Assembly: GCF_004570385.1 (NCBI RefSeq)
Contig: NZ_SPQL01000004.1
Location: 1 to 64,000 of the forward strand
DNA from: Blastococcus sp. CT_GayMR19
Lineage (GTDB): Bacteria; Actinomycetota; Actinomycetes; Mycobacteriales; Geodermatophilaceae
DNA length: 64,000 nucleotides
Direction: 5' to 3'
Part shown: positions 1-64,000 of the stretch, piece after piece
How positions within the stretch are numbered: position 1 is the first letter of the stretch
Layout: each line of letters begins with the position of its first letter
Translations under genes and position numbers: made by a program
The notes under the pieces: model-generated
Databases searched by the model: none
The model's input: the letters and a program-made list of their open reading frames with translations, nothing else
What the model was told of the DNA's origin: nothing

Positions 1-204
1 CGCCCGGGCAATTCTGAGCGTGGGGAACGCAACCCGCGTGGCGCATGAAGTCTCCTGGGTCGCATGTGACACGCGTTGCGGCACCGCAGACTCTGACCAG
101 CGCGCCGTCCACTACTTGTCGATATCGGATCCCTACCGTCCGTACCCAAGCGCATGGTTGAGGCCCACTTCCCGGGTCTCGGCGCAGCTAGACGGAGGCC
201 GACG

Positions 205-1242
205 GTGCATTCCCAGCGCACGACCACCCGGCGCCGTCCGCGCGTCCAGATCCTGGGCAGCGTCCTGGGTCTGGCCATGGTCGTGACCTGTTCCGGACTG
301 CTGGCCCCCTCGACCGCCGGCGCCACTCCCGCGGACGCCGCGGAGGCGTCCCGGCTGGTGCAGCAGGCGGCCCAGGAACTGACCGTCATCGACGAGCAGG
401 TGCACGCGGCCCAGGTCACCGTCGCCGGATTGCAGGACACGGCGACCGCCGCGGCCGGGCAGGCCGCCGCCGCGAACGCCGCGCTCGCCGTCTACGAGCC
501 CCAGCTGCGGGCCATCGCGCAGAGCGGCTTCAAGGGCCAGACCCAGACCGGCGTGGCCGCGTTCCTCACCAGCGAGTCGGCCGACGACCTCGTCCAGCAG
601 ATGTTGACGCTGGACATGATCGCCCACTACACCAACACCGTGATCGGCGACGTCGCCGCGGCCCAGGCGGTGGCGGCGGAGGCGCAGGCCGTGGCCGACC
701 AGGCCGCCGCACAGGCTCAGGCGGCCCTCGACCAGCTCGAGGCACAGCAGGCCGAGGTCCAGAAGAAGGTCACCGAGTACGAGGCCGACTTCGCGCGGCT
801 GACGGAGGCCGAGCAGGCGACCGTCACCGCCGCGCTGGCCGGCCCCACGCTCCGCACCCCGTCGACGAGCAGCCTGCCGCTCGCGCCCAGCGAGGCCGCC
901 GGGGTAGCGGTGCGGACCGGCCTCGGCCAGGTCGGCGATCCGTACGTGTGGGGCTCCTCCGGGCCCAACGGGTTCGACTGCTCGGGGCTGACGTCCTACG
1001 CCTACGCGGCCGCGGGTGTCTCGCTGCCGCACTCGAGCGCGGCGCAGTCCCAGCTCGGCGTCGAGGTCGCCCGCTCGGACCTGCAGCCCGGCGACCTCGT
1101 CTTCTACTACACGCCGATCAGTCACGTGGCCCTCTACATCGGCAACGGGATGATCGTCCACGCCCGCACCTTCGGACAGCCCGTCGCCGTCACCAGCGTG
1201 GACCAGCGGGGCTACCGGTTCGCCAAGCGCATCACCGGCTGA
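205..1242 (+). CDS. Secreted NlpC/P60 peptidoglycan endopeptidase
   Basis: Predicted cell-wall hydrolase of 345 residues that cleaves peptide stems of peptidoglycan outside the membrane. I chose the GTG at 205 over an in-frame ATG at 154 because GGAGG at 194-198 lies six bases upstream. The N-terminus has an Arg-rich stretch, a hydrophobic segment and an Ala-rich cleavage region, i.e. a signal peptide. Residues about 35-210 are Ala/Gln-rich and probably coiled coil. The C-terminal NlpC/P60 domain shows DCSG with catalytic Cys259, then SHV (His307) and VHA (His319). The domain is closely similar to that of the protein at 44147, but no similar RNA leader is visible here. Exact bond specificity cannot be read from sequence. 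Confidence 0.9.
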   Translation: MHSQRTTTRRRPRVQILGSVLGLAMVVTCSGLLAPSTAGATPADAAEASRLVQQAAQELTVIDEQVHAAQVTVAGLQDTATAAAGQAAAANAALAVYEPQLRAIAQSGFKGQTQTGVAAFLTSESADDLVQQMLTLDMIAHYTNTVIGDVAAAQAVAAEAQAVADQAAAQAQAALDQLEAQQAEVQKKVTEYEADFARLTEAEQATVTAALAGPTLRTPSTSSLPLAPSEAAGVAVRTGLGQVGDPYVWGSSGPNGFDCSGLTSYAYAAAGVSLPHSSAAQSQLGVEVARSDLQPGDLVFYYTPISHVALYIGNGMIVHARTFGQPVAVTSVDQRGYRFAKRITG

Positions 1243-1298
1243 CGCCGCGCTGACCGGCGAACTTGCTCTTCGGCTCCCCGGCTGGCAGAACCGTCCGG

Positions 1299-2774
1299 GT
1301 GAGCGCCGCGGGCACGTCCGTCGAACACCCGCCTGAGGCGACCCTCTGGCCGGACGCCGTCGGCTTCGGCGACGCGCTGGTCATCGGCCTGGCGTCGACG
1401 TCACCGGCCTACTCCCTGGCCGCGGTGCTCGGCCCGATCGTGGCCCTGGTCGGCGTGCACGCGCCGGGTGTCCTGCTGGCCTCGTTCGTGCCGATGCTGC
1501 TCATCGCCGGGGCGTTCGCCGCGCTCAACCGCACCGACCCCGACTGCGGGACGACGTTCTCCTGGGTCACCCGGGCGCTGGGGCCCTGGGCCGGGTGGAT
1601 CGGCGGGTGGGCGATCACGATGACCGGCGTCCTCGTGCTGGGGTCGCTGGCCGAGGTGGGCGTCCGGTTCACCCTGCTGGCGGTGGGCCTGGACGGCTGG
1701 GACGAGTCGCCGGTCGTCGTCCCGGCGCTCACGGTGGCGCTCATCCTGACCATGGCCGCCGTCTGCGTGCTCGGGACGGAGCTCTCCGCCAGGCTCCAGA
1801 ACGGGCTCATCGTGGCCCAGACCCTCGCGCTGGCCGTCTTCGCCGCCGTCGCTCTCACCCGGGGGATCGGGGGGACCAGCCCGTTCGGCGGGCTCTCCCC
1901 TTCCTGGGACTGGCTGGATCCCTTCGGCGCCGGCGGGGCGGCGCTGACCGGCGGCCTGCTGCTCGGGGTGTTCGCGTACTGGGGCTGGGAGTCGGCGGTC
2001 AACCTCACCGAGGAGACCGCCGACTCGCGTCGCGCACCCGGCCGGGCCGCGGTGCTCTCCACGGTCGTCCTGCTGCTCACCTACCTCGCCGTCGCCACGG
2101 CGGTCGTCTCCTTCGCGGGCACGGAGTGGCTGGCCGGCAACGCCGACGAGGAGGAGGCGGTCTTCGCGCTGCTGTCCACCTCGGCGATGGGCGGCTGGGA
2201 CTGGGTGGTCCTGCTGGCGGTCGCCACCTCCGCGGTCGCCTCCACGCAGACGACGATCATCCCCGCCTCACGGACCGCGCTGTCGATGGCCCGCCGCGCC
2301 GCGCTGCCCCGCCGGTTCGCCGCGATCGATCCCCGGCGCCGCACCCCCGACGTGTCCACCTGGTGGGTCGCGGGCGTGGGCATCGCCTGGTACCTGGGGG
2401 TGGGGCTGGTCAGCGAGAACGCGCTGTACGACTCGATCACCGGGCTGTCCCTGCTGATCGCGCTCTACTACTCGCTGACCGGCATCGCGTGCGCGGTGTA
2501 CTTCCGGCGGCGGCTGACCCGCAGCGTGCGCGACCTGCTGCTGCTCGGCGTCGGGCCCGTGGTCGGCGCGGGTCTCCTGCTCTGGCTGCTGGTGCTCTCC
2601 GTGCGCGACCTCGCGGACCCGGCGAACTCCTACACCGGGCAGGCGTGGCTGGGCGTGGGGCCGCCGCTGGTGATCGGCCTGGGCGTGCTGGCGGCCGGTG
2701 TCCTGCTGATGCTGTGGTGGCGGCACCGCGACGCCACCTTCTGGCGCGAGCGGCCGAGCGTCGCCGCGAGTTGA
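1299..2774 (+). CDS. APC-family amino acid permease
   Basis: Integral membrane transporter of about 491 residues with roughly twelve hydrophobic segments, typical of the amino acid-polyamine-organocation superfamily. The first helix contains the family-like stretch GLASTSPAYSLAAVLGP, followed by a Thr/Ser-rich turn and helix 2. It probably imports an amino acid or related amine by proton symport; the substrate cannot be deduced. GTG at 1299 is preferred because it begins just before the cytoplasmic N-terminus; a TTG at 1263 would add twelve unlikely residues. The ribosome site is weak for either. It is a single gene, 56 bases after the hydrolase and 172 bases before the low-GC islet. Confidence 0.85.
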   Translation: MSAAGTSVEHPPEATLWPDAVGFGDALVIGLASTSPAYSLAAVLGPIVALVGVHAPGVLLASFVPMLLIAGAFAALNRTDPDCGTTFSWVTRALGPWAGWIGGWAITMTGVLVLGSLAEVGVRFTLLAVGLDGWDESPVVVPALTVALILTMAAVCVLGTELSARLQNGLIVAQTLALAVFAAVALTRGIGGTSPFGGLSPSWDWLDPFGAGGAALTGGLLLGVFAYWGWESAVNLTEETADSRRAPGRAAVLSTVVLLLTYLAVATAVVSFAGTEWLAGNADEEEAVFALLSTSAMGGWDWVVLLAVATSAVASTQTTIIPASRTALSMARRAALPRRFAAIDPRRRTPDVSTWWVAGVGIAWYLGVGLVSENALYDSITGLSLLIALYYSLTGIACAVYFRRRLTRSVRDLLLLGVGPVVGAGLLLWLLVLSVRDLADPANSYTGQAWLGVGPPLVIGLGVLAAGVLLMLWWRHRDATFWRERPSVAAS

Positions 2775-2934
2775 GACGGCGCCAACAGCGACATGATGAC
2801 AGCGCGCGGGGGATCCTAGCCAGGCATGACCATGGCGCGCCGTTTGCAACCGAACTGCTCTTCTTGCCTTTCCGCGAACTCGCCCGGTAGAGGGTGACTT
2901 GGCAGCCTCCGCCCGCTGAACCCAAGTCCGGCGT

Positions 2935-2940
2935 TAGTCT
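2935..2940 (+). promoter_or_regulatory. Leaderless -10 box of the ATPase/TOPRIM pair
   Basis: TAGTCT matches the actinobacterial TANNNT -10 pattern and ends six bases before the ATG at 2947. No Shine-Dalgarno sequence is present, so the transcript probably starts at or next to the ATG. No clear -35 hexamer is visible. Confidence 0.5.
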
Positions 2941-2946
2941 TTCTAC

Positions 2947-4188
2947 ATGCCCGTCCGCCAACCCCCGTTCCTGTTGCGAGTTGCAGCCAAGAACTTTCGT
3001 AGCCTGAAGGATGTCGATCTGCGACTAAGCGCGCTAAATGTGCTAGTCGGTCCCAACGGTGCCGGCAAATCTAACCTGCTCGATATCTTCGCGTTCCTGG
3101 GGGATGCAGTACGGGAGGATCTGGCTCCAGCGATCGTGGCCCGTGGAGGGTTCGATCAAATTCGATTCAGAGGGAATCGAAAGAGCACTGGCTCGAAAGT
3201 CGTCTTGCAGGTAGAGGCTGCCGTCACCAAGAACAGCAACGAGCGAGCTACCGATAACTACTCTCTGGAGTTTGACGTCGGCACGCTGAGCCAGCGATCC
3301 GGATCTCGCGGAGCGCAGGTCTTGCGGCGCTCGGAGTCCTTTCTATTCAAGCGGACAACTGGGCCAGGTCGGAGGATTACGGTCAGTGGTCGTCGTATCT
3401 CGTTCTACAAGGGTGACGAGCCTAAGCGTGCTGCTCAGGAGCGCACCACGAGCGTCCGTCCTGACAGTCTTGGCCTCGCCACACTGCCCCGCCTTGGTCC
3501 AGAGGAAGGTGGCGAGCAGGTGGAAGCCCTGGGGAGCCTTTTCGCGAGCTTCCGGGTCTTCGATGTTGACGTCGAAGGCGTAAGGCGTCCGAGCCAGGAC
3601 ATTCGGTCTGAAGTGCTCGCGGACGACGGAACGAACCTTGCACCGTTTCTTCGATTCCTCTCCGAGAAGCATCCCAGCGCGTTCGCCAGTCTCGAGAAGG
3701 ATGCTCAAGCATTTATTCCTGGCCTGATCGAGCTAGTCTTCGAGGATATCGGCGGTTCTCGTGCAGCAACAGTATTGCGACTCCGCGAACAAGGCTTGGA
3801 TGGTCTAACCGACCTGGCTGATGCATCCTATGGATCTGTTCGAAGCCTGGCACTGTTGGCACTGCTATATGACCCCAACCCGCCAAAACTGACATGCATC
3901 GAAGAGATCGACCATGGGCTGCATCCTCACGTTCTCGACCGGCTCGTCGAGCTGTTGCGCGAGGCCTCACGCCGGACACAACTAGTCGTGGCGACGCACT
4001 CGCCACCACTAGTAAATCGGCTATCAGCTCACGAACTGGTTGTCTGCGAACGCGACACCGACGGGTCTTCGCGCATCCCCGCCATCGACCCCGCGTTGGT
4101 CCGGGAGATGGAGGCGGCGATGGAAGGAGAACTAGGCCTGGGCGAGCTCTGGTTCACTGGCGCATTGGGCGGGGTGCCGGAGTCTTGA
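2947..4188 (+). CDS. OLD/AAA-type (SMC-like) ATPase of a putative defence pair
   Basis: ABC/SMC-type ATPase of 413 residues. Walker A is GPNGAGKS at residues 35-42, preceded by the usual NFRSLKD core strand. A helical middle follows. Near residue 295 is a serine-rich signature-like stretch (ASYGSVRSL), Walker B is CIEEID at 317-322 followed by HGLHP, and the H-loop is THSP at 350-353. The tail ELWFTGALGG resembles a motif seen in ATPases partnered with TOPRIM-like proteins. Base composition and codon use are visibly less GC-rich than both flanks, suggesting transfer. The stop overlaps the next gene by three bases. OLD-family ATPase plus TOPRIM gene pairs include known phage-defence modules (for example PARIS); function here is inferred, not shown. 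Confidence 0.85.
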   Translation: MPVRQPPFLLRVAAKNFRSLKDVDLRLSALNVLVGPNGAGKSNLLDIFAFLGDAVREDLAPAIVARGGFDQIRFRGNRKSTGSKVVLQVEAAVTKNSNERATDNYSLEFDVGTLSQRSGSRGAQVLRRSESFLFKRTTGPGRRITVSGRRISFYKGDEPKRAAQERTTSVRPDSLGLATLPRLGPEEGGEQVEALGSLFASFRVFDVDVEGVRRPSQDIRSEVLADDGTNLAPFLRFLSEKHPSAFASLEKDAQAFIPGLIELVFEDIGGSRAATVLRLREQGLDGLTDLADASYGSVRSLALLALLYDPNPPKLTCIEEIDHGLHPHVLDRLVELLREASRRTQLVVATHSPPLVNRLSAHELVVCERDTDGSSRIPAIDPALVREMEAAMEGELGLGELWFTGALGGVPES

Positions 4189-4811
4189 GTGGCCAAATCC
4201 TTATCTTTGGCGAGGACGCCAACGACAGGTCGGCTTTGCGTTCGCTCATGCTTGCGCTGCGTCCGGAGCTGGCGAAGCGGACTCTCAAGCCCCTCCGAGA
4301 GCCCCTGACTCTGATAAAGGATTTATCCGAAGCGAAGCGGCGGGCCCGAGCGGACAGGCTCGGACCTCTTGTGCGAGGTATGAACGTCAAAGAGCCCGTC
4401 GCATGCGTAGTGATCAGCGAGGACGCCGATGATGTAGAGCCCGCACACGAGTCTCTAGCGAAAAGAATTGAACAGACATACTCCGGCTTGAGCGCGCCCG
4501 TAATTGCGGTGGTTCCGGCTTGGGAACTGGAGACTTGGTGGTTTTTGTTTCCAGATGCCGTGGCGAAGGTTAACTCCAAGTGGCGGCGATTGGACTCTTA
4601 TGCGGGGAAGCGGGTCGGGACCATTCGAAACGCTAAGGAGGCTCTGCGTCGGGCGCTGCGGCCAGCGCGTGGTGGTGCCCCCACGAGGGATTACGTTGTC
4701 GGTGATTCGGTGAGTATCGCGGAAAATGTACGCGATCTCGGTGTGGCTACTAAGCCTCAAGCTCAGAGCTCAAGTTGGCAGCATTTCGTCCTGCAAATCG
4801 AGCGGTGCTGA
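4185..4811 (+). CDS. TOPRIM-like (DUF4276-type) partner of the ATPase
   Basis: Protein of 208 residues, probably starting at TTG 4185, which overlaps the ATPase stop codon (TTGA) and implies translational coupling. Features consistent with a TOPRIM nuclease-like fold are an N-terminal acidic turn FGEDANDRSAL after a beta strand, and an acidic pair in VVISEDADD near residue 85. AWELETWWF (about residues 107-115) matches the conserved Glu-x-Trp region of DUF4276-like proteins. It shares the lower-GC composition of the ATPase. In related two-gene modules the TOPRIM subunit is the effector released or activated by the ATPase; that role is inference. No other start codon in this frame gives a complete TOPRIM strand. 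Confidence 0.72.
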   Translation: MSGQILIFGEDANDRSALRSLMLALRPELAKRTLKPLREPLTLIKDLSEAKRRARADRLGPLVRGMNVKEPVACVVISEDADDVEPAHESLAKRIEQTYSGLSAPVIAVVPAWELETWWFLFPDAVAKVNSKWRRLDSYAGKRVGTIRNAKEALRRALRPARGGAPTRDYVVGDSVSIAENVRDLGVATKPQAQSSSWQHFVLQIERC

Positions 4812-4853
4812 ACCAACGGATCGCAACGGTGCACCCGTGGGCACTGTCAGAAG

Positions 4854-5432
4854 TCAGTGGATGCGGCGGCCTTCCGCGAGCATCTGCACGAGGCCGGCGA
4901 TCCGCTTGGCCCGCAGGGCGGGGTTGTTCGCGGTGTGCACCCGCCAGAGGACGGCGTAGCGGTTGGCGCCGTCCAGCGCATCGAACTCCTTCTGCGCGGC
5001 GGACTCGGCGGCCAGCGCTGCCGCGAGGTCGTCGGGCACTGTGATCGTCGCCGAGCCGGCGTAGGCGCGCTCCCAGCGGCCGTCGGCCCGGGCCGCCTCC
5101 ACCGCCGCCAGGCCGGCGGGACGCATCCGGCCGGCGAGCGTCAGCGCCTCGACGGCGTTCACGTTCTTCTGCGACCACACGCTCTTCGCCCGCCGCGGCG
5201 TCATCCGCTGCAGGTAGAAGCGGTCGTCCAGCCGGTTCGACCGCCCGTCGATCCAGCCGAAGCACAACGCCGACTCCACCACCTCGGCGTAGGTCACCGA
5301 GGGCACCCCGGCGCCCTTCTTGGCCAGCTTCACGTACACGCCGGGCGCCGTCGCGCCCTCGGCCTCGAGCCACGCCTCGAACGCGGCCTGGTCGGGAAAG
5401 GACAGCACGGGCAGGTCGGTCGGCAGGGTCAC
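4854..5432 (-). CDS. YdeI/OmpD-associated family protein
   Basis: Protein of 192 residues starting at GTG 5432 with AGGATGG upstream. The N-terminal half carries the family pattern FEAWL near the start, GVYVKLAKKG, and SALCFGWIDG followed by a phenylalanine/tyrosine strand (DDRFYLQRMTPRR). The C-terminal half (from about residue 130) has the helical OmdA-like part with VPDDLAAAL. Members are often annotated as bacteriocin-protection or OmpD-associated proteins, but their biochemical role is not established. It is convergent with the TOPRIM gene (42 bases apart) and divergent from the phosphatase gene, and returns to the normal high-GC composition, marking the right edge of the islet. Confidence 0.85.
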   Translation of the reverse strand: MTLPTDLPVLSFPDQAAFEAWLEAEGATAPGVYVKLAKKGAGVPSVTYAEVVESALCFGWIDGRSNRLDDRFYLQRMTPRRAKSVWSQKNVNAVEALTLAGRMRPAGLAAVEAARADGRWERAYAGSATITVPDDLAAALAAESAAQKEFDALDGANRYAVLWRVHTANNPALRAKRIAGLVQMLAEGRRIH

Positions 5433-5553
5433 GGCGCCATCCTGGGCAGCGCGCGGCTCGCCCGTCCAGGGCCTGGCGGTTTCGCGAGGGCGCGCAGGGG
5501 CTACCGGCGTCCGGGACGGCCGCACCGGGCGGCCCCGACGGCGGGAGTGGCAC

Positions 5554-6294
5554 GTGGGCGAGCGGCAACCTGGTCCGTCGGTCATCTGGCTGGTGCGCCA
5601 CGGCGAGAGCATGGGCAACGTCGCCGATGCGCAGGCGCAGAAGTCCGGCGCCGGGCGGCTGAAGCTCGACGTCCGCGACCCCGACGTCGAGCTGTCCGAC
5701 ACCGGCCGTTCGCAGGCCGAGGCGCTGGGCAAGTGGCTCGCGGACCTGCCCGAGGACGAGCGGCCGACTGCCGCGCTCAGCTCGCCGTTCAACCGGGCGC
5801 TGACCACGGCCCAGCTCGCGACCGAGAATCTCGGCCTTCGCGTGCGCACCGACGAGCGGCTGCGGGAGCGCGACTTCGGCGCCTTCGACCGGATGACGGG
5901 CGCCGGCATCCGGGAGCAGTACCCCGAGGAGGCCGAGCGCCGCGATCTGCTCGGGAAGTTCTACTACCGGCCGCCGGGCGGGGAGAGCTGGGCCGACGTC
6001 GCTCTGCGGATCCGCAGCCTGCTGGCGACCGAGGGCCTGCGGCACGACTGCGAGCGGCTGGTCGTCGTCGCCCACCAGGCCGTGATCATGGTGTTCCGGT
6101 ACGTCCTCGAGAACCTCACCGAGCAGGAGCTGCTGACGATCGACAAGGAGGAGCAGGTCGCGAACGCGTCGCTCACCCGCTACGAGCGCACCGACGACGG
6201 CGGCTTCGAGCTGATCTCCTTCAACGAGGTCGAGCACATCGTCGCCGAGGCCGAGGACGTCACGAGGGAGCCCGATGCCGCGCCCGGCCCATGA
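5554..6294 (+). CDS. Histidine phosphatase (phosphoglycerate mutase-like)
   Basis: Protein of 246 residues of the histidine phosphatase superfamily. The signature LVRHGES (residues about 13-19) supplies the phospho-accepting histidine; later come SSPFNRALTTAQ, the glutamate-bearing RERDFGAFD and the second histidine in VVVAHQAV. It probably hydrolyses a small phosphoester rather than acting as a glycolytic mutase, but the substrate is unknown. GTG 5554 is chosen because GGGAG lies six bases upstream. The last 20 bases overlap the start of the NAD(P)HX dehydratase gene, so the two are likely one transcript. Confidence 0.88.
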   Translation: MGERQPGPSVIWLVRHGESMGNVADAQAQKSGAGRLKLDVRDPDVELSDTGRSQAEALGKWLADLPEDERPTAALSSPFNRALTTAQLATENLGLRVRTDERLRERDFGAFDRMTGAGIREQYPEEAERRDLLGKFYYRPPGGESWADVALRIRSLLATEGLRHDCERLVVVAHQAVIMVFRYVLENLTEQELLTIDKEEQVANASLTRYERTDDGGFELISFNEVEHIVAEAEDVTREPDAAPGP

Positions 6295-7180
6295 GAAGCA
6301 CCGCCCTGACCCCACCATTGTCACCCCGGAGGTGCTGCGCGCCTGGCAGCTGCCGGAGCCGGAGGGGGGCAAGAACGCGCGCGGCTCGGTTTTGGTGATC
6401 GGTGGCAGCACCGAGACCCTCGGTGCCGTGCTGCTCGCGGCCGAGGCGGCCATGCGTGCGGGGGCGGGGAAGCTCCAGGTGGCGACGGTCGGGTCGATGG
6501 CCGGCTTCGCCGCGCAGACCCTGCCGGAGGCCCTCGTGCGGGCGCTGCCGGAGACCGACGGCGGCGCCATCGCGGCGGCGGCCGCCGACACGGTGCGCGA
6601 GCTCGCGGAGGCGGCCGACGCCGTGCTGATCGGCCCCGGGATGGCCGACAAGGAGGAGACCCAGGCGTTCGGGGAGCGCCTGCTGCCCGGGCTGGGGGGT
6701 CCGGTCGCGCTGGACGCCCTCGCACTCGCCGCGGTCACCGCCGACGACACCTGCGTGGGGCATCTCGGCGGCAACGTCGTCCTGACGCCGAACCCGACCG
6801 AGATCGCCTACTGCCTGCACGTCGACGAGAGCGAGATCGAGGACGACCCCGCCGGCGCCGCGGTGGAACTGGCGCACCGCGCCCAGGCGGTGGTCGGGCT
6901 CGGCGGGGCACGGTCGTGGATCGCCGCCCCCGACGACCGGCTCTGGCAGGACGACAGCGGGGGTGCCGGCCTCGGCGTCTCGGGCTCGGGGGACGTCCGC
7001 GCCGGGATCACCGCGGGCCTGCTCGCCCGCGGGGCCGACCCGGCCCAGGCCGCCGTCTGGGCCGCCTACCTGCACGGCCGGACGGGGGAGCGCCTGTCCT
7101 CCTCCGTGGGCCGGCTCGGCTTCCTCGCCCGGGAGCTGCCCGCCGAGGTTCCGCGAGCGCTCGCGGAGATCACGAACTAG
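6275..7180 (+). CDS. nnrD: ADP-dependent (S)-NAD(P)H-hydrate dehydratase
   Basis: YjeF C-terminal/ribokinase-like enzyme of 301 residues that repairs hydrated NADH and NADPH using a nucleotide cofactor in the cytoplasm. Visible motifs are the N-terminal GSVLVIGGS strand-turn, AAMRAGAGKL, the central VLIGPGM, TPNPTE and the C-terminal anion hole GVSGSGDVRAGI. The last is normally GSGDVLAG, so Arg replaces the usual Leu. The epimerase (NnrE) domain fused to it in many bacteria is absent here and not adjacent. The ATG at 6275 lies inside the end of the phosphatase gene. Confidence 0.88.
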   Translation: MPRPAHEKHRPDPTIVTPEVLRAWQLPEPEGGKNARGSVLVIGGSTETLGAVLLAAEAAMRAGAGKLQVATVGSMAGFAAQTLPEALVRALPETDGGAIAAAAADTVRELAEAADAVLIGPGMADKEETQAFGERLLPGLGGPVALDALALAAVTADDTCVGHLGGNVVLTPNPTEIAYCLHVDESEIEDDPAGAAVELAHRAQAVVGLGGARSWIAAPDDRLWQDDSGGAGLGVSGSGDVRAGITAGLLARGADPAQAAVWAAYLHGRTGERLSSSVGRLGFLARELPAEVPRALAEITN

Positions 7181-7241
7181 GTCCCCGGACGGGGCGTCGG
7201 CCTGCCAGACTGCGCGGAAACGTGCGTACGAGGAGGACTGC

Positions 7242-7820
7242 GTGGCCGAGAACAACTACATCGCCGAGCTCGATTTCGGCAGCCCGAAGATCGACGACAA
7301 CGCCTTCGTCGCGCCCACCGCGGTCGTCGTCGGGGCGGTGACCATGCGGTCCCGCTCGAGCATCTGGTACTCCGCCGTCGCCCGGGCGGACATGGAGACC
7401 ATCGAGATCGGCGAGGACACCAACGTGCAGGACGGCTGCACGCTGCACTCCGATCCCGGCTTCCCGCTGGTGCTCGGGCGGGGCGTGACCGTCGGGCACC
7501 GCGTGGTCCTGCACGGGGCGCGGATCGACGACGACGTCCTCGTCGGCATGGGCAGCGTCGTGATGAACGGCGCGCACATCGGCTCGGGCTCGATCGTGGC
7601 CGCCGGCGCCGTCGTCACCCAGGGCAAGCAGTTCCCGGCCGGCTCGGTGATCGCGGGCATCCCGGCCCGCGTCGTGCGTCAGGCGACCGACGACGACCTC
7701 GCCCACATCCGCGGGAATGCGGCGAGCTACTTCGACCGGCTGGCGTCGGCGCGGCGGGTCCGCCCGATCGTGCGCCGTCCGCTGCCCCCGGCCGGCCTGG
7801 TGCCCGGCGACGACATGTAG
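7242..7820 (+). CDS. Gamma-carbonic-anhydrase-like hexapeptide protein
   Basis: Left-handed beta-helix protein of 192 residues. Imperfect hexapeptide repeats run from about residue 15 to 150. The zinc-ligand histidines expected for gamma-class carbonic anhydrases are present in TLHSDPG, VGHRVVLHG and the spacing between them. Such proteins form trimers; many bacterial members have weak or no measured carbonic anhydrase activity, so the catalytic role is uncertain. The GTG start is well supported by AGGAGG five bases upstream. It follows nnrD by 61 bases on the same strand and ends in a basic C-terminal tail rich in Arg and Pro. Confidence 0.88.
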   Translation: MAENNYIAELDFGSPKIDDNAFVAPTAVVVGAVTMRSRSSIWYSAVARADMETIEIGEDTNVQDGCTLHSDPGFPLVLGRGVTVGHRVVLHGARIDDDVLVGMGSVVMNGAHIGSGSIVAAGAVVTQGKQFPAGSVIAGIPARVVRQATDDDLAHIRGNAASYFDRLASARRVRPIVRRPLPPAGLVPGDDM

Positions 7821-7834
7821 GGCTCGGGCCGAGT

Positions 7835-7892
7835 CGATCATCGGCACCTGGCTGATCGCCACGCCGGCGGGGGCAGCCACCCGTCGATGATC
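7835..7892. repeat. Short inverted repeat between convergent genes
   Basis: CGATCATCG at 7835-7843 is mirrored by CGATGATC at 7885-7892, the latter overlapping the metX stop codon. The loop of about 40 bases is GC-rich and contains another TGATCGCC. It may be a weak terminator or a small repeat; no second copy is evident in the window. Confidence 0.3.
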
Positions 7893-8967
7893 AACTCCCG
7901 TCGAGCAGGCCGCGCAGCAGGCGGCCGACCGCCTCGGTCTCGATGAGGAAGCCGTCGTGGCCGTACGGCGACGCGATCACGTGCAGCGGGACGCCGAGGG
8001 CATCGGCGACCTGCCGCTGCTGCTCGATCGGGTACAGCCGGTCGGAGTCGACGCCGGCCACGACCGCGCGCGCCGTCACCGTGGCCAGCGCCGCCTCGAC
8101 GCCGCCCCGCCCGCGGCCGACGTCCCAGCTGTTCATCGCCTCGGTGAGCAGCACGTAGCTGCCGGCGTCGAACCGGCGGGCCAGCTTGTGGGCGTGGTGG
8201 TCGAGGTAGGAGGAGACGGCGTAGCGACCGTCGTCCTGGACGACGGTGCCGAACCGCTCGCCCAGCTCGAAGGCGCTCCGGTAGGTCAGGTGCGCGATCC
8301 GGCGGGCGATGCCGAGACCGTCGACCGGCGGGTCGGCGCGGTCGAAATCGCCACCGGCCCAGCGCGGATCGGCCCGGATCGCCGTCTGCTGCGTCGTCTG
8401 GGTGCCGATCTGGTCGGCGCTCGCGACGGCGCCGGAGGCCAGGAAGAACAGCGTCGCCACCCGGTCGGGCATCGCGACCGCCCACTCCAGCGCCCGCATG
8501 CCGCCCATCGAGCCGCCCACCACGCACGCCCAGCGCGAGATGCCGAGGGCGTCGGCGACAGCCGCCTCTACCCGGACCTGGTCACCGACGGTCACCTCCG
8601 GGAACCGCGAACCCCAGGGGCCGTCGTCCGGGGCGAGGGTCGACGGTCCCGTCGTCCCCTGGCAGCCGCCGAGCACGTTGGCGCAGACGACGAAGAAGCG
8701 GCCGGTGTCCAGGGGCGCGCCCGGCCCGATCAGCCCGTCCCACCATCCCGCCGTCGCGTGCCCGGGGCCGGCCGGGCCGACGACGTGGCTGTCCCCGGTG
8801 AGCGCGTGCTCCACCAGTACCGCGTTCGAGCCGTCGGCCGCGAGCGTTCCCCACGTCTCGTAGGCGACCCGGACCGACGGCAGGACCCCGCCGCGCTCGG
8901 GCCGGAAGGCGGGCAGGTCGAGGAAGACCCGGTTCCCGACCGGATCCCCCTCGACCCACCCGCCCAT
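7891..8967 (-). CDS. metX: Homoserine O-acetyltransferase
   Basis: Alpha/beta-hydrolase fold enzyme of 358 residues that makes O-acyl-L-homoserine for methionine synthesis. The nucleophile Ser153 lies in GGSMGGMRALEWA, the acid is in AGVDSDRLYP and the catalytic histidine is His337 in PYGHDGFL. The N-terminal ALTGDSH and GCQGTTGPS segments are the usual MetX oxyanion and substrate loops. The ATG at 8967 lies two bases after the metY stop, so both are translated from the same leftward mRNA under the SAM-IV riboswitch. Acetyl rather than succinyl donor is the norm in this lineage but cannot be proven from sequence. Confidence 0.95.
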   Translation of the reverse strand: MGGWVEGDPVGNRVFLDLPAFRPERGGVLPSVRVAYETWGTLAADGSNAVLVEHALTGDSHVVGPAGPGHATAGWWDGLIGPGAPLDTGRFFVVCANVLGGCQGTTGPSTLAPDDGPWGSRFPEVTVGDQVRVEAAVADALGISRWACVVGGSMGGMRALEWAVAMPDRVATLFFLASGAVASADQIGTQTTQQTAIRADPRWAGGDFDRADPPVDGLGIARRIAHLTYRSAFELGERFGTVVQDDGRYAVSSYLDHHAHKLARRFDAGSYVLLTEAMNSWDVGRGRGGVEAALATVTARAVVAGVDSDRLYPIEQQRQVADALGVPLHVIASPYGHDGFLIETEAVGRLLRGLLDGS

Positions 8968-8969
8968 CG

Positions 8970-10262
8970 TCAGGCGCTCTTGGCGGCGCGGAAGCCCGCC
9001 TCCAGGTCCGCCAGGATGTCCTCGATCCCCTCGAGCCCGACCGCGAGGCGCACCAGACCGGGCGTGACGCCGGTGGTGAGCTGCTCCTCCGGCGTCAGCT
9101 GCGAGTGGGTGGTCGAGGCCGGGTGGATCACCAGGCTGCGCACGTCGCCGATGTTGGCCACGTGGCTGTGCAGCTCCAGCGCCTCGACGAACTTCTGGCC
9201 GGCCTCCTTGCCGCCGTGCAGCTCGAAGGTGAGCACGGCCCCCGCGCCCTTGGGCGCGTACTTCTGCTGCGCCGCGTGCCAGGGGGACGAGGCCAGGCCC
9301 GGGTAGTTCACCCGGTCCACCTCGTCGTGGGCCTCCAGCCACTCCGCCACCCGCTGGGCGTTGGCCACGTGCCGCTCCAGCCGCAGCGACAGCGTCTCGA
9401 TGCCCTGGACGACGAGGAAGGCGTTGAACGGGGAGATCGCCGGCCCGAGGTCGCGGAGCAGCTGCACCCGGGCCTTCAGCGCGTAGGCCGGCGCACCGAG
9501 GTCGGCGTAGACCACGCCGTTGTAGGTCGGGTCGGGCGTGGTGAAGCCCGGGAACTTGCCGCTGCGCCAGTCGAAGCCGCCGCCGTCCACGATCAGACCG
9601 GCGATCGCCGTCCCGTGCCCGCCGAGGTACTTGGTCGCCGAGTGCACGACGACGTCGGCGCCGAACTCGAAAGGCCGGATCAGGTACGGCGTGGCGATGG
9701 TGTTGTCGACGATCAGCGGGACGCCGTTGCGGTGGGCCGCCCCGGCCACGGCCTCGATGTCGAGGACGTCGCCCTTCGGGTTGCCGATCGTCTCGGCGAA
9801 GAAGGCCTTGGTGTTGTCCTGCACCAGCGACTGCCAGTTCTCCGGGTCGTCGGGGTTCTCGACGAAGGAGACCGTGATGCCGAGCTTGGGCAGCGAGTGG
9901 TGCAGCAGGTTGTAGGTGCCGCCGTACAGCGAGGCCGAGGCGACGACGTGGTCACCGGCCTCGGCGATGTTCAGCAGCGCCAGCGTCGTCGCGGACTGGC
10001 CGCTGGACACCGCCAGCGCCGCGACGCCGCCCTCCAGGGACGCCACGCGCTGCTCGAGCGCGTCCTGGGTCGGGTTCATGATCCGCGTGTAGATGTTGCC
10101 CATCTCCGCCAGGGCGAACAGGTCGGCGGCGTGCTTGCTGTCGCGGAACTGGTAGGCGGTCGTGGCGTAGATCGGCAGCGCGCGGGCGCCGGTGGTGGGG
10201 TCGGGGCTCGTGCCGGCGTGGATCTGCCGGGTCTCGAAGCTCCATGCTGCGGGGTCGGTCAT
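8970..10262 (-). CDS. metY: O-acetylhomoserine sulfhydrylase (aminocarboxypropyltransferase)
   Basis: PLP enzyme of 430 residues of the Cys/Met metabolism family that converts O-acetylhomoserine and sulfide to homocysteine. The PLP lysine is Lys211 in HSATKYLGGHG; other family blocks are IYATTAYQF, NPTQDALEQRVA, SGQSATTLAL and the C-terminal HPASTTHSQL. ATG 10262 is preferred to an upstream GTG because GGAGAC precedes it. It is the first gene of a two-gene methionine operon with metX and lies directly downstream of a SAM-IV-type riboswitch, which explains its regulation by S-adenosylmethionine. Confidence 0.95.
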   Translation of the reverse strand: MTDPAAWSFETRQIHAGTSPDPTTGARALPIYATTAYQFRDSKHAADLFALAEMGNIYTRIMNPTQDALEQRVASLEGGVAALAVSSGQSATTLALLNIAEAGDHVVASASLYGGTYNLLHHSLPKLGITVSFVENPDDPENWQSLVQDNTKAFFAETIGNPKGDVLDIEAVAGAAHRNGVPLIVDNTIATPYLIRPFEFGADVVVHSATKYLGGHGTAIAGLIVDGGGFDWRSGKFPGFTTPDPTYNGVVYADLGAPAYALKARVQLLRDLGPAISPFNAFLVVQGIETLSLRLERHVANAQRVAEWLEAHDEVDRVNYPGLASSPWHAAQQKYAPKGAGAVLTFELHGGKEAGQKFVEALELHSHVANIGDVRSLVIHPASTTHSQLTPEEQLTTGVTPGLVRLAVGLEGIEDILADLEAGFRAAKSA

Positions 10263-10320
10263 GCGCCGTCTCCTCTTCACTCGCGGAGACCTACGGCGCG
10301 CAGGAACTCCGTCCTTGCCC

Positions 10321-10338
10321 CCACGGCGGGCGCCGTGG
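10321..10338 (-). promoter_or_regulatory. Hairpin between riboswitch and metY
   Basis: A perfect 7-bp stem, CCACGGC with GCCGTGG around a GGGC loop, lies just 3' of the SAM-IV aptamer and about 58 bases before the metY ATG. It could be an expression-platform stem (terminator or anti-terminator); no U-run follows, so control at translation or Rho-type termination is also possible. Confidence 0.45.
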
Positions 10339-10339
10339 G

Positions 10340-10430
10340 AGCCGGCTCTTCCCCTGGAGCACCTCAGACGGAGTAGAGGTTGCCGGGCAGCCAGCCAGGT
10401 GCTTCGCGCTGCCTCTCAGGAGCCAGTCGG
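10340..10430 (-). ncRNA. SAM-IV riboswitch of the metYX operon
   Basis: On the minus strand the leader shows the SAM-I/SAM-IV core. GGCTCCTGAGAGGCAGC is followed by a GCACCTGGCTGG/CTGC arm, the invariant CGGCAACCTC at 10376-10385, then GGTGCTCCAGGGGAAGAGCC. A closing stem pairs GGCTC at the 5' side with GAGCC at 10343-10347. The order, the CGGCAACC block and the GGTGCTCC pseudoknot-like segment match the actinomycete SAM-IV class. It binds S-adenosylmethionine and represses the methionine genes. Assignment is by eye, not by covariance model. Confidence 0.85.
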
Positions 10431-10468
10431 GATTCTAGGACGCAACCCGCCCGGTCGTCACACGCAGG

Positions 10469-10909
10469 TCAGCCGGTCGGCGTGCTGGTGGGGACGGGGA
10501 GCGACGTCGTCGGCTCCGTGGTGGGCGACGGGAAGCGGGTGCTCGTCTCCGGCGGGGTGGTCACCGCGGAGCTCGACGTCGTCGCGCCCTCGGACGTGGT
10601 CGGCGCCTCGGACGTCGTCGTCGGCACCGGTTCGGTCGTCGGCTCGGGGACCGTCGGTGCCGCCGTCGTGGGCGCGCTCGGCTGCTCGACGACGGCGCCG
10701 GTCCCGGTCCCGGTCGTGGCAGGGGCGACGGGGTCCGGGCGGATGTTCAGCCAGAGGGCGCCGACCGCCAGGAACAGCAGCGACAGGATGACCGTGGACG
10801 TCCGGGCCCGCCCCAGGTGGTGCGGGATCGCGTCCCAGCGGGAGCGCGGCGGGGTTGCGGGGCTGACCGTGGCGGTGACCTGCGGCTGCTCGGCGGTGGG
10901 CTCGGTCAT
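10469..10909 (-). CDS. Membrane-anchored Thr/Pro/Ser-rich protein, unknown function
   Basis: Protein of 146 residues with no recognised domain. A short polar N-terminus is followed by one hydrophobic helix (STVILSLLFLAVGALWL, about residues 38-54) and a long, low-complexity tail of Thr, Ser, Pro and Glu that should be disordered and outside the cell, judging from the basic residues before the helix. It overlaps the mscS stop by four bases (ATGA), so the two are cotranslated. It could be a wall-spanning stalk or simply an anchor; nothing points to an enzyme. Confidence 0.75.
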   Translation of the reverse strand: MTEPTAEQPQVTATVSPATPPRSRWDAIPHHLGRARTSTVILSLLFLAVGALWLNIRPDPVAPATTGTGTGAVVEQPSAPTTAAPTVPEPTTEPVPTTTSEAPTTSEGATTSSSAVTTPPETSTRFPSPTTEPTTSLPVPTSTPTG

Positions 10910-11799
10910 CGGTTCCCTCCGTGCGCGACCTCGCCGCTGGCGACGCCGTCGACGGCCGTCGGGGGCGGCACGTTGATGCCCTCGGAGCGGAACGCCAGCA
11001 CGACCCGGGCCCGGAGGTCACGGCCGACCTCGAACTGCTTGCCCGGCAGCGTGCGGGCCACCATGCGCACGTTCACCTGCTCGAGGTCGAGGCTCTCCAC
11101 GCCCATGACGCTGGGCGGGTCGAGCAGCAGCGGCCGCAGGTCCGGGTCGCGGAACGCGTCCCGGCCGACGTCGCGGAGGATGTCGTTGACCAGGTTGACG
11201 TCCACGCTGGTCGGGATCGGCACGTCGACGACGGCCCGGGCCCAGTCGCGGGACAGGTTCACCACCTTGGAGATGGCCCCGTTGGGGATGGTGACCACCT
11301 CCCCGTTGGACGACCGCATCCGCGTGACCCGCAGTGTCACGTCCTCGACCGTCCCGCTGGCGGGCTCGGGTGCCCCGGTGACGCTGATCGAGACGACGTC
11401 GCCGAACCCGTACTGCCGCTCGGTGATGATGAAGAACCCGGCCAGCACGTCGCCGACGATCCGCTGCGCGCCGAAGCCGAGGCCGACGCCGAGGACCGTC
11501 GCCGGCGCCACCAGGCCGGTCACCGGGACGCCGAGCCGGTCGAGGACGAAGAACACCGAGATCGAGTAGATGAGCACGATCGCGGCCCAGGTGAGCACCT
11601 GGGTGAGCGAGTGCCGGTGCTTGGCCGCCTCGGAGCGCACCAGCACGTCGCCGCCGGTGAAGCGGTTGTCGATGCGGTCGGTGATGCGCCGGCCCACCCA
11701 GGCCACGAAGCGCGCCAGCAGGATGGAGCCCAGGACGATGAGGACGACCTCCAGCCCTCGGCTGGACAGCCAGTCCACCAGTTCTCGCATCGGGCTCAT
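10906..11799 (-). CDS. Small-conductance mechanosensitive channel (MscS family)
   Basis: Channel of 297 residues that would release solutes on hypo-osmotic shock. There are three hydrophobic segments (about residues 15-32, 68-88 and 93-120). The third carries the Ala/Gly-packed pore helix ATVLGVGLGFGAQRIVGDVLAGFFII, shown here only in part: GVGLGFGAQRIVGDVLAG. It is followed by the beta domain with VEDVTLRVTRMR and the IPNG turn, then the alpha/beta C-terminal domain. The last four bases overlap the downstream gene for a Thr-rich single-pass protein, an unusual partner. Confidence 0.9.
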   Translation of the reverse strand: MSPMRELVDWLSSRGLEVVLIVLGSILLARFVAWVGRRITDRIDNRFTGGDVLVRSEAAKHRHSLTQVLTWAAIVLIYSISVFFVLDRLGVPVTGLVAPATVLGVGLGFGAQRIVGDVLAGFFIITERQYGFGDVVSISVTGAPEPASGTVEDVTLRVTRMRSSNGEVVTIPNGAISKVVNLSRDWARAVVDVPIPTSVDVNLVNDILRDVGRDAFRDPDLRPLLLDPPSVMGVESLDLEQVNVRMVARTLPGKQFEVGRDLRARVVLAFRSEGINVPPPTAVDGVASGEVAHGGNR

Positions 11800-11886
11800 G
11801 TCACCTGTCTTCCGGTTGCCGGGGCGCTGCGGACGTTCGTCCCACCATGCTGGCTCGGCGGCGGGATGCCAAACCAGCAGGTCGGC

Positions 11887-12681
11887 TCAGCGGGGTTCGA
11901 CGAACAGCGCCTGGGCGGAGCGGCCCACGGGTCCCTCGGCGTCGAAGAGGACGGCGAAGCACTGGCCGGCGCCGGTGTCGCCGAGGACCGTGGTCGCGTC
12001 CATGCCCAGCCAGTCGCCGCGGGGCGGCCGGTGCAGGGCGACGGTGAGGTCGACGTTGGCGAACGTCGCGCGGGTCCAGTCGAGCGCTGCGGAGATCCCG
12101 CTGGCCGCGTCGGTCATGACCAGCAGGTGCTCCAGCGCGGTGATCGGCTCGCCCTCGACCAGCTCGCAGCGGGGGCTGGTCCAGGCCGTCGCCGGGCCCG
12201 GGGAGTTGAAGCTGCCGGCGGCGAACCGCCAGTCGAGCGCCCGGTGGTAGGCGACGTCGGTGGCGAAGAACCCGGCGTCCTCCTGCCGGCTCTCCTCCGG
12301 CCCCGCCGGTGCCGGGTGCGCCGCCACAGCGGGCGGGGGGACGACGCCGTCCTCCCGGACCCGCATGCGCCACGCCGTCAGCCGCATCAGCGGCCGCTCG
12401 TCGGCGCCGGACAGGACGGCCTCCACCAGCTCGATGCGCCGGCCGGGCCGGACGACGGACGCCCGCACGGTGACCGGTCCGACCGGCACAGGGCCGAGGA
12501 TGTCGTAGGCCAGCCGGACGGCCTGCCCGCCCTCGATGCCCCCGGTCCGCTCCACCTCCCGGGCCAGCAGCGCGGCCGGTGGCCCCGCATGCTGCAAGCC
12601 GGGATCCCAGGGGCCGATGGTCAGGGCGGTCGCCTCGTAGCCGTCGTCGGTGGGCACGTACAGGGCCCGGGGCAGATCCAT
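11887..12681 (-). CDS. TesB-like acyl-CoA thioesterase family protein
   Basis: Double-hotdog protein of 264 residues. The N-terminal hotdog contains the family stretch GPWDPGLQHAGPPAALLARE and VRLAYDILGPVPVGPVTV. The C-terminal hotdog has WTSPRCELVEGEPITALEHL, the central Asp in VMTDAASG, and VALHRPPRGDWLGMDATT. This is the layout of actinobacterial thioesterase-family proteins that hydrolyse acyl-CoA; substrate length is unknown. The ATG at 12681 has no clear ribosome site, which suggests a very short leader. The membrane-protein gene at 12704-13105 lies 22 bases upstream on the same strand. Confidence 0.85.
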   Translation of the reverse strand: MDLPRALYVPTDDGYEATALTIGPWDPGLQHAGPPAALLAREVERTGGIEGGQAVRLAYDILGPVPVGPVTVRASVVRPGRRIELVEAVLSGADERPLMRLTAWRMRVREDGVVPPPAVAAHPAPAGPEESRQEDAGFFATDVAYHRALDWRFAAGSFNSPGPATAWTSPRCELVEGEPITALEHLLVMTDAASGISAALDWTRATFANVDLTVALHRPPRGDWLGMDATTVLGDTGAGQCFAVLFDAEGPVGRSAQALFVEPR

Positions 12682-12703
12682 GCCCCGCAGTCTGTCGTCC
12701 GGG

Positions 12704-13105
12704 TCAGGGCTCCGATCGCCGGGTCTGCCAGACGGCCCACGCGGTCCAGGCGGCCGCAGCCACGGCGATGAGCACCCAGAGCCAGCGGAGCCCGGCATCC
12801 GTCGACAGCAGCAGGAGGACGGCGACCACCAGCACCGCCCCGGCCAGCGGCACCGACCGCGAGAGCGTCTCGAGCGTGCCGGGGCCGGGGACGGCGACGA
12901 AGACCACGAGCGCGGTGACGAAGAGGAACGCGCACAGGGCGGCGAGGACCGCGGACGTGGCGCCGTACTCGTCGGGCAGCAGGAGCGCGGCCAGGCCCAG
13001 GACGAGGGCCCCCGCACCGAGCCCGAGCAGGGTCTTCCGGCGACGGCCGGACCACGGCACCCGGTTCTCCACCGTCTCGCTGTGCCCCGGCGCCGCGTGG
13101 TCCAC
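12704..13105 (-). CDS. Small multi-pass membrane protein, unknown function
   Basis: Predicted protein of 133 residues starting at GTG 13105, with about four hydrophobic helices (residues about 25-43, 50-72, 84-100 and 106-124) and an Arg-rich cytoplasmic N-terminus (SGRRRKTLLG). I recognise no family. It lies 22 bases upstream of the thioesterase gene on the same strand and may share its mRNA. Codon use is typical for the region, so it is likely real, although length and start are uncertain. Confidence 0.65.
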   Translation of the reverse strand: MDHAAPGHSETVENRVPWSGRRRKTLLGLGAGALVLGLAALLLPDEYGATSAVLAALCAFLFVTALVVFVAVPGPGTLETLSRSVPLAGAVLVVAVLLLLSTDAGLRWLWVLIAVAAAAWTAWAVWQTRRSEP

Positions 13106-13150
13106 GCCCGGCGCGGCGTGGCGGGCCCGCTCGTCAGGGCGGAGGGATCG

Positions 13151-14542
13151 CTACAGCTTCGCCCAGGTGTCCGTGAGCACGTCGCGGAGGATCTGCTCCA
13201 TCTCGTCGAACTCGGCCTGCCCGCAGATCAGCGGGGGCGCGAGGTGGATCACCGAGTCGCCCCGGTCGTCCGGCCGGCAGTAGAGGCCGGCCTCGAACAG
13301 CGCACCGGCGAGACGGCCCCGCAGCAGGCGCTCGCGCTCCGCGGCGTCGAAGGTCTCCTTGGTGGCCTTGTCCTTGACCAGCTCGAGCGCGAGGAAGTAG
13401 CCGTCGCCGCGGACGTCGCCGACGATGGGCAGGTCCAGCAGCCGCTCGAGGGTCGACCGGAACGCGCCCTCGGTCTCCAGGACGTGCTGGTTGAGGCCCT
13501 CCTCCTCGAACAGGTCCAGGTTGGCCAGGGCGACGGCGGAGCTCACCGGGTGGCCGCCGAACGTGTAGCCGTGCGCGAAGCTCGTCGTCCCCCGGAGGAA
13601 CGGCTCCATCACGCGGTCGGAGGCGATCATCGCGCCCATCGGCGAGTAGCCCGACGTCACGCCCTTGGCGCAGGTGATCAGGTCGGGCACGTAGCCGAAC
13701 TTCTCGCAGCCGAACGTCGTCCCCAGCCGGCCGAAGGCGCAGATGACCTCGTCGCTGACCAGCAGGACGTCGTGCCGGTCGCAGATCTCCCGCACGCGGT
13801 CGAAGTAGCCGGGCGGCGGCGGGAAGCAGCCGCCGGCGTTCTGCACCGGCTCGAGGAAGACGGCGGCCACCGTGTCCGGACCCTCGACGAGGATCTGCTG
13901 CTCGATCTGGTCGGCCGCCCACCGGCCGAAGGCCTTCGGGTCGTCTGCGAAGACCGGCGCGCGGTAGAGGTTGGTGTTGGGCACCCGGAACGTGCCGGGG
14001 ACCAGCGGCTCGAAGGCCTGCTTGAGCACCGGGACCCCGGTGATGGCCAGGGCCCCCTGGGTCGTGCCGTGGTAGGAGACCGCCCGGCTGATGACCTTGG
14101 TCTTCAGCGGCTTGCCCACCAGCTTGAAGTACTGCTTGGCCACCTTCCACGCGGTCTCGACGGCCTCGCTGCCGCCGGTGGTGAAGAAGACCCGGTTGAG
14201 GTCGCCCGGTGCGGCGGCCGCCAGCCGCTGGGACAGCTCGATGGCCGCGGGGTGCGCGTAGGACCACAGCGGGAAGAAGGCCAGCTGCTCGGCCTGGCGG
14301 GCGGCGGCCTCGGCCAGCACGCGGCGTCCGTGCCCGACCTGGACGACGAACAGTCCGGCCAGCCCGTCGAGGTAGCTCCGGCCGCGGTCGTCGTAGATGC
14401 GGGCGCCCTCCCCGCGGACGATGACCGGCGGGGGGTTCTCGGTGTAGTTCCCCATCCGGGCGAAGTGCAGCCAGAGGTTCCTGGTTGCGTCCGCGCCCGT
14501 CGGGGCGGCGTGCGCGTTGACGTCCTGCTCGGTCGTGCTCAT
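13151..14542 (-). CDS. Class III aminotransferase (omega-amino acid/polyamine type)
   Basis: PLP-dependent fold-type I enzyme of 463 residues. The Schiff-base lysine is Lys293 in TCAKGVTSGY; the phosphate-binding turn is TTGGSEAVETAWK, the PLP Asp lies in LLVSDEVICAFGR and the small-domain block in HGYTFGGHPVSSAVAL. The pattern fits omega-amino acid:pyruvate or putrescine/beta-alanine aminotransferases; the exact amine donor is not deducible. A perfect palindrome 17 bases upstream is a good operator candidate, and an EamA exporter is divergently transcribed from the same gap, suggesting joint control of amine or amino acid catabolism and efflux. Confidence 0.9.
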   Translation of the reverse strand: MSTTEQDVNAHAAPTGADATRNLWLHFARMGNYTENPPPVIVRGEGARIYDDRGRSYLDGLAGLFVVQVGHGRRVLAEAAARQAEQLAFFPLWSYAHPAAIELSQRLAAAAPGDLNRVFFTTGGSEAVETAWKVAKQYFKLVGKPLKTKVISRAVSYHGTTQGALAITGVPVLKQAFEPLVPGTFRVPNTNLYRAPVFADDPKAFGRWAADQIEQQILVEGPDTVAAVFLEPVQNAGGCFPPPPGYFDRVREICDRHDVLLVSDEVICAFGRLGTTFGCEKFGYVPDLITCAKGVTSGYSPMGAMIASDRVMEPFLRGTTSFAHGYTFGGHPVSSAVALANLDLFEEEGLNQHVLETEGAFRSTLERLLDLPIVGDVRGDGYFLALELVKDKATKETFDAAERERLLRGRLAGALFEAGLYCRPDDRGDSVIHLAPPLICGQAEFDEMEQILRDVLTDTWAKL

Positions 14543-14558
14543 CCACCGATCCCGCCGT

Positions 14559-14584
14559 CTCTTCTGTTCCCGGGAACAGAAGAG
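14559..14584. promoter_or_regulatory. Perfect 26-bp palindrome in the divergent aminotransferase/exporter gap
   Basis: Half-site CTCTTCTGTTCCC is followed immediately by its exact reverse complement, centred on CCCGGG. It starts 17 bases before the aminotransferase ATG and lies 123 bases before the exporter start. Position and symmetry suggest a dimeric repressor operator. A transcribed hairpin is an alternative, but there is no loop, which argues for DNA recognition. Confidence 0.6.
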
Positions 14585-14694
14585 TAGTGATCCGGATCCC
14601 CGGCTGACGAGGTCGCTGTCGAGCGGGGGAGCAGGCCGGCGGACGGCGTATCCGCTCGCGCCGACCGGTAGGTGGCTCGACGCGGGACGGGGAC

Positions 14695-14700
14695 TACATT
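14695..14700 (+). promoter_or_regulatory. Leaderless -10 box of the EamA exporter
   Basis: TACATT ends six bases before the GTG at 14707, with no ribosome-binding sequence in between, which is the usual layout of leaderless actinobacterial genes. Confidence 0.5.
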
Positions 14701-14706
14701 GCCGAT

Positions 14707-15681
14707 GTGCCCCGCGTCGCCCACCCCCCGCTCGGCTACGCCCTCACCCTGGCGGCGGCCGCCTTCTTCGCGGTCAACGGCACGGTCTCCACGCTGGTGC
14801 TGCAGGCCGGTATCGACGGCATGGGCCCGATCCGGCTGACCGCGCTGCGCTGCACCGGGGCCGCGCTGGTCCTGGTCCTGGTCCTGGCCGTGATGGCCCC
14901 GGGCAGGCTGCGGATCACCTGGCGCGAGGTCCCGTTCCTCGCCGTCTTCGGCGTGGTCGGCGTGGCGCTGACCCAGTTCCTCTACTACGTGGCGATCGGG
15001 CGCATGCCGGTCGGCATCGCGCTGGTCTTCGAGATGACCGCCCCGGTGTTCATCGCCCTCTACGTGTGGCTGGTGCGGCACGAGAAGGTGCGCAGCCGGC
15101 TCTGGGCGGCGCTGCTGCTGTCGCTGTCGGGGCTGGTGCTGGTGGCCGAGGTCTGGCAGGGCGGCGGCTCGCTCGACGCGGTCGGGGTCGTGGCGGCGCT
15201 GCTGGCGGCGCTCTGCCTGGCCTCGTACTACCTGCTCGGCGAGCGGGGCTCGGTCACCCGCGACCCGGTCACGCTCACCTGCTGGAGCTTCGTGGCGGCG
15301 GCGGTGTTCTGGTCGGTCGTGGCGCCCTGGTGGGAGTTCGACGCAGGGCTGCTGGCCGAGGGGGTGCCGATCTCGGTCGGGTCGGTCGAGCTGCCGCTCG
15401 GCGTCCTGGTCGGCTGGATCGTCGTCCTCGGGGCGATCGTGCCGTTCTGGCTGTCGATCGCCGCGCTGTCGCACCTCGCGCCGACCACCGCCGGCCTCGT
15501 CGCGACCGTGGAGCCCGTGTTCGCCTCGATCGTCGCCTGGCTCTGGCTCGAGCAGGTGCTCAGCGGGTGGCAGGTCGCGGGTGGGCTCGTCGTCCTCACC
15601 GGCATCGTCCTGGCGCAGACGGCGCGCGCCACCCCGGTGCCCACCCCGCTCCCGGAGACCCCCGCCGCCCTGTCCAGCTAG
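14707..15681 (+). CDS. EamA-family (RhtA-like) metabolite exporter
   Basis: Inner-membrane transporter of 324 residues with two five-helix EamA repeats, residues about 8-140 and 155-290. The sequence shows ten hydrophobic helices, including FFAVNGTVSTLVL near the start and TAGLVATVEPVFASIVAW in repeat two, a conserved EamA helix. Homologues export amino acids such as threonine/homoserine or other metabolites. GTG 14707 follows a -10 box directly. It is divergent from the aminotransferase and convergent with the nitroreductase gene. Confidence 0.88.
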   Translation: MPRVAHPPLGYALTLAAAAFFAVNGTVSTLVLQAGIDGMGPIRLTALRCTGAALVLVLVLAVMAPGRLRITWREVPFLAVFGVVGVALTQFLYYVAIGRMPVGIALVFEMTAPVFIALYVWLVRHEKVRSRLWAALLLSLSGLVLVAEVWQGGGSLDAVGVVAALLAALCLASYYLLGERGSVTRDPVTLTCWSFVAAAVFWSVVAPWWEFDAGLLAEGVPISVGSVELPLGVLVGWIVVLGAIVPFWLSIAALSHLAPTTAGLVATVEPVFASIVAWLWLEQVLSGWQVAGGLVVLTGIVLAQTARATPVPTPLPETPAALSS

Positions 15682-15704
15682 GGCCAGAAGCACGCTTGTG
15701 GCCC
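15681..15704. terminator. Hairpin between convergent genes
   Basis: GGGCCAGAAGC pairs with GCTTGTGGCCC with one mismatch and a two-base apex, starting at the last base of the exporter stop codon. It sits between two convergent genes, where a bidirectional terminator would be useful; there is no T-run. Confidence 0.5.
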
Positions 15705-15723
15705 CTGGGGCCGCTCGTGGCGG

Positions 15724-16437
15724 CTACTTCTTGAGGCGGCGGCTCCCGCCGTGCCAGTCCTCCTGCCGGCCCGTCTCGCCCGGCCGGACACCGAACGCCG
15801 GCAGCTGGGGACGCTCGCGCATGCTCCGCTTGAGCTCGGCGAACCCGGGGAACGAGGCCAGCGCGACGACGTGCTCCCAGAGCTCGACCGACTCCTCCTT
15901 GCTGGGCAGCCGGCTGATCACGGGGCCGAAGAAGGCGATGCCGCCGTCGGCGGGCCGGAAGTGCAGGATCGGCGTCCCGACGTCCTTGCCGGTCAGGGCC
16001 AGCGCCTCCTCGGTCTCGGCGCGGATCTGCGCGTCGGCGCTCTCGTCGTCGAGCGCGTCGGCCAGGTCGGAGGGCAGGCCGATCTCGGCGAGGATCGGCT
16101 CGACGAACTCCCGCGTGCCGCGGTCGGCCCGCCCGGGCGGCTCGTCGACCTCGAAGATGTAGCGGCCGAGCGCCTCGTACAGCCGACCGACCGCCTCGTC
16201 GCCGCGCATGTCCCGCACGCGGGCGGCGACCCGGAGCAGCCGGAGCCCCGCGGTGTGCCCCGCCTCGTAGTCGGCCGGGAAGTGGGCGCCGTAGTCGACG
16301 TCGGCGTTCACGAGGCGCAGCGAGATGAAGCGCCACTCGACGTCGTAGTCCCGCTGCTCGGCGACCTGCCGGACCCACTTGCTGGTCATCCAGGCGAAGG
16401 GACAGACCGGGTCGAAGTAGAAGTGCAGGTCGGCCAT
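15724..16437 (-). CDS. Mycothiol-dependent nitroreductase-like DsbA-fold protein
   Basis: Thioredoxin-fold protein of 237 residues resembling mycobacterial Rv2466c. The redox motif YFDPVCPFAW (residues about 7-16) has a single-Cys CPFA active site; the helical insertion follows, and the cis-Pro loop is GTPILHF near residue 155. Rv2466c uses mycothiol to reduce nitro compounds; the same activity here is inference. TAGCGT at 16445-16450 on the minus strand lies seven bases before the ATG, so the gene is probably leaderless. The glutathione peroxidase and DUF2237 genes lie upstream on the same strand, suggesting an oxidative-stress cluster. Confidence 0.85.
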   Translation of the reverse strand: MADLHFYFDPVCPFAWMTSKWVRQVAEQRDYDVEWRFISLRLVNADVDYGAHFPADYEAGHTAGLRLLRVAARVRDMRGDEAVGRLYEALGRYIFEVDEPPGRADRGTREFVEPILAEIGLPSDLADALDDESADAQIRAETEEALALTGKDVGTPILHFRPADGGIAFFGPVISRLPSKEESVELWEHVVALASFPGFAELKRSMRERPQLPAFGVRPGETGRQEDWHGGSRRLKK

Positions 16438-16461
16438 GCGCCCCACGCTAGGCGCCGGAGG

Positions 16462-16956
16462 TCACCGGGGCAGGAGCGCCTCGACCGCGCTGCGCACCTC
16501 GGGGGCGTCGGGCGCGACGTTCGGCCGGAAGCGGGCGGCGACGGCACCGTCGGGCGCGACGAGCCACTTCTCGAAGTTCCACTGGACCGGCCCGGCCTCC
16601 CCGGCGGCGTCGGGCGCCTCGGTGAGCTGCCGGAACACCGGGTGGGCGTCGGCGCCGTTGACGTCGACCTTGCCCGTCATCGGGAAGGTGACGCCGTACG
16701 TGGCCGAGCAGAACTCGGCGATCTCCTCCGCCGTGCCGGGCTCCTGGCCCGCGAACTGGTTGCACGGCACGCCGACCACGGTGAAGCCGCGGCCCGCGTA
16801 CTCCTCGTGCAGCGCCTCGAGCGCACCGTACTGCGGGGTCAGCCCGCAGCGGCTGGCGACGTTCACCACGAGGGCGGTCCTCCCGGCGGTCAGGGCGCCG
16901 AGCGTCGTCGGCTCGCCCTGCAGCGTGGTGACCGGCAATTGGAGGAGGTCGCTCAT
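16462..16956 (-). CDS. Glutathione peroxidase-family (thiol) peroxidase
   Basis: Cys-type GPx homologue of 164 residues. The peroxidatic Cys37 is in NVASRCGLTPQY, the Gln in NQFAGQEP and the Trp-Asn pair in WNFEKWLV, the standard tetrad. Cysteine in place of selenocysteine and the lack of an oligomerisation loop point to a thioredoxin- or mycothiol-dependent peroxidase that removes hydroperoxides in the cytoplasm. It lies 24 bases upstream of the nitroreductase gene and may be cotranscribed with it and DUF2237. Confidence 0.92.
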   Translation of the reverse strand: MSDLLQLPVTTLQGEPTTLGALTAGRTALVVNVASRCGLTPQYGALEALHEEYAGRGFTVVGVPCNQFAGQEPGTAEEIAEFCSATYGVTFPMTGKVDVNGADAHPVFRQLTEAPDAAGEAGPVQWNFEKWLVAPDGAVAARFRPNVAPDAPEVRSAVEALLPR

Positions 16957-16998
16957 GCGGGCGGCAGCGTCGCGTCGCCGTCGTTCATTCCGGACGAT

Positions 16999-17403
16999 TC
17001 ATTCCAGGCCGCTCACGTCGTCCGGGACGTCGACGGCGTGCTGCCGCAGGGCCTCGAGCGGCACGATGTCCAGCGCGCGGGCGTTGGTGGCGGCCAGCAC
17101 GACGCCGGTCGCCGTCCCGGCCTGGTAGGCCTGCAACCACCGGATCGCGACGACGCACCAGCGGTCGCCCGGCTTCAGGCCGGGGAAGCCGTATTCCGGG
17201 CGCGGGGTGACGAGGTCGTTGCCGAGTTCCCGCTGCAGCGCGAGGAACTCCGCGGAGACGACGGAGCAGACGGTGTGGCTGCCCAGGTCCTCCGGCCCGC
17301 TCGTGCAGTGCCCGTCGCGGTAGAAGCCGGTGACCGGGTCGACGCCGCAGGGCTCCAGCGGGCCGCCCAGCACGTTGCGCTCGTCGGCGGGCTCGGGCTG
17401 CAC
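16999..17403 (-). CDS. DUF2237 family protein
   Basis: Conserved protein of 134 residues. The pattern NVLGGPLEPCG near the start, GFYRDGHC, HTVCSVV and the C-terminal RALDIVPLEAL is the signature of the DUF2237 family, whose function is unknown. The Cys residues in EPCG, GHC and TVC could bind metal. GTG 17403 has a GAGGAG-like sequence just upstream. It is divergent from the acetoacetyl-CoA synthetase gene with a 70-base gap and lies 42 bases before the GPx gene on the same strand. Confidence 0.88.
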   Translation of the reverse strand: MQPEPADERNVLGGPLEPCGVDPVTGFYRDGHCTSGPEDLGSHTVCSVVSAEFLALQRELGNDLVTPRPEYGFPGLKPGDRWCVVAIRWLQAYQAGTATGVVLAATNARALDIVPLEALRQHAVDVPDDVSGLE

Positions 17404-17473
17404 GGATGCTCCTCGGGCGGCATGGATCGGAGGCACCGTGGCCGGCGCGGCCCCAGGATGGCATCGTGCGCCC

Positions 17474-19456
17474 GTGAACGCCGAACAGACCTCGCCCGAC
17501 GTCCTCTGGCGCCCGACCCCCGACACCATCGGCGCGACCCGCCTCGCGGAGTTCGCCGCCTGGGTGACGGAGAAGCGCGGGATCTCCTTCGGGGACCCCG
17601 TCGACTACGACGCGGTGTGGCGCTGGTCGGTGGAGCACCTGGCGGAGTTCTGGGCCGACGTCGCCGGCTGGTCCGGCGTGCTGCCCGGCGTCCCCGACGA
17701 CCGGGTGCTGACCCGCCGCGAGATGCCGGGCGCCGAGTGGTTCCCGGGGACGACGCTGAACTTCGCCGAGCAGGCGCTGCGGCACGAGACCCGTGAGCAC
17801 CCGGCGCTGATCGCCGTGGCCGAGGACGGCGACCCGGTGGAGATCTCGTGGGCGTCGCTGCGCGGGCAGGTCGGCGCGTTCGCCGCCACGCTCCGGCGGC
17901 TCGGCGTCCGGCCCGGTGACCGGGTCGCGGGCTACCTGCCGAACGTGCCCGAGGCGATCGTCGCGTTCCTCGGCGCCGCCTCGATCGGGGCGGTGTGGTC
18001 CTCCTGCGCGCCCGACTTCGGCACCCGGGCGGTGCTCGACCGGTTCGTCCAGATCGAGCCGACCGTCCTGGTCGCCGTCGACGGGTACCGCTTCAACGGC
18101 AAGGAGTACGACCGCCGGGACGTCGTCGCCGAGCTGCGCGCCGCGATGCCCAGCGTCCGGACGACGATCGCCGTCCCCCGGCTGTTCCCGGACGAGCTGC
18201 CCGGCGACTCCGTGCCGTGGGCGGAGGCGGTGCGCGACGAGCAGGAGCCGGAGTTCACCCCGCTGCCCTTCGACCACCCGCTGTGGATCGTCTACTCGTC
18301 CGGGACGACGGGACTGCCCAAGGGGATCGTGCACGGGCACGGCGGCGTGGTGCTCGAGCAGCACAAGCAGTCGACGCTGCACATGGACCTGGGCGTGGGG
18401 GACCGGTTCTTCTGGTACGCCTCGACCGCCTGGATCATGTGGAACATCTCCGCCTCGGCGCTGCTCGTCGGCGCCACGGTGGTGGTCTACGACGGCGCAC
18501 CCACCTACCCATCCGTCGACGCCCTCTTCACCCTCGCCGCCCGCACGGGCATGACGTTCTTCGGCACGAGCCCCGGCTACCTCGGGGCGTGCGAGAAGGC
18601 CGGCGAGCGACCGGGCGAGCGGCACGACCTGTCCGCGGTGCGGATGGTCGGCGTGACCGGGTCGCCGCTGCCGTCGTCGACCTTCCGCTGGGTCTACGAC
18701 GCGGTCGGCCGCGACCTCTTCCTCGGCTCGCTGTCCGGGGGCACCGACGTCGCCACCGGGTTCATCGGCAGCACGCCCCTGCTGCCGGTGACGGTGGGCG
18801 AGCTGCAGCGGCCGATGCTCGCCGTCGCGGCGGCGTCCTGGAACGAGGACGGCGAACCGGTCATCGGGGAGCTCGGCGAGCTCGTGATCACCGAGCCGAT
18901 GCCGTCGATGCCGCTGTACTTCTGGAACGACCCCGACGGCACGCGCTACCGCGAGGCCTACTTCGAGCCGTGGCCCGGCGTGTGGCGGCACGGCGACTGG
19001 CTGGAGATCACTCCTCGGGGGACGTGCCTCATCACCGGGCGGTCGGACTCCACGCTGAACCGCGGCGGCGTCCGGATGGGGACGGCGGACATCTACGCGG
19101 CCGTCGAGTCGATCCCGGCCGTCGTGGACTGCGTCGTCCTCGGCGTCGAGCAGCCCGACGGCGGCTACTGGATGCCGCTGTTCGTGCAGCTGGCGCCGGG
19201 GGAGGAGCTCACCGACGAGCTGCAGGCCGACCTGAAGGCGGCCATCCGGACGCAGGCCTCACCGCGGCACGTGCCCGACGAGATCATCGCCGTCCCAGGC
19301 GTGCCGCACACCCGGACCGGCAAGCGGCTGGAGGTGCCGCTGAAGCGGCTGTTCCAGGGCGTCGACCCGGCGAAGGCGGTCAACATCGGCGCGGTGGACG
19401 ACGCGTCCGCGGTCGAGCACTACATCGCCCTCGCCCGGGACCGCGCCACCCGCTGA
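17474..19456 (+). CDS. aacS: Acetoacetate-CoA ligase
   Basis: Adenylate-forming enzyme of 660 residues, the usual length for acetoacetyl-CoA synthetase, which activates acetoacetate with ATP and CoA in the cytoplasm. The P-loop is YSSGTTGLPKG; other core motifs are FLGSLSGGTD, TPRGTCLITGRSDSTLNRGG and the C-terminal lysine in TRTGKRLEVPLK. An acetyl-CoA synthetase N-terminal-like domain covers residues 1-100. It starts at GTG 17474, 70 bases from the divergent DUF2237 gene. The acyl-CoA dehydrogenase follows after a repeat-bearing gap, so the two may act in ketone-body or fatty acid use. Confidence 0.92.
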   Translation: MNAEQTSPDVLWRPTPDTIGATRLAEFAAWVTEKRGISFGDPVDYDAVWRWSVEHLAEFWADVAGWSGVLPGVPDDRVLTRREMPGAEWFPGTTLNFAEQALRHETREHPALIAVAEDGDPVEISWASLRGQVGAFAATLRRLGVRPGDRVAGYLPNVPEAIVAFLGAASIGAVWSSCAPDFGTRAVLDRFVQIEPTVLVAVDGYRFNGKEYDRRDVVAELRAAMPSVRTTIAVPRLFPDELPGDSVPWAEAVRDEQEPEFTPLPFDHPLWIVYSSGTTGLPKGIVHGHGGVVLEQHKQSTLHMDLGVGDRFFWYASTAWIMWNISASALLVGATVVVYDGAPTYPSVDALFTLAARTGMTFFGTSPGYLGACEKAGERPGERHDLSAVRMVGVTGSPLPSSTFRWVYDAVGRDLFLGSLSGGTDVATGFIGSTPLLPVTVGELQRPMLAVAAASWNEDGEPVIGELGELVITEPMPSMPLYFWNDPDGTRYREAYFEPWPGVWRHGDWLEITPRGTCLITGRSDSTLNRGGVRMGTADIYAAVESIPAVVDCVVLGVEQPDGGYWMPLFVQLAPGEELTDELQADLKAAIRTQASPRHVPDEIIAVPGVPHTRTGKRLEVPLKRLFQGVDPAKAVNIGAVDDASAVEHYIALARDRATR

Positions 19457-19460
19457 TCCC

Positions 19461-19516
19461 GCTTCCGGTACCGAAAGCGCGGCCGGACCGGCCCGCTTCC
19501 GGTACCGGAAGCGGGC
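19461..19516. repeat. GGTACC-core palindrome doublet
   Basis: Two copies of an 18-bp palindrome with a central GGTACC. The first is GCTTCCGGTACCGAAAGC (19461-19478). The second, GCTTCCGGTACCGGAAGC (19495-19512), extends to a perfect 26-bp palindrome (19491-19516). Their starts are 34 bases apart. They begin five bases after the aacS stop. Three more copies occur at 49991, 53778 and 53811. Confidence 0.85.
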
Positions 19517-19617
19517 GTGCGGCTGGTCACGCGGAGGGATGGCGCGGTGTGCGGGGGGAGCGGGGAGCCCCCAAGGTGAACGGGATCATCCGCAGCGCCG
19601 AGGAGTGACCACCGACG

Positions 19618-20877
19618 ATGACGTCGCGCGAGAACGAGACCGCCTCAGAGACGTGGCAGCCGAAGCCGCCGGAGCTGCTGCCCCCGTGGCACACCCCCGA
19701 GCGGGAGGAACTCCAGTTCCAGGCCCGCCGGTTCGCGATGGACGAGGTGCTGCCCGTCGCCAACGAGCTCGACCCGCAGAAGGGCGAGATCCCGGCGTCC
19801 CTGCTGGACCGGCTGGCGGAGCTCGGCTGGTTCGGCATCACCGTGCCGGCCGCGCAGGGCGGCCTCGGCCACGGCGTCTTCGAGTACTGCATGGTCAGCG
19901 AGGAGCTCGCCCGCGCGTGGATGTCGACGGCCAGCATCCTGGCCCGCTCCCAGGGCCTGGGGACGGCGGTGCCCGACGCCGACCGGAGGACGGAGCTGCT
20001 GACCCGCAGCGCCCGCGGCGAGTGGATCGGTGCGATCGCGCTGTCCGAGCCCGACGCCGGCTCCGACCTGGCGGGCGTGACCACCCGCGCCGTCCTCGAC
20101 GGGGACGAGTGGGTGGTCACCGGCCGGAAGCGCTGGTGCGGCAACGCCAAGGCCGCCGACTTCATCCAGGTGCTGGTCCGCGAGCGTGATCCCGAGGAGG
20201 GCGAGTCGCGGTCGAAGGGCCTGGTGAACCTGCTGCTGGAGAAGAAGCGCGGCGAGTTCCCGGAGGGGTTGTCCGGCTACCCGATCGACAAGGTCGGCTA
20301 TCACGGCTTCCTGACCTGGGACCTCAGGTTCGACGGCGTCCGGATCCCGAGGGACAACGTCATCGACGAGGCGTCGGCCAGCGACGAGGTGGGGGACGCC
20401 GCCGCGCGGGCGGGCTTCGCCGAGGCGCAGAAGTTCCTCAACACCGCGCGGGTGCACACCGCCGCCCGCGCCGTCGGCCTGGCCCGCGCCGCGCTCGAGG
20501 ACTCGATCCTCTACCTGCAGGAGCGCGAGCAGTTCGGCCATCCGATCGGCGACTTCCAGGCGCTGCGGTTCAACGTGGCGGAGATGGCCGCGCAGATCGA
20601 GCAGTCGCGCGCCTTCTACCGCCAGGTCGCCCACCTGCTCGACCTCGGCGTCCCCTGCGAGAAGGAGGCGTCGATGGTCAAGCTCGAGGCCACCGAGATG
20701 TCCGTGCGGGTGACCAACCAGGCCATGCAGCTGCACGGCGGGAACGGCTACACCACCGAGCGGCAGGTGGAGCGGCACTGGCGGGACGCTCGCCTGACCA
20801 CGATCTTCGAGGGCACCAGCGAGATCCAGAAGCGGATCATCAGCGACCGCCTGCTGCCGAGGAGCCCGCTGAGCTGA
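19618..20877 (+). CDS. Acyl-CoA dehydrogenase
   Basis: FAD-dependent dehydrogenase of 419 residues. Diagnostic stretches are the SEPDAGSDLAGVTTRA block (flavin and substrate contacts, near residues 141-156), the REQFGHPIGDFQALRF helix, and the C-terminal GNGYTTERQVERHWRDARL followed by IFEGTSEIQ, where Glu398 is the probable catalytic base. It catalyses alpha,beta-desaturation of an acyl-CoA; chain type is not deducible. It starts with ATG 19618, 162 bases after aacS and the palindromic repeats. No enoyl-CoA hydratase or ETF gene is adjacent. Confidence 0.92.
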   Translation: MTSRENETASETWQPKPPELLPPWHTPEREELQFQARRFAMDEVLPVANELDPQKGEIPASLLDRLAELGWFGITVPAAQGGLGHGVFEYCMVSEELARAWMSTASILARSQGLGTAVPDADRRTELLTRSARGEWIGAIALSEPDAGSDLAGVTTRAVLDGDEWVVTGRKRWCGNAKAADFIQVLVRERDPEEGESRSKGLVNLLLEKKRGEFPEGLSGYPIDKVGYHGFLTWDLRFDGVRIPRDNVIDEASASDEVGDAAARAGFAEAQKFLNTARVHTAARAVGLARAALEDSILYLQEREQFGHPIGDFQALRFNVAEMAAQIEQSRAFYRQVAHLLDLGVPCEKEASMVKLEATEMSVRVTNQAMQLHGGNGYTTERQVERHWRDARLTTIFEGTSEIQKRIISDRLLPRSPLS

Positions 20878-20988
20878 GCGACATTTCCCGCTCGTCGCCA
20901 CCCGAACCCGGCGGAACCCACTGTTCGTCACCGGGAATCGGAAGGATGCTCGTCGGACCCGCCGTGCCCCGTGTGGAGGAGGAGATCC

Positions 20989-21492
20989 ATGGCCCCGTTG
21001 CTGGAGTCCCTGGCCACCGAGCCGTTCCCGCCGCAGCAGGAACCGCCGCCCCGGCTGCGGGCATCCGATGCCGACCGGGAGGCGGCCGTGCGGACGCTGC
21101 TCGATGCGATCGCCCGCGGACTCCTGACCCTGGAGGAAGGGGATGAGCGCGTGGCCGCCGCCTACGGCGCGCGCTTCCGGGACGAGCTCCCGCGGCTGAC
21201 GGCCGACCTGCCACCCGCCGCCGTGTCCGCACCGGTCGCGCCCGGGTGGCGCGCCCTCGCGCTCCTGGTCTGGCTTCAGGTGCGCACCGCCGTCGCCGGC
21301 CTCTGGCGGCGCTTCCGCGGCGGCGTCCGCTCCCGGCCCCGCCTCGCCGTCGCCACGGTCGCGCTGCTGGCCCTGCTGTCGCTCGTGGCGGCGACGTCGG
21401 GCGGGGGATTCGACGACGACGGGCACGGTGGGTACGGCGGGCACAGCGGGGACGGCTGGCACGACCACGACGACGACCACGACGACGACTGA
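20989..21492 (+). CDS. DUF1707 membrane protein with His/Asp-rich tail
   Basis: Protein of 167 residues with an N-terminal DUF1707 domain. RASDADREAAVRTLLDAIARGLLTLEEGDERVAAAY is split here as RASDADREAAV and GLLTLEEGDERVAAAY, about residues 19-54. An amphipathic linker and one membrane helix (ATVALLALLSLVAATSG, about residues 117-133) follow. The last 30 residues are Gly, His and Asp rich, ending HDHDDDHDDD. DUF1707 proteins are common single-pass actinobacterial proteins of unknown function; the acidic-histidine tail could bind divalent metal, but this is inference. ATG 20989 is chosen because AGGAGGAG lies seven bases upstream. Confidence 0.85.
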   Translation: MAPLLESLATEPFPPQQEPPPRLRASDADREAAVRTLLDAIARGLLTLEEGDERVAAAYGARFRDELPRLTADLPPAAVSAPVAPGWRALALLVWLQVRTAVAGLWRRFRGGVRSRPRLAVATVALLALLSLVAATSGGGFDDDGHGGYGGHSGDGWHDHDDDHDDD

Positions 21493-21500
21493 GCAGGCCC

Positions 21501-23210
21501 TCACCGCACCCGCAGGACCCGGGCCTCCCACGGCCGCAGCACCGCCGGATCCACGCCCTGCAGGTTCCCCAGCACGAGATCGGCGTCCCGTGCCTCCGGC
21601 AGCTGCTCGGCCAGCGGCTGGAGCGTCCGGCTGAGATTGCAGACGACGAGCAGCACCACGTCGTCCAGCGAGCGGGTGAACGCGTAGACCTCGGGATGGT
21701 CCGGGAGCAGCATCGCGAAGTCGCCGATCGCGACCACCGGTTCCTCGTGCCGCAGCGCGATCAGCCGGCGGTAGTGGGCGAGCACCGACTGCGGGTCCTG
21801 CCGCTGCCGGGCGGCGTTCCAGTCGACGTGGTCGGGGTTCACCGCCAGCCACGGGGTCCCGGTGGTGAACCCGGCGGACGGCGAGTCGTCCCACTGCACC
21901 GGCGTCCGGGCGTTGTCCCGGCTCATCCGGCGCAGCGCGGCCAGCACGTGCGCCGGGTCCGCGCCCATGGACACCGCGTGCACGTAGTGGTTGAGCGACT
22001 CGAGGTCGGAGAAGTCGTCCAGGGTGCCGAACGGGTAGTTGGCCATCCCGAACTCCTGCCCCTGGTAGACGTACGGCGTCCCCCGGTGCAGGTGCAGCAG
22101 CGTGGCCAGGCAGGTGGCGGAGTCGCGCCGGAACTCGGGGCTGTCGTCGCCGAACCGGGAGACGGCGCGCGGCTGGTCGTGGTTGTCCCAGTAGAGCGAG
22201 TTCCAGCCGACGTCGGCCAGCCCGTTCTGCCACCGCCCGAAGGACGCCTTCAGGTCCCGCATCCGCAGCGGCTGGATGTCCCACTTCGACGTCCCGTGAT
22301 CGAGCCCCACGTGCTCGAACTGGAACACCATGTCCACCTCGGCCCGCGCGGGGTCGGTGAACAGGGCCGCCTCCTCGACTGTGACCCCGGGCATCTCGCC
22401 CACCGTGAGGAAGCTGTCCTCGCGGCCGGCGAAGACCTCGCGGTGCATCTCGGCGAGGAACTCGTGGATCCGGGGACCGCAGAGGTAGGACGCCGACCCG
22501 TCGCCGAGCGCCGAACCGGGCAGCGGCGGACCGTCGTGCAGGTGGCCGTCGGGCGCGACGTCCTTGGAGATCATGTTGATGACGTCCATGCGGAAGCCGT
22601 CGACCCCCCGGTCGAGCCACCAGCGCATCATCCCGTACACCGCCTGCCGGACCTCGGGGTTCTCCCAGTTGAGGTCGGGCTGCTTGCGGTCGAAGAGGTG
22701 CAGGTAGTACTCGCCGCTGGCCTCGTCGAGCTCCCACGTGGAGCCCGAGAAGAACGCCTGCCAGTTCGTCGGCTCCGCGCCGGGGTCGCCCACCGCCATG
22801 CCGTGGCGCGGCGGGCGCCACCAGTACCAGTCGCGCTTGGGTGAGTCGGGGGACGACCGGGACTCCACGAACCACGGGTGCTCGTCGCTGGTGTGGTTGA
22901 CGACCAGGTCCATGACCAGCCGCATCCCGCGGCGGTGCAGCTCTGCGATCAGCTCGTCCAGCTGCTCGAGCGTGCCGAACAGGGGGTCGATGTCCTGGTA
23001 GTCGCTGATGTCGTAGCCGTTGTCGGCCTGCGGCGAGGGGTAGACCGGTGAGAGCCACAGGACGTCGACGCCGAGGTCGCTCAGGTGGTCCAGCCGCTGC
23101 AGGACGCCGCCGAGGTCCCCGATCCCGTCGCCGTCGGAGTCCTGGAACGAGCGCGGGTAGATCTGGTAGACGACGGCCCGGGTCCACCAGGGGGCGTCCT
23201 CAGGGGTCAC
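21501..23210 (-). CDS. GH13 alpha-glucosidase
   Basis: Glycoside hydrolase family 13 enzyme of 569 residues, probably an oligo-1,6-glucosidase or alpha-glucosidase acting on malto- or isomalto-oligosaccharides in the cytoplasm. It opens with WWTRAVVYQIYPRSFQDSDG, the usual start. Conserved regions are DLVVNHTSDEHPWF, GFRMDVINMI (nucleophile Asp209), GEMPGV (acid/base Glu272) and WDNHDQPR. Start GTG 23210 overlaps the VOC gene stop by four bases, implying coupling. No signal peptide is present. Neighbours do not encode sugar transporters, so substrate import is elsewhere. Confidence 0.92.
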   Translation of the reverse strand: MTPEDAPWWTRAVVYQIYPRSFQDSDGDGIGDLGGVLQRLDHLSDLGVDVLWLSPVYPSPQADNGYDISDYQDIDPLFGTLEQLDELIAELHRRGMRLVMDLVVNHTSDEHPWFVESRSSPDSPKRDWYWWRPPRHGMAVGDPGAEPTNWQAFFSGSTWELDEASGEYYLHLFDRKQPDLNWENPEVRQAVYGMMRWWLDRGVDGFRMDVINMISKDVAPDGHLHDGPPLPGSALGDGSASYLCGPRIHEFLAEMHREVFAGREDSFLTVGEMPGVTVEEAALFTDPARAEVDMVFQFEHVGLDHGTSKWDIQPLRMRDLKASFGRWQNGLADVGWNSLYWDNHDQPRAVSRFGDDSPEFRRDSATCLATLLHLHRGTPYVYQGQEFGMANYPFGTLDDFSDLESLNHYVHAVSMGADPAHVLAALRRMSRDNARTPVQWDDSPSAGFTTGTPWLAVNPDHVDWNAARQRQDPQSVLAHYRRLIALRHEEPVVAIGDFAMLLPDHPEVYAFTRSLDDVVLLVVCNLSRTLQPLAEQLPEARDADLVLGNLQGVDPAVLRPWEARVLRVR

Positions 23211-23596
23211 GCCGATGGCCAGGTGTGGTGCACGGCCTCGACGTTGTTGCCGTCGGGATCGCGCACGAAGACGCCGTAGTAGCCGGGGTGGTACTCCGGC
23301 CAGACCCGCGGCTCGTGCAGGATCTCGGCCCCGGCGTCCCGGGCGGCCGTGAACACCGCGTCGACGGCATCCCGCGAGGGGGCGGCGATCGCCAGGTGCA
23401 CGGGGCGGACGCCGTCGTCGACCAGCGAGCCGAGCCACAGCTTCGGGTAGTTGTCGGGGCCGCAGAGCCCGACGACGGCGCCGCCGGGGCTCTCGTGCCG
23501 CATGAGCTCGCGGACGCCGCAGGGGGCGAACACCCGCGTGTAGAACGTCGCCGCGGCGTCCACGTCCGCGACCTGCAGCGAGAGGTGATCCAGCAT
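23207..23596 (-). CDS. VOC/glyoxalase-family protein
   Basis: Vicinal-oxygen-chelate fold protein of 129 residues. It opens with MLDHLSLQVADVDAAATFYT and ends with GYYGVFVRDPDGNNVEAVHH, giving the two beta-alpha-beta-beta-beta modules. Metal-ligand-like His4 and the Glu of NNVEAV are in the usual places. Substrate unknown; relatives include glyoxalase and resistance proteins. TAGTGT at 23605-23610 on the minus strand lies eight bases before the ATG, suggesting a leaderless message. The stop overlaps the alpha-glucosidase start, an unexpected pairing. Confidence 0.85.
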   Translation of the reverse strand: MLDHLSLQVADVDAAATFYTRVFAPCGVRELMRHESPGGAVVGLCGPDNYPKLWLGSLVDDGVRPVHLAIAAPSRDAVDAVFTAARDAGAEILHEPRVWPEYHPGYYGVFVRDPDGNNVEAVHHTWPSA

Positions 23597-23722
23597 GCGT
23601 CGGGACACTAGCCGCGGCAGGGTCCGCCGGCCGTTCCGCCCTCCGCGGGCGTCCCGTAAAGCGGCTGCGTCCTGGCACTGCCGTCGGTCACCATGGACAC
23701 CCCACCCCCGAGGAGGCTTCCC

Positions 23723-25018
23723 ATGGCATCGCTGCCGCGCGCACTCGCGCCGCTGCGGCACCCTGCCTACCGGTTGCTCGCGGCGTCGATGGCACTGTCG
23801 CTGCTCAGCTCGGGGCTGTGGATCGTCTCGCTCGTCTGGCAGGTGGTCGCCCTCGACGGCGGACCGGCGCAACTGTCGCTGGTCAGCGGCCTCTCCGCGG
23901 TCGGCATGCTGGGCAGCACGCTGTTCGGTGGAGCCCTCGCCGACCGGATCCCGCAGCGGCACATCCTGGTGGCGGTCGCGCTCGTGCAGACGGCGACCAT
24001 CGCGCTGGTCGCGGCCCTGTCCCTGACCGGGCTCATCGCGGTGTGGCACCTCGCCGCGGTGTCGCTGGCCGGTGGGCTCGCGGCCGGCCTGTACTACCCG
24101 GCGTACTCCGCGCTGGTGCCGGCGCTGCTCCCCGCCGAGGACCTGCTGCCCGCCAACGGGCTGGAGGGCGTGCTGCGTCCGGTGCTGGTGGACGCCGCCG
24201 GGCCGGCCGCCGCCGCGGCGCTGGTGTCGGCGTTCTCCCCGGGGGCGGCGCTGGCCGCGACCGCGCTGGCCGCGTCCGGCGCCGCCGGGTGCGTCCTCGC
24301 GCTGCCGCCGACGCCGGTCCGCCGCGACCCCGAGGCGCCGGTCGGCGGGCTGTTCGGCGACGTCCGCGACGGGTTCCGGTACCTGGTGCGGACGCCGTGG
24401 CTGTTCGCCACGCTGGCCTTCGCCTCGCTGATGGTCCTGGCGATGATCGGCCCGCTCGAGGTGCTCATGCCCTTCGCCGTCCGCGACGCCGGCGGAGGCC
24501 CGGCGCAGCACGCGTACGTGCTGGCCGCCTTCGGCATCGGCGGGGCGCTCAGCTCGCTGGTGATCGCCTCGCTGCGGCTGCCCCGGCGCTACCTGACCGT
24601 CATGAACCTGGTGTGGGGCCTGGGCTGCGTGCCGCTGGTCGTCTTCGGGCTGAGCTCGAACATCTGGGCCATGGTGGCGGCCGGCGCCGTCACCGGGGCG
24701 TCCTTCCAGGTCGGCATGGTCATCTGGGGCACGCTGCTGCAGCGGCGGGTGCCCCCGGCGATGCTGGGCCGCGTCTCGAGCCTGGACTTCTTCGTGTCGC
24801 TGGCGTTCATGCCGGTGTCCCTCGCGCTCGCCGGGCCGGTCAGCGAGTTGATCGGCCTGACCGGAGCGTTCCTCGTCGCGGGCCTGGCTCCGCCGGTCCT
24901 CGCGGTGGTGGCGATCCTCGCCGCCCGGATGCCGGCCGACGAGATCGCGCATCCCCTGGACGCAGGGGCGGAGCCGGGCACGGAGGAGTCTCCGGCCGGC
25001 GAGCTCGACCGCGTCTGA
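23723..25018 (+). CDS. MFS efflux transporter
   Basis: Major facilitator superfamily protein of 431 residues with about twelve hydrophobic helices. After helix 2 the loop GGALADRIPQRHIL matches motif A between helices 2 and 3. The layout RALAPLRHPAYRLL at the N-terminus and the long loop near residue 200 (DVRDGFRYLVRTPWL) fit the enterobactin/macrolide exporter-like group (MFS_3). Substrate unknown. ATG 23723 has GAGGAGG seven bases upstream; an ATG at 23693 lacks this. It is divergent from the VOC gene and upstream of the FKBP gene by 82 bases. Confidence 0.88.
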   Translation: MASLPRALAPLRHPAYRLLAASMALSLLSSGLWIVSLVWQVVALDGGPAQLSLVSGLSAVGMLGSTLFGGALADRIPQRHILVAVALVQTATIALVAALSLTGLIAVWHLAAVSLAGGLAAGLYYPAYSALVPALLPAEDLLPANGLEGVLRPVLVDAAGPAAAAALVSAFSPGAALAATALAASGAAGCVLALPPTPVRRDPEAPVGGLFGDVRDGFRYLVRTPWLFATLAFASLMVLAMIGPLEVLMPFAVRDAGGGPAQHAYVLAAFGIGGALSSLVIASLRLPRRYLTVMNLVWGLGCVPLVVFGLSSNIWAMVAAGAVTGASFQVGMVIWGTLLQRRVPPAMLGRVSSLDFFVSLAFMPVSLALAGPVSELIGLTGAFLVAGLAPPVLAVVAILAARMPADEIAHPLDAGAEPGTEESPAGELDRV

Positions 25019-25100
25019 CCTCCCGGTTCCTGCGCCGCCGGGCGGCCGCTGCTTGGATGGTGGGCGGTGTCGGGAGGTTCCCGGCGCAGGAGGGAGCACC

Positions 25101-25478
25101 GTGGCCGAGCTGAGCCGACCGGACGTCGAGCCGCCCACCGGGCCGGCACCGGACGACCTCGTCATCGAGGACATCACCGTCGGCGACGGGCCCGAGGCGA
25201 CGAACGGCAGCCTGGTCAGCGCCCACTACGTCGGCGTCACGCACGACGGTGGCGAGCAGTTCGACGCCTCCTGGGACCGCGGCGACCCGCTGGAGTTCCG
25301 CCTCGGCGTCGGCATGGTCATCCAGGGCTGGGACGAGGGCATCGCCGGGATGAAGGTCGGCGGTCGCCGCCGGCTGACCATCCCCGCGCACAAGGCCTAC
25401 GGCGAGCGCGGCGCGGGCGGCGTCATCAAGCCGGGCGCGACCCTGGTCTTCGTCGTCGACCTCGTCGGCGTGAGGTAG
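25101..25478 (+). CDS. FKBP-type peptidyl-prolyl isomerase
   Basis: Small PPIase of 125 residues that catalyses cis-trans isomerisation of X-Pro bonds. The FKBP core shows VSAHYVGV, GGEQFDASW, FRLGVGMVIQGWDEGI and the C-terminal strand GATLVFVVDLVGV. AGMKVGGRRRLTIPAHKAYGERG, abbreviated here as VGGRRRLTIPAHKAYG, carries the active-site hydrophobics. No signal peptide, so cytoplasmic. GTG 25101 has AGGAGGGAG upstream. The stop at 25478 is eight bases before a repeated structured element. Confidence 0.92.
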   Translation: MAELSRPDVEPPTGPAPDDLVIEDITVGDGPEATNGSLVSAHYVGVTHDGGEQFDASWDRGDPLEFRLGVGMVIQGWDEGIAGMKVGGRRRLTIPAHKAYGERGAGGVIKPGATLVFVVDLVGVR

Positions 25479-25485
25479 TTGCACT

Positions 25486-25622
25486 GTCGTGCCGAGTGGG
25501 GCCCGGAGGGCTCCGCGCAGGCGCGACGCAACGGCTCTGCCCAGCGGGGGACGGCACGTGGCCGCGGTGCGGTCCGGAGGACCGCAGTGTCATTGCGCGG
25601 GACCCTCCGGGCCCCGCTCGGC
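25486..25622 (+). repeat. Structured intergenic element, copy 1
   Basis: Bases 25486-25592 match 36635-36742 closely over about 107 bases. An inner hairpin, TGCGGTCC-GGA-GGACCGCA (25568-25586), is kept in the second copy with changed but still paired bases. In this copy only, a 20-bp outer stem forms between 25491-25510 (GCCGAGTGGGGCCCGGAGGG) and 25603-25622, with one G-U pair. It fills the gap before the FrnE-like gene. It could be a non-coding RNA, a cis leader or a MITE-like repeat. Confidence 0.7.
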
Positions 25623-25674
25623 TCGACCCGGCCCCTCACGGAATGCTTGAAGACGCAACGAAGTTGGGCCGGGC

Positions 25675-26367
25675 ATGCAGGTAGAGGTCTGGTCCGACGT
25701 CGTGTGTCCGTGGTGCTACATCGGGAAGCGCCGGCTGGAGGCAGCGCTCGAGCGGTTCCCGCACCGCGACGAGGTCGAGGTCGTCTGGCGGTCGTTCCAG
25801 CTCGACCCGAGCGTCCCCGAGGGGACGACGCACCCGACCCTCCCCGCGCTCGCCGCCAAGTACGGCCGCAGCGAGGAGGAGATGCGGGGCATGCAGCAGC
25901 ACGTGGAGCGGGTCGCCGCCGACGAGGGCCTGGAGTACCGCCTGGCCGACAGCCTCAGCGGCAACACGCTGCTCGCCCACGAGCTGCTGCACCTGGCCGA
26001 CGAGCACGGGAAGCGCAACGAGCTCAAGGAGCGGCTGCTGCACGCCTACTTCGAGGAGGGGCGCCCGGTCTTCGACGTCGACTCGCTGGTCCCCTTCGCC
26101 GTCGAGGTGGGGCTGGACGAGGCCGAGGTGCGCGAGGCGCTCGCCGACCGCCGCTACCTGGCGGCCGTCCGTGCGGACGGCGCCACCGCGCAGGCGCTGG
26201 GCGCCACCGGGGTCCCGTTCTTCGTGGTCGACCGGAAGTACGGCGCCGCCGGCGCGCAGCCGGCCGACCTGCTGCTGCAGATCCTCGAGCGGGCCTGGGC
26301 CGACGCCCACCCGCTCGTGACGGTTCCGGCCGCCGAAGGCTGCGAGGACGGCAGCTGCGCCGTCTGA
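25675..26367 (+). CDS. FrnE-like DsbA-family oxidoreductase
   Basis: Thioredoxin-fold protein of 230 residues. The redox centre CPWC is at residues 12-15 in SDVVCPWCYIGKRR; the helical insertion covers about residues 60-150, and the cis-Pro loop is ATGVPFFVVD. A second Cys pair near the C-terminus, in GCEDGSCAV, is notable and could relay disulfides. The family includes FrnE from Deinococcus and actinomycete polyketide clusters. No signal peptide, so likely cytoplasmic. It ends one base from the convergent nitronate monooxygenase gene, leaving no room for a terminator. Confidence 0.9.
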   Translation: MQVEVWSDVVCPWCYIGKRRLEAALERFPHRDEVEVVWRSFQLDPSVPEGTTHPTLPALAAKYGRSEEEMRGMQQHVERVAADEGLEYRLADSLSGNTLLAHELLHLADEHGKRNELKERLLHAYFEEGRPVFDVDSLVPFAVEVGLDEAEVREALADRRYLAAVRADGATAQALGATGVPFFVVDRKYGAAGAQPADLLLQILERAWADAHPLVTVPAAEGCEDGSCAV

Positions 26368-26368
26368 A

Positions 26369-27331
26369 TCAGCTGAGCAGACGCGGAACGGCCCGCAGCG
26401 CCTTCTCCGCCTCCGCGTCGAGTTCGCGGATCACGTCGGTGGCCGAGCGCTCGCTCGTCACCAGGCCGACGGACTCCCCGGCGTAGAGGGGGGCGTTGTC
26501 CGGATCTCCGGTGCGCCGTCCCTCGACCACGAGGCGGCGCGCGTCCGCGTCGTCCTGCAGCTCGTCCTCCCGGCCGTGCCATGTGCGGCTGAAGTCGTTG
26601 ACCAGGGCCCGCCCCGGCCAGCGCTCCGGCCAGGCGATGCCCTCCGCGACGTCGAAGGCGCGGGTCAGGACGGTCTCGTCCCCGGTGGCCGCGCGGATCC
26701 GCTCGCGGGCGGCGGGCGAGTTGAGGCCCTCCACGCAGGACAGCAGCGGCGTCCCGACCCATACGGCGGCGGCGCCCGCGACGAGGGCCGCGGCCATCCC
26801 GCGCCCCGTCGCGATGCCGCCCGCCGCCACCACCGGGCGATCGGTCAGCGTGAGCACCTCCTGCAGCAGCGGGAGGGTGGCCCGCCGGCCGGTGTGCCCG
26901 CCGGCCTCGGTGCCCTGGGCCACCAGCATGTCGACGCCGGCGTCGAGGGCGCGGTGGGCGTCGGCGGTGGTGTTGACCTGCGTGCAGACGGCGATCCCGG
27001 CGTCGTGCAGCGGTCCCACGTAGGGCGCGGGATCGCCGAAGGAGACGGAGACCAGGCTGGGCTGCGCCGCGACCGTCGCCTCGAACAGGTCGGGCCTGGT
27101 CTCCAGGACCCAGATCATCAGCCCGACGCCGAACGGCACCTGCGCCTCCGCCGGGATCGCGCACTGCTCGGTCACGAACTCCGCACGGTGGGACCCGCTG
27201 ATCCCGATCATCCCCAGCCCACCGGCCAGCGAGACGGCACGCGCGAGCTCGCCGCCGGACACCCCCGCCATCGGGGCCCCGATGACCGGGGTCGTCAGGT
27301 CGAACCAGCGGGTCAGCGGGGTCTTGATCAC
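26369..27331 (-). CDS. Nitronate monooxygenase / 2-nitropropane dioxygenase family
   Basis: FMN-dependent TIM-barrel protein of 320 residues that would oxidise alkyl nitronates. Visible family segments are PVIGAPMAGVSGGELARAVS at the N-terminus, QGTEAGGHTGRR (phosphate-binding and catalytic-His region, with His in GGHTG), VVAAGGIATGRGMAAALVAG and the FMN loop GAAAVWVGTPLL. Start is GTG 27331 with AGGATGA-like bases upstream. It is convergent with the FrnE-like gene. Enoyl-ACP reductase II-like function is an alternative but less likely given length and partners. Confidence 0.9.
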   Translation of the reverse strand: MIKTPLTRWFDLTTPVIGAPMAGVSGGELARAVSLAGGLGMIGISGSHRAEFVTEQCAIPAEAQVPFGVGLMIWVLETRPDLFEATVAAQPSLVSVSFGDPAPYVGPLHDAGIAVCTQVNTTADAHRALDAGVDMLVAQGTEAGGHTGRRATLPLLQEVLTLTDRPVVAAGGIATGRGMAAALVAGAAAVWVGTPLLSCVEGLNSPAARERIRAATGDETVLTRAFDVAEGIAWPERWPGRALVNDFSRTWHGREDELQDDADARRLVVEGRRTGDPDNAPLYAGESVGLVTSERSATDVIRELDAEAEKALRAVPRLLS

Positions 27332-27513
27332 GCGGTCATCCTGCCGCCGACCTCGCCGTGCGGCTACTGCGTCGCCGGACCGCCCTGTTCGGTGCCGGAG
27401 AGCCGCCGGACGACGTGGGCATTCCCGTGACGGTGGGTCGGAAAACGAGCGGACCGGTCCGTCCCGGGGCGGTCACCCGGGCACCGCACGGGCCCGGGCG
27501 ACCCCTCCACCGG

Positions 27514-27786
27514 TCAGGTGGGCGGTGCGGCCTGGGTGAACGGCCCGCCGGTGTCGACGTCGGGCTCGTGCTCCGGGCCACCCGAGTCGGGGATGCCGCC
27601 CATGACCGGCAGCCCGCCGGCGTCGTCGGCCTCGGTCCCACCCGCCGCGAGTTCCTCCTCGCCGGTGGCCGCGGGGTCGTCCTCGGCGGAGGCGAGGTCG
27701 GCGCCCTGGCCGTAGGCGCCGGGATCGGCCTGCGCGGTACGGGGGTCGCCCCGCGGATCGGGGACGTCGGGATCGGTGACGGTCAT
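27514..27786 (-). CDS. Small acidic disordered protein, unknown function
   Basis: Predicted 90-residue protein starting at ATG 27786, rich in Asp, Glu, Gly, Pro and Ala and lacking hydrophobic segments. Third-codon positions are strongly G/C throughout, as for real genes in this DNA, and the frame stays open to a TGA. No domain is recognised. Charge and composition suggest an intrinsically disordered cytoplasmic protein. The ribosome site is weak and the upstream 72 bases are shared with the divergent ArsR gene and its operator. Confidence 0.55.
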   Translation of the reverse strand: MTVTDPDVPDPRGDPRTAQADPGAYGQGADLASAEDDPAATGEEELAAGGTEADDAGGLPVMGGIPDSGGPEHEPDVDTGGPFTQAAPPT

Positions 27787-27831
27787 CCGAGGCGCATGCC
27801 CCGGCGTCCCGGGTCCGAATGCCTGGCCAAC

Positions 27832-27851
27832 GCGTAACCGACGTGTTACGC
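27832..27851. promoter_or_regulatory. ArsR-type operator
   Basis: GCGTAAC and GTTACGC form a perfect 7-bp inverted repeat with a six-base spacer, ending seven bases before the GTG of the ArsR gene. It probably binds the ArsR-family dimer and autoregulates the operon, and could also touch the divergent small gene. Confidence 0.65.
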
Positions 27852-27858
27852 ATACGCC

Positions 27859-28188
27859 GTGGAGGCGCTGACCGCACTGGCGGATCCCACCCGCCGGGAG
27901 ATCGTGGCGCTGCTCGCGCACGGCGAGCGGGCCGCCGGTGAGCTGGCCGAGGGCTTCCCGGTGAGCCGTCCGGCGATCAGCCGGCACCTGCGCGTGCTCC
28001 GGGCGGCCGGGCTGGTCCGGGCGCGGGTCGACGGGAAGCGGCGGTTCTACACGCTTGACCCGGCGCCGTTGCGGGAGCTCGACGACTGGCTGGAGCCCTA
28101 CCGCGACCTGTGGGCGCAGCGGCTCGACGCACTGGACACCGAGATCGCCCGCGGCCGGCGGGAACGGACGACAGGAGACTCCCGATGA
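27859..28188 (+). CDS. ArsR-family transcriptional repressor
   Basis: Winged-helix regulator of 109 residues. It opens directly with ALADPTRREIVALLAHGERA, the first helix and turn of the family; the recognition helix is in SRPAISRHLRVLRAAGLV and the wing in DGKRRFYTL. It lacks the metal-binding Cys motif of classic ArsR, fitting the subgroup paired with SRPBCC proteins. GTG 27859 begins seven bases after its likely operator. The stop overlaps the SRPBCC start by four bases, so both are one operon. Confidence 0.9.
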   Translation: MEALTALADPTRREIVALLAHGERAAGELAEGFPVSRPAISRHLRVLRAAGLVRARVDGKRRFYTLDPAPLRELDDWLEPYRDLWAQRLDALDTEIARGRRERTTGDSR

Positions 28189-28694
28189 CAGAAGACCTCG
28201 AGACCCGGCGCGGCGTGGTGACCCGGGAGGACGACGGCCGGCAGCGGCTGGAGTTCCGGCGCTCGTGGCCCGACCCGATCGAGGACGTCTGGTCGGCGCT
28301 GACCGAGCCCGACCGCCTGGCCCGCTGGATCGGCAGGTACGACGGCGAACGGCGGGCGGGTGGCACCGGCACCTTCGCGATGACGCACGAGGGGGGCGAG
28401 CCTGCCGGTGAGCCGACCACGATCGTCGAGTGCGATCCGCCGCGCCGGCTGGTGATCGAGTGGGTGCAGCAGGACACGGACGCCTGGCGGATCGATCTCG
28501 ACCTGTGGGTGGAGGGCGGCCGCACGGTGCTGCGCTTCGTGCAGTTCTTCCCGGCCGGCGCCGACGTCGCCGACTTCGCGGGCGGCTGGCACTGGTATCT
28601 GGACAAGCTCGGCGCCGAGCTGAGCGGCCGGCCGCAGCCGACCGACTGGGACTCGTTCTGGGCCGAGGTGGGCCCCGGCTACCGCCCCGCCTGA
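28185..28694 (+). CDS. SRPBCC (AHSA1-like) domain protein
   Basis: START-fold protein of 169 residues whose core shows the AHSA1-type pattern FRRSWPDPIEDVWSALTEPD, RLARWIGRYDG, and a C-terminal helix ADFAGGWHWYLDKLGAEL. Such proteins bind hydrophobic ligands or act with Hsp90; paired with ArsR regulators they are common but of unknown ligand. GGAGACTCCCG precedes the ATG, which overlaps the ArsR stop (ATGA). The last 16 bases overlap the 3' end of the convergent membrane gene. Confidence 0.88.
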   Translation: MTEDLETRRGVVTREDDGRQRLEFRRSWPDPIEDVWSALTEPDRLARWIGRYDGERRAGGTGTFAMTHEGGEPAGEPTTIVECDPPRRLVIEWVQQDTDAWRIDLDLWVEGGRTVLRFVQFFPAGADVADFAGGWHWYLDKLGAELSGRPQPTDWDSFWAEVGPGYRPA

Positions 28695-29098
28695 GCGCGG
28701 TGCCCGAGCACGGCCATCCCGGCGGCCAGGGCGATGCTCGCGGCGAGCACCGGCGTCTCGACGGGGTCCCATCCGCCCGGCCGCAGGTGCTGTCGGAAGA
28801 ACCGTTCGGAGAGGTAGCCGGGAACGTTGACGGTGCCGAGGAGGCCGAGCACCCGCCGGGCGAGATCGTCCGGCCCGGCGGCGAGGCGCCGCACCGCCCA
28901 CAGCTGGGTGATCAGCATCGTGACCGGGGCGCTGTACGCCGTGCCGTTCCACACCGCGTCGCGCCCGATGTGCTCGGGGGAGCCGCGCATGAACCCGACG
29001 TCGAAGTACCGCTTGCGACCGACGGCGACCGCCAGGCCGGCCAGCTGAGCGCCCAGCTGGGCCGTCGAGGTCGCGACGAGCAGTCCCCGGCTCGACAT
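28679..29098 (-). CDS. Small membrane protein, paralogue A (DUF4267-like)
   Basis: Membrane protein of about 139 residues starting at ATG 29098; a GTG at 29152 is possible but the paralogue next door supports the shorter form. It shares ordered blocks with the 29157 gene: QLGAQLAGLAVAVGR, FMRGSPEHIGRD, GTAYSAPVTML, and HLRPGGWDPVETPV before a last hydrophobic helix. About three membrane helices are predicted. Function unknown. The tandem arrangement indicates a local duplication. Confidence 0.7.
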   Translation of the reverse strand: MSSRGLLVATSTAQLGAQLAGLAVAVGRKRYFDVGFMRGSPEHIGRDAVWNGTAYSAPVTMLITQLWAVRRLAAGPDDLARRVLGLLGTVNVPGYLSERFFRQHLRPGGWDPVETPVLAASIALAAGMAVLGHRAQAGR

Positions 29099-29156
29099 GC
29101 CGAGCACGCCAGGCCGCGGGAAGGCCCGTTCGGGGCCCTCGTGCGCGCTCACTCGC

Positions 29157-29567
29157 TCAGCCGGCGCGGCGACTCAGGAGCGCCATCGCGATCACCCCGC
29201 CCCACCCGACGACGACGATCGGCGTCTCGATCGGGTCGAATCCGCCCGGGCGGATCCGCGCCCGGCTCGACCGCTCGCACAGATAGCCCGACATCAGCCC
29301 GGTGCCCAGCCACCGGAGCACCCAGCGGGCGCGCTCGTCGGGCGCGCGGAGCAGCCGGGCGGTGGCCCAGAGCTGGGGCGCGAGCAGGTAGGGCGGGGCG
29401 CTGTAGGCCGTGCCGAACCAGAGCCAGTCACGGGTGATGTGCTCGGGGCTGCCCGTCATGAACGGCACGTCGAAGTGGCGCCCCCGGCGCACGGCGACGA
29501 CGTGCCCGGCCAGCTGGGCGGCGAGCTGAGCCGCGGAGACGGCAGCGAGCGCCGATCGATTCGCCAT
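29157..29567 (-). CDS. Small membrane protein, paralogue B (DUF4267-like)
   Basis: 136-residue relative of the adjacent downstream gene: QLAAQLAGHVVAVRRG, FMTGSPEHITRD, GTAYSAPPYLL and RIRPGGFDPIETPI align in order, followed by a hydrophobic helix. ATG 29567 has TACCGT at 29576-29581 (minus strand) eight bases upstream, so it is probably leaderless. Conserved GSPEH and GTAYSAP motifs may form a ligand site. Both copies are intact, which suggests each is under selection; no neighbour reveals a role. Confidence 0.72.
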   Translation of the reverse strand: MANRSALAAVSAAQLAAQLAGHVVAVRRGRHFDVPFMTGSPEHITRDWLWFGTAYSAPPYLLAPQLWATARLLRAPDERARWVLRWLGTGLMSGYLCERSSRARIRPGGFDPIETPIVVVGWGGVIAMALLSRRAG

Positions 29568-29669
29568 GGCGCCGCACGGTAGAGCTCCCGGGCCGCTACC
29601 GGAGCCCTTCCCGCGCCCCAGGAGAGCTGCCGAACTCCGGGAGTGCGGACGACGACCGGGGAGCGCGGG

Positions 29670-30830
29670 TCAGGAGGGCAGCCCGACCTGCACGGGGTCG
29701 GGGCCGGTCCACGGGCCGAGCGTGCCGAGCAGCTGCGAGCGCGAGGCCAGCCGTGGCCCCGCCTGCACCGGGTAGACGTCGTATCCGTCGGTCAGCTCGC
29801 GGTGGGCGTGGAGGGCGAAGTTCGGGTCGTCCTGCGCCTCCCGGGCGATGGCCACCAGGTCGGCCGAGCCGGAGCTCACGATCGCCTCGGCCTGGCGGGC
29901 GTCGACGATCAGGCCGACGGCGACCGTGGCGATCTCCGCCTCGGCGCGCACCTTCGCCGCGAAGGGCACCTGGTAGCCGTAGCCGATCGGGTGTTCCCAG
30001 CCACCGCCCAGCCCACCGCCGGAGGTGTCGACGGCGTCGACGCCACGCGCCTTGAGCTCCCGTGCGAAGGCCACGGTGTCCTCGACCGTCAGGCCGTCCC
30101 GCGAGCCGTCGACGGAGGAGACGCGGACGAACAGCGGCTTGTCGGCCGGCCAGGCGGCGCGGACGGCGTCGACGATCTCGAGCGGGAAGCGCATCCGGTT
30201 CTCGAGCGAACCGCCGTACCCGTCGTCCCGGCGGTTCGACAGCGGGGAGAGGAACTGGTGCAGCAGGTAGCCGTGCGCCGCGTGGATCTCGACGACGTCG
30301 AAACCGGCGGCCAGGGACCGCGCCGTGGCAGCGACGAACGCGTCCCGGATCCCGGCCAGCTCGTCCGCCGTAACCGCGGACGGCGTCGAGTAGCCCGGCC
30401 CGGCCGGGACGGCGCTGGCCGACACCGTCGGCCACGGCTCCTCGCCCGGCCGGGACTTCCCGGGCCGCACCGAACCGCTGCCCTCCCAGGGGCGCAGGCT
30501 GCTGGCCTTGGCGCCGGCATGGGCCAGCTGGATCCCGGCGGCGGACCCGTGCGCGTGCAGGAAGTCGGCCACCCGCGCGAGGCCGGGGACGTGCTCGTCG
30601 GACCACAGCCCGACGTCGCCGTGACTGATCCGCCCCTCGGGGGTCACGGCGGTCGCCTCCACCAGGACGAGGCCGAACCCGCCCAGCGCGAACCGTCCCA
30701 GGTGCACCAGGTGGTAGTCGCCGACGAGGCCGTCGCTCACCGAGTACTGGCACATGGGGGCCACCACCAGGCGGTTGGGCAGCGTCAGGCCGCGGAGGGT
30801 CAGGGGCGCGAAGAGGGCGGGGGTGCTCAC
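29670..30830 (-). CDS. Old Yellow Enzyme family NADH:flavin oxidoreductase
   Basis: FMN-binding ene-reductase of about 386 residues, close to the YqjM type. Motifs seen are VVAPMCQYSVSDG near the start with the Cys typical of the thermophilic-like class, VEATAVTPEGRI, IQLAHAGAKAS, FDVVEIHAAHGYLLHQFLSP and the FMN phosphate loop in ADLVAIAREAQ. It reduces activated double bonds with NAD(P)H; natural substrate unknown. GTG 30830 gives the expected start, but the ribosome site is poor. It is divergent from pckG with a 206-base regulatory gap. Confidence 0.9.
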   Translation of the reverse strand: MSTPALFAPLTLRGLTLPNRLVVAPMCQYSVSDGLVGDYHLVHLGRFALGGFGLVLVEATAVTPEGRISHGDVGLWSDEHVPGLARVADFLHAHGSAAGIQLAHAGAKASSLRPWEGSGSVRPGKSRPGEEPWPTVSASAVPAGPGYSTPSAVTADELAGIRDAFVAATARSLAAGFDVVEIHAAHGYLLHQFLSPLSNRRDDGYGGSLENRMRFPLEIVDAVRAAWPADKPLFVRVSSVDGSRDGLTVEDTVAFARELKARGVDAVDTSGGGLGGGWEHPIGYGYQVPFAAKVRAEAEIATVAVGLIVDARQAEAIVSSGSADLVAIAREAQDDPNFALHAHRELTDGYDVYPVQAGPRLASRSQLLGTLGPWTGPDPVQVGLPS

Positions 30831-30887
30831 GGGAGGGTGCCAACGCCGGTCCCCGTCTCCCTCTTCCGGGGTGAAAGCAGACGTCCT

Positions 30888-30900
30888 AGACGTAACGTCT
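30888..30900. promoter_or_regulatory. Inverted repeat upstream of the pckG promoter
   Basis: AGACGT-A-ACGTCT is a perfect inverted repeat, preceded by a further direct AGACGT at 30879-30884. It lies seven bases upstream of the likely pckG -35 hexamer, a position typical of operators. Regulator unknown. Confidence 0.5.
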
Positions 30901-30907
30901 CTCACGA

Positions 30908-30935
30908 TTACAGGACTGTGAACACTCGCTACGCT
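30908..30935 (+). promoter_or_regulatory. Probable pckG promoter
   Basis: TTACAG (30908-30913) and TACGCT (30930-30935) are spaced by 16 bases and give a start near 30942, leaving a leader of about 95 bases before the GTG at 31037. Confidence 0.5.
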
Positions 30936-31036
30936 TACCCGACCCGGACGTCGTGCGCACCGCGGCGACGTCCTGAACGAACAGCACTTCTGCCGGCGCA
31001 CGACCCAGCCCCGGCTACCCACAGGATGGAGACGCC

Positions 31037-32851
31037 GTGACTTCCGTGGCCACCCCCGGTCTCGACAACGCCCCCACTACCCACGCCCGCCTGCTGGCCT
31101 GGGTGCGTGAGATGGCCGAGCTGACGACACCCGACGAGGTGGTCTGGGTCGACGGCAGCGACGCGGAGTGGAACCGGCTCACCGAGAAGCTGGTCGCGGC
31201 GGGCACCTTCACCCGCCTGGAGAAGAAGGCCAACTCCTTCTGGTGCGCCTCCGACCCCCGCGACGTGGCGCGCGTCGAGGACCGCACCTACATCTGCTCG
31301 GTCGACGAGGCCGACGCCGGTCCGACCAACAACTGGATGGACCCGACCGAGATGAAGTCGGTCATGACCGAGCTGTACCGGGGGTGCATGCGCGGCCGGA
31401 CGATGTACGTCATCCCGTTCTGCATGGGCCCGGTCGAGGCCGAGAACCCCATGTTCGGCGTGGAGCTCACCGACTCCGAGTACGTCGTCGTCTCGATGCG
31501 GGTCATGGCCCGGATCGGCAGCCACATCCTCGAGGCGATGGGCGAGGACCGGCCGTTCGTGCCGGCCATGCACTCGGTCGGCGCCCCGCTCGACGAGGGC
31601 CAGCAGGACGTGCCCTGGCCCTGCAACGACACGAAGTACATCGTGCAGTTCCCCGAGGAGCGGACCATCTGGTCCTACGGCTCGGGCTACGGCGGCAACG
31701 CCCTGCTGGGCAAGAAGTGCTACTCCCTGCGGATCGCCTCGGTCATGGCCCGCGACGAGGGCTGGCTGGCCGAGCACATGCTCATCCTCAAGCTGATCAG
31801 CCCGCAGCAGAAGGTGTACTACGTCGCCGCCGCCTTCCCGTCGGCCTGCGGCAAGACGAACCTGGCCATGCTCGAGCCGACCATCCCGGGCTGGAAGGTC
31901 GAGACCCTCGGCGACGACATCGCCTGGATGCGCTTCGGCGAGGACGGCCGCCTCTACGCCCTCAACCCCGAGTACGGCCTGTTCGGCGTCGCCCCGGGCA
32001 CCGGGTGGGACACCAACCCGAACGCCATGCGCGCGATCGACAAGGGCAACTCGGTCTTCACCAACGTCGGGCTCACCGACGACGGCGACGTCTGGTGGGA
32101 GGGCATGACCGAGGAGCCCCCCGCCCACCTGATCGACTGGAAGGGCCGGGACTGGACGCCGGAGAGCGACGAGCCCTCCAGCCACGCGAACAGCCGGTTC
32201 TGCACGCCGATCACCCAGTGCCCCATCCTCGCGCCGGAGTACGACGACCCGAAGGGCGTGCCGATCTCGGCGATCCTCTTCGGCGGCCGCCGCAAGACCA
32301 CGATCCCGCTGGTCAGCGAGGCCCGGGACTGGAACCACGGCGTGTTCATGGGCGCGACGCTCTCCTCGGAGACCACCGCCGCGGCCACCGGTGCGGTCGG
32401 CGTCGTCCGCCGCGACCCCTTCGCCATGCTGCCGTTCATCGGCTACAACGCCGGCGACTACGTCTCCCACTGGGTGAACACCGGCAAGCAGCACGACTCC
32501 ACCAAGCTGCCCCGGATCTTCTACGTGAACTGGTTCCGCCGGGACGAGGACGGCGGCTTCCTGTGGCCGGGCTTCGGTGAGAACAGCCGCGTGCTCAAGT
32601 GGGTCGTCGAGCGCCTCGAGGGCACCGCGGCCGCCGTCGAGACCCCGGTCGGCCACGTGCCGACCGTGGACTCGCTCGACGTGTCCGGCCTGGACATGAC
32701 GCGGGAGCAGGTCGAGCAGGCCCTCGCGGTCAAGCCCGAGGAGTGGCGCGAGGAGATCCCGCAGATCACCGAATGGTTCGAGAAGTTCGGCGACAAGCTC
32801 CCCAGCACGATGTGGGACGAGTTGGAGATCCTGAAGAGCCGGCTCCACTGA
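31037..32851 (+). CDS. pckG: Phosphoenolpyruvate carboxykinase (GTP)
   Basis: 604-residue GTP-type PEPCK that converts oxaloacetate to PEP in gluconeogenesis. The P-loop/kinase-1 motif is [14 protein letters not shown] with active-site Cys271; metal and substrate sites are in [12 protein letters not shown] and [29 protein letters not shown] and the omega-loop-like [13 protein letters not shown] are also present. GTG 31037 has GGATGGAG upstream. A strong hairpin follows the stop. An upstream inverted repeat suggests transcriptional control by carbon source. Confidence 0.97.
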
Positions 32852-32866
32852 CCCGGCGCTGAACGC

Positions 32867-32901
32867 CCGAGGCCCAGAGCCGATCCGGTTCTGGGCCTCG
32901 G
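32867..32901 (+). terminator. Terminator hairpin of pckG
   Basis: A perfect 12-bp stem pairs CCGAGGCCCAGA with TCTGGGCCTCGG across an 11-base loop, 16 bases after the pckG stop. No T-run follows, as is common in this GC-rich group. Confidence 0.75.
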
Positions 32902-32998
32902 CCGTCCCGGGGCCGCCCGGCCCTTCCCAGGCCGACGGGGTCCCGGGTCGGTAGCGTGACGGGCGCCCCACTTCGTCGGACGTCAGGCTTCCCCGCCC

Positions 32999-34213
32999 GT
33001 GGCCAATCCCTACCTCCAGGTGCTGCGGACCCCGCACGCCCTGCCGATGGTGCTGGCCGCGTTCATCGGGCGGCTGCCGTTGTCGATGGTCGGTCTCGGG
33101 TGCGTGCTCCTGGTCGCGGCCGAGACGGGGTCCTACGGGCTCGGCGGCGCCGTCGCCGCCGTCGGTGCGGTCACCACGGCCCTGGCCGGGCCGGTGCTCG
33201 GCCGCCTCGCCGACACCCACGGGCAGCGCCGGGTGCTGCTGCCCGTGCTCGCCGTGTTCGTGCCGTCCGGGGTGACGTTCCTCTTCGCGGTCCGCCAGGA
33301 CTGGCACCTGTCGATCGTCTTCCTCTCGGCGGGGCTGGCGGGCGCCTGCATCCCGCCGGTCTCCTCGATGATCCGGGTGCGCTGGACCCATCTGCTGCGC
33401 GGCAGCCACCGCCTGCCCACTGCGCTGGCGATGGAGTCGGTGGTCGACGAGTTCGTGTTCATCGTCGGGCCCGTCCTGGTCACCTTCCTGTCCACGACCG
33501 GCCACGCGACCAGCGGCGTCGTCACCGCCTTCGCCCTGGCCGCGGTGGGCAGCCTGCTCTTCGCCGCCCAGGCCCGCACCGAGCCGCCCCCGGCTCCGCA
33601 CGAGCACCGCAACGGGCCGTCCGCGATGCGGGTCCGCGGGCTGCGGGTGCTGTTCGTGGTGGGCGCCGCCGTGGGCACCATCCTCGGCGCGCTGGAGATC
33701 GCCCTGGTCGCCTTCGCCGACGAGGTGGGGGTCAAGCCGATGGCCGGCGTGCTGATCGCCGGGCTGGCGCTCGGCTCGATGGCCAGCGGCATCGGCTGGG
33801 GCGCCGTCCACTGGCGGCTCCCGCTGCGGCACCGGCTGACCGCGGTCCTGGTGCTCATGACCCTGCTGAGCCTCCCGCTGCTGGTGGTGCGCGACGTCTG
33901 GCTGATGGTCCCGTTCGTCGTGATCGCGGGCGTGGCCGTGTCGCCGGCCCTCATCAGCTCGTTCACCCTCGCGGAGGTGCTCGTGCCCCGGGCGTCGGTC
34001 ACGGAGGCGTTCACCTGGATCGGCACCGCCCTGGGGCTGGGCGTGGCGGTCGGCTCCTCCGTCGCGGGCAAGCTGGTCGACGTGGCCGGCGCGAACACGT
34101 CCTTCGTCGTGGCCACGGTGGCCGCGGCGGTGGCGGCGGTCGTCGTCGCCGTGTGCAACCGGATGCTGCGCGTGCCGGCCGAGCACGCGGTCATCCCCGC
34201 CCTCGCCCGCTGA
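32999..34213 (+). CDS. MFS transporter
   Basis: Membrane protein of 404 residues with about twelve helices. Motif A-like GRLADTHGQRRVLLP lies between helices 2 and 3; the N-half also has SSMIRVRWTHLL, a pattern seen in actinobacterial YfkF/efflux-type MFS proteins. A second loop RVRGLRVLFVVG starts the C-half. Substrate unknown. TAGCGT at 32952-32957 may be its -10 box, giving a short leader; the GTG at 32999 lacks a strong ribosome site. It stands alone between pckG and the TctC gene. Confidence 0.85.
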   Translation: MANPYLQVLRTPHALPMVLAAFIGRLPLSMVGLGCVLLVAAETGSYGLGGAVAAVGAVTTALAGPVLGRLADTHGQRRVLLPVLAVFVPSGVTFLFAVRQDWHLSIVFLSAGLAGACIPPVSSMIRVRWTHLLRGSHRLPTALAMESVVDEFVFIVGPVLVTFLSTTGHATSGVVTAFALAAVGSLLFAAQARTEPPPAPHEHRNGPSAMRVRGLRVLFVVGAAVGTILGALEIALVAFADEVGVKPMAGVLIAGLALGSMASGIGWGAVHWRLPLRHRLTAVLVLMTLLSLPLLVVRDVWLMVPFVVIAGVAVSPALISSFTLAEVLVPRASVTEAFTWIGTALGLGVAVGSSVAGKLVDVAGANTSFVVATVAAAVAAVVVAVCNRMLRVPAEHAVIPALAR

Positions 34214-34250
34214 GCCGGCCCCCGGTGTCCGCACGCTCCGCGCAGCTCGC

Positions 34251-34295
34251 AATTCCCGACAGAGGGAATCTGATGGTCTAATGGTCGGGCCATTA
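34251..34295. promoter_or_regulatory. Two inverted repeats upstream of the TctC gene
   Basis: ATTCCC (34252-34257) pairs with GGGAAT (34264-34269), and TAATGG (34279-34284) with CCATTA (34290-34295). The stretch is unusually AT-rich and ends 66 bases before the GTG, so it likely holds a promoter and operators, possibly for a GntR- or response-type regulator not encoded nearby. Confidence 0.55.
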
Positions 34296-34361
34296 CGCCG
34301 CAGGGGGGCGTCGTGGTGTGAACCCCGCGGCGGCGACGCCGGGGGAGGAGAGGAGCCCGCC

Positions 34362-35429
34362 GTGGCAGTCAACCGGAGCCGCACCCGATCTCGTACCTAC
34401 GGGCGGGCCACGCTGACCGTCCTGCTCGGGGGCGCGCTGACCGCATGCGGCGGTGCCGGCGGCGGTGCCGGAGGCGGCGGCGGTGGTGGCGGTGGCGGCG
34501 AGGAGGCCCCCTTCGCCGGGGCCCGCCTCGACTTCGTCGTCCCCTACGAGCCCGGTGGCGGCTACGACGTGTACGCCCGCAGCCTGGCGCCCTACTTCGA
34601 GGAGTGCCTCGACGCGACGGTCACCGTCCAGAACGAGGCCGGCGCCGGTGGCCTCGTGGCGACCAACAAGACCGCGATCTCCCCTGCGGACGAGAACCGC
34701 TTCCAGATCGTGAACACCGTCGGCCTGGTCTCCGCCCAGATCGCCGGGGAGGAAGGGGCCAACTTCGACCTCAACGACCTGAACTGGATCGGCCGGGTCT
34801 CCGCTCCGCCGAACGTCCTGGTCGTCGGCAACGACAGCGGCTTCGAGTCCTTCGAGGACGTCGTCGCCGCTGAGGAGGCCGTGCGCTTCGTCGCGCAGGG
34901 CCCCGGGGCCAACGACTACCTCGCCCCGAACATCGTGGGGGCCGCGTACGAGTTCCCGTTCGAGGTCGTCACCGGCTTCGCGGGCGCGCCCGAGGCGCGC
35001 GGCGCCGTGATCGCCGGGGACGCCGACGCGCACATCCTCCCGGTCGACAGCCAGCTGAGCGCCATCGAGGCGGGGGAGGTGCAGCCGCTGGTCACCATCG
35101 ACGAGGAGGCCGACCCACTGCTGCCCGACGTGCCGACCATCTACGACGCCGCAGCCCCCGAGGGCGACGCGAAGGAGATCATCGACAACCTGGTGGCCCT
35201 GGGGCAGACCGGCCGCGCACTGATCGCCTCCCCCGAGATGCCCGAGGCGAGCGTCGAGGCGCTCCGCGAGGCCTTCACCTGCGTGATGGAGGACGAGCAA
35301 CTCCTCAGCGAGCTCGAGGAGCAGCAGCGGCCCGTCGACCCGCTGGGTGGCGAGGAGACGGCGGCCCTGGTCGCCGAGGTCCTCGAATCGCCCGAGGAGT
35401 TCCAGACGCTCGTCACCGAGAGCTTCTGA
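34362..35429 (+). CDS. Tripartite tricarboxylate transporter (TctC/Bug) substrate-binding lipoprotein
   Basis: Extracellular solute-binding lipoprotein of 355 residues. A basic N-terminus and hydrophobic segment end in the lipobox LTAC, followed by a remarkable linker of almost pure glycine (about residues 27-45). The Bug fold begins with LDFVVPYEPGGGYDVYAR, the carboxylate-binding loop of the family, and continues with VQNEAGAGGLVATN. It should capture a carboxylate for a TctAB permease, but no TctA or TctB gene is present in the window. GTG 34362 follows GGAGGAGAGGAG. Operator-like repeats lie upstream. Confidence 0.88.
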   Translation: MAVNRSRTRSRTYGRATLTVLLGGALTACGGAGGGAGGGGGGGGGGEEAPFAGARLDFVVPYEPGGGYDVYARSLAPYFEECLDATVTVQNEAGAGGLVATNKTAISPADENRFQIVNTVGLVSAQIAGEEGANFDLNDLNWIGRVSAPPNVLVVGNDSGFESFEDVVAAEEAVRFVAQGPGANDYLAPNIVGAAYEFPFEVVTGFAGAPEARGAVIAGDADAHILPVDSQLSAIEAGEVQPLVTIDEEADPLLPDVPTIYDAAAPEGDAKEIIDNLVALGQTGRALIASPEMPEASVEALREAFTCVMEDEQLLSELEEQQRPVDPLGGEETAALVAEVLESPEEFQTLVTESF

Positions 35430-35469
35430 CCGGGCTCCTGACCGACAGGTCCTGAGCGGCGGCCGCGGC

Positions 35470-35475
35470 TAAGGT
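35470..35475 (+). promoter_or_regulatory. Leaderless -10 box of the rhodanese gene
   Basis: TAAGGT ends seven bases before ATG 35483, which favours that start over an in-frame GTG at 35474 lying inside the box. Confidence 0.5.
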
Positions 35476-35482
35476 GGCCGGC

Positions 35483-35944
35483 ATGGCCGGGGCCGCTCCG
35501 CACTGGCCGGCCGAGGCGGGCGCTCCCGACCGGCCGGCCGGTTCCTGCACGGTCGACGAGCTGCTCGCCCGGGTGCGCGGCCGGATCGAGCGGGTCGAGC
35601 CGGCGGTGGCCTGGAGCCGCCTTGCCGCCGGGGCGCTGCTGGTCGACACCCGGCCGTCCGAGCAACGGGACCGGGACGGCGAGGTGCCGGGCGCCGTGGT
35701 GATCGACCGCAACGTCCTGGAGTGGCGGCTCGACCCGGCCGGCCCCGACCGGCTGCCGGAGGTGACCGGCTACGACCTCGAGGTCCTCGTCCTCTGCAAC
35801 GAGGGCTACAGCTCGAGCCTCGTAGCGGACACGCTGCGGACCCTCGGGCTGACCCGTGCCGTCGACGTCATCGGCGGTTTCGTCGCCTGGGCGGCCGCGG
35901 GGTTGCCCACGACCGGCGGCCGCGCCTCGGAGGCGGCGGCCTGA
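35483..35944 (+). CDS. Rhodanese-like sulfurtransferase domain protein
   Basis: Single rhodanese domain protein of 153 residues. The N-terminal cluster ALLVDTRPSEQRDRDGEVPGAVVI is the CH2A-like block, given here as LLVDTRPSEQRDRDGEVPG; the active-site Cys lies in VLCNEGYSSSLVA, and the last block is DVIGGFVAWAAAGLP. The loop CNEGYSS differs from the usual C-x4-R-[ST] pattern by lacking Arg, so sulfur transfer may be altered. The VLRF1 gene follows after 16 bases and is likely cotranscribed. Confidence 0.88.
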   Translation: MAGAAPHWPAEAGAPDRPAGSCTVDELLARVRGRIERVEPAVAWSRLAAGALLVDTRPSEQRDRDGEVPGAVVIDRNVLEWRLDPAGPDRLPEVTGYDLEVLVLCNEGYSSSLVADTLRTLGLTRAVDVIGGFVAWAAAGLPTTGGRASEAAA

Positions 35945-35960
35945 GCCGGACCGGGAGCCG

Positions 35961-36626
35961 GTGACCCGCGCCCGTCCCGCCGCGGGCGGTGGCCGCCGGC
36001 TGGGCGTGGCGCCCGAGCGCCTCGGCCGCTGGCTGGACGGCGTCGCGGAGCGGCACGGTGCGTTCACCGAGGTGTCGACCGCGGACGGGGCGGTGCACCT
36101 CACCTGCGCGGACACCACGGCGGTCACGCTCCGGGCGCCGTTCGACTGGGAACCCGAGCCGGCGCTGCTGTCCGGATTCACCGCTGCCGCCCGCATCCCG
36201 CACCGGGCCGCGGTGCTGCTCGTCCGGCGGGGGCGCTGGGCGGTCGGGATCTTCGACGGCTCGGACCTCGTCGTCTCCAAGGTGGACGCCCGGCTCGTCC
36301 AGGGACGCACGGCGGCCGGTGGCACGTCGCAGCAGCGCTACGCCCGCCGCCGCGGCAACCAGACCGACGCGGTCGTCGCGCACGCCGTCGAGACGGCGGT
36401 CCGGGTGCTTCTCCCGCACACGAGCGGCGTGGCCGCGCTGTTCACCGGCGGTGACCGCGGCCTGATCGACGACGTCCTCGCCGATCCCCGGCTGCGGCCG
36501 CTGGCGGCACTCCGCCGCGAGCCGGCCCTCGACGTGGGGGAGCCGACCAAGGCGGTGCTGCTCGAGACCCCGAAGCAGTTCCGCGCCATCGACGTCCACA
36601 TCCTGGAGCCTGAGGATCGGACCTGA
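35961..36626 (+). CDS. Actinobacterial Vms1-like release factor (acVLRF1)
   Basis: 221-residue homologue of the eukaryotic Vms1/ANKZF1 and eRF1 catalytic domain. The diagnostic loop GGTSQQRYARRRGNQ has the conserved glutamine that acts on peptidyl-tRNA on stalled ribosomes. Upstream are VLLVRRGRWAVGIFDG and SKVDARLVQGR; downstream the TGGDRGLIDDVLAD helix. Actinobacterial VLRF1 is known as a peptidyl-tRNA hydrolase-like rescue factor. GTG 35961 has GGGAG upstream. It sits between rhodanese and HelD genes, the latter preceded by a structured repeat. Confidence 0.85.
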   Translation: MTRARPAAGGGRRLGVAPERLGRWLDGVAERHGAFTEVSTADGAVHLTCADTTAVTLRAPFDWEPEPALLSGFTAAARIPHRAAVLLVRRGRWAVGIFDGSDLVVSKVDARLVQGRTAAGGTSQQRYARRRGNQTDAVVAHAVETAVRVLLPHTSGVAALFTGGDRGLIDDVLADPRLRPLAALRREPALDVGEPTKAVLLETPKQFRAIDVHILEPEDRT

Positions 36627-36634
36627 CTGGGAAG

Positions 36635-36742
36635 GTCGTGCCGAGTGGGGTCCGGAGGGCTCCGCGCAGGCGCGACGAAACGGCTCAACGCGCCCGGGGG
36701 ACGACGCCTGGCGGCGGTGTCGTCCGGAGGACGACAGTGTCA
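36635..36742 (+). repeat. Structured intergenic element, copy 2
   Basis: About 108 bases matching 25486-25592. The hairpin TGTCGTCC-GGA-GGACGACA (36718-36736) preserves pairing although two base pairs differ from copy 1. The outer 3' arm seen in copy 1 is missing. The element starts eight bases after the VLRF1 stop and ends two bases before the HelD GTG, so it forms the whole leader of that gene. Confidence 0.7.
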
Positions 36743-36744
36743 CG

Positions 36745-38775
36745 GTGACCCCCGCCCCCGATCCCGTCCTCGCCGCCGAGCGCGCCCACCTGGCGCGGGC
36801 GGCCCACTGCCTGACCGAGATGCGGTCCGCCGCCGCGGCGATCACCGATGCCGGCGTGGACGCCTGGGCCGCCGAGCGGCTCGGCGCCGCCCGCGCAGAA
36901 CGGCTCCGCGCCCTGGCCGCCGACCCCGGTGTCCCGCCGTTCTTCGGCCGCACCGACACCGACTCCGAGGCCTTCCACATCGGCCGCCGGCACGTCCGCG
37001 ACGCCGCCGGCGACCCGGTGGTCATCGACTGGCGCGCCCCCATGAGCCGGCCGTTCTACCAGGCCAGCGCCGCCGATCCCCAGGGCCTGGTGCGCCGCCG
37101 CCGCTACGGCTTCGCCGACGGCGAGCTGACCGGCTACGAGGACGAGCGGCTCGCCGCCGACGACGGGCCGGGGACGTTCCTCCGGGAGGAGATCGAGCGC
37201 CCCCGGAGCGGCCCGATGCGCGACATCGTCGCCACGATCCAGCCCGACCAGGACGACATCGTGCGGGCCCCGCTGAGCGAGTCGATCTGCGTGCAGGGGG
37301 CGCCGGGCACCGGCAAGACGGCGGTCGGGCTGCACCGCGCGGCCTACCTGCTCTACACGCACGGCGGCCAGCTCGCCCAGACCGGCGTGCTGGTGCTGGG
37401 ACCCAACCGCGCGTTCCTCCGCTACATCGAGCAGGTGCTGCCCACCCTCGGCGAGGTCGACGTCGACCAGACGACGGTCGCCGCGCTCACCGCGCGGGTG
37501 CCGGTCCGTGGGGTGGACCGGCCCGACGTCGCCGTCCTCAAGGGCGACGCCCGCCTGGCCGAGGTGCTGCGCCGGGCGCTGTGGGGCGAGATCGCCAAGC
37601 CGGCCGAGTCGATCCAGGTTCCGCTCTCCGGCCGGCGGTACCGCATCCCGGTCGAGCGGCTCAAGCGGTACGTCGACGACGTCCGCCGCCGCGGGCGCGG
37701 GGACGACGACCAGCAGCTGCTGCACTACGCCGCCGGCCGGGAGCGGGTGGCCACGCTCCTCGCGGAGGACGCCCGCCGGCAGAAGGAGGAGGCCGGGGGC
37801 AGCCCCACCGACGCCGAGACCGCCCGGGCAGCGCGCAGCGCCGAGGTGCGCGCGTTCTGCGACGACGTGTGGCCGGCCCGTGACGCGGCCGGGGTGGTGC
37901 ACGACCTGTGGACCGATCCGGCGCGGCTGGCCCGGGCGGCGCGCGGCATCCTCGACGAGAAGGAGCAGGCGCTGCTGCACCGGCCCGCCCGGTCGATCCG
38001 CGCCGCGGCGTGGACGGACGCCGATGCCGTGCTCGTGGACGAGGTCGCCGGCCTGCTGGAGCGCACGCCGGGCTACGGGCACGTGGTGGTGGACGAGGCG
38101 CAGGACCTCTCGCCGATGCAGTGCCGCGCGGTGGCCCGGCGGCTGGCGGCCGGCTCGCTCACCGTGCTGGGCGACCTCGCGCAGGCGACGAGCCCGTGGT
38201 CGCCGTCGGACTGGCAGGAGACGCTGGCGGGTCTCGGCCGGCCGGCCACCGTCGTCCGTCCGCTGACCCGCGGCTACCGGGTGCCCGGCGAGGTGCTGGA
38301 CTTCGCCAACCGCCTGCTGCCGCTGATCGCGCCGGACCTGCCGGCCGCCACGGCGATCCGCTCGGAGCCCGGCTCGCTCACCGTCCGGCCGGTGTCGGCG
38401 CTCGCGGGCCCGCTGCCCGAGGTCGTCGCCGGGCTAGTCGGCTCGCCGGGCTCGATCGGCGTGGTCTGCGCGGACGGCGCGGTGGCCGAGGTGGTCGGGC
38501 TGCTGGCCGGGGCCGGGCTGCCCGCGGCCGCACTCACCGACGACGACGATGCGGCGGCCCGGGTGGCGGTCGTGCCGGCGACCCTGGCCAAGGGGCTCGA
38601 GTTCGACGCCGTCGTGGTGGTGGACCCGGCCGCGATCGTCGCCGCGGAACCCCGCGGGCTGCACCGCCTCTACGTCGTCCTCACGCGGGCGGTGAGCACG
38701 CTCGTGGTGCTGCACCGCGGCGACCTCCCCGCGCCCCTCGCCGTCCCGGTGGCGGAGGCCCTGGGACAGGTGTGA
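36745..38775 (+). CDS. helD: HelD-like UvrD-family ATPase (RNA polymerase recycling)
   Basis: 676-residue superfamily 1 helicase-like ATPase. Walker A is GAPGTGKTAVGLHRA, Walker B VVVDEAQDLSPMQCRA, and later motifs are TRGYRVPGEVLDFANR and the C-terminal RLYVVLTRAVSTLVV. An N-terminal coiled-coil arm (residues 1-60) and WRAPMSRPFYQA are typical of HelD rather than true UvrD. HelD proteins displace or recycle stalled RNA polymerase and some confer rifamycin tolerance. No rifamycin-associated element is recognised upstream; instead the leader is the structured repeat. ATPase family is certain; gene name is by architecture. Confidence 0.88.
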   Translation: MTPAPDPVLAAERAHLARAAHCLTEMRSAAAAITDAGVDAWAAERLGAARAERLRALAADPGVPPFFGRTDTDSEAFHIGRRHVRDAAGDPVVIDWRAPMSRPFYQASAADPQGLVRRRRYGFADGELTGYEDERLAADDGPGTFLREEIERPRSGPMRDIVATIQPDQDDIVRAPLSESICVQGAPGTGKTAVGLHRAAYLLYTHGGQLAQTGVLVLGPNRAFLRYIEQVLPTLGEVDVDQTTVAALTARVPVRGVDRPDVAVLKGDARLAEVLRRALWGEIAKPAESIQVPLSGRRYRIPVERLKRYVDDVRRRGRGDDDQQLLHYAAGRERVATLLAEDARRQKEEAGGSPTDAETARAARSAEVRAFCDDVWPARDAAGVVHDLWTDPARLARAARGILDEKEQALLHRPARSIRAAAWTDADAVLVDEVAGLLERTPGYGHVVVDEAQDLSPMQCRAVARRLAAGSLTVLGDLAQATSPWSPSDWQETLAGLGRPATVVRPLTRGYRVPGEVLDFANRLLPLIAPDLPAATAIRSEPGSLTVRPVSALAGPLPEVVAGLVGSPGSIGVVCADGAVAEVVGLLAGAGLPAAALTDDDDAAARVAVVPATLAKGLEFDAVVVVDPAAIVAAEPRGLHRLYVVLTRAVSTLVVLHRGDLPAPLAVPVAEALGQV

Positions 38776-38880
38776 CCGGAGATTCGCGCGGACGGCACGG
38801 CCGGCCTCCGGTGCGGCGCGGGAGGTTGTGACCCGGGCGCGTCTCTGTTGTGGTGAGGCTCGCATCGGAGGGGGAGGGCC

Positions 38881-41205
38881 ATGGATTCGCGTACGGGACG
38901 CGTCCGCACGCTGTGCACGCTCGTCCTCACCATCGTGCTCGCCGGAACCCTGCTCGCCGGGCTCCTGCTCCCGTGGGTGGGCGGCCCCGCGCTGGCCGCC
39001 CAGCAGACGACGGGCCTGCTCGGCGATCCGCCGATCGAGCTGACCGACGCACCCCCGCCCGGCAACACCGTCATGCTCGCCGCCAACGGTGAGGTGATCA
39101 CGTCCTTCTACGCGGAGAACCGGGACCCCGTCGAGCCGGACCAGATCGCCGAGATCATGAAGCAGGCGCTGGTCGCCATCGAGGACGCCCGCTTCCACGA
39201 GCACGGCGGCGTGGACGTGCAGGGCACCCTGCGCGCGCTGGTCAAGAACGTGGTGGCCGGGGAGGTCCAGGAGGGTGGCTCGACGCTCACCCAGCAGCTG
39301 GTCAAGCAGACGCTGCTCCAGGCCGGGCAGTCCGAGGAAGAGCGCGTGGCCGCCACCGACAAGACGCTCGGCCGCAAGCTGCGCGAGGCACGGCTGGCCC
39401 TGGCGCTCGAGGACACCTACGGCAAGGACGAGCTGCTCACCCGGTACCTCAACATCGTCTACTACGGGCAGAACGCCTACGGGATCCAGCCCGCGGCCCG
39501 CGCCTTCTTCGGCGTCGACGCCGCCGACCTCACCCTGACCCAGGCCGCCCTGCTGGCCGGGCTGGTGCGCAGCCCGGTCGACGACGACCCCTTCACCAAC
39601 CCCGAGGCCGCCACCGTCCGGCGCAACCAGGTGCTCACCCGGATGGCCGCGCAGGGCTACATCACCCCGGCCGAGGAGGCCGAGGCGACGGCGGCGCCGC
39701 TCGGGCTGGCGCCGGCACCCGCGCCGCGCCGCGGGTGCGTGCAGGCCAGCGTCGGCGCCTACGTCTGCGACTTCGCGCAGAAGTACCTGACCACGACCCT
39801 CGGGATCACCCAGCAGCAGCTCGAGCGCGGCGGCCTCGTCATCCAGACCACCCTGGACGCCGACCTGCAGCGCGCCGGTGACTCCGCCGTCCTGAACACC
39901 CTCGATCTGGGTCAGTCCGTGGCCGGCACGTTCACCGCCGTGCAGCCGGGCACCGGGCACCTGCTGGCGATGAGCGTCAACCGGACCTTCGGCTACGACC
40001 TGAGCGACCCCACGCAGGAGTCGTTCAACCTCAACGAGGCCCCCAGCCGCGGCGCCGGGTCCACGTACAAGGTCTTCGTGGCCGCGGCCGCGCTCGCCCG
40101 GGGCTACTCGTCCACCTACACGCTGACGGCGCCGAGCCCGTACTACTCGAAGGTCTTCAAGAAGAACGGCGGGCGCTACGACGTCCGCAACGCCACCAAC
40201 GGGTACCGCGCGACGCTGGACCTCACGACCGCGCTCTACCAGTCCTCCAACACCTACTTCCTCGCCTTGGAGGACGCGCTCGGCAGCGTCGAGGAGCCGG
40301 TGCGCATGGCGAAGGCGATGGGGCTCTACGACTTCGGGCCGGCCGACCTGGCCGAGACGGTCATCGCCGAGAACCGCGGCTCCTTCACCTTCGGCCCCGA
40401 CGCCACCAGTCCCCTCGGGCTGGCCAACGCCTACTCGACGCTGGCGGCCTCCGGTACGCACTGCGACGTCGTCCCGGTGACCGCCGTCCTCGACCGCTTC
40501 GGGAAGCCGCTGGCCGGCGACGACGGCGAGCCCCTGCCTGTCGGGAACACGTGCACGCCCGAGGCCATCCCGTCGGGCGTCGCGAACACGCTGAACCAGA
40601 TGCTGCGCAAGGACGTCGAACCCGGGAACCGGGGGCAGACCGGATCGCGCGCCTACGTCCCCGGCCACCAGATCGCCGGCAAGACGGGGACGACGCAGAA
40701 CACCAACTCGGTGGCCTTCGTCGGCTACACCCCCGAGATCGCCGCCAGCGTGATGGTCTTCAACCCCAAGGAGGAGGAGGACGTCGGGGGCTACGGCGGT
40801 GGCAAGGGCGCGACCATCTGGCGGGACGCCATGGCGCCGATCCTGACCGCGCGCGGGAGCGGCGACTTCCCGCCGGCGGACCCGACCGTCGTCCGCGGCA
40901 ACACCGTGACTGTGCCGGGCTGCAGCTCGGTCAGCGACTGCCGCACGGTGCTCACGGATGCCGGTTTCCGGCACACCACGGTGCGGACCAACAGCAGCAA
41001 GGCGGCGGGATCGCTGGTGGGCACCAGCCCGTCCCGCGGCGGCCGCGCCGTGCCCGGGCAGCTGGTCTCGATCCTGGTGAGCAACGGCTCGGGATCCGCG
41101 CCGCGGCCAGCCCCCACGCCGACCCCGGCGCCGGCGCCTGCTCCCGAGCCGCCCGCTCCCGAGCCGCCGCCGGTGACCGAGCCACCCGTGACGCCTCCCG
41201 CCTAG
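38881..41205 (+). CDS. Bifunctional penicillin-binding protein with PASTA domain
   Basis: Class A PBP of 774 residues. A signal-anchor helix (about residues 13-35) is followed by the GT51 transglycosylase with catalytic Glu101 in EDARFHEHGG and GGSTLTQQLVK. The transpeptidase has Ser394-x-x-Lys in AGSTYKVF, Ser-Ser-Asn at 455-457 and KTG at 601-603. One PASTA domain covers about residues 670-740, and a Pro/Ala/Thr-rich tail follows. It builds and crosslinks peptidoglycan at the outer face of the membrane. RBS GGAGGGGGAGGG precedes ATG 38881. Confidence 0.95.
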   Translation: MDSRTGRVRTLCTLVLTIVLAGTLLAGLLLPWVGGPALAAQQTTGLLGDPPIELTDAPPPGNTVMLAANGEVITSFYAENRDPVEPDQIAEIMKQALVAIEDARFHEHGGVDVQGTLRALVKNVVAGEVQEGGSTLTQQLVKQTLLQAGQSEEERVAATDKTLGRKLREARLALALEDTYGKDELLTRYLNIVYYGQNAYGIQPAARAFFGVDAADLTLTQAALLAGLVRSPVDDDPFTNPEAATVRRNQVLTRMAAQGYITPAEEAEATAAPLGLAPAPAPRRGCVQASVGAYVCDFAQKYLTTTLGITQQQLERGGLVIQTTLDADLQRAGDSAVLNTLDLGQSVAGTFTAVQPGTGHLLAMSVNRTFGYDLSDPTQESFNLNEAPSRGAGSTYKVFVAAAALARGYSSTYTLTAPSPYYSKVFKKNGGRYDVRNATNGYRATLDLTTALYQSSNTYFLALEDALGSVEEPVRMAKAMGLYDFGPADLAETVIAENRGSFTFGPDATSPLGLANAYSTLAASGTHCDVVPVTAVLDRFGKPLAGDDGEPLPVGNTCTPEAIPSGVANTLNQMLRKDVEPGNRGQTGSRAYVPGHQIAGKTGTTQNTNSVAFVGYTPEIAASVMVFNPKEEEDVGGYGGGKGATIWRDAMAPILTARGSGDFPPADPTVVRGNTVTVPGCSSVSDCRTVLTDAGFRHTTVRTNSSKAAGSLVGTSPSRGGRAVPGQLVSILVSNGSGSAPRPAPTPTPAPAPAPEPPAPEPPPVTEPPVTPPA

Positions 41206-41232
41206 CGCGTGCCGGTCCCGGCCGGCGAGGGC

Positions 41233-42153
41233 TCAGCGGAGCGGGCGCACCCCGCCCGGGCGCGCCCCTCCCGGGTGCGCCCCGCCCGGCGCGGCGGCCG
41301 ACCTCCGGGCGAGGAGGTCGTCGAGCGACTGCGTGAGCAGCCACCCGACGAGCACGACCAGGTGCAGCAGGAACAGCCACAGGCCCACGGCGACGACGCC
41401 GCCGACCACGGTCAGGCCACCGAAGGGCGCCCCGAGGTCCAGCGGCAGGGCGAGGAACAGCACGAAGCCCTGGAGGAAGCCGGAGAGGCAGGCGGCCGTG
41501 AACGCCGCGCCGATCGCCAGCGCGGACCAGCGGACCCGCCCGGCGCCGACGACCCGGAACCCCCACGCGAGCGGAAGGGTGAGCGCGGCCAGCACCCCGT
41601 AGAAGCCCACCGCGACGCGACCCACGGTGGCGAGCGCGCCGCCGTCCCGGGCCAGGTCGGCCATCACCGGGACGGTGAGCAGCAGCGGGTACAGGAGCAC
41701 GGGGGCCACCACGAGGACCGGCAGCGCCGCCAGCCGCCCGCGCCAGCCGGTCATCCCCTCGCGCCGGCCGCTGAACCGGAGCAGGGCCCGCCGCAGCCCC
41801 TCGCCGTAGAAGGTCATCGGCAGGAGCGCGAGCAGCCCGCTCAGCAGCCCCAGGCCGATGCCGGCCTCCACCAGGCGCATGACGGCGTCCGGTGCGCCCA
41901 GCTCGGCCGGGAGGAGCTCGGCCAGCCGGTCGCCCAGCTCCGACACGCGGCGGGGGGACGTCAGGCGGGCGGTCAGCCCGAACGCCAGCACCAGCAGCGG
42001 GACGACGGCGATCCCGGCATAGAACGTGAGCCCGGCCGCGATCAGGGCGAGGTCGCGACCCTCGAGGCGGCGCCGCACCCCGGCCACGAGCTCGGGGACG
42101 GCGCCGCGCGCGGCCGCCGCGCGGCCCGGGCGGACCGAGCCGTCGTTGGTCAT
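41233..42153 (-). CDS. YihY/BrkB-family membrane protein
   Basis: About 306 residues with roughly six hydrophobic segments. The N-terminal ALIAAGLTFYAGIAVVPLLV is the family signature (AAGLaFY...PL), and the last helix pair has FLLHLVVLVGWLLTQSLD. The C-terminal tail is a Pro/Gly/Arg-rich repeat (GGAHPGGARPGGVRP). Despite old names (virulence factor BrkB, RNase BN) the family function is unknown. ATG 42153 is preferred; a GTG at 42168 would add five residues. It is convergent with the PBP gene. Confidence 0.85.
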   Translation of the reverse strand: MTNDGSVRPGRAAAARGAVPELVAGVRRRLEGRDLALIAAGLTFYAGIAVVPLLVLAFGLTARLTSPRRVSELGDRLAELLPAELGAPDAVMRLVEAGIGLGLLSGLLALLPMTFYGEGLRRALLRFSGRREGMTGWRGRLAALPVLVVAPVLLYPLLLTVPVMADLARDGGALATVGRVAVGFYGVLAALTLPLAWGFRVVGAGRVRWSALAIGAAFTAACLSGFLQGFVLFLALPLDLGAPFGGLTVVGGVVAVGLWLFLLHLVVLVGWLLTQSLDDLLARRSAAAPGGAHPGGARPGGVRPLR

Positions 42154-42211
42154 CGGCGTCCATGTCACCAGGCCCGGGGCCGCGCCGCCCGGCGAGCGGG
42201 GATTGCGGGCG

Positions 42212-43771
42212 TCAGCCGCCGAGCAGGTGCTGGGCGGCCGCGAAGCCGCCGAGCCCGCTCACGGCCCCACCGCGGACGGTCCCGCCCGAGGACGCCGCGA
42301 CGATCCGCGGGTGGTCGGTGGCCACGCCCCAGGTACCGACCTGCTCGTCGTCGGCGGCGACCGGCCAGGCGAGGTCGCCGTGGAAGATGTGCCCGCCCGG
42401 CATGGCCAGCGACGCCTCGACGTCCAGCGGCGAGGCGGCCTGCAGGCAGGGATCGCCCGAGGCGTCGCGCGCCAGGCAGTCGAGCAGGGGCTCCTCGAGG
42501 TGCGCGTCGAGCTGGGCCACCACCCGGCGGACGGCCTCGCGCCGCACGCCCACCGGGTCGCCGCGGAAGAGTTCGGCCGGGGTGTGCAGGCCGAACAGGG
42601 TCAGCGTGTGGGCGCCGCCGGCCCGCTCGACCGGGCCGAGGATCGACGGGTCGGTCAGCGAGTGGCAGTAGACCTCGAACGGGATCACGTCGGGCAGCTG
42701 CCCGGCCGCCGCCTGCGCGTACGCCGCGTCCAGCTGCCCCGCGGCCTCGTCCACGTGCACGGTGCCGGCCAGCGCGACGGCCGGGTCGGCACCCGAGCGC
42801 AGCCGGGGCAGCCGCGCCAGCACCATGTTCACCTTCAGCTGCGACCCGGACGGGCGCGGCCCGGGGTCGGCTCCGGTGAGTCCGGCCAGCACGGTCGGGG
42901 CCACACCGCCGACCACGTGTCCGGCGTCGACGGCGGCGCTGCGGCCGTCGTCGTCGGTCCAGTGCACGGTGACGCCGTCGGCCCGCGGTTCCAGCGCGGT
43001 GACCGTCGCCCGGGTGACCAGTTCGGCCCCGCCCCGCCGCGCGGCGGCCGCCATCGCCCCGGACACCGCGCCCATGCCGCCCACCGGTACGCGCCAGCGG
43101 CCCGTCCCGTTGCCGACCAGGTGGTACAGGAAGCAGCGGCCGGCGAGGCCGTCGGCCGCGTGCACGTCGGCGAACGTGCCGATCAGGCCGTCGGTGAGGG
43201 CCACGCCGCGGACGACGTCGTCGTTGAGGTGGTCGGCGACGACGTCGGCCAGCGGCCGCTCCCGCAGGTCGTGCCACAGCTGCGGTTCGCGGAGACGGGC
43301 CGCCAGCTGCGCCGGGGAGAGCAGCCGCTCGGTGAGCGTCGGGGCGAGGTCCTCGGCCAGGGTGGCCAGCCGCGCGTAGAAGCGCTGCCAGCCGGCGAAC
43401 TCCGCGTCGGAGCCGGTGAGCTGCCGGAAGGACGTGGCGGTCGCGGGCCCCTCGTCCCGCTCGACCAGCAGGCCGGCCGGCCGGCCGTCGCGCAGCGTGG
43501 CGGTGTACGAGGCGACGGCCCGGTCGCTCAGCCGCACCTCGAGGCCGAGGTCGTCGACGATCCGGTCCGGCAGCAGGCTGACCAGGTACGAGTAGGCGGA
43601 CAGCCGCACGTCGATGCCCTCGAAGACCTGCTGGCTGACGGCCGCTCCGCCGACCTGCGCCAGCCGTTCGAGGACCAGGACCGACCGGCCCGCGCGGGCG
43701 AGGTAGGCGGCGGCCACCAGTCCGTTGTGGCCACCTCCGACGACCACGACGTCGTAGCTGCTGCGGATCAC
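42212..43771 (-). CDS. PYROXD2-like NAD(P)/FAD-dependent oxidoreductase
   Basis: Flavoprotein of 519 residues with an N-terminal Rossmann site VVVGGGHNGLVAAAYLARAG and second FAD segment VLERLAQVGGAAVS. The middle has FLYHLVGNGTGRWRVPVGGM and the C-terminus MPGGHIFHGDL, the order found in PYROXD2 and related phytoene-desaturase-like amine oxidoreductases. Substrate unknown. TACCGT at 43779-43784 on the minus strand lies seven bases before GTG 43771, so it is likely leaderless. It is divergent from the c-di-AMP-linked NlpC/P60 gene. Confidence 0.88.
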   Translation of the reverse strand: MIRSSYDVVVVGGGHNGLVAAAYLARAGRSVLVLERLAQVGGAAVSQQVFEGIDVRLSAYSYLVSLLPDRIVDDLGLEVRLSDRAVASYTATLRDGRPAGLLVERDEGPATATSFRQLTGSDAEFAGWQRFYARLATLAEDLAPTLTERLLSPAQLAARLREPQLWHDLRERPLADVVADHLNDDVVRGVALTDGLIGTFADVHAADGLAGRCFLYHLVGNGTGRWRVPVGGMGAVSGAMAAAARRGGAELVTRATVTALEPRADGVTVHWTDDDGRSAAVDAGHVVGGVAPTVLAGLTGADPGPRPSGSQLKVNMVLARLPRLRSGADPAVALAGTVHVDEAAGQLDAAYAQAAAGQLPDVIPFEVYCHSLTDPSILGPVERAGGAHTLTLFGLHTPAELFRGDPVGVRREAVRRVVAQLDAHLEEPLLDCLARDASGDPCLQAASPLDVEASLAMPGGHIFHGDLAWPVAADDEQVGTWGVATDHPRIVAASSGGTVRGGAVSGLGGFAAAQHLLGG

Positions 43772-43923
43772 GCCGCGGACGGTAGTAGCCGCAGGTCAGC
43801 GGCCCTTCGCGAGGGCATCCAGGGTGCCGGGCGATCGGGGTGGTCGTTGCGTGGGGCGGGAGTGACGGCAGGTACCGGGACGCCGCCCGGATGCGGGAAA
43901 GTCCACAAATAACATCTCTGTCA

Positions 43924-43953
43924 TTGTCACGCCCCGGTAACAGCCCTTACGGT
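43924..43953 (+). promoter_or_regulatory. Promoter of the second NlpC/P60 gene
   Basis: TTGTCA (43924-43929) and TACGGT (43948-43953) are 18 bases apart and predict a start near 43960. The resulting leader of about 190 bases contains the riboswitch-like structure, so the 375-base gap 43772-44146 is fully accounted for. Confidence 0.6.
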
Positions 43954-44004
43954 GAGTGTGTTCTTCGGGGCTGTCAGTCACTGCAGCAGTGACGACCCGC
44001 GGGA

Positions 44005-44125
44005 CGCCGCCGAGCCGGCCCACTGGTGCCGGACCGGGACCCAGGAAGGTGCAGCGCGGAGGCCCGCAGCCCCCGCGCCGAGGAAGCACGTCCGCATCCG
44101 GTCCCGGACAGGCGGCTGCGCAGAG
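44005..44125 (+). ncRNA. c-di-AMP (ydaO-type) riboswitch
   Basis: The leader shows the elements of actinobacterial ydaO motifs in order: a P1 stem GCCGCC (44006-44011) with GGCGGC (44111-44116), GAG directly after P1, the GGACCGGGACCCAGGAAGGT core, GCCGAGGAAGCACGTCCG, then CGGTCCCGGACAGG before the 3' P1 strand. In Streptomyces and relatives this class controls Rpf and NlpC/P60 cell-wall hydrolases and turns them off at high c-di-AMP. The gene context matches. Called by eye; some 3' bases differ from the usual CAGCTAACC. Confidence 0.62.
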
Positions 44126-44146
44126 AAACGGAGTGCCGCCGGCCCC

Positions 44147-45199
44147 ATGGCGACCCCCCTCGACGCGGCTCCCCCCGCGCCCTCCCGTCGTCCCGCCGCT
44201 CGGGGACGTGCCCTGATCGCCGCCGCGGCGGTCCTGGGCGTCCTGTTCGTCCCGGCGCCGGCGCAGGCCACGCCGACCACCTCGGCCGCGGCCGCGGAGC
44301 TGGTGGCGGCCCGGGGGCACGAGCTCGAGGTCGTGACGGAGGAGTTCAACGAGGCCCGGGAGGCGCTGCGCGCCCAGCGCTCGGCCGCCGAGGCGGCCGC
44401 GGCCCAGCTCGCGCAGGCCACCGCCGCCCTCGGCGGCGCCCAGGAGCAGGTTCGCGGCATCGCCCGGACCGCGTACACCGGCGAGGGCATCGGGTCCTTC
44501 CGGGCGCTCATGACGAGCGACTCCGCCGACGAGTTCGTCGGCCGGATGGCCACCCTGCAGTCCATCGCCGGCCACCAGAACGAGATCCTCCAGCAGGCCG
44601 CCGTCGCCAACGTCGCGGCCGCCCAGGCCCAGGCCGTCGCCGGGCAGGCCGCCACCGAGGCCCAGGCCCAGTTCGACGCCGTCGCCGCGAAGCAGACGGC
44701 GCTGCAGGCCGAGGTCGCCGGGTACCAGGCCGCGTTCGATGCGCTCAGCGCCCAGGAGCAGCGGGCCGCCGTCGCCGCTCACCACGGCGGCGACCGCGCC
44801 AGCCGGGCCGAGCGTGCGCCGCTGGCAGCCGTGGGCCCCGTCGTCGCCGACTCCGCCGCTGCGCAGACCGCCGTCGACACCGCCATGGCGCAGCGCGGCA
44901 AGTCCTACGTCTGGGCCGCCTCCGGCCCCGGTTCCTTCGACTGCTCCGGGTTGACCTCCTACGCCTACCGCGCCGCCGGCATCTCCCTGCCGCACTCCAG
45001 CCGGTTGCAGGCCCAGATCGGGCAGCCGGTGTCCCGCGATCAGCTGCAGCCCGGCGACCTGGTCTTCTTCTACAGCCCGGTCAGTCACGTCGGCATCTAC
45101 ATCGGCAACGGGCAGATGGTCCACGCGCCCACCTCCGGCGACGTGGTGAAGGTCGCCCCGCTCATGGGCGGCTACAGCGGCGCGCGGCGCATCGCCTGA
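44147..45199 (+). CDS. Secreted NlpC/P60 endopeptidase with riboswitch leader
   Basis: 350-residue cell-wall hydrolase. A signal peptide (Arg-Pro-rich start, [20 protein letters not shown]) leads to an Ala/Gln/Glu-rich coiled coil, about residues 42-210, and a C-terminal NlpC/P60 domain with Cys266 in [14 protein letters not shown] and VHA. The catalytic domain is nearly the same as in the protein at 205. ATG 44147 is the first good start after the structured leader; ACGGAG lies thirteen bases upstream, a loose fit. Its 3' end overlaps the convergent gene at 45172 by 28 bases. Confidence 0.9.
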
Positions 45200-45726
45200 T
45201 CCACCCGCTGGAGCAGTCCCCAGACGAACACCGCCCGCACGCCGCCCGGTAGGTGCAACTCCCAGCGGGTCACGACGCCGGGGTCGGCGTTTGCCGCGCC
45301 CGGCAGGCCGACGACGTCGTCCAGCACGTGCTCCCAGACGAGCAGGTTCTCGGCGTCCGCCGGGGGGATCGGTGAGCCGGGCGCCCGCACGAGGTGCTCG
45401 TTCAGCACCGATCCACCCGGGCCGCTGAGCACCTCCCAGTAGAGGTGCGGCCACAGCGGCAGCGGCCAGCGGCGGACCTGGACGTCGAAGTCGCCGAACC
45501 GCCGGTCCTCGAGCTCCGCCGGCGGGCCGAGGACCGCCGTCCGCAGCCCCAGCCCACGGGGCCCGCGGGGCGAGTGCTGCAGCGCCTGCCATCGGGTGTG
45601 CGCCGCGTGCGCCTCCGCCCGCGTCGCGCCCAGCCGGGGGAGTGCCCCGGCCACCAGATCCGGGCGGACGTCGGCCATCCGGCGCAGCAGGACCAGGCAG
45701 AACTCGCGCCGCGCCAGCCCCCGCAC
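45172..45726 (-). CDS. Conserved hypothetical protein, unknown function
   Basis: Predicted 184-residue protein starting at GTG 45726. It is globular in composition, with no signal peptide or membrane helix. Local features are an N-terminal [17 protein letters not shown] helix, an aromatic-rich stretch [15 protein letters not shown] and a C-terminal [20 protein letters not shown] strand pair. I do not recognise the family. It is convergent with the NlpC/P60 gene with a 28-base antisense overlap, and 59 bases from the divergent ASCH-like gene. Confidence 0.65.
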
Positions 45727-45785
45727 GGGGCCGACCCTGTCACCATGCGGCGGGGACTCCTCGGGCGACCTGCCAGGATCGGACA

Positions 45786-46355
45786 GTGCTGATCAGCCCG
45801 GCCACCGCCGCGGGGATCGCCGACGGGACGGTGACGCTGGCCTTCCGCCGGTGGGACCGGCCGCGCGTGCGCCCCGGAGGCACCCAGCGGACGGGCGCCG
45901 GCGTGATCCGGGTCGAGTCGGTCGAGGAGGTGGATCCGGACACGCTCACCGAGGACGACGCCCTGCGCAGCGGCGTCCGTTCGCTGGCCGAGCTCCGCCG
46001 GCTGCTGGAGCGCCGCTCGGGAGCGCGCGTCTACCGGATGCGCGTGTGCGCCGCGGGTCCGGACCCGCGGGTGGCCCTGCGCGAGCAGTCCGAGCTGTCC
46101 GACGAGGACCGGCGGGCTCTCGACCAGCGGCTGGACCGCTGGGACGCCGCCCGGGCCGACGGCCCGTGGACCCGGGACCTGCTGCGGCTGATCGAGAAGA
46201 ACCCGGGCGTCCGGGCGCCCGACCTCGCCGCGTCGCTGGGGCGGGAGACGCTGCCGTTCAAGCGCGACGTCCGGAAGCTCAAGGAGCTCGGACTCACCTG
46301 CAGCCTTCCCGTGGGGTACGAGATCTCACACCGTGGCCGGGCCTGTCTCGGCTGA
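45786..46355 (+). CDS. ASCH-like domain protein with winged-helix C-terminus
   Basis: Protein of 189 residues. Residues about 1-95 look like an ASCH/PUA-fold domain: [19 protein letters not shown], then [13 protein letters not shown], a helix after LTEDDA and the strand ARVYRMRV. Residues about 120-189 form a winged-helix-like DNA-binding part with [24 protein letters not shown] and [13 protein letters not shown] domains are linked to RNA binding or modification; a nucleic-acid role is inferred. GTG 45786 has weak AGGATCGGA upstream. Confidence 0.75.
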
Positions 46356-46376
46356 CCGGTCGGGGACGATCGGGAC

Positions 46377-46700
46377 GTGAACCCGCGTACCGCCGTCGCC
46401 GCCTTCCGGATCGTCGCCGTCGCCGAAGCCCTCTCATGGCTCGGCCTGCTCGCCGGGATGTACGTCAAGTACGTGCCGCAGGCATCCGAGGCCGGCGTCC
46501 AGATCTTCGGCCCGATCCACGGCGGGATCTTCGTGGCCTACGTCGTCGTCTCGCTCGTCGCGAGCCGGGTGCTGCGGTGGGACGTGCCGACGACGCTGCT
46601 GGCCCTCGCCGCGTCGGTGCCGCCGCTGGCGACGGTGCTGTTCGAGCGCTGGGCCGTTCGCACCGGGCGCCTTCCCGTCGGCGAGGCCGTCGCCGCCTGA
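46377..46700 (+). CDS. DUF3817 membrane protein
   Basis: 107-residue protein with three hydrophobic helices. The start RTAVAAFRIVAVAEALSWLG, the central VKYVP and GPIHGGIFVAYVV and the final helix match DUF3817 (YdzA-like) small membrane proteins of unknown function. GTG 46377 lies 21 bases after the ASCH-like gene, and the serine hydrolase gene begins 37 bases downstream with its own promoter. Confidence 0.85.
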   Translation: MNPRTAVAAFRIVAVAEALSWLGLLAGMYVKYVPQASEAGVQIFGPIHGGIFVAYVVVSLVASRVLRWDVPTTLLALAASVPPLATVLFERWAVRTGRLPVGEAVAA

Positions 46701-46724
46701 TCGGCGGGCACTGGGGCGGCTCGA

Positions 46725-46730
46725 TACGGT
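46725..46730 (+). promoter_or_regulatory. Leaderless -10 box of the serine hydrolase
   Basis: TACGGT ends seven bases before ATG 46738 with no ribosome site between. Confidence 0.5.
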
Positions 46731-46737
46731 CCCGGGC

Positions 46738-48057
46738 ATGCCGGAACCCGTCCTGCCGACCACCGCCCGCGCCCTCCTGGCGCGGACCGCCCGCGTCCAG
46801 CGCGAGGGGCGCGCGCCGAGTCTCGTCGCCGGCGTCGTCCGCGACGGCGGGCTGGCCTGGTCGACCGGGCGGGGTGACGTCCCCGAGCCGCACACCGACG
46901 TCCAGTACCGGCTCGGCTCGATCAGCAAGACGGTGACCGCGGTCGTGGTGATGCGCCTGCGCGACGAGGGGCTGCTGCATCTCGACGACCCGCTCGACCG
47001 CCACCTGCCCGGTACTCCGCTCGGCGACCGCACGGTCGGCCAGCTGCTCTCCCACCTCGCCGGGGCGTCGGCGGAGAGCCCGGGCGGCTGGTGGGAGCGG
47101 GTGCCCGGCGGCTCGCTGGCCGACCTGGACCTCGGCCCCGACGACGTCGTCCTCGGCGCGGCGCGGCGGTTCCACTACTCGAACCTGGGCTTCGGCCTGC
47201 TCGGCGAGCTGGTGGCGCGGCTGCGCGGGACGTCGTGGGAGGACGCCGTCGCCGCCGAGGTGCTGGCGCCGCTCGGCATGCGCCGGACGACCCCCCGGCC
47301 GGTGCCGCCCGCCGCGCAGGGGCTCGCGGTGCATCCGTGGGCGGACGTCGTCCTGCACGAGCCGGAGCACCACGCCGGTGTGATGGCCGCGGCCGGGCAG
47401 CTCTGGGCCGGCCTTGCGGACCTCGGCCGGTTCGCGGCCTTCCTGCTCGGCGACACCGGCGACGTCCTGGACCCCGCCACGCTCGAGGAGATGACGGTGC
47501 CGGCCGGGGTGGACTCCTCCGCGCCCGGCTGGTCCGCCTACGGGCTCGGCGTGCAGGTGCTCCGCGTCGACGGGCACACGCTGGTCGGCCACGGCGGGTC
47601 GATGCCGGGGTTCCTCGCCGGCGTCTTCGTCGACCGGGACGAGCAGACGGGTGCGGTCTCCCTCGCCAACACGACGTCCGGGCTCGACCCGCTCGTCTTC
47701 GGGCTGCTGGCCGATCTGCGCACGCACGAGCCGCGCGTCGTCGACGCGTGGGCGCCCTCGCCCTGCCCCGTGCCGCTCGACTGCCTCGGGACGTGGTTCT
47801 GGGGCCCGTCGCCCTACGTGCTGCGCGCCGTCGGCGGAGGGATGCTGCACCTCGGGCCGCTCCCGGGGCGCACCGGCCGGGCCAGCCGATTCCTGCAGCG
47901 GGACGGCGCCTGGGTGGGGCTGGACGGCTACTTCGCGGGGGAGACCCTGCGCATCGCCGAGGATCATCTCGACCTGGACACCTTCATCTTCACCCGCAGC
48001 CCGTACGACCCCGACGCGCCGGTGCCCGGGGGCGTGGACGACCGCGGCTGGCGCTGA
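46738..48057 (+). CDS. Beta-lactamase/class C-like serine hydrolase
   Basis: 439-residue serine hydrolase. The catalytic SxxK is SISK in RLGSISKTVTAVV, the YxN equivalent is YSNLGFGLLGEL and the third motif is HGGSMPG. No signal peptide is evident, so it is probably cytoplasmic and related to esterases or D-aminopeptidases rather than a resistance enzyme. A C-terminal lipocalin-like part (after about residue 330) has GTWFWGPSPYVLRAVG. Substrate unknown. Confidence 0.88.
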   Translation: MPEPVLPTTARALLARTARVQREGRAPSLVAGVVRDGGLAWSTGRGDVPEPHTDVQYRLGSISKTVTAVVVMRLRDEGLLHLDDPLDRHLPGTPLGDRTVGQLLSHLAGASAESPGGWWERVPGGSLADLDLGPDDVVLGAARRFHYSNLGFGLLGELVARLRGTSWEDAVAAEVLAPLGMRRTTPRPVPPAAQGLAVHPWADVVLHEPEHHAGVMAAAGQLWAGLADLGRFAAFLLGDTGDVLDPATLEEMTVPAGVDSSAPGWSAYGLGVQVLRVDGHTLVGHGGSMPGFLAGVFVDRDEQTGAVSLANTTSGLDPLVFGLLADLRTHEPRVVDAWAPSPCPVPLDCLGTWFWGPSPYVLRAVGGGMLHLGPLPGRTGRASRFLQRDGAWVGLDGYFAGETLRIAEDHLDLDTFIFTRSPYDPDAPVPGGVDDRGWR

Positions 48058-48150
48058 TCGGGGCGTGAATGCCGGCGAAACACCGCACGAGCCGTCCTCG
48101 CCGCTGGGGGCAACCAGGTCTCGTCGCGTGCGACGTGTGCCCCGGACCGG

Positions 48151-48666
48151 TCAGTACCGGTCGAACGCGTCCATCGTCTTCGTCATGACCAGGGCATAGG
48201 CCACGTGGGGCACGAGGTCGCTCAGCCAGTCCGCTGCCGACCAGGTGCGCGGGTCGGTGATGCCGAGGACGGTCATCGGTCCGTTGGCCGCGACCAGGAC
48301 CGCCACCGTCGTCAGCGCCGTCCCTGCCGGTGCCGCGAACCGGAGGCCTGTGGCGCGGGCCAGTCCGGCCAGCACGCCGACGCCTGTCCCGGCCGCCAGT
48401 CCGGTGAGCGGACCGAGCCCCTGCAGGCGGTTCTCCCGGACCTCGCCCCGCCCAGGGATGGGAACGTGCGCGACCTCGGCCAGCTTCTCGACCGACCGCT
48501 CCGGCGTGGAGCTGGGAGGGCGGCCGCGCACGGCCATGTCCAGGTAGGTGACGGCGTTGAGCGCCGTGGTGGCCGCGGCTCCCGCAGCCGCTCCGCGCAG
48601 GAGCCAGCCGAGCGCGGTGATGCCCCGCGTGCCCGGGGGGAACGAGCGTCGCGAGGTCGTCGTCAC
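48151..48666 (-). CDS. Multi-pass membrane protein, unknown function
   Basis: Predicted 171-residue protein with about four hydrophobic segments: LLRGAAAGAAATTALNAVTY near the start, GLAAGTGVGVLAGLARATGL, TALTTVAVLVAANGP and a final helix. A polar segment RGRPPSSTPERSVEKLAE lies between the first two. I recognise no family. GTG 48666 follows the stop of the upstream gene by eleven bases, so a shared transcript with 48677 is likely. Confidence 0.65.
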   Translation of the reverse strand: MTTTSRRSFPPGTRGITALGWLLRGAAAGAAATTALNAVTYLDMAVRGRPPSSTPERSVEKLAEVAHVPIPGRGEVRENRLQGLGPLTGLAAGTGVGVLAGLARATGLRFAAPAGTALTTVAVLVAANGPMTVLGITDPRTWSAADWLSDLVPHVAYALVMTKTMDAFDRY

Positions 48667-48676
48667 GGGCGCGGCC

Positions 48677-48991
48677 CTACCCCGGGCCGGCAGGGGCAAC
48701 CTGGACGGCCGTGTCGTGGGCGTCGCCGGCGTCCTCGGCCGAGCCCGAGCCGTCGGGCCAGACCGTCCAGCGCACCGGGCCGTCCGTGACCCCCGCCTCG
48801 GTGAGGACGACCGGACGCAGCTGCGGGCGGGCGACCTCCTCGTGCAGGAAGGCGTGCACCTGACCGTCCAGCGCCTGCCGCCCGGACGCGCGGAACCGGT
48901 GCTCCGCCCCGTCGATCGACACCACGGCCTGCCGTCGTCCGGTGACCGTCAGGGTCGCCTCGATCGGCGGACCCCACTCGGCGCGGAGCAA
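48677..48991 (-). CDS. Hypothetical protein, uncertain start
   Basis: Frame of about 104 residues ending at 48677. The only plausible start in frame is TTG 48991; no ATG or GTG lies nearby and the frame upstream runs into the TIMP-like gene. The sequence has beta-strand character (EATLTVTGRRQAVVSIDG, RWTVWPDGSG) and an internal HAFLHEEVARPQLR helix. No family is recognised. It may be translated by coupling from the gene at 49026, whose stop lies 34 bases before this start. Confidence 0.5.
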   Translation of the reverse strand: MLRAEWGPPIEATLTVTGRRQAVVSIDGAEHRFRASGRQALDGQVHAFLHEEVARPQLRPVVLTEAGVTDGPVRWTVWPDGSGSAEDAGDAHDTAVQVAPAGPG

Positions 48992-49025
48992 CCGGAGTTC
49001 GCCCGCCGGGCGTCGTGGTCGCCGG

Positions 49026-49640
49026 TCATCGGCCCCGCCGGCGGCGACGCAGGACCAGCAGGCCGACGAGGGCGAGCACGAGCGCCCCCGTCCCCAGCAC
49101 GCGGGGGGCGAGCAGATCCGGTCCGGGCGGAACGGTCCCGGCGGCACCGGGCAGGGGAGCGGCCGTCGGTCCGGACGGGGAGCCGGCCAGCGCGGCGAGT
49201 TCCGCCTCGAGGGCCGGCGTCGACGATGCTGTGCCGCCGCAGAGGAACGCGGCGTACTGATCGTCGGCGAGGGTGGTGAACAGCATTCCGCCGAGGTCCG
49301 CCGAGCGCGTGGCGAACACGACGAACGGCCCCTCGCCGGACAGCTCCAGCCCGCAGGTGGCCCCGGACACGGGGGACACGACCCCCTGCTGCTCGTGCGC
49401 GGTCCCCTTGAACACGGTGTCGACGGCGAAGACGTGCAGCGCCGGGTCGGCACTGCTGGTGAGCCTCCCCCGAGGCTCCTCGCGGGAGACCAGCCGGGCG
49501 GTGAACACCGCATCCGCCCGGTCGAAGAACTCCTGGGTCGTCCCGCCGACGCAACTGCACGCCGACGCCGGCGTCGCGACCAGCAGTCCGGCGGCCAGCA
49601 GCAGGCCGCTGAACAGCAGGGTCACCGTCGTCCGGCGCAT
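49026..49640 (-). CDS. Secreted TIMP/NTR-like protein with C-terminal anchor
   Basis: 204-residue secreted protein. A signal peptide ends at Ala-Ser-Ala followed by CSCVGGTTQEFFDRADAVF. This is the start of a netrin/tissue-inhibitor-of-metalloproteinase fold, where an N-terminal CxC after cleavage is diagnostic. Two more Cys (SGATCGLEL, FLCGGT) could complete disulfides. A Pro/Gly-rich linker, a C-terminal membrane helix (LGTGALVLALVGLLVL) and an RRRRRGR tail anchor it; no LPxTG is present. Bacterial homologues are of unknown function. Confidence 0.8.
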   Translation of the reverse strand: MRRTTVTLLFSGLLLAAGLLVATPASACSCVGGTTQEFFDRADAVFTARLVSREEPRGRLTSSADPALHVFAVDTVFKGTAHEQQGVVSPVSGATCGLELSGEGPFVVFATRSADLGGMLFTTLADDQYAAFLCGGTASSTPALEAELAALAGSPSGPTAAPLPGAAGTVPPGPDLLAPRVLGTGALVLALVGLLVLRRRRRGR

Positions 49641-49722
49641 GAGCGGAGCTTCCTCTCCCGGCCGCGACGGGGAAAGGTCCCGTCTGCTGGCGCACGTCCG
49701 CCGAGAGCCGCACCCTGGGGGC

Positions 49723-49974
49723 GTGGCCGACGTCGACGAGGTGCTGGAGCGCACGATCGGTGCCCTGCTGGACCAGCGCCGTCCCGACGCCTCGATCTGC
49801 CCGTCCGAGGCGGCGCGCGCCGTCGACCCCGAGGGCTGGCGGGAGCTGATGCCTGCCGCGCGGGCCGCGGCGGGGCGGCTGGCGGCCGCCGGGGAGGCGG
49901 AGGTGACCCAGGGCGGCGAGGTCGTGGACGTCGCGACCGCCCGCGGGCCGGTCCGGGTCCGCCGGCCGCGCTGA
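49723..49974 (+). CDS. DUF3253 family protein
   Basis: 83-residue protein with the family pattern LDQRRPDASICPSEAARAV followed by LMPAARAAAGRLAAAGEAEVTQGG, a small winged-helix-like domain. Function unknown, possibly DNA binding. It starts at GTG 49723, 82 bases divergent from the TIMP-like gene. The ribosome site is weak. A GGTACC palindrome follows the stop. Confidence 0.8.
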   Translation: MADVDEVLERTIGALLDQRRPDASICPSEAARAVDPEGWRELMPAARAAAGRLAAAGEAEVTQGGEVVDVATARGPVRVRRPR

Positions 49975-49989
49975 GCGGCGTCCCTTCCC

Positions 49990-50009
49990 CGCTTCCGGTA
50001 CCGGAAGCG
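49990..50009. repeat. GGTACC-core palindrome, single copy
   Basis: CGCTTCCGGTACCGGAAGCG, a perfect 20-bp palindrome between the convergent DUF3253 and Lrp genes. It could act as a terminator in both directions and belongs to the repeat family at 19461 and 53778. Confidence 0.8.
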
Positions 50010-50012
50010 CGG

Positions 50013-50495
50013 TCAGTCGCCGGGCACCTCGCCGGCCGCTCGCTCGAGCAGCGGTGCCAGCCGGTGGTCGACGAAGCGCCGCATGGCCAGGGCGGTGTCG
50101 ATCCGCTGCACGCCGGGGATGGCGAGGACCTGCTCGGTGATGCGCCAGAGGTCGTCGGCGTCCTTCGCCGCCACCTGGACGAGCAGGTCGGCGACCCCGG
50201 ACAGGCCGGTCACCTCGAGGACCTCTGGGATCCGCGCCAGACCGTCGCTGACCTCGGCGAGGCTCCGCTGGGCCACCTGCACGGTCACGTAGGCGCCGAG
50301 CCGGTAGCCGAGCGCCTCGGGACGGACGCGACGGTCGAGCGGTGCGAGCGCACCACTGCCCTCGAGACGGGCCAGCCGGGCCTGCACGGTGTTGCGGGCG
50401 AGCCCCAGCCGCTGCGACAGGGCCATGACACTGGCCCGCGGGTCCTCGGCGAGGGCCAGCAGGAGCCGCGCATCGGTTGCGTCCATGTCCGGCAT
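50013..50495 (-). CDS. Lrp/AsnC-family regulator of the branched-chain operon
   Basis: 160-residue regulator. The N-terminal HTH is MDATDARLLLALAEDP, SVMALSQRLGLARNTVQARLARLE; residues from about 60 form the RAM ligand-binding domain. The latter includes GLSGVADLLVQVAAKDADDL, where amino acids usually bind. It is divergent from the 2-oxoacid dehydrogenase genes and probably controls them through the inverted repeat at 50537-50569. ATG 50495 is chosen; a second ATG three codons later is possible. Relatives include BkdR, but regulation here is inferred from position. Confidence 0.88.
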   Translation of the reverse strand: MPDMDATDARLLLALAEDPRASVMALSQRLGLARNTVQARLARLEGSGALAPLDRRVRPEALGYRLGAYVTVQVAQRSLAEVSDGLARIPEVLEVTGLSGVADLLVQVAAKDADDLWRITEQVLAIPGVQRIDTALAMRRFVDHRLAPLLERAAGEVPGD

Positions 50496-50536
50496 GTTGG
50501 GCAGTCTGACACCCGCGACGCCCTCGTGGTGCCTGC

Positions 50537-50569
50537 TCTGCGCAATCAATTCGAGCGGTCTTGCGCAGA
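50537..50569. promoter_or_regulatory. Lrp-type operator between regulator and bkd-like operon
   Basis: TCTGCGCAA (50537-50545) and TTGCGCAGA (50561-50569) form a perfect 9-bp inverted repeat with a 15-base spacer. The spacer is AT-rich at its left side. Location between the divergent genes fits the binding site of the Lrp/AsnC regulator. Confidence 0.7.
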
Positions 50570-50714
50570 TCGTTACGTGGGGAGGGTTGGTCATCCACCC
50601 GGAGCTCGTGCCAGGATGTGTGAACGGCGCCACACCCCGGCGTCGCGCAGACACGTCCAGCATGCCCAGCGGGCCGGTGACCCCGGCAGGCGGGGAGACG
50701 GCGAGGAGAGCCCC

Positions 50715-51854
50715 ATGACCGCGTTGCGACAGGCCACCGAGGTGGTCGACCCGGTACCCGGGGCCGGCGCCCCCCATCTGCCGCAGCAGCCCGACCTGGT
50801 GCAGCTGCTCTCGCCCGAGGGCGAGCGGGTCGAGCACCCCGACTACTCCCTCGACATCGGCGACGACGAGCTGCGCGCGCTGTACCGCGACCTCGCGCTG
50901 GTCCGCCGCTGGGACATCGAGGCGACGGCCCTGCAGCGCCAGGGCGAGCTCGGCATCTGGGCGTCGCTGCTGGGCCAGGAGGCCGCCCAGGTCGGGGCCG
51001 GCCGGGCGATGGCCGACGGCGACATGGCCTTCCCGACCTACCGCGAGCACGGCGTGGCCTGGACCCGCGGGGTGGACCCGCTGCAGGTCATGGGGCTGTT
51101 CCGCGGCGTGGACAGCGGCGGCTGGGATCCGCTCGCCCTCGGCTTCAACCTGTACACGATCGTCATCGGTGCGCAGTGCCTGCACGCCACCGGCTATGCG
51201 ATGGGTGTGCAGCGCGACGGCGCCGAGAGCGCCGTCCTCGCCTTCCTCGGCGACGGCGCGACCAGCCAGGGTGAGGTCAACGAGGCGATGATCTTCGCCG
51301 CCAGCTTCTCTGCGCCGGTCGTCTTCTTCTGCCAGAACAACCAGTACGCGATCAGCGTGCCGCTGGAGCGGCAGTCGAAGGTGCCGCTGTTCCAGCGGGC
51401 GGCCGGGTTCGGCTTCCCGGGCGTCCGGGTCGACGGCAACGACGTCCTCGCCGTCCTCGCGGTGACCCGGGCGGCGCTCGCCGCCGCGCGCGAGGGCCAG
51501 GGGCCGACGTTCATCGAGGCGTTCACCTACCGGATGGGCGCGCACACCACCTCCGACGACCCGACCCGCTACCGGCTGGCCAGCGAGCTGGAGGAGTGGA
51601 AGCTGCGCGACCCGATCGCCCGGCTGAAGGCCCACCTGTCGCGCAGCGGCATCGCCGACGCCGCCTTCTTCGACTCCGTGGACGCCGAGGGCGACGAGCT
51701 CGCCGCCCGGATCCGCAGTGGCACCGTCGACATGCCCGACCCGGATCCCGCGGGGATGTTCGACCACGTCTACGAGGAGCAGACGCCGACGCTGGCCGCC
51801 CAGCGGGCCGAGTTCGTCGAGTACCACGCGTCGTTCGAGGGGGGCGAGCACTGA
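50715..51854 (+). CDS. Branched-chain 2-oxoacid/pyruvate dehydrogenase E1 alpha
   Basis: 379-residue ThDP-binding subunit. The ThDP motif runs FLGDGATSQGEVNEAM to FFCQNNQYAIS (GDG...NN). Nearby are ELGIWASLLGQEAAQVG, and the phospho-loop-like YRMGAHTTSDDPTRYR. It oxidatively decarboxylates a 2-oxoacid with E1 beta. Lrp control and the E2 features favour branched-chain substrates, but pyruvate is possible. ATG 50715 has GGAGAG upstream. Its TGA overlaps the ATG of a tiny ORF (TGATG). Confidence 0.92.
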   Translation: MTALRQATEVVDPVPGAGAPHLPQQPDLVQLLSPEGERVEHPDYSLDIGDDELRALYRDLALVRRWDIEATALQRQGELGIWASLLGQEAAQVGAGRAMADGDMAFPTYREHGVAWTRGVDPLQVMGLFRGVDSGGWDPLALGFNLYTIVIGAQCLHATGYAMGVQRDGAESAVLAFLGDGATSQGEVNEAMIFAASFSAPVVFFCQNNQYAISVPLERQSKVPLFQRAAGFGFPGVRVDGNDVLAVLAVTRAALAAAREGQGPTFIEAFTYRMGAHTTSDDPTRYRLASELEEWKLRDPIARLKAHLSRSGIADAAFFDSVDAEGDELAARIRSGTVDMPDPDPAGMFDHVYEEQTPTLAAQRAEFVEYHASFEGGEH

Positions 51855-52018
51855 TGCCCGCCACGAGAACGAGGCCTGAGCGAGCATCGCAGGGAGATGC
51901 CGGGAGCCGACAGGGAGTGAGCATCGCAGCGAGCGCCAGCGAGCGAGGAGCGGAGCGACCGCGGAGGCGACCCATGTCGTCGACCGAGGAGCGGAACGAA
52001 GGCGGAGTCGAGTCATGA
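51854..52018 (+). CDS. Possible 54-residue bridging ORF between E1 alpha and E1 beta
   Basis: ATG 51854 overlaps the E1 alpha stop (TGATG) and the TGA at 52016-52018 overlaps the E1 beta ATG (ATGA), so ribosomes could pass through all three genes. The product is Arg/Ser/Glu-rich without a domain. Codons AGA, AGG, CGA and GGA are frequent, unlike the neighbours, and GAGCATCGCAG and GCGAGCG-type repeats occur. More likely a repeat insertion that stays in frame to keep translational coupling than a functional protein. Confidence 0.4.
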   Translation: MPATRTRPERASQGDAGSRQGVSIAASASERGAERPRRRPMSSTEERNEGGVES

Positions 52019-52995
52019 GCACCGAGACGCTGACGATCGGCAAGGCGCTCAACCTCGGCCTGCGCCGGGCCATGGAGGACGACGCCAAGGTCGTGCTCAT
52101 GGGTGAGGACATCGGCAAGCTCGGCGGGGTCTTCCGGATCACCGACGGCCTGCAGAAGGACTTCGGCGAGGACCGCGTCGTCGACACCCCGCTCGCGGAG
52201 GCCGGCATCCTCGGCACCGCCGTCGGCCTGGCGATGCGCGGCTACCGGCCGGTGTGCGAGATCCAGTTCGACGGGTTCGTCTTCCCCGCCTACAACCAGA
52301 TCGTCACCCAGGTCGCCAAGATCCACGCCCGCTCCAAGGGCAAGCTGAAGATGCCGATCGTCATCCGCATCCCGTTCGGTGGCGGCATCGGCGCGGTCGA
52401 GCACCACAGCGAGAGCCCCGAGGCCTACTTCGCGCACACCCCCGGCCTCAAGGTGGTCGCGGTCAGCAACCCGGTCGACGCCTACTGGGGCATCCAGCAG
52501 GCCATCGCCCATCCCGACCCGATCGTCTTCCTGGAGCCCAAGCGGCGGTACTGGGAGAAGGCGTCGGTCGACACGGACGCGACTCCGGGCCCGCTGTTCA
52601 GCTCGCGGGTGGTCCGGGGTGGCGACGACGTCACGGTGCTGGCCTACGGCCCCATGGTGAAGACGGCGCTGCAGGCCGCCGAGGCGGCGGCCGAGGAGGG
52701 CCGCTCGCTCGAGGTGATCGACTTGCGCACCGTCTCGCCGCTCGACCTCGACCCGGTGTTCGAGTCCGTGCGCCGCACCGGGCGCTGCATCGTCGTGCAC
52801 GAGGCGGCGGTCACGCTCGGGATCGGCGCGGAGATCGCCGCGCGGGTCACCGAGACCTGCTTCCACTCGCTGGAGGCGCCGGTGCTGCGCGTCGGCGGCT
52901 ACGACACCCCCTACCCGCCGTCGAAGCTGGAAGAGGAGTACCTGCCCGACCTGGACCGGGTGCTCGACGCCGTCGACCGCTCCATGGAGTTCTGA
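52015..52995 (+). CDS. Branched-chain 2-oxoacid/pyruvate dehydrogenase E1 beta
   Basis: 326-residue transketolase-like subunit. The sequence VLMGEDIGKLGGVFRITDGL, DTPLAEAGILGTAVGLAMRG and RIPFGGGIGAVEHHSESPEA match E1 beta cores, with the C-terminal transketolase domain from about residue 190 (VLAYGPMVKTAL, EVIDLRTVSPLD). It pairs with E1 alpha to bind ThDP. The ATG overlaps the tiny ORF. The E2 gene begins five bases after its stop, so it is the centre of one operon. Confidence 0.93.
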   Translation: MSTETLTIGKALNLGLRRAMEDDAKVVLMGEDIGKLGGVFRITDGLQKDFGEDRVVDTPLAEAGILGTAVGLAMRGYRPVCEIQFDGFVFPAYNQIVTQVAKIHARSKGKLKMPIVIRIPFGGGIGAVEHHSESPEAYFAHTPGLKVVAVSNPVDAYWGIQQAIAHPDPIVFLEPKRRYWEKASVDTDATPGPLFSSRVVRGGDDVTVLAYGPMVKTALQAAEAAAEEGRSLEVIDLRTVSPLDLDPVFESVRRTGRCIVVHEAAVTLGIGAEIAARVTETCFHSLEAPVLRVGGYDTPYPPSKLEEEYLPDLDRVLDAVDRSMEF

Positions 52996-53000
52996 CCCTC

Positions 53001-54560
53001 ATGACGTCCCCCAGCGCGACGCTGCGCCAGTTCAAGCTCCCCGACGTCGGTGAGGGCCTCACCGAGGGCGAGATCCTCCAGTGGCTGGTCGCCGTCGGTG
53101 ACACCGTCACGGTCAACCAGCCGCTCTGCGAGGTGGAGACCGCCAAGGCCGCCGTCGAGCTGCCCTCGCCCTACGCGGGAACCGTCGTCGAGCTGCTCTT
53201 CGAGGCCGGCACGATGGTCGACGTCGGCGCCCCGATCATCACGATCGACGTCTCCGGTGGGGCCGTCCCGCCGCCGGCTGGGCCCTCCGCGGCCGAGGCC
53301 GAGCCCGCCGCCGGTCTGATCGGCGGGCCCGCGCCGGGCGGCCGGACCTCGGTCCTGGTCGGCTACGGCCCCCGCAACACCGACGCGAAGCGCCGTCCGC
53401 GCCGCGTTCCGGTCGCGGAGGGCGCGACCGACGTGCCGGACGCGGCCGACGGCCCGGCCGGCCGGCCGGACCCGGAGGTGGCGCCACTCCTGCCCACCGC
53501 ACCCGACGCCCGCACCAAGCCGGTCCGCCACGGCGGGCTCGAGGTCGGCCGGCAGGCCGAGGCACACGCGCTGCGCGGCGACGCGGCGACCTCGCACGGG
53601 GTCGCGCACGGCCGCGGCCGGCTGCGGCCGCTGGCCAAGCCGCCCGTCCGCAAGTACGCCAAGGACCTCGGCGTCGACCTCGCCATGGTGACCGGCAGCG
53701 GGGACGGCGGCGTCATCACCCGCGCCGATGTCGACGCCGCCGCCTCCGGAACCGCGTCAGCCCTGGCCCCGCGGCCCGCTTCCGGTACCGAAAGCGGCGA
53801 GCCGGGGCGCGCTTTCGGTACCGAAAGCGGGAGTGGGGCGGGCGGCGAGGAGCGGATCCCGATCAAGGGCGTGCGCAAGCACACCGCGGCCGCGATGGTG
53901 GCCAGCGCCTTCACCGCCCCGCACGTGACCGAGTTCCTCGCCGTCGACGTGACCCGGATGATGAAGCTGCGCACGCGCCTGGCCGCCCGGCCGGAGCTCG
54001 CCGGCGTCAAGGTGAGCCCGCTGCTCTTCGTGGCCAGGGCGCTGCTGCTCGCGGCTCGCCGGCACCCGATGGTCAACAGCTCCTGGGACGAGGCGGCCCA
54101 GGAGATCGTGATCAAGGAGTACGTGAACCTCGGCATCGCCGCGGCCACGCCCCGCGGCCTCGTCGTCCCCAACATCAAGGACGCCGGCCGGCTCTCCCTG
54201 GCCGAGCTCGCCGCGGCGATCGGCGAGCTGACCGAGACGGCGCGCGCCGGGAAGACCAGTCCGGCCGACATGTCCGGCGGAACGATCACGATCACCAACG
54301 TGGGCGTCTTCGGCGTCGACACCGGGACGCCGATCCTCAACCCGGGGGAGTCGGCGATCCTGTGCTTCGGGGCGATCCGCGAACTGCCCTGGGTGCACCG
54401 GGGTGGGTCGGGCGGGGGCAAGCCGAAAATCGTGCCGCGGCAGGTGACCCAGCTGTCGCTGTCCTTCGACCACCGGATCATCGACGGCGAGTTGGGCTCG
54501 CGGTTCCTGGCCGATGTCGGCGCGATACTGCACGATCCGGGGGCTGCGCTGGCGTTCTGA
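53001..54560 (+). CDS. Dihydrolipoamide acyltransferase E2 component
   Basis: 519-residue acyltransferase core of the complex. An N-terminal lipoyl domain carries the lipoyl lysine in VETAKAAVELPSP (about residue 48). A long linker follows, then the E1/E3-binding domain in KPPVRKYAKDLGVDL and GDGGVITRADVDAA, and the catalytic domain with SLSFDHRIIDG. Between the binding and catalytic domains the linker encodes ASGTESGEPGRAFGTESG, produced by two GGTACC palindromes inserted in frame. VLVGYGPR in the first linker is also seen in actinobacterial relatives. No E3 gene is adjacent. Confidence 0.92.
   Translation: MTSPSATLRQFKLPDVGEGLTEGEILQWLVAVGDTVTVNQPLCEVETAKAAVELPSPYAGTVVELLFEAGTMVDVGAPIITIDVSGGAVPPPAGPSAAEAEPAAGLIGGPAPGGRTSVLVGYGPRNTDAKRRPRRVPVAEGATDVPDAADGPAGRPDPEVAPLLPTAPDARTKPVRHGGLEVGRQAEAHALRGDAATSHGVAHGRGRLRPLAKPPVRKYAKDLGVDLAMVTGSGDGGVITRADVDAAASGTASALAPRPASGTESGEPGRAFGTESGSGAGGEERIPIKGVRKHTAAAMVASAFTAPHVTEFLAVDVTRMMKLRTRLAARPELAGVKVSPLLFVARALLLAARRHPMVNSSWDEAAQEIVIKEYVNLGIAAATPRGLVVPNIKDAGRLSLAELAAAIGELTETARAGKTSPADMSGGTITITNVGVFGVDTGTPILNPGESAILCFGAIRELPWVHRGGSGGGKPKIVPRQVTQLSLSFDHRIIDGELGSRFLADVGAILHDPGAALAF
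53778..53828. repeat. GGTACC-core palindrome doublet inside E2 coding sequence
   Basis: GCTTCCGGTACCGAAAGC at 53778-53795 and GCTTTCGGTACCGAAAGC at 53811-53828, starts 33 bases apart. They encode the repeated ASGTES/AFGTES linker of E2. The spacing is almost the same as in the 19461-19516 doublet. Confidence 0.85.
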
Positions 54561-54589
54561 CCATCCGCCGTCCTGAGGGAGGGAATGCT

Positions 54590-54964
54590 GTGGATCGGCG
54601 TCGGGTCGCTCTCGTCCTGCTCCTGCTGTTCGTGCTGTGCATCGGCGTCGCGACGGTGGTGAGCGGCAGCCGGCCGGGCCTGCAGCAGGGCATCGCGCCG
54701 ACGGTCGCCGCCTTCGTGGGCTACCTGTTCGCACTCGTGGCGGCCGTGCTGCTGACCTCCCCGGGGGCCGAGGCGCCGGACGGAAGCAGGACGCTCGGCC
54801 TCATGGTGCTGGGGGCCGTGGTCGTCCTCGTGCTCCTGGATCTCGTGGCCGCGGACGGACCCAACTTCGGGGCCGGCCTGGTGCAGCTCATCGGTGAAGT
54901 GGTGATCCTGGTGGCGACCGTGCGCCTCGCCCTCGGTGTCGCCCGGGCCAGTCGAGCACGGTGA
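54590..54964 (+). CDS. Small membrane protein, unknown function
   Basis: 124-residue protein with about four hydrophobic helices (for example VALVLLLLFVLCIGVATVV at the start and VVILVATVRLALGVARA at the end) and no recognised domain. GTG 54590 is preceded by GAGGGAGGGAA. It starts 29 bases after the E2 gene and overlaps the isomerase start by four bases (GTGA), so it links the two in one transcript. Confidence 0.72.
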   Translation: MDRRRVALVLLLLFVLCIGVATVVSGSRPGLQQGIAPTVAAFVGYLFALVAAVLLTSPGAEAPDGSRTLGLMVLGAVVVLVLLDLVAADGPNFGAGLVQLIGEVVILVATVRLALGVARASRAR

Positions 54965-56151
54965 CCGATCTCGACCGGCTGCTGGCCTTCGCCGCCCGGT
55001 CCCGGCTCCCCGAGGGTGGCTTCGGCTACCTCGGGTCCGACGGGACGGTGGTGCCGGACCGGCCGGTCGAGACGTGGATCGTCGCCCGGATGACCCACGT
55101 CTTCGGGCTGGCATCCCTGCTGGGCCGCCCGGGCGCGGACGAACTGGTCCGTTCCGGCGTCGCCGCGCTGGCCGACGGGCCGCTGCACGACGCCGAGCAC
55201 GGGGGCTGGCGGGCGAGCACGGACGACGACACGAAGGCCGCCTACGTGCACGCCTTCGTCGTCCTCGCGGGTTCGACGGCCACGGCAGCCGGCGTGGACG
55301 GCGGCCGGGCCCTGCTGGACGACGCGCTCGTCGTCTGGCAGACCCGTTTCTGGGACGACGACGCCGGACTGGCGGTCGAGCAGTGGGACGGCGGCTGGAC
55401 GCACTGCGCGGACTACCGCGGGCTGAACGCCAACATGCACGGCGTCGAGGCCACGCTCGCCGCCGCCGACGCGGTGGACGACCCGGCCACGGCGGCCAGG
55501 CTCCGGGACCAGGCGCTGCGCAGCACCGAGCGCGCCGTGCACGGCTGGGCGCGGGAACGGAACTGGCGGCTGCCCGAGCACTTCACCCACCACTGGACGC
55601 CGCTGCCCGACTACAACCGCGACCGTCCGGCGGACCCGTTCCGGCCGTACGGCGTGACGATCGGGCACCAGTTCGAATGGGCCCGCCTCGCGCTGCACCT
55701 CCGCGCCGCCCTCCACGGCCAGAACGGCCGAAAGGGCCATTCTGGCCCGGACTGGCTGCTCGACGACGCCCTCGCGCTCTTCGATGCCGCCGCGGACCGC
55801 GGCTGGGCCGCCGACGGGCGGGACGGCTTTCCGTACACGCTGGACTGGGACGACCGGCCGGTCGTCGGGGCGCGCATGCACTGGGTGCTCTGCGAGGCGG
55901 TCGCGGCGGCGACGGTCCTCGACGCGGTGACCGGGGAACCGCGCTACCGCGACCTCGCCGACCGCTGGCGGCAGCACGGCGAGATGCGCTTCGCCGACCC
56001 GACGACCGGGAGCTGGCGCCACGAGCTCACCCCGGACGGCGCCGTCGCCACCGGCACCTGGTCGGGGCAGCCCGACGCGTACCACCTTGCCCAGATGCTG
56101 CTCCTCGACGGCCGCCCGGTGCGTGGGAGCGTCGCCGCCGCACTCCGCTGA
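54961..56151 (+). CDS. AGE-family sugar epimerase/isomerase
   Basis: 396-residue (alpha/alpha)6-barrel protein related to N-acylglucosamine epimerase and YihS-type aldose-ketose isomerases. Conserved parts are GGWRASTDDDTKAAYVHAF, LNANMHGVEATLAA, HFTHHWTPLPDYN, GVTIGHQFEWARLAL and GARMHWVLCEAVAA, whose His and Arg residues line the active site. Substrate may be mannose or a similar free sugar. An inverted repeat at 55717-55747 lies inside the gene and encodes a polar loop GQNGRKGHSGPD. GTG 54961 overlaps the preceding gene. Confidence 0.87.
   Translation: MTDLDRLLAFAARSRLPEGGFGYLGSDGTVVPDRPVETWIVARMTHVFGLASLLGRPGADELVRSGVAALADGPLHDAEHGGWRASTDDDTKAAYVHAFVVLAGSTATAAGVDGGRALLDDALVVWQTRFWDDDAGLAVEQWDGGWTHCADYRGLNANMHGVEATLAAADAVDDPATAARLRDQALRSTERAVHGWARERNWRLPEHFTHHWTPLPDYNRDRPADPFRPYGVTIGHQFEWARLALHLRAALHGQNGRKGHSGPDWLLDDALALFDAAADRGWAADGRDGFPYTLDWDDRPVVGARMHWVLCEAVAAATVLDAVTGEPRYRDLADRWRQHGEMRFADPTTGSWRHELTPDGAVATGTWSGQPDAYHLAQMLLLDGRPVRGSVAAALR
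55717..55747. repeat. Hairpin repeat inside the AGE-family gene
   Basis: GGCCAGAACGGCC and GGGCCATTCTGGCC form a nearly perfect inverted repeat closed by GAAA, at 55718-55730 and 55734-55747. It encodes a surface-loop-like segment between barrel helices and looks like an in-frame repeat insertion. Confidence 0.6.
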
Positions 56152-56257
56152 CGCCTTCGTCAACCCACCCGGGTCGTCTCGACCAGGAATCCCTGGTCGA
56201 ATCAGTCCTAGGTGTCCTCCACGCCGACCCCGTCGACCGCGTGCAGATCACTCACGG

Positions 56258-56593
56258 TCAGCCGCCGGCATCCGACTTCTCGCCATCGGGCGAGTTCCTC
56301 ACCACGGCGAAGCTCTCGTCGAGCTGCACATCGAGCTGGCGGCCGTCCGGCATGGTCACCTCGACCTCGTAGAAGCTCTCCTCGTCGCGGACCTCGGTGT
56401 CCGTGACCCGGCCACCGCCGGTCTCGGCGAGCGCGGCCTCGCCGGCCCGCTGGAGGGAGGCGTCGGTAATCGCGACGTCGGGTCCCTGCAGGGAGTCGGA
56501 GCCGCCCGCTGCGGTGGCAGCGGCGACGATCCCGCCGCCGAGGACGACGGCCGTGGCAGCGGCCGCCACCGTGGCCGACCTGAACATCGCCAT
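56258..56593 (-). CDS. Secreted PepSY-like protein 1
   Basis: 111-residue exported protein: a signal peptide (VAAAATAVVLGGGIVAAATA), then one PepSY-like domain with SLQRAGEAALAETGGGRVTD, FYEVEVTMPDGRQLDVQLD and FAVV. GGGAGG lies five bases before the ATG. PepSY domains act as periplasmic or extracytoplasmic inhibitors or ligands. It is the last of three paralogues reading leftward, away from the two-component system. Confidence 0.85.
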   Translation of the reverse strand: MAMFRSATVAAAATAVVLGGGIVAAATAAGGSDSLQGPDVAITDASLQRAGEAALAETGGGRVTDTEVRDEESFYEVEVTMPDGRQLDVQLDESFAVVRNSPDGEKSDAGG

Positions 56594-56622
56594 GGGAACC
56601 TCCCGGAGAGCTGGCTGGTCGC

Positions 56623-56961
56623 CTAGCCGTCGTCGCGCCGGGCGTCGTTCGACCTGCTCACGACACGGAAGGCCGTGTCCAGCTGGACGTCGACGTGCCG
56701 GCCGTCCTGCAGCGTGACCTGGACCTCGTAGAAGCTGTCCTCGTCACCGGCCTCCGAGTCGGTCACCCGGCCGCCACCGGTCACGGCCAGCGCGGCCTCC
56801 CGGGCCCGCGTCAGGAGGTCGCCGGAGAGGGCCGGTTCGGCGTCGTCGACGCGGACAGCAGGGCTGCCCGTGGCGGTCAGGCTGCTGGCGCCTCCGGCGA
56901 AGACCATGGCGAGAGTCCCGACGATCACGATCAGGATCGACGTCCTGCGGGCCCGGAACAT
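56623..56961 (-). CDS. Secreted PepSY-like protein 2
   Basis: 112-residue paralogue: signal or anchor segment ILIVIVGTLAMVFAGG, then DLLTRAREAALAVTGGGRVTD, SFYEVQVTLQDGRHVDVQLD and FRVV. It lies 29 bases upstream of paralogue 1 on the same strand, so the two may be one transcript, with GAGGTCC before its ATG. Divergence in the N-terminus but not in the GGGRVTDSE core suggests an old duplication. Confidence 0.83.
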   Translation of the reverse strand: MFRARRTSILIVIVGTLAMVFAGGASSLTATGSPAVRVDDAEPALSGDLLTRAREAALAVTGGGRVTDSEAGDEDSFYEVQVTLQDGRHVDVQLDTAFRVVSRSNDARRDDG

Positions 56962-57162
56962 CGGACCTCCTCGGTGCCACGCGCGCCTGCCAGGCGCCCG
57001 TCATCTGGGTGTGTGACCCCCGTTGTGTCCGCGTGCGTCACTACCCGGGTGACGACCGAATCACTCAGCGTCGACCCGCCGAATGCGTCTGCCATGGTCC
57101 TCAGCCGTCCCGACGCGCCGAGCAGCGGGCGCGCTGGGTAGCCGCCCCCGCGAGCCGCTGGA

Positions 57163-57507
57163 TCAGTCGGCGTCCCCGTCGTCGCCCTCTTCGTTCTCGT
57201 CCGAGCTGACGACGGCGAAGTCCGCGTCCAGCTGGACCTCGATCTGGCGGCCGTCGTCGAGGTTGACCTCGACCTCGTAGCCGTTCTCCTCGTCCTCGAC
57301 CTCGCTGTCGACGACCTCGCCGCCGCCGGTCTCGTCGAGCGCGGCCTCGCTGGCCCGCTCCAGATCCGTGCCGCTGATCGAGACGTCGGCGACGTCGGCG
57401 ACGTCGTCGCTGCCCGAGTCGGCCGCGCCGGCGACCCCCGCAGCGGCCACCCCGGCGATGACGGCGGCGGCAGCCGTACCGATGACGATCTTCACGCGAC
57501 GGTTCAT
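57163..57507 (-). CDS. Secreted PepSY-like protein 3
   Basis: 114-residue paralogue with signal sequence KIVIGTAAAAVIAGVAAAGV, a TDLERASEAALDETGGGEVV helix, GYEVEVNLDDGRQIEVQLD strand and FAVV, then an acidic tail NEEGDDGDAD. It is the copy closest to, and divergent from, the response-regulator gene, with a 154-base gap holding direct repeats, so it is the best candidate target or sensor partner of that system. GAGGAGA precedes the ATG. Confidence 0.85.
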   Translation of the reverse strand: MNRRVKIVIGTAAAAVIAGVAAAGVAGAADSGSDDVADVADVSISGTDLERASEAALDETGGGEVVDSEVEDEENGYEVEVNLDDGRQIEVQLDADFAVVSSDENEEGDDGDAD

Positions 57508-57562
57508 GACGGTCTCCTCGCAGAACGGATGGATACGCGTTCCGCCGATGGTTCCCCGCCTT

Positions 57563-57594
57563 GCTGAACCGGGGCTGACAGATCCGGGGCTGAC
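57563..57594. promoter_or_regulatory. Direct repeats in the PepSY3/response-regulator gap
   Basis: CCGGGGCTGAC occurs at 57569-57579 and again at 57584-57594, with another GCTGAA at 57563. Direct repeats are the usual target of OmpR-type regulators, so this may be the autoregulatory site shared by both divergent genes. Confidence 0.5.
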
Positions 57595-57661
57595 GAATTC
57601 AGTCTCCGATCAGGTTCTTCGGGTGATCATGGGCGGCCAAGGCTGCGGGAGGCCGAGGCGG

Positions 57662-58333
57662 ATGAAGCTGCTGGTCGTCGAGGACGACGCCAAGATCGCG
57701 GGCGCACTGCGCCGGGGCCTGACCGCGGAGGGCTTCTCGGTCGAGGTGGCGGAGGACGGCGTCGAGGGCCTGTGGCGCGCTCGGGAGGGCAGCTACGACC
57801 TGATCGTGCTGGACGTGATGCTGCCCGGCCGCAACGGCTACCGCGTCTGTGCCGACCTGCGCCGCGCCGGGGACCCGACGCCGATCCTGATGCTGACCGC
57901 CAAGGACGGTGACCTCGACGAGGCCGAGGGCCTGGACACCGGGGCCGACGACTACCTGCGCAAGCCCTTCTCGTTCCCGGTCCTGGTCGCGCGCGTCCAC
58001 GCGCTGCTGCGCCGGGCGGCGCTCGGCGAGCCGCCTCCGCTCGCGGTCGGGGACCTGACACTCGATCTCCGGGGCCGCCGGGTCCACCGGAGCGGGACGG
58101 AGATCGCGCTCACCGCCCGCGAGTTCGACCTGCTCGTCTACCTCGTGCGCCGGGCCGGGTCCGTCGTCTCCAAGCAGCGGATCCTCGCCGGTGTCTGGGA
58201 CGACGAGTTCGAGGGTGATCCGAACGTGGTCGAGGTGTACGTGGCCCGGCTGCGGCGCAAGCTCGACGAGCCCTTCGGCCGGCGGAGCATCGAGACCGTC
58301 CGCGGTGCCGGTTACCGGGTCCCACCGCCGTGA
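57662..58333 (+). CDS. OmpR-family response regulator
   Basis: 223-residue regulator. The receiver has acidic residues at 7-9, phospho-acceptor Asp51 in VLDVMLPG, Thr79 in MLTAKD and Lys101 in YLRKPFS. The DNA-binding winged helix covers about residues 128-223 with TAREFDLLVYLVRRAG and the recognition-helix region VVEVYVARLRRKL. It is cotranslated with the kinase (stop and start overlap by four bases) and is divergent from the PepSY genes. Confidence 0.93.
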   Translation: MKLLVVEDDAKIAGALRRGLTAEGFSVEVAEDGVEGLWRAREGSYDLIVLDVMLPGRNGYRVCADLRRAGDPTPILMLTAKDGDLDEAEGLDTGADDYLRKPFSFPVLVARVHALLRRAALGEPPPLAVGDLTLDLRGRRVHRSGTEIALTAREFDLLVYLVRRAGSVVSKQRILAGVWDDEFEGDPNVVEVYVARLRRKLDEPFGRRSIETVRGAGYRVPPP

Positions 58334-59709
58334 CGCCGTCCCGGAACCGCGGGTTCGTCCCGGCCACCCTGCGTGCCCGGGTCACCGCGGTCGCCGCGCT
58401 CGCGGTGCTCGCCGTGCTGACCGTGGCGGGTACCGGCCTCGTGCTGGGACAGCGCGCCGCCCTGCTGGACGCGGTGGACGAGCACCTGGACCAGCAGGCC
58501 GAGGCCGTGGCGTCCGAGCTCGAGGCGGGCCGGCCGGTCCGCGGCGGCGACCTCCCGTCCGAGGACCTCGTGGTCGAGGTGGTCGCGGCCGACGGGACCC
58601 TGCTCGCGGCGTCCGAGGGGCTGGACGAGCGGCTGCCCCGGGGAGTGGCGTCCGACGGCGAGATCACCGTGGAACTGGACGACGGTGAGCCGGTCCGGCT
58701 GCTCGAGCGCGACGTCGAGGGCACCACCGTGCTGGTCGCGAACCGCCTCGACGACCTGACGGACAGCACGGCGGCGCTGGCCGGAACACTCGTCGTCGCC
58801 GTGCCCCTGACCGGTGCCGTCCTGGCAGGCGTGGTGTGGTTGGCGGTCGGTCGCGCCCTCCGCCCGGTCGAGGACATCCGGGCGCGGGTGGACTCGATCT
58901 CGGGATCCAGCCTCCATCAGCGGGTGCCCGAGCCGGACACCCCGAGCGAGATCGGCCGGCTCGCGCGCACCATGAACGGGATGCTCGGCCGCCTCGAACG
59001 GTCCGCCGAGCAGCAGCGCCGCTTCGTCGCCGACGCCTCCCACGAATTGCGCAGTCCGCTCGCGCGGATGCGCGCGGAGCTGGAGGTCGACGCGGCCCAC
59101 CCGGCGTCGGCCGACCCCGCGGCGACCGCCGCCAGCGTCCTGGCCGAGACCGTCGGTGTGCAGCGACTGGTCGACGACCTGCTCCTGCTGGCTCGCGGCG
59201 ACGCGGGGGCACCGGCGGCGCTGCACCGGGAGCCGGTGGACCTCGACGACGTGGTCGGGACCGTGGCCGGCAGTCTCCGGCGGGCGGGGGAGCGGCGCAT
59301 CGACACCCGCGACGTCCACCCGGTCCAGGTGTCCGCGGACCGGCCCCAGCTCGAGCGACTGGTCGGCAACCTGCTCGACAACGCCGTCCGCCATGCCCGC
59401 GACCGGATCGTCGTGACCCTGGCTCCGGCGCGCGACGGGAGTGCCGAACTCACGGTGGCCGACGACGGCCCCGGGGTACCTCCCGCCGAGCGGGACCGGG
59501 TGTTCGAGCGCTTCACCCGGCTCGACGACGCGCGGTCGGCCGGCAGCGGGGGCGCGGGTCTGGGCCTGGCCATCGCCCGCGACATCGCCGAACGGCACGG
59601 GGGCACGCTGACGCTGGAACCGACGGACTCGGCAGGGGCCCGGTTCGTCTTCCGGCTCCCGGTCGCCCGGGAGGGGGACCGGGGAATCAGCCGGTCGGGG
59701 CCTGGGTAG
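58330..59709 (+). CDS. Sensor histidine kinase
   Basis: 459-residue membrane kinase. Helix 1 (about residues 18-38) and helix 2 (about 155-177) enclose an extracytoplasmic sensor of about 115 residues rich in Asp and Glu. A HAMP domain then leads to the DHp helix with His238 in ADASHELRSPLARMRAELE. The ATPase has NLLDNAVRHA (N box), DDGPGVPPAER (G1) and GGAGLGLAIARDI (G2). The PepSY proteins encoded next to it could bind the sensor; this is inference from position. Confidence 0.92.
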   Translation: MTPSRNRGFVPATLRARVTAVAALAVLAVLTVAGTGLVLGQRAALLDAVDEHLDQQAEAVASELEAGRPVRGGDLPSEDLVVEVVAADGTLLAASEGLDERLPRGVASDGEITVELDDGEPVRLLERDVEGTTVLVANRLDDLTDSTAALAGTLVVAVPLTGAVLAGVVWLAVGRALRPVEDIRARVDSISGSSLHQRVPEPDTPSEIGRLARTMNGMLGRLERSAEQQRRFVADASHELRSPLARMRAELEVDAAHPASADPAATAASVLAETVGVQRLVDDLLLLARGDAGAPAALHREPVDLDDVVGTVAGSLRRAGERRIDTRDVHPVQVSADRPQLERLVGNLLDNAVRHARDRIVVTLAPARDGSAELTVADDGPGVPPAERDRVFERFTRLDDARSAGSGGAGLGLAIARDIAERHGGTLTLEPTDSAGARFVFRLPVAREGDRGISRSGPG

Positions 59710-59755
59710 GGGTTCCGGGACAAGCGTCCAGATCGAAGCAGAGGAGCCCATTCTG

Positions 59756-60217
59756 ATGGCCAGCGTCCAGGAGTCCGTCGACGTCGACGTCCCGATCCGC
59801 GTCGCCTACGACCAGTGGACCCAGTTCGAGTCCTTTCCCCAGTTCATGGGCGGCGTCGAGCGCATCACGCAGCTCGACGACACCCACACCCACTGGGTGA
59901 CCAAGATCGGGGGCGTCGAGCGCGAGTTCGACGCCGAGATCACCGAGCAGCACCCCGAGGAGCGCATCGCCTGGACCAGCACCACCGGGGAGGCGAAGCA
60001 CGCCGGGGTCGTCACCTTCCACCGTCTGGACGACGCCAAGACCCGCGTGATGATCCAGATCGACTGGGAGCCCGAGGGCGTCGTCGAGAAGGTCGGTGCG
60101 GCCGTCGGGATCGACGATCGCCAGGTGAAGGCCGACGCCAAGCGGTTCAAGGAGTTCATCGAGAGCCGCGGCACCGAGACCGGCGCGTGGCGGGGGGACG
60201 TCGAGCGTCCCAGCTGA
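59756..60217 (+). CDS. SRPBCC/cyclase-dehydrase family protein
   Basis: 153-residue START-fold protein of the polyketide-cyclase/dehydrase type. The pattern VDVDVPIRVAYDQWTQFESF, then FMGGVERITQLDDTHTHW and the C-terminal helix FKEFIESRG is common to a group of stress-linked actinobacterial proteins. It has no signal peptide. AGAGGAG lies nine bases before the ATG. Ligand unknown. A strong hairpin separates it from HPr. Confidence 0.85.
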   Translation: MASVQESVDVDVPIRVAYDQWTQFESFPQFMGGVERITQLDDTHTHWVTKIGGVEREFDAEITEQHPEERIAWTSTTGEAKHAGVVTFHRLDDAKTRVMIQIDWEPEGVVEKVGAAVGIDDRQVKADAKRFKEFIESRGTETGAWRGDVERPS

Positions 60218-60231
60218 CGGCTGCGACACAA

Positions 60232-60270
60232 GACGGCGCCCGTCCCCTTCTGCAGGGGGCGGGCGCCGTC
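60232..60270. terminator. Bidirectional terminator
   Basis: GACGGCGCCCGTCCCC pairs with the complementary strand at 60255-60270 over 16 bp (one G-U) around a TTCTGCA loop. It lies 14 bases after the SRPBCC stop and 31 bases after the end of the convergent HPr gene, so it can end both. Confidence 0.8.
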
Positions 60271-60301
60271 GTCGTGGGAGAGCCGGAGAACAGCTCTCGG
60301 T

Positions 60302-60562
60302 CTACTCGGCGTCGAGGTCCTGGGCGACCATGCCGGCGATCTGGTCGAGCGCCGCCTGGTCGTCGCTGGTGACGATGACCTCGGTGCCCTGCTTGGCGCC
60401 GAGCGTCATGATCATCAGCGGGGACCCCGCGTCGATCGGGTTGCCGCCCGGCGTGGCCAGCGTGACGGGGACGCCGGCCTTGCCGACGGCCTCGGCGATG
60501 AGCGCGGCCGGCCGGGCGTGCAGCCCGACCCGGGAGCCGACGGTGACGGTCTGACTGGGCAT
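60302..60562 (-). CDS. ptsH: Phosphocarrier protein HPr
   Basis: 86-residue phosphotransferase carrier. His15 in GLHARPAALIAE is the phosphorylation site and Ser47 in DAGSPLMIMTLGAKQG is the regulatory serine. It passes phosphate from enzyme I to the fructose EIIA encoded directly upstream on the same strand, 47 bases away. AGGAAGAGG precedes ATG 60562. Enzyme I is not in the window, although it may lie nearby. Confidence 0.95.
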   Translation of the reverse strand: MPSQTVTVGSRVGLHARPAALIAEAVGKAGVPVTLATPGGNPIDAGSPLMIMTLGAKQGTEVIVTSDDQAALDQIAGMVAQDLDAE

Positions 60563-60609
60563 CGATCCTCTTCCTCGGTGCTGGGGACGGGTGGGAGTGA
60601 GCTTGCCGG

Positions 60610-62748
60610 TCAGGTGCTCGCCGCGCGCGCCGGAGCGTGGACGGGGGCATGCGCGTGCTCCAGGTCGACGGCGTCCTCGGGGGCTTCCTCGGCGTCGGTG
60701 CGGCCGATGCTCTTGGCGATCGTGACCGCGGCGGCCCCGACGACCATGCCGATGGCGAGCGCCAGCAGGAACACCAGGAAGTTGCTGATCGCGAAGAAGA
60801 CGAAGACGCCGCCGTGGGGAGCGCGGAGCTCGACGCCCGCGGCCGCGACGATCGCGCCGGTGGTGGCGCCGCCGAGCATCATCGACGGGATCACCCGCAG
60901 CGGGTCGGCCGCCGCGAACGGGATGGCACCCTCGGAGATGAAGGACAGCCCGAGCAGCCACGCCGCCTTGCCGTTGTCCCGCTCGGCGGGCGTGTAGAGC
61001 TTCGGGCGGATCACCGTGCTCAGCGCCATCGCGAGCGGGGGGACCATGCCGGCCGCCATGACGGTGGCCATGATGACCAAGGGGGCACCGCTGCCGGCTG
61101 CCAGCCCGGTGGTGGCGAAGACGTAGGCCGCCTTGTTCACCGGTCCACCCAGGTCGAAGCACATCATCAGGCCGAGGATGATCCCCAGCAGGATCGCCGA
61201 CGACCCGCTCAGGCCGTTGAGCCAGTTGCCGAGTCCGGTGAGGGCCGCGGCCAGCGGCCGGCCGAGCAGCACGACCATGATGCCGCTGGAGATCAGCGTG
61301 GCCAGCAGCGGGATGATCACGACCGGCTGCAGGCCGCGCACACCGGTGGGCAGCTTCCAGCGGCTGATCCAGAGCGCGGCCAGGCCGGCGATGATGCCGC
61401 CGATGAGGCCACCCAGGAAGCCGGCCCCCACGGTGACCGACACGGCGCCGACGACGAAGCCGGGAACGATGCCCGGGCGGTCGGCGATCGCGAAGGCGAT
61501 GTAGCCGGCAAGGGCCGGCACCAGGAAGCCGAAGGCGGCCTGGCCGAGCACGGTGAAGACCGCTCCGAGGTAGCCCAGGAAGCCGTCGTTGAGACCCTCG
61601 ATCCCCGACGCGGTCGGCAGGTTCAGGAACGTGTTGTTGAGCACCCAGCTGAGGGCGTAGCTCTGGCCCTCGACGTCGGGGTTGCCGGTGACGATCTTGT
61701 AGCCGCCGAAGAGGAAGCCCAGCGCGATGAGCAGGCCGCCCGCGGCGACGAACGGGATCATGTAGCTGACGCCGGTGAGCAGCCAGCGACGGACCTCCGA
61801 GGCGGTGCGTGCGCCGCCGGCGGACGAGGCGGCGGCCGTCGCGTCGCCTCCTCCGGCGGTACCGGACACGCGGCGGGCGTTGGGGTCGTCTGCGGCGGCC
61901 AGCGCCTCGCGGAGCATCACGTCGGGCTCGTTGATGGCCCGTTTGGTGCCGGACTGCACGAGCGGCATGCCGGCGAACCGGTGCTGGTCCCGCACGCCGA
62001 CGTCGACCGCGAAGATCACGGCGTCGGCCGCGCGGATCAGCGACGGGTCGAGCGGGGTGGAGCCGGACGAGCCCTGCGTCTCGACGTGGACGTCGACGCC
62101 GGCCGCCTTCCCTGCGGCGGTGAGCTTGTCGGCGGCCATGTAGGTGTGCGCGATGCCGGTCGGGCAGGCGCTGACGACGACGATGCTCTTCCGCCCGGCC
62201 CCGGGCCCGGCCCCGTCGCCCGCGGTAGCGCTGGCTCCCGCCGTCGCGGCGGGCTCCGTCGCGGCGGGCGCGGCAGCGGCTGCGGGCGGTGCGGGGGCGG
62301 GGGAGACGACCTCGTCCACGAGTCGCACGACGTCCTCGTCCGACGCGGCGGCGCGCAGCGACGCGACGAACTCCGGCCGGACCAGCGCCCGGGCGAGCGC
62401 GGTCAGCAGGGTGAGGTGGTCGGCGTCGCCGTGGGCGGGCGCGGCGATCAGGAAGACGAGGTCGGCCGGGCCGTCCGGTGCGCCGAAGTCGACCTTCGGG
62501 GCCAGCCGCGCGAACGCCAGGGAGGGCTGGGTCACGGCCGCGGAACGGCAGTGCGGGATCGCGATCCCGCCGGGGAGGCCGGTCGGCGCCTGTGCCTCAC
62601 GGGCCATGGCGTCCCCGTGCAGGGAGTCGGCCGCGGTGGCCCGGCCGGCGCCGGCGACCAGCTCGGCCAGCCGGCGCACGACCGTGCCCTTGTCGGCGCC
62701 GAGGTCGGCGTCGAGGCGGACCAGGTCGGTGGTGATGAGTGCGGTCAT
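60610..62748 (-). CDS. fruA: Fructose PTS transporter EIIABC
   Basis: 712-residue fused permease in the order EIIA, EIIB, EIIC. EIIA has His66 in GGIAIPHCRSA. After an Ala/Pro-rich linker (about residues 150-185) EIIB has Cys195 in VVVSACPTGIAHTYMAA. EIIC (about residue 310 on) has about ten membrane helices with ISEGAIPFAAADPLR and MCFDLGGPVNKAAY. It imports fructose as fructose-1-phosphate. ATG 62748 is preceded by GGGAGAGG. It is in the operon order regulator-fruK-fruA-ptsH. Confidence 0.95.
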   Translation of the reverse strand: MTALITTDLVRLDADLGADKGTVVRRLAELVAGAGRATAADSLHGDAMAREAQAPTGLPGGIAIPHCRSAAVTQPSLAFARLAPKVDFGAPDGPADLVFLIAAPAHGDADHLTLLTALARALVRPEFVASLRAAASDEDVVRLVDEVVSPAPAPPAAAAAPAATEPAATAGASATAGDGAGPGAGRKSIVVVSACPTGIAHTYMAADKLTAAGKAAGVDVHVETQGSSGSTPLDPSLIRAADAVIFAVDVGVRDQHRFAGMPLVQSGTKRAINEPDVMLREALAAADDPNARRVSGTAGGGDATAAASSAGGARTASEVRRWLLTGVSYMIPFVAAGGLLIALGFLFGGYKIVTGNPDVEGQSYALSWVLNNTFLNLPTASGIEGLNDGFLGYLGAVFTVLGQAAFGFLVPALAGYIAFAIADRPGIVPGFVVGAVSVTVGAGFLGGLIGGIIAGLAALWISRWKLPTGVRGLQPVVIIPLLATLISSGIMVVLLGRPLAAALTGLGNWLNGLSGSSAILLGIILGLMMCFDLGGPVNKAAYVFATTGLAAGSGAPLVIMATVMAAGMVPPLAMALSTVIRPKLYTPAERDNGKAAWLLGLSFISEGAIPFAAADPLRVIPSMMLGGATTGAIVAAAGVELRAPHGGVFVFFAISNFLVFLLALAIGMVVGAAAVTIAKSIGRTDAEEAPEDAVDLEHAHAPVHAPARAAST

Positions 62749-62767
62749 GGGACCTCTCCCGGGAGGG

Positions 62768-63796
62768 TCAGTGGGCGTCCCGGCCGGCGGCCGGGACGGA
62801 GTCGGTGCTGGTGGAGGCGGTGCGGTCGGGCATTCCGGCGGTGACGCAGACGGCCGAGACGTCGACCTGTGCGGGGGTGGGAAGTGCGGAGCCGGGCATG
62901 GAGGCAGCGGCGGAGCCGTAGGCGACCGCGGTCCGCAGCCGCTCGGCCGGCGGGGCGCCGGCGAGGTGGGCGAGCAGGTAGCCGGCCAGGCTGCTGTCGC
63001 CGGCGCCGACGGTGCTGCGCACCGTGATCCGGGGCGGGAGCGCCGACCAGAGGCCGCCGTCCGCCGTGGACAGCACCGCGCCGTCGCCGCCGAGGGTGAG
63101 CAGCACCTCGGCGACGCCCCGGTCGTGCAGCGTCCGGACCGCCGCCAGTGCCACCGCGGGATCGCCGAGGATCTCCTCCTCGGACACGCCGGCCAGCTGG
63201 GCGAGCTCCTCGGTGTTGGGCTTGAGCAGGTCCGGCGCCGCCTCGGGGCCGGCGGCCAGGAGCGCCAGGAGCGGCGCCTCCGAGGTGTCGACGGCGACGC
63301 CCGCGCCGGTGTTCCGCAGCGAGGCCACGAGCGTGCCGTACCAGTCCACCGGGGTGCCGGGAGGCAACGAGCCCGACAGCGCGACCCAGCGGGCGCCGTC
63401 GGCGTGCTGGTGGAGGACGGCGGCCAGGGTCGCGCGGGTGTCGTCGTCCAGCGGGGTGCCGGGCTCGTTGAGCTTCGTGGTGGTGCCGTCGGGCTCGGTG
63501 AGCGTGTAGTTGGTGCGGACGGCGGCCGCGACCGGCACCGTGGCCAGGTCCAGCCCCAGGTCGTGCAGCGCACGGACGATCGGGTCGTCGTGGGCCGCGG
63601 GCAGCACGCAGACGACGTCCCCGCCGGCCGCCGCGATCGCACGGGCCACGTTGACGCCCTTGCCGCCGGGCTCGGTGGAGCTGGGACCGAGCCGGACGAC
63701 GCCGCCGCGCTCGAGCGGGGCCGGGACGGTGAGCGTGCGGTCCAGGCTCGGGTTCGCCGTCAGCGTGACCACCCGGCCGGCCGTGGTGTGGGTCAT
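62768..63796 (-). CDS. fruK: 1-phosphofructokinase
   Basis: 342-residue PfkB-family kinase that makes fructose-1,6-bisphosphate. Family signatures are GGKGVNVARAIAAAGG near residue 44, LSGSLPPGTP, LLKPNTEEL and STVGAGDSSLAGYL with the catalytic Asp. The C-terminus extends with a poorly conserved Ser/Thr-rich tail of about 40 residues. The start overlaps the DeoR stop (ATGA) and fruA follows 19 bases after the stop. Confidence 0.95.
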   Translation of the reverse strand: MTHTTAGRVVTLTANPSLDRTLTVPAPLERGGVVRLGPSSTEPGGKGVNVARAIAAAGGDVVCVLPAAHDDPIVRALHDLGLDLATVPVAAAVRTNYTLTEPDGTTTKLNEPGTPLDDDTRATLAAVLHQHADGARWVALSGSLPPGTPVDWYGTLVASLRNTGAGVAVDTSEAPLLALLAAGPEAAPDLLKPNTEELAQLAGVSEEEILGDPAVALAAVRTLHDRGVAEVLLTLGGDGAVLSTADGGLWSALPPRITVRSTVGAGDSSLAGYLLAHLAGAPPAERLRTAVAYGSAAASMPGSALPTPAQVDVSAVCVTAGMPDRTASTSTDSVPAAGRDAH

Positions 63797-64000
63797 GCGA
63801 CCAGGACCTCGATCCCCATCGTCTCGAGCTCTGCCACGACGCCGGGATCGGCGTCGCCGTCGGTGACGAGGACGTCGACGTCCTCCACTGCGGCGAAGCG
63901 CACGAGGTGCTCGCGACCCAGCTTGCTGCTGTCGGCGAGCACGATGACCCGCTGGGCGGCACGGGCCATGGCCCGCTTCGTGGCCGCCTCGGCCTCGTCC
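63793..64000 (-). CDS. DeoR-family repressor of the fru operon (3' end only)
   Basis: The window cuts this leftward gene, leaving the last 68 residues. They include TKRAMARAAQRVIVLADSSK and EDVDVLVTDGDADP, the DeoR sugar-phosphate sensor fold that usually binds fructose-1-phosphate. The HTH is outside. Its stop overlaps the fruK start by four bases, so it is first in the operon. Confidence 0.88.
   Translation of the reverse strand, partial: DEAEAATKRAMARAAQRVIVLADSSKLGREHLVRFAAVEDVDVLVTDGDADPGVVAELETMGIEVLVA

Follow-up and report, generated by a model that had tools for sequence, protein, structure and literature searches.

Gene-end repeats and related elements

The MIRUs of mycobacteria are interspersed units at gene boundaries that have a stop-codon-related target and form tandem arrays; they carry small open frames, which link co-directional genes. 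The repeat described here is also interspersed along gene boundaries, has a target related to stop codons, and occurs in tandem arrays. Judged by this general description of MIRUs alone, it differs from them in its covarying stems and in neighbouring genes that are, for the most part, convergent.

REP and BIME sequences are short, palindromic, high-copy extragenic repeats near gene 3′ ends that are thought to be spread in trans by RAYT transposases (PMC2817692, PMC12306157). In Escherichia coli, 446 of the 4,072 predicted REPs are placed within 15 nt of a stop codon (PMC12306157). For REPs with a CGTC tag, passages of the report name five phyla, Actinobacteria not among them, and give loops of 4-5 bases, stems of 8-9 bp, and TGTC as a tag variant (PMC3733652). 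Bidirectional intrinsic terminators are hairpins between convergent genes that show compensatory stem evolution (PMC5381666).

Measured against these descriptions, the present repeat is palindromic, extragenic, high in copy number, and located near gene 3′ ends as in REP/BIME (PMC2817692, PMC12306157). REP/BIME units, however, span 20-40 bp and bear a GTAG tag, whereas this repeat is about 110 bp long, contains several hairpins, and has no GTAG tag beside the hairpins in the aligned copies; unlike REP/BIME with RAYT, its own genome is without a Y1/RAYT gene. In contrast to the E. coli REPs, of which 446 of 4,072 are put within 15 nt of a stop, its right end takes an exact stop-codon offset (PMC12306157). 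With the CGTC-tagged REPs it shares the apparent lack of a dedicated transposase, and the TGTC variants of their tag are a further point of likeness; its terminal hairpin, however, belongs to a larger unit and in most copies closes with a GNA loop of 3 bases (PMC3733652). The convergent setting and compensatory stem evolution recall bidirectional intrinsic terminators, from which the repeat differs as a dispersed homologous family whose window copies show no T run in scans (PMC5381666).

Window copies and distribution of the family

The window, a stretch of 64,000 nucleotides from Blastococcus sp. CT_GayMR19, holds two copies that both cover model positions 1-110. Copy 1 (25485..25593, + strand) and copy 2 (36634..36743, + strand) score 118.5 and 114.4 bits with the covariance model R1, which bears out the repeat placed there by the initial annotation, and are 85% identical (blastn). 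Copy 1 is found between the stop codon (25476-25478) of an FKBP-type prolyl isomerase gene (25101..25478, + strand; PF00254, gene call) and a DsbA/FrnE-like gene (25675..26367, + strand; PF01323). Copy 2 has an acVLRF1 release-factor-like gene upstream (35961..36626, + strand; PF18859) and a HelD-like helicase gene downstream (36745..38775, + strand; PF00580, PF13245). The name HelD is taken over from the initial annotation; Pfam assigns UvrD-helicase and AAA_19. The outer stem of 20 bp that had been described for copy 1 is instead a 34-nt inverted repeat (25486-25519 / 25594-25627, 88% complementary). Its second arm (25594..25627, − strand; blastn) is a reversed left end; it looks like the remnant of an inverted copy and would lie outside the element proper. 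As had been reported, no known RNA class covers the repeat: neither copy has an Rfam match at gathering thresholds, and around copy 1 only microRNA matches appear, all below threshold. The only Rfam match at gathering threshold in the whole window is an unrelated SAM-IV riboswitch.

The element had been taken for a two-copy one, which does not hold: the 4.57 Mb genome gives 57 blastn matches and at least 95 covariance-model matches in 70 clusters (places). This count is a lower bound, 150 of 12,821 candidates having been scored, and some of the 95 are tandem or partial units. When the terminal hairpin P4 was used as a pattern in which 2 mismatches were tolerated, 71 matches came up, mostly known copies or tandem hairpin repeats, and none in the reversed control. 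Model matches occur in 46 of 57 Geodermatophilaceae genomes. An order-wide sample yielded them in 28 of 200 genomes, 27 of which are Geodermatophilaceae, so that one match falls outside the family among the genomes sampled. A literature search, with subscription journals mostly outside its coverage, found no paper describing this repeat. Tens of extragenic hairpin copies with enrichment at gene 3′ ends define a REP-like repeat in the broad sense, and the at least 95 matches and their settings correspond to this. The family is best read as about 110-bp interspersed, non-autonomous, structured repeats of Geodermatophilaceae that are REP-like in kind.

Fold and folding strand

On one strand, the repeat folds into three parts: P1/P2 form a long hairpin, P3 a small one, and P4 the terminal hairpin. 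In copy 1, the 5′ side of the outer stem P1 (25486..25493, + strand) pairs with 25520-25527, based on the strand fold and double-sided changes. The inner hairpin P2 with its GGA loop (25496..25516, + strand) and P4, TGCGGTCC-GGA-GGACCGCA (25568..25586, + strand), rest on fold and covariation. P4 of copy 2 reads TGTCGTCC-GGA-GGACGACA (36718..36736, + strand; fold, sequence), and the double base-pair change noted earlier between the copies (TGCGGTCC/GGACCGCA versus TGTCGTCC/GGACGACA) is exact.

The covariation test that the initial annotation had proposed was run by shuffling on copies from other genomes, none of which had been used in building the model. Across 61 distinct copies, 97.0% of cells are paired versus 87.4% after shuffling, and 124 double-change cells are counted versus 38.5; 0 of 500 shuffles were as high. 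Double-sided changes occur at 14 of the 24 pairs in relatives' copies, and at 6 of 8 in P1. Support for P3 is weaker; its 4 bp, mostly invariant, form in 94 to 103 of the 105 copies compared. The top mutual-information pairs of a structure-free alignment of 105 copies land on the same stems, and the middle part of the repeat shows no covariation for a pseudoknot or long-range pairing in this alignment.

G.T pairs far outnumber A.C pairs (156 versus 25 among 2117 stem cells of 97 copies; 37 versus 17 among 1634 stem cells when wobble-consensus pairs are left out), and therefore one strand is the folding one. The folding molecule is thus supported to be a single strand, which would apply to RNA and single-stranded DNA alike. 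Together with the 14 of 24 pairs and with a gene junction, described below, at which stems diverge between species and several of these retain the hairpin, this excess carries the proposed selection on a folded structure well beyond the two copies on which it was first suggested. Most P2 and P4 hairpins display a C(GNA)G triloop, with GNA in 127 of the 145 copies in which P2 was found and in 120 of the 131 in which P4 was found (147 examined). When the three-base loops of both hairpins are taken together, the middle base varies (GAA 14, GCA 5), and the outer G or A is changed 4 times in all.

Gene setting and stop-codon offset

The right end of the repeat consists of P4 followed by RTG. Where its offset to an opposite-strand gene is 0, this end abuts the stop codon of that gene; 11 of 39 own copies and 19 of 42 relatives' copies are placed so, the other 28 and 23 lie away from this offset, and negative offsets are seen in 6 of the 39. 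A uniform null for the offset is arbitrary, and the case rests on one offset dominating. Of the 70 clusters, 51 contain copies scoring 75 bits or higher, and the best one from each gave the 51 independent own copies compared here; the other 19 clusters hold only weaker copies. RTG-TCA (TGA on the other strand) marks the right end in 31 of these 51, and TCA or TTA directly follows the element in 34 of 51, which is more than have a gene stop there.

Genes were called with a simple, purpose-made codon-usage caller. The setting is convergent for 25 of the 51 own copies. Among relatives, 47 copies were considered, namely the 53 of 62 that score 85 bits or higher minus 4 at FrnE-ortholog loci and 2 extra in one locus, and 30 of these 47 have a convergent setting. 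Convergent gaps account for 45 of 370 background gaps, a non-independent set drawn from 62 loci that all surround a single orthologous gene, and for 7 of the window's own 51 gaps. Against the latter, the excess has p = 2e-4 for own and p = 3e-7 for relatives' copies. Divergent gaps hold 4 of 51 and 2 of 47 copies, a deficit with p = 0.09 and p = 0.016, respectively, against the same 51 gaps. The repeat family favours gene 3′ ends, most often between convergent genes. Where the neighbours are co-directional, 25 of 35 copies (13/20 own, 12/15 relatives') are placed such that read-through yields the less well folding strand.

Junctions shared between species

Both neighbouring genes are common to an own element locus at 19 of 40 element loci in two other genomes. 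The share is 11 of 26 in the congener G013 (26 loci for 34 matches, with 4 more in the same stretches and 4 outside the sample) and 8 of 14 in G073 from another genus (14 loci for 22 matches, with 3 in the same stretches and 5 outside the sample). Orientation can be tested only at convergent junctions; at the 7 that are shared, the element has the same orientation in 5 and is inverted in 2, numbers too few to exclude chance. One further gene pair beyond these 7 also has an inverted element.

One convergent junction was followed across genomes, where the element is kept in the same place and orientation in 13 of 30 fetched loci (own included). A second junction gave 11 of 30, both being biased frequencies, as the 30 loci per junction are the best of 54 genomes and favour carriers. 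At the followed junction, the predicted hairpin sequence is clearly different in 5 of the 13 orthologues, with the hairpin kept in several species, and the left half is replaced by another hairpin in 2 of 13. The own orthologue has a z of −1.64, and the one in genome G066 shows no excess stability (z −0.20) and lacks P2 in its predicted fold. Most element-free genomes present another hairpin in the same slot (11 of 17 element-free loci folded). Orthologous copies are hardly more alike than paralogous ones (mean 0.783 over 20 pairs versus 0.766), which would also fit repeated re-insertion at favoured stops.

Origin and possible role of the repeat

The leading explanation, held at slightly less than an even chance, is an old non-autonomous, REP-like structured repeat that came to lie next to stop codons and was then retained as a hairpin at gene ends. 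It ties together the observed fold, folding strand, stop-codon offset, gene 3′ end bias, and junctions shared between species. A mobility enzyme supplied in trans would have dispersed the copies in the distant past, the right end in many of them coming to rest immediately next to the stop codon of the neighbour on the opposite strand. Many would then have been retained because the host makes use of their hairpins, where two genes converge, as gene-end elements, and the two window copies may be later or re-arranged placements. Candidate roles are the ending or insulating of transcription and the protection of 3′ ends. Classical T-run terminators are rare in high-GC actinobacteria, and scans for a terminator-like site (a stem, then a T run) found none at either window copy. 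Several further observations weigh against this explanation: no mobility enzyme was found in the search, which covered Y1_Tnp, and no target-site duplication was seen; 25 of 35 co-directional copies are placed for the less well folding strand; orthologous copies barely exceed paralogous ones in likeness; most own copies lie away from offset 0; two inverted elements stand beside five in the same orientation; and one orthologue at the followed junction does not show the hairpin.

Less probable, yet a serious contender, is a purely selfish miniature element with a TGA-like target, whose structure would serve single-stranded DNA mobilisation only and whose shared junctions would be repeatedly hit hot spots. 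High copy number, tandem arrays, and the surplus of TCA/TTA over gene stops all suit such an element, as do the C(GNA)G loops on one strand, a loop type that is reportedly extraordinarily stable in DNA. The near-equality of orthologues and paralogues and the sites that are empty or inverted point the same way. However, all 13 carriers at the followed junction share one orientation, although they may go back to one old insertion, and in 5 of them the stem has taken on another sequence at the same site while the hairpin persists. The same stop is occupied over several genera, which is long for a useless insertion. The Y1 transposase, moreover, is absent: Y1_Tnp (PF01797) has no match in the own genome, with controls positive in 5 of 14, and mobilisation of the RAYT/IS200 type was dropped for this reason. 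The initial annotation had regarded very high copy number with target-site duplications as the mark of a plain transposable repeat; the copy number is high, but no duplication was seen by eye in the flanks or in the comparison of filled and empty sites, which included no very close empty site. A replication-strand bias would hint at single-strand transposition; judged by eye and without reference to origins, the strands of copies look mixed in three complete or near-complete genomes.

The leading explanation can be extended to about 100 strand-specific, positionally conserved structures per genome at an exact stop-codon offset between convergent genes. These would be recognised by a dedicated factor through the C(GNA)G loops and a conserved GGGGACGGC...TGGCCGCGGTG module, would define transcript ends family-wide, and would have spread by transposition. 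This reading is rather unlikely. Small repeats are commonly regarded as genomic debris; if this one is mobile-looking, stop-anchored, structurally conserved, and at the same junctions across genera, it would be a natural experiment in mobile repeats becoming gene-end signals. The family supplies a ready covariance model and a junction list for testing, and it cautions that a repeat of this sort is easily mistaken for the leader of one particular gene when a single genome is consulted.

Improbable by comparison is a CsrA target or sponge, in which GGA hairpin loops titrate this RNA-binding protein. A CsrA gene (86.4 bits) is present in the own genome, next to an open reading frame that we take to be FliW-like, a further one being presumed to encode FlgL, and in P2 (110/145) as in P4 (118/131) the most frequent loop is GGA. 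The middle loop base nevertheless varies more than the outer G and A, which suggests a GNA loop more than a GGA motif. CsrA sites usually have an A before GGA, which is absent here. In 25 of the 35 co-directional copies, the strand that folds runs antisense to the two neighbouring genes, and one CsrA leaves the stop-codon offset unexplained.

Still harder to maintain is the view that the repeat is a cis-regulator or a separate structured small RNA serving as leader of HelD and the FrnE-like gene, even though both copies stand directly before these genes and the covariation is real. Of the 118 nt that separate the stop codon of acVLRF1 from the start of HelD, copy 2 does fill 110, much as had been described, but none of 14 relatives' stretches fetched for this site (one only in part) has a model match (best score 10.7 bits, E 0.25). 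Ten of 11 short HelD junctions have TAACGT or a one-base variant near the start. Copy 1 is positioned before the FrnE-like gene as described, but a functional setting there is not supported: the FKBP-FrnE site is matched in 6 of 60 ortholog loci, all oriented opposite to copy 1. Few copies, moreover, occupy divergent gaps. Judged by these comparisons, both window placements are lineage-specific and not conserved leaders, and the leader reading for these two genes appears largely refuted.

A selenocysteine-type hairpin after UGA was set aside, because TAA and TAG occur as stops too and the element is found at many genes that are unrelated. Equally remote as the leader is an element that inserts inside coding ends, supplies a new stop codon, and truncates genes: the RTG-TCA right end would suit it, but genes running into the element in another frame, which should then be in excess, are not (negative offsets, 6/39), and in the one gene checked, FKBP, the stop codon varies (TAA, TAG, TGA) and the C-terminus is identical in element-bearing and nearly all element-free loci, so the stop there is native.

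Fold of the element and selection on structure

The initial annotation had described one repeat recurring in the window, and the covariance model confirms it at 25485-25593 (copy 1) and 36634-36743 (copy 2), with 85% identity between the copies (blastn). The element takes on a fold in which an outer stem P1 (GTCGTGCC/GGCGCGAC) encloses an inner hairpin P2, complemented by a terminal hairpin P4. Folding yields -67.3 kcal/mol (z -2.34) for the written strand of copy 1 and -61.4 kcal/mol (z -1.85) for that of copy 2, compared to -52.1 (z -0.67) and -46.4 kcal/mol (z -0.44) for the respective opposite strands. The extra outer stem ascribed to copy 1 is actually an inverted remnant of the left end at 25594-25627 (blastn; inverted-repeat comparison). 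Such a remnant lies behind three copies of the window genome, namely C26:343878 (locus L007), C8:8622 (L010) and window copy 1, where element and trailing remnant form a pseudo terminal inverted repeat.

The proposed selection on structure is supported by stem covariation in 61 distinct copies from relatives, none of which was used in building the model. Stem cells are paired in 97.0% versus 87.4% after shuffling, 14 of 24 pairs show double-sided changes, and 0 of 500 shuffles reached any of the five measures. When the partner is shifted by one to three columns, pairing falls to 35-54%. Since this alignment was fitted to the model, the test was repeated after aligning 105 copies without reference to structure. 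The strongest mutual-information pairs again fall in the stems P4, P2, and P1, accompanied by cross-talk of adjacent columns within those stems. A pair of linked forms, GCGRTCC and GTCGTCC, makes up part of the P4 signal, which may reflect few events; the statistics ignore relatedness.

The folding strand is the strand as written, because G.T greatly exceeds A.C (97 copies with 2117 stem cells give 156 versus 25; with wobble-consensus pairs left out, the figures are 37 versus 17 of 1634). Among the hairpins found in 147 copies, a GNA loop is present in 127 of 145 P2 and 120 of 131 P4 hairpins. C-G closes the loop in 143 of the 145 P2 hairpins and in all 131 P4 hairpins. The C(GNA)G loop type is extraordinarily stable in DNA, according to a title in the reference list of PMC7432603. 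GGA loops acting as a CsrA sponge were considered, and the window genome does encode CsrA (86.4 bits; locus L342, G000:C26:454947-455105), but the middle loop base is freer than its flanking bases. One FliW-like and one FlgL-like open frame lie near csrA.

Copy number and distribution

Annotated as a two-copy element, the repeat is far more abundant: the window genome (4.57 Mb, 42 contigs) holds 57 blastn matches and at least 95 matches (E <= 0.01) to the covariance model R1, which was built from 38 of its copies. The latter count is a lower bound, as 150 of 12,821 candidates were scored; its 95 matches form 70 clusters, tandem arrays among them. R1 matches occur in 46 of 57 genomes of the GTDB family Geodermatophilaceae. 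In a sample of 200 genomes from the order, 28 had matches, 27 of them from the same family, and the single match outside it lies in an 86% complete genome of another family. By blastn, 2 of 24 genomes from other families each showed a single marginal hit (E 4e-4 and 8e-5).

Gene setting and stop-codon offset

The 51 independent, full copies of the window genome, classified relative to element orientation, comprise 25 between convergent genes, 13 with an opposite-strand gene before (--), 7 (++), 4 divergent and 2 inside a gene call. For 47 copies from relatives the corresponding numbers are 30, 12, 3, 2, and 0. The background consists of 370 non-independent gaps between genes, each 10 bp or longer, from loci picked without regard to the element (45 convergent, 106 divergent). 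Against it, convergent settings are in excess (Fisher p = 6e-9 for the window genome, 5e-14 for relatives) and divergent ones depleted (p = 0.001 and 8e-5). Compared to the window's own 51 gaps (7 convergent, 11 divergent), the excess gives p = 2e-4 and 3e-7, and the deficit p = 0.09 and 0.016.

In 34 of the 51 independent copies of the window genome, the right end has the sequence RTG and the next triplet is TCA or TTA. This triplet is the exact stop codon of an opposite-strand neighbor in 11 of 39 copies of the window genome and 19 of 42 relatives' copies having such a neighbor, with the next commonest offsets represented by 2 and 3 cases. The exact offset recurs at 7 of 22 loci of the congener G013 and 6 of 11 of G073 from another genus, which partially overlap with the relatives' set. 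Some copies off this offset contain a duplicated terminal hairpin, the last one adjoining the stop. The C-terminus of FKBP, encoded upstream of copy 1, is identical in element-bearing and nearly all element-free loci, and its stop codon varies (TAA, TAG, or TGA); the FKBP stop is therefore native.

The HelD and FrnE-like genes

A leader role of the copies for the HelD and FrnE-like genes fails for both, since no model match lies before HelD in the relatives' stretches retrieved, and the matches between FKBP and FrnE in ortholog loci are inverted. Stretches upstream of HelD, retrieved for 14 of the 15 genus relatives searched, contain no model match (best E 0.25; the G013 stretch spans the upstream gene's side only). 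The junction is short in 11 relatives, and two others have ~0.8 kb between the genes. Seven short junctions harbor TAACGT near the start codon, three a one-base variant, and one neither. We take this motif to be a leaderless -10, and the TAACGT-like sequence close to the HelD start suggests a leaderless promoter in relatives (L228-L241). At 36600-36745 of the window, the element occupies the place of this sequence, which in some of these relatives overlaps the stop of the upstream acVLRF1 gene. At the FKBP-FrnE site, the model matches 6 of 60 ortholog loci (E <= 0.01; two weakly, at 36 bits). All six matches lie at the FKBP stop, inverted relative to copy 1. Seven loci have an empty site (43-45 nt), and remnants occur in some. 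Elsewhere, species differ in the orientation of the element at one convergent gene pair (L012 versus L045 and L052).

Shared junctions and possible retention

Both neighbors are common with an element locus of the window genome at 11 of 26 loci in G013 and 8 of 14 in G073, one neighbor at 6 and 2, and none at 9 and 4. The chance expectation is <1, given 70 clusters and an estimated ~4,400 genes. Orientation agrees in 17 of the 19 loci sharing both neighbors; as it is informative only between convergent genes, the relevant agreement is 5 of 7. Similarity between orthologous copies (0.783) is barely higher than between paralogous ones (0.766), which counts against simple descent. Either free positions are saturated, copies convert one another, or favored stops are hit repeatedly.

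The convergent junction C3:128707 of the window genome was traced through the family, and 13 of the best 30 ranked loci (own included) carry the element in uniform orientation. The right end lies at the stop or a few bases off in 11; G014 and G009 have intervening bases or hairpins. Predicted folds give a long hairpin of clearly different sequence in five carriers (G000, G009, G026, G078, G028), one that either stays close to the family form or retains P2 alone in five (G036, G079, G083, G019, G014), and a different, substituted hairpin in G073 and G070; in G066 the long hairpin is not predicted (z -0.20). On the written strand, z is below -2 in 11 of 13 carriers. Of the 17 element-free junctions, 11 were folded, and 9 of these have z below -2; G011, one of the two exceptions, resembles a decayed remnant. 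At a second junction of the window genome, the co-directional C2:32747, 11 of the best 30 ranked loci (own included) have strong matches, of which 9 agree in orientation and 2 are inverted, in addition to weak ones.

The element may have been spread in trans by some enzyme, after which copies would be retained as gene-end hairpins. Its working would resemble that of REP-type repeats (PMC3733652, PMC12306157, PMC2817692) and bidirectional terminators (PMC5381666). The aligned copies, which show no GTAG tag near their hairpins, and the absence of a Y1 transposase from the window genome set it apart from RAYT-type REPs. Unlike T-run terminators, the two window copies showed no T-run in terminator scans, which support a classical terminator at neither. 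Literature searches brought up no description of this repeat.

Other features nearby

A SAM-IV riboswitch lies on the minus strand at 10306-10423 (80.4 bits, E 1e-12). By eye, a second gene-end hairpin family, (T)GATCATCGGCG.GTGGC...CGCCGATGATCA, occurs at several unrelated junctions of the bacterial family (L292, L294, L296, L309, L123, and the HelD junction of G010; a related form in G004), at some of which its start coincides with the stop codon. Also by eye, there is a third repeat, GATCAGGTGACCTGATC-like and followed by a GCGTCCTCCCTCAC hairpin, at gene ends in L122, L172 and L177 (all at the FKBP junction) and in L286 and L287; it substitutes for the element's left half in G073 and G070. 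Long hairpins of the GGTGTTCCTCG...CTGCAGCAC type, likewise noted by eye, form a fourth family that occupies the convergent junction C3:128707 in element-free genomes (L291, L299, L301, L303, L304, L311).
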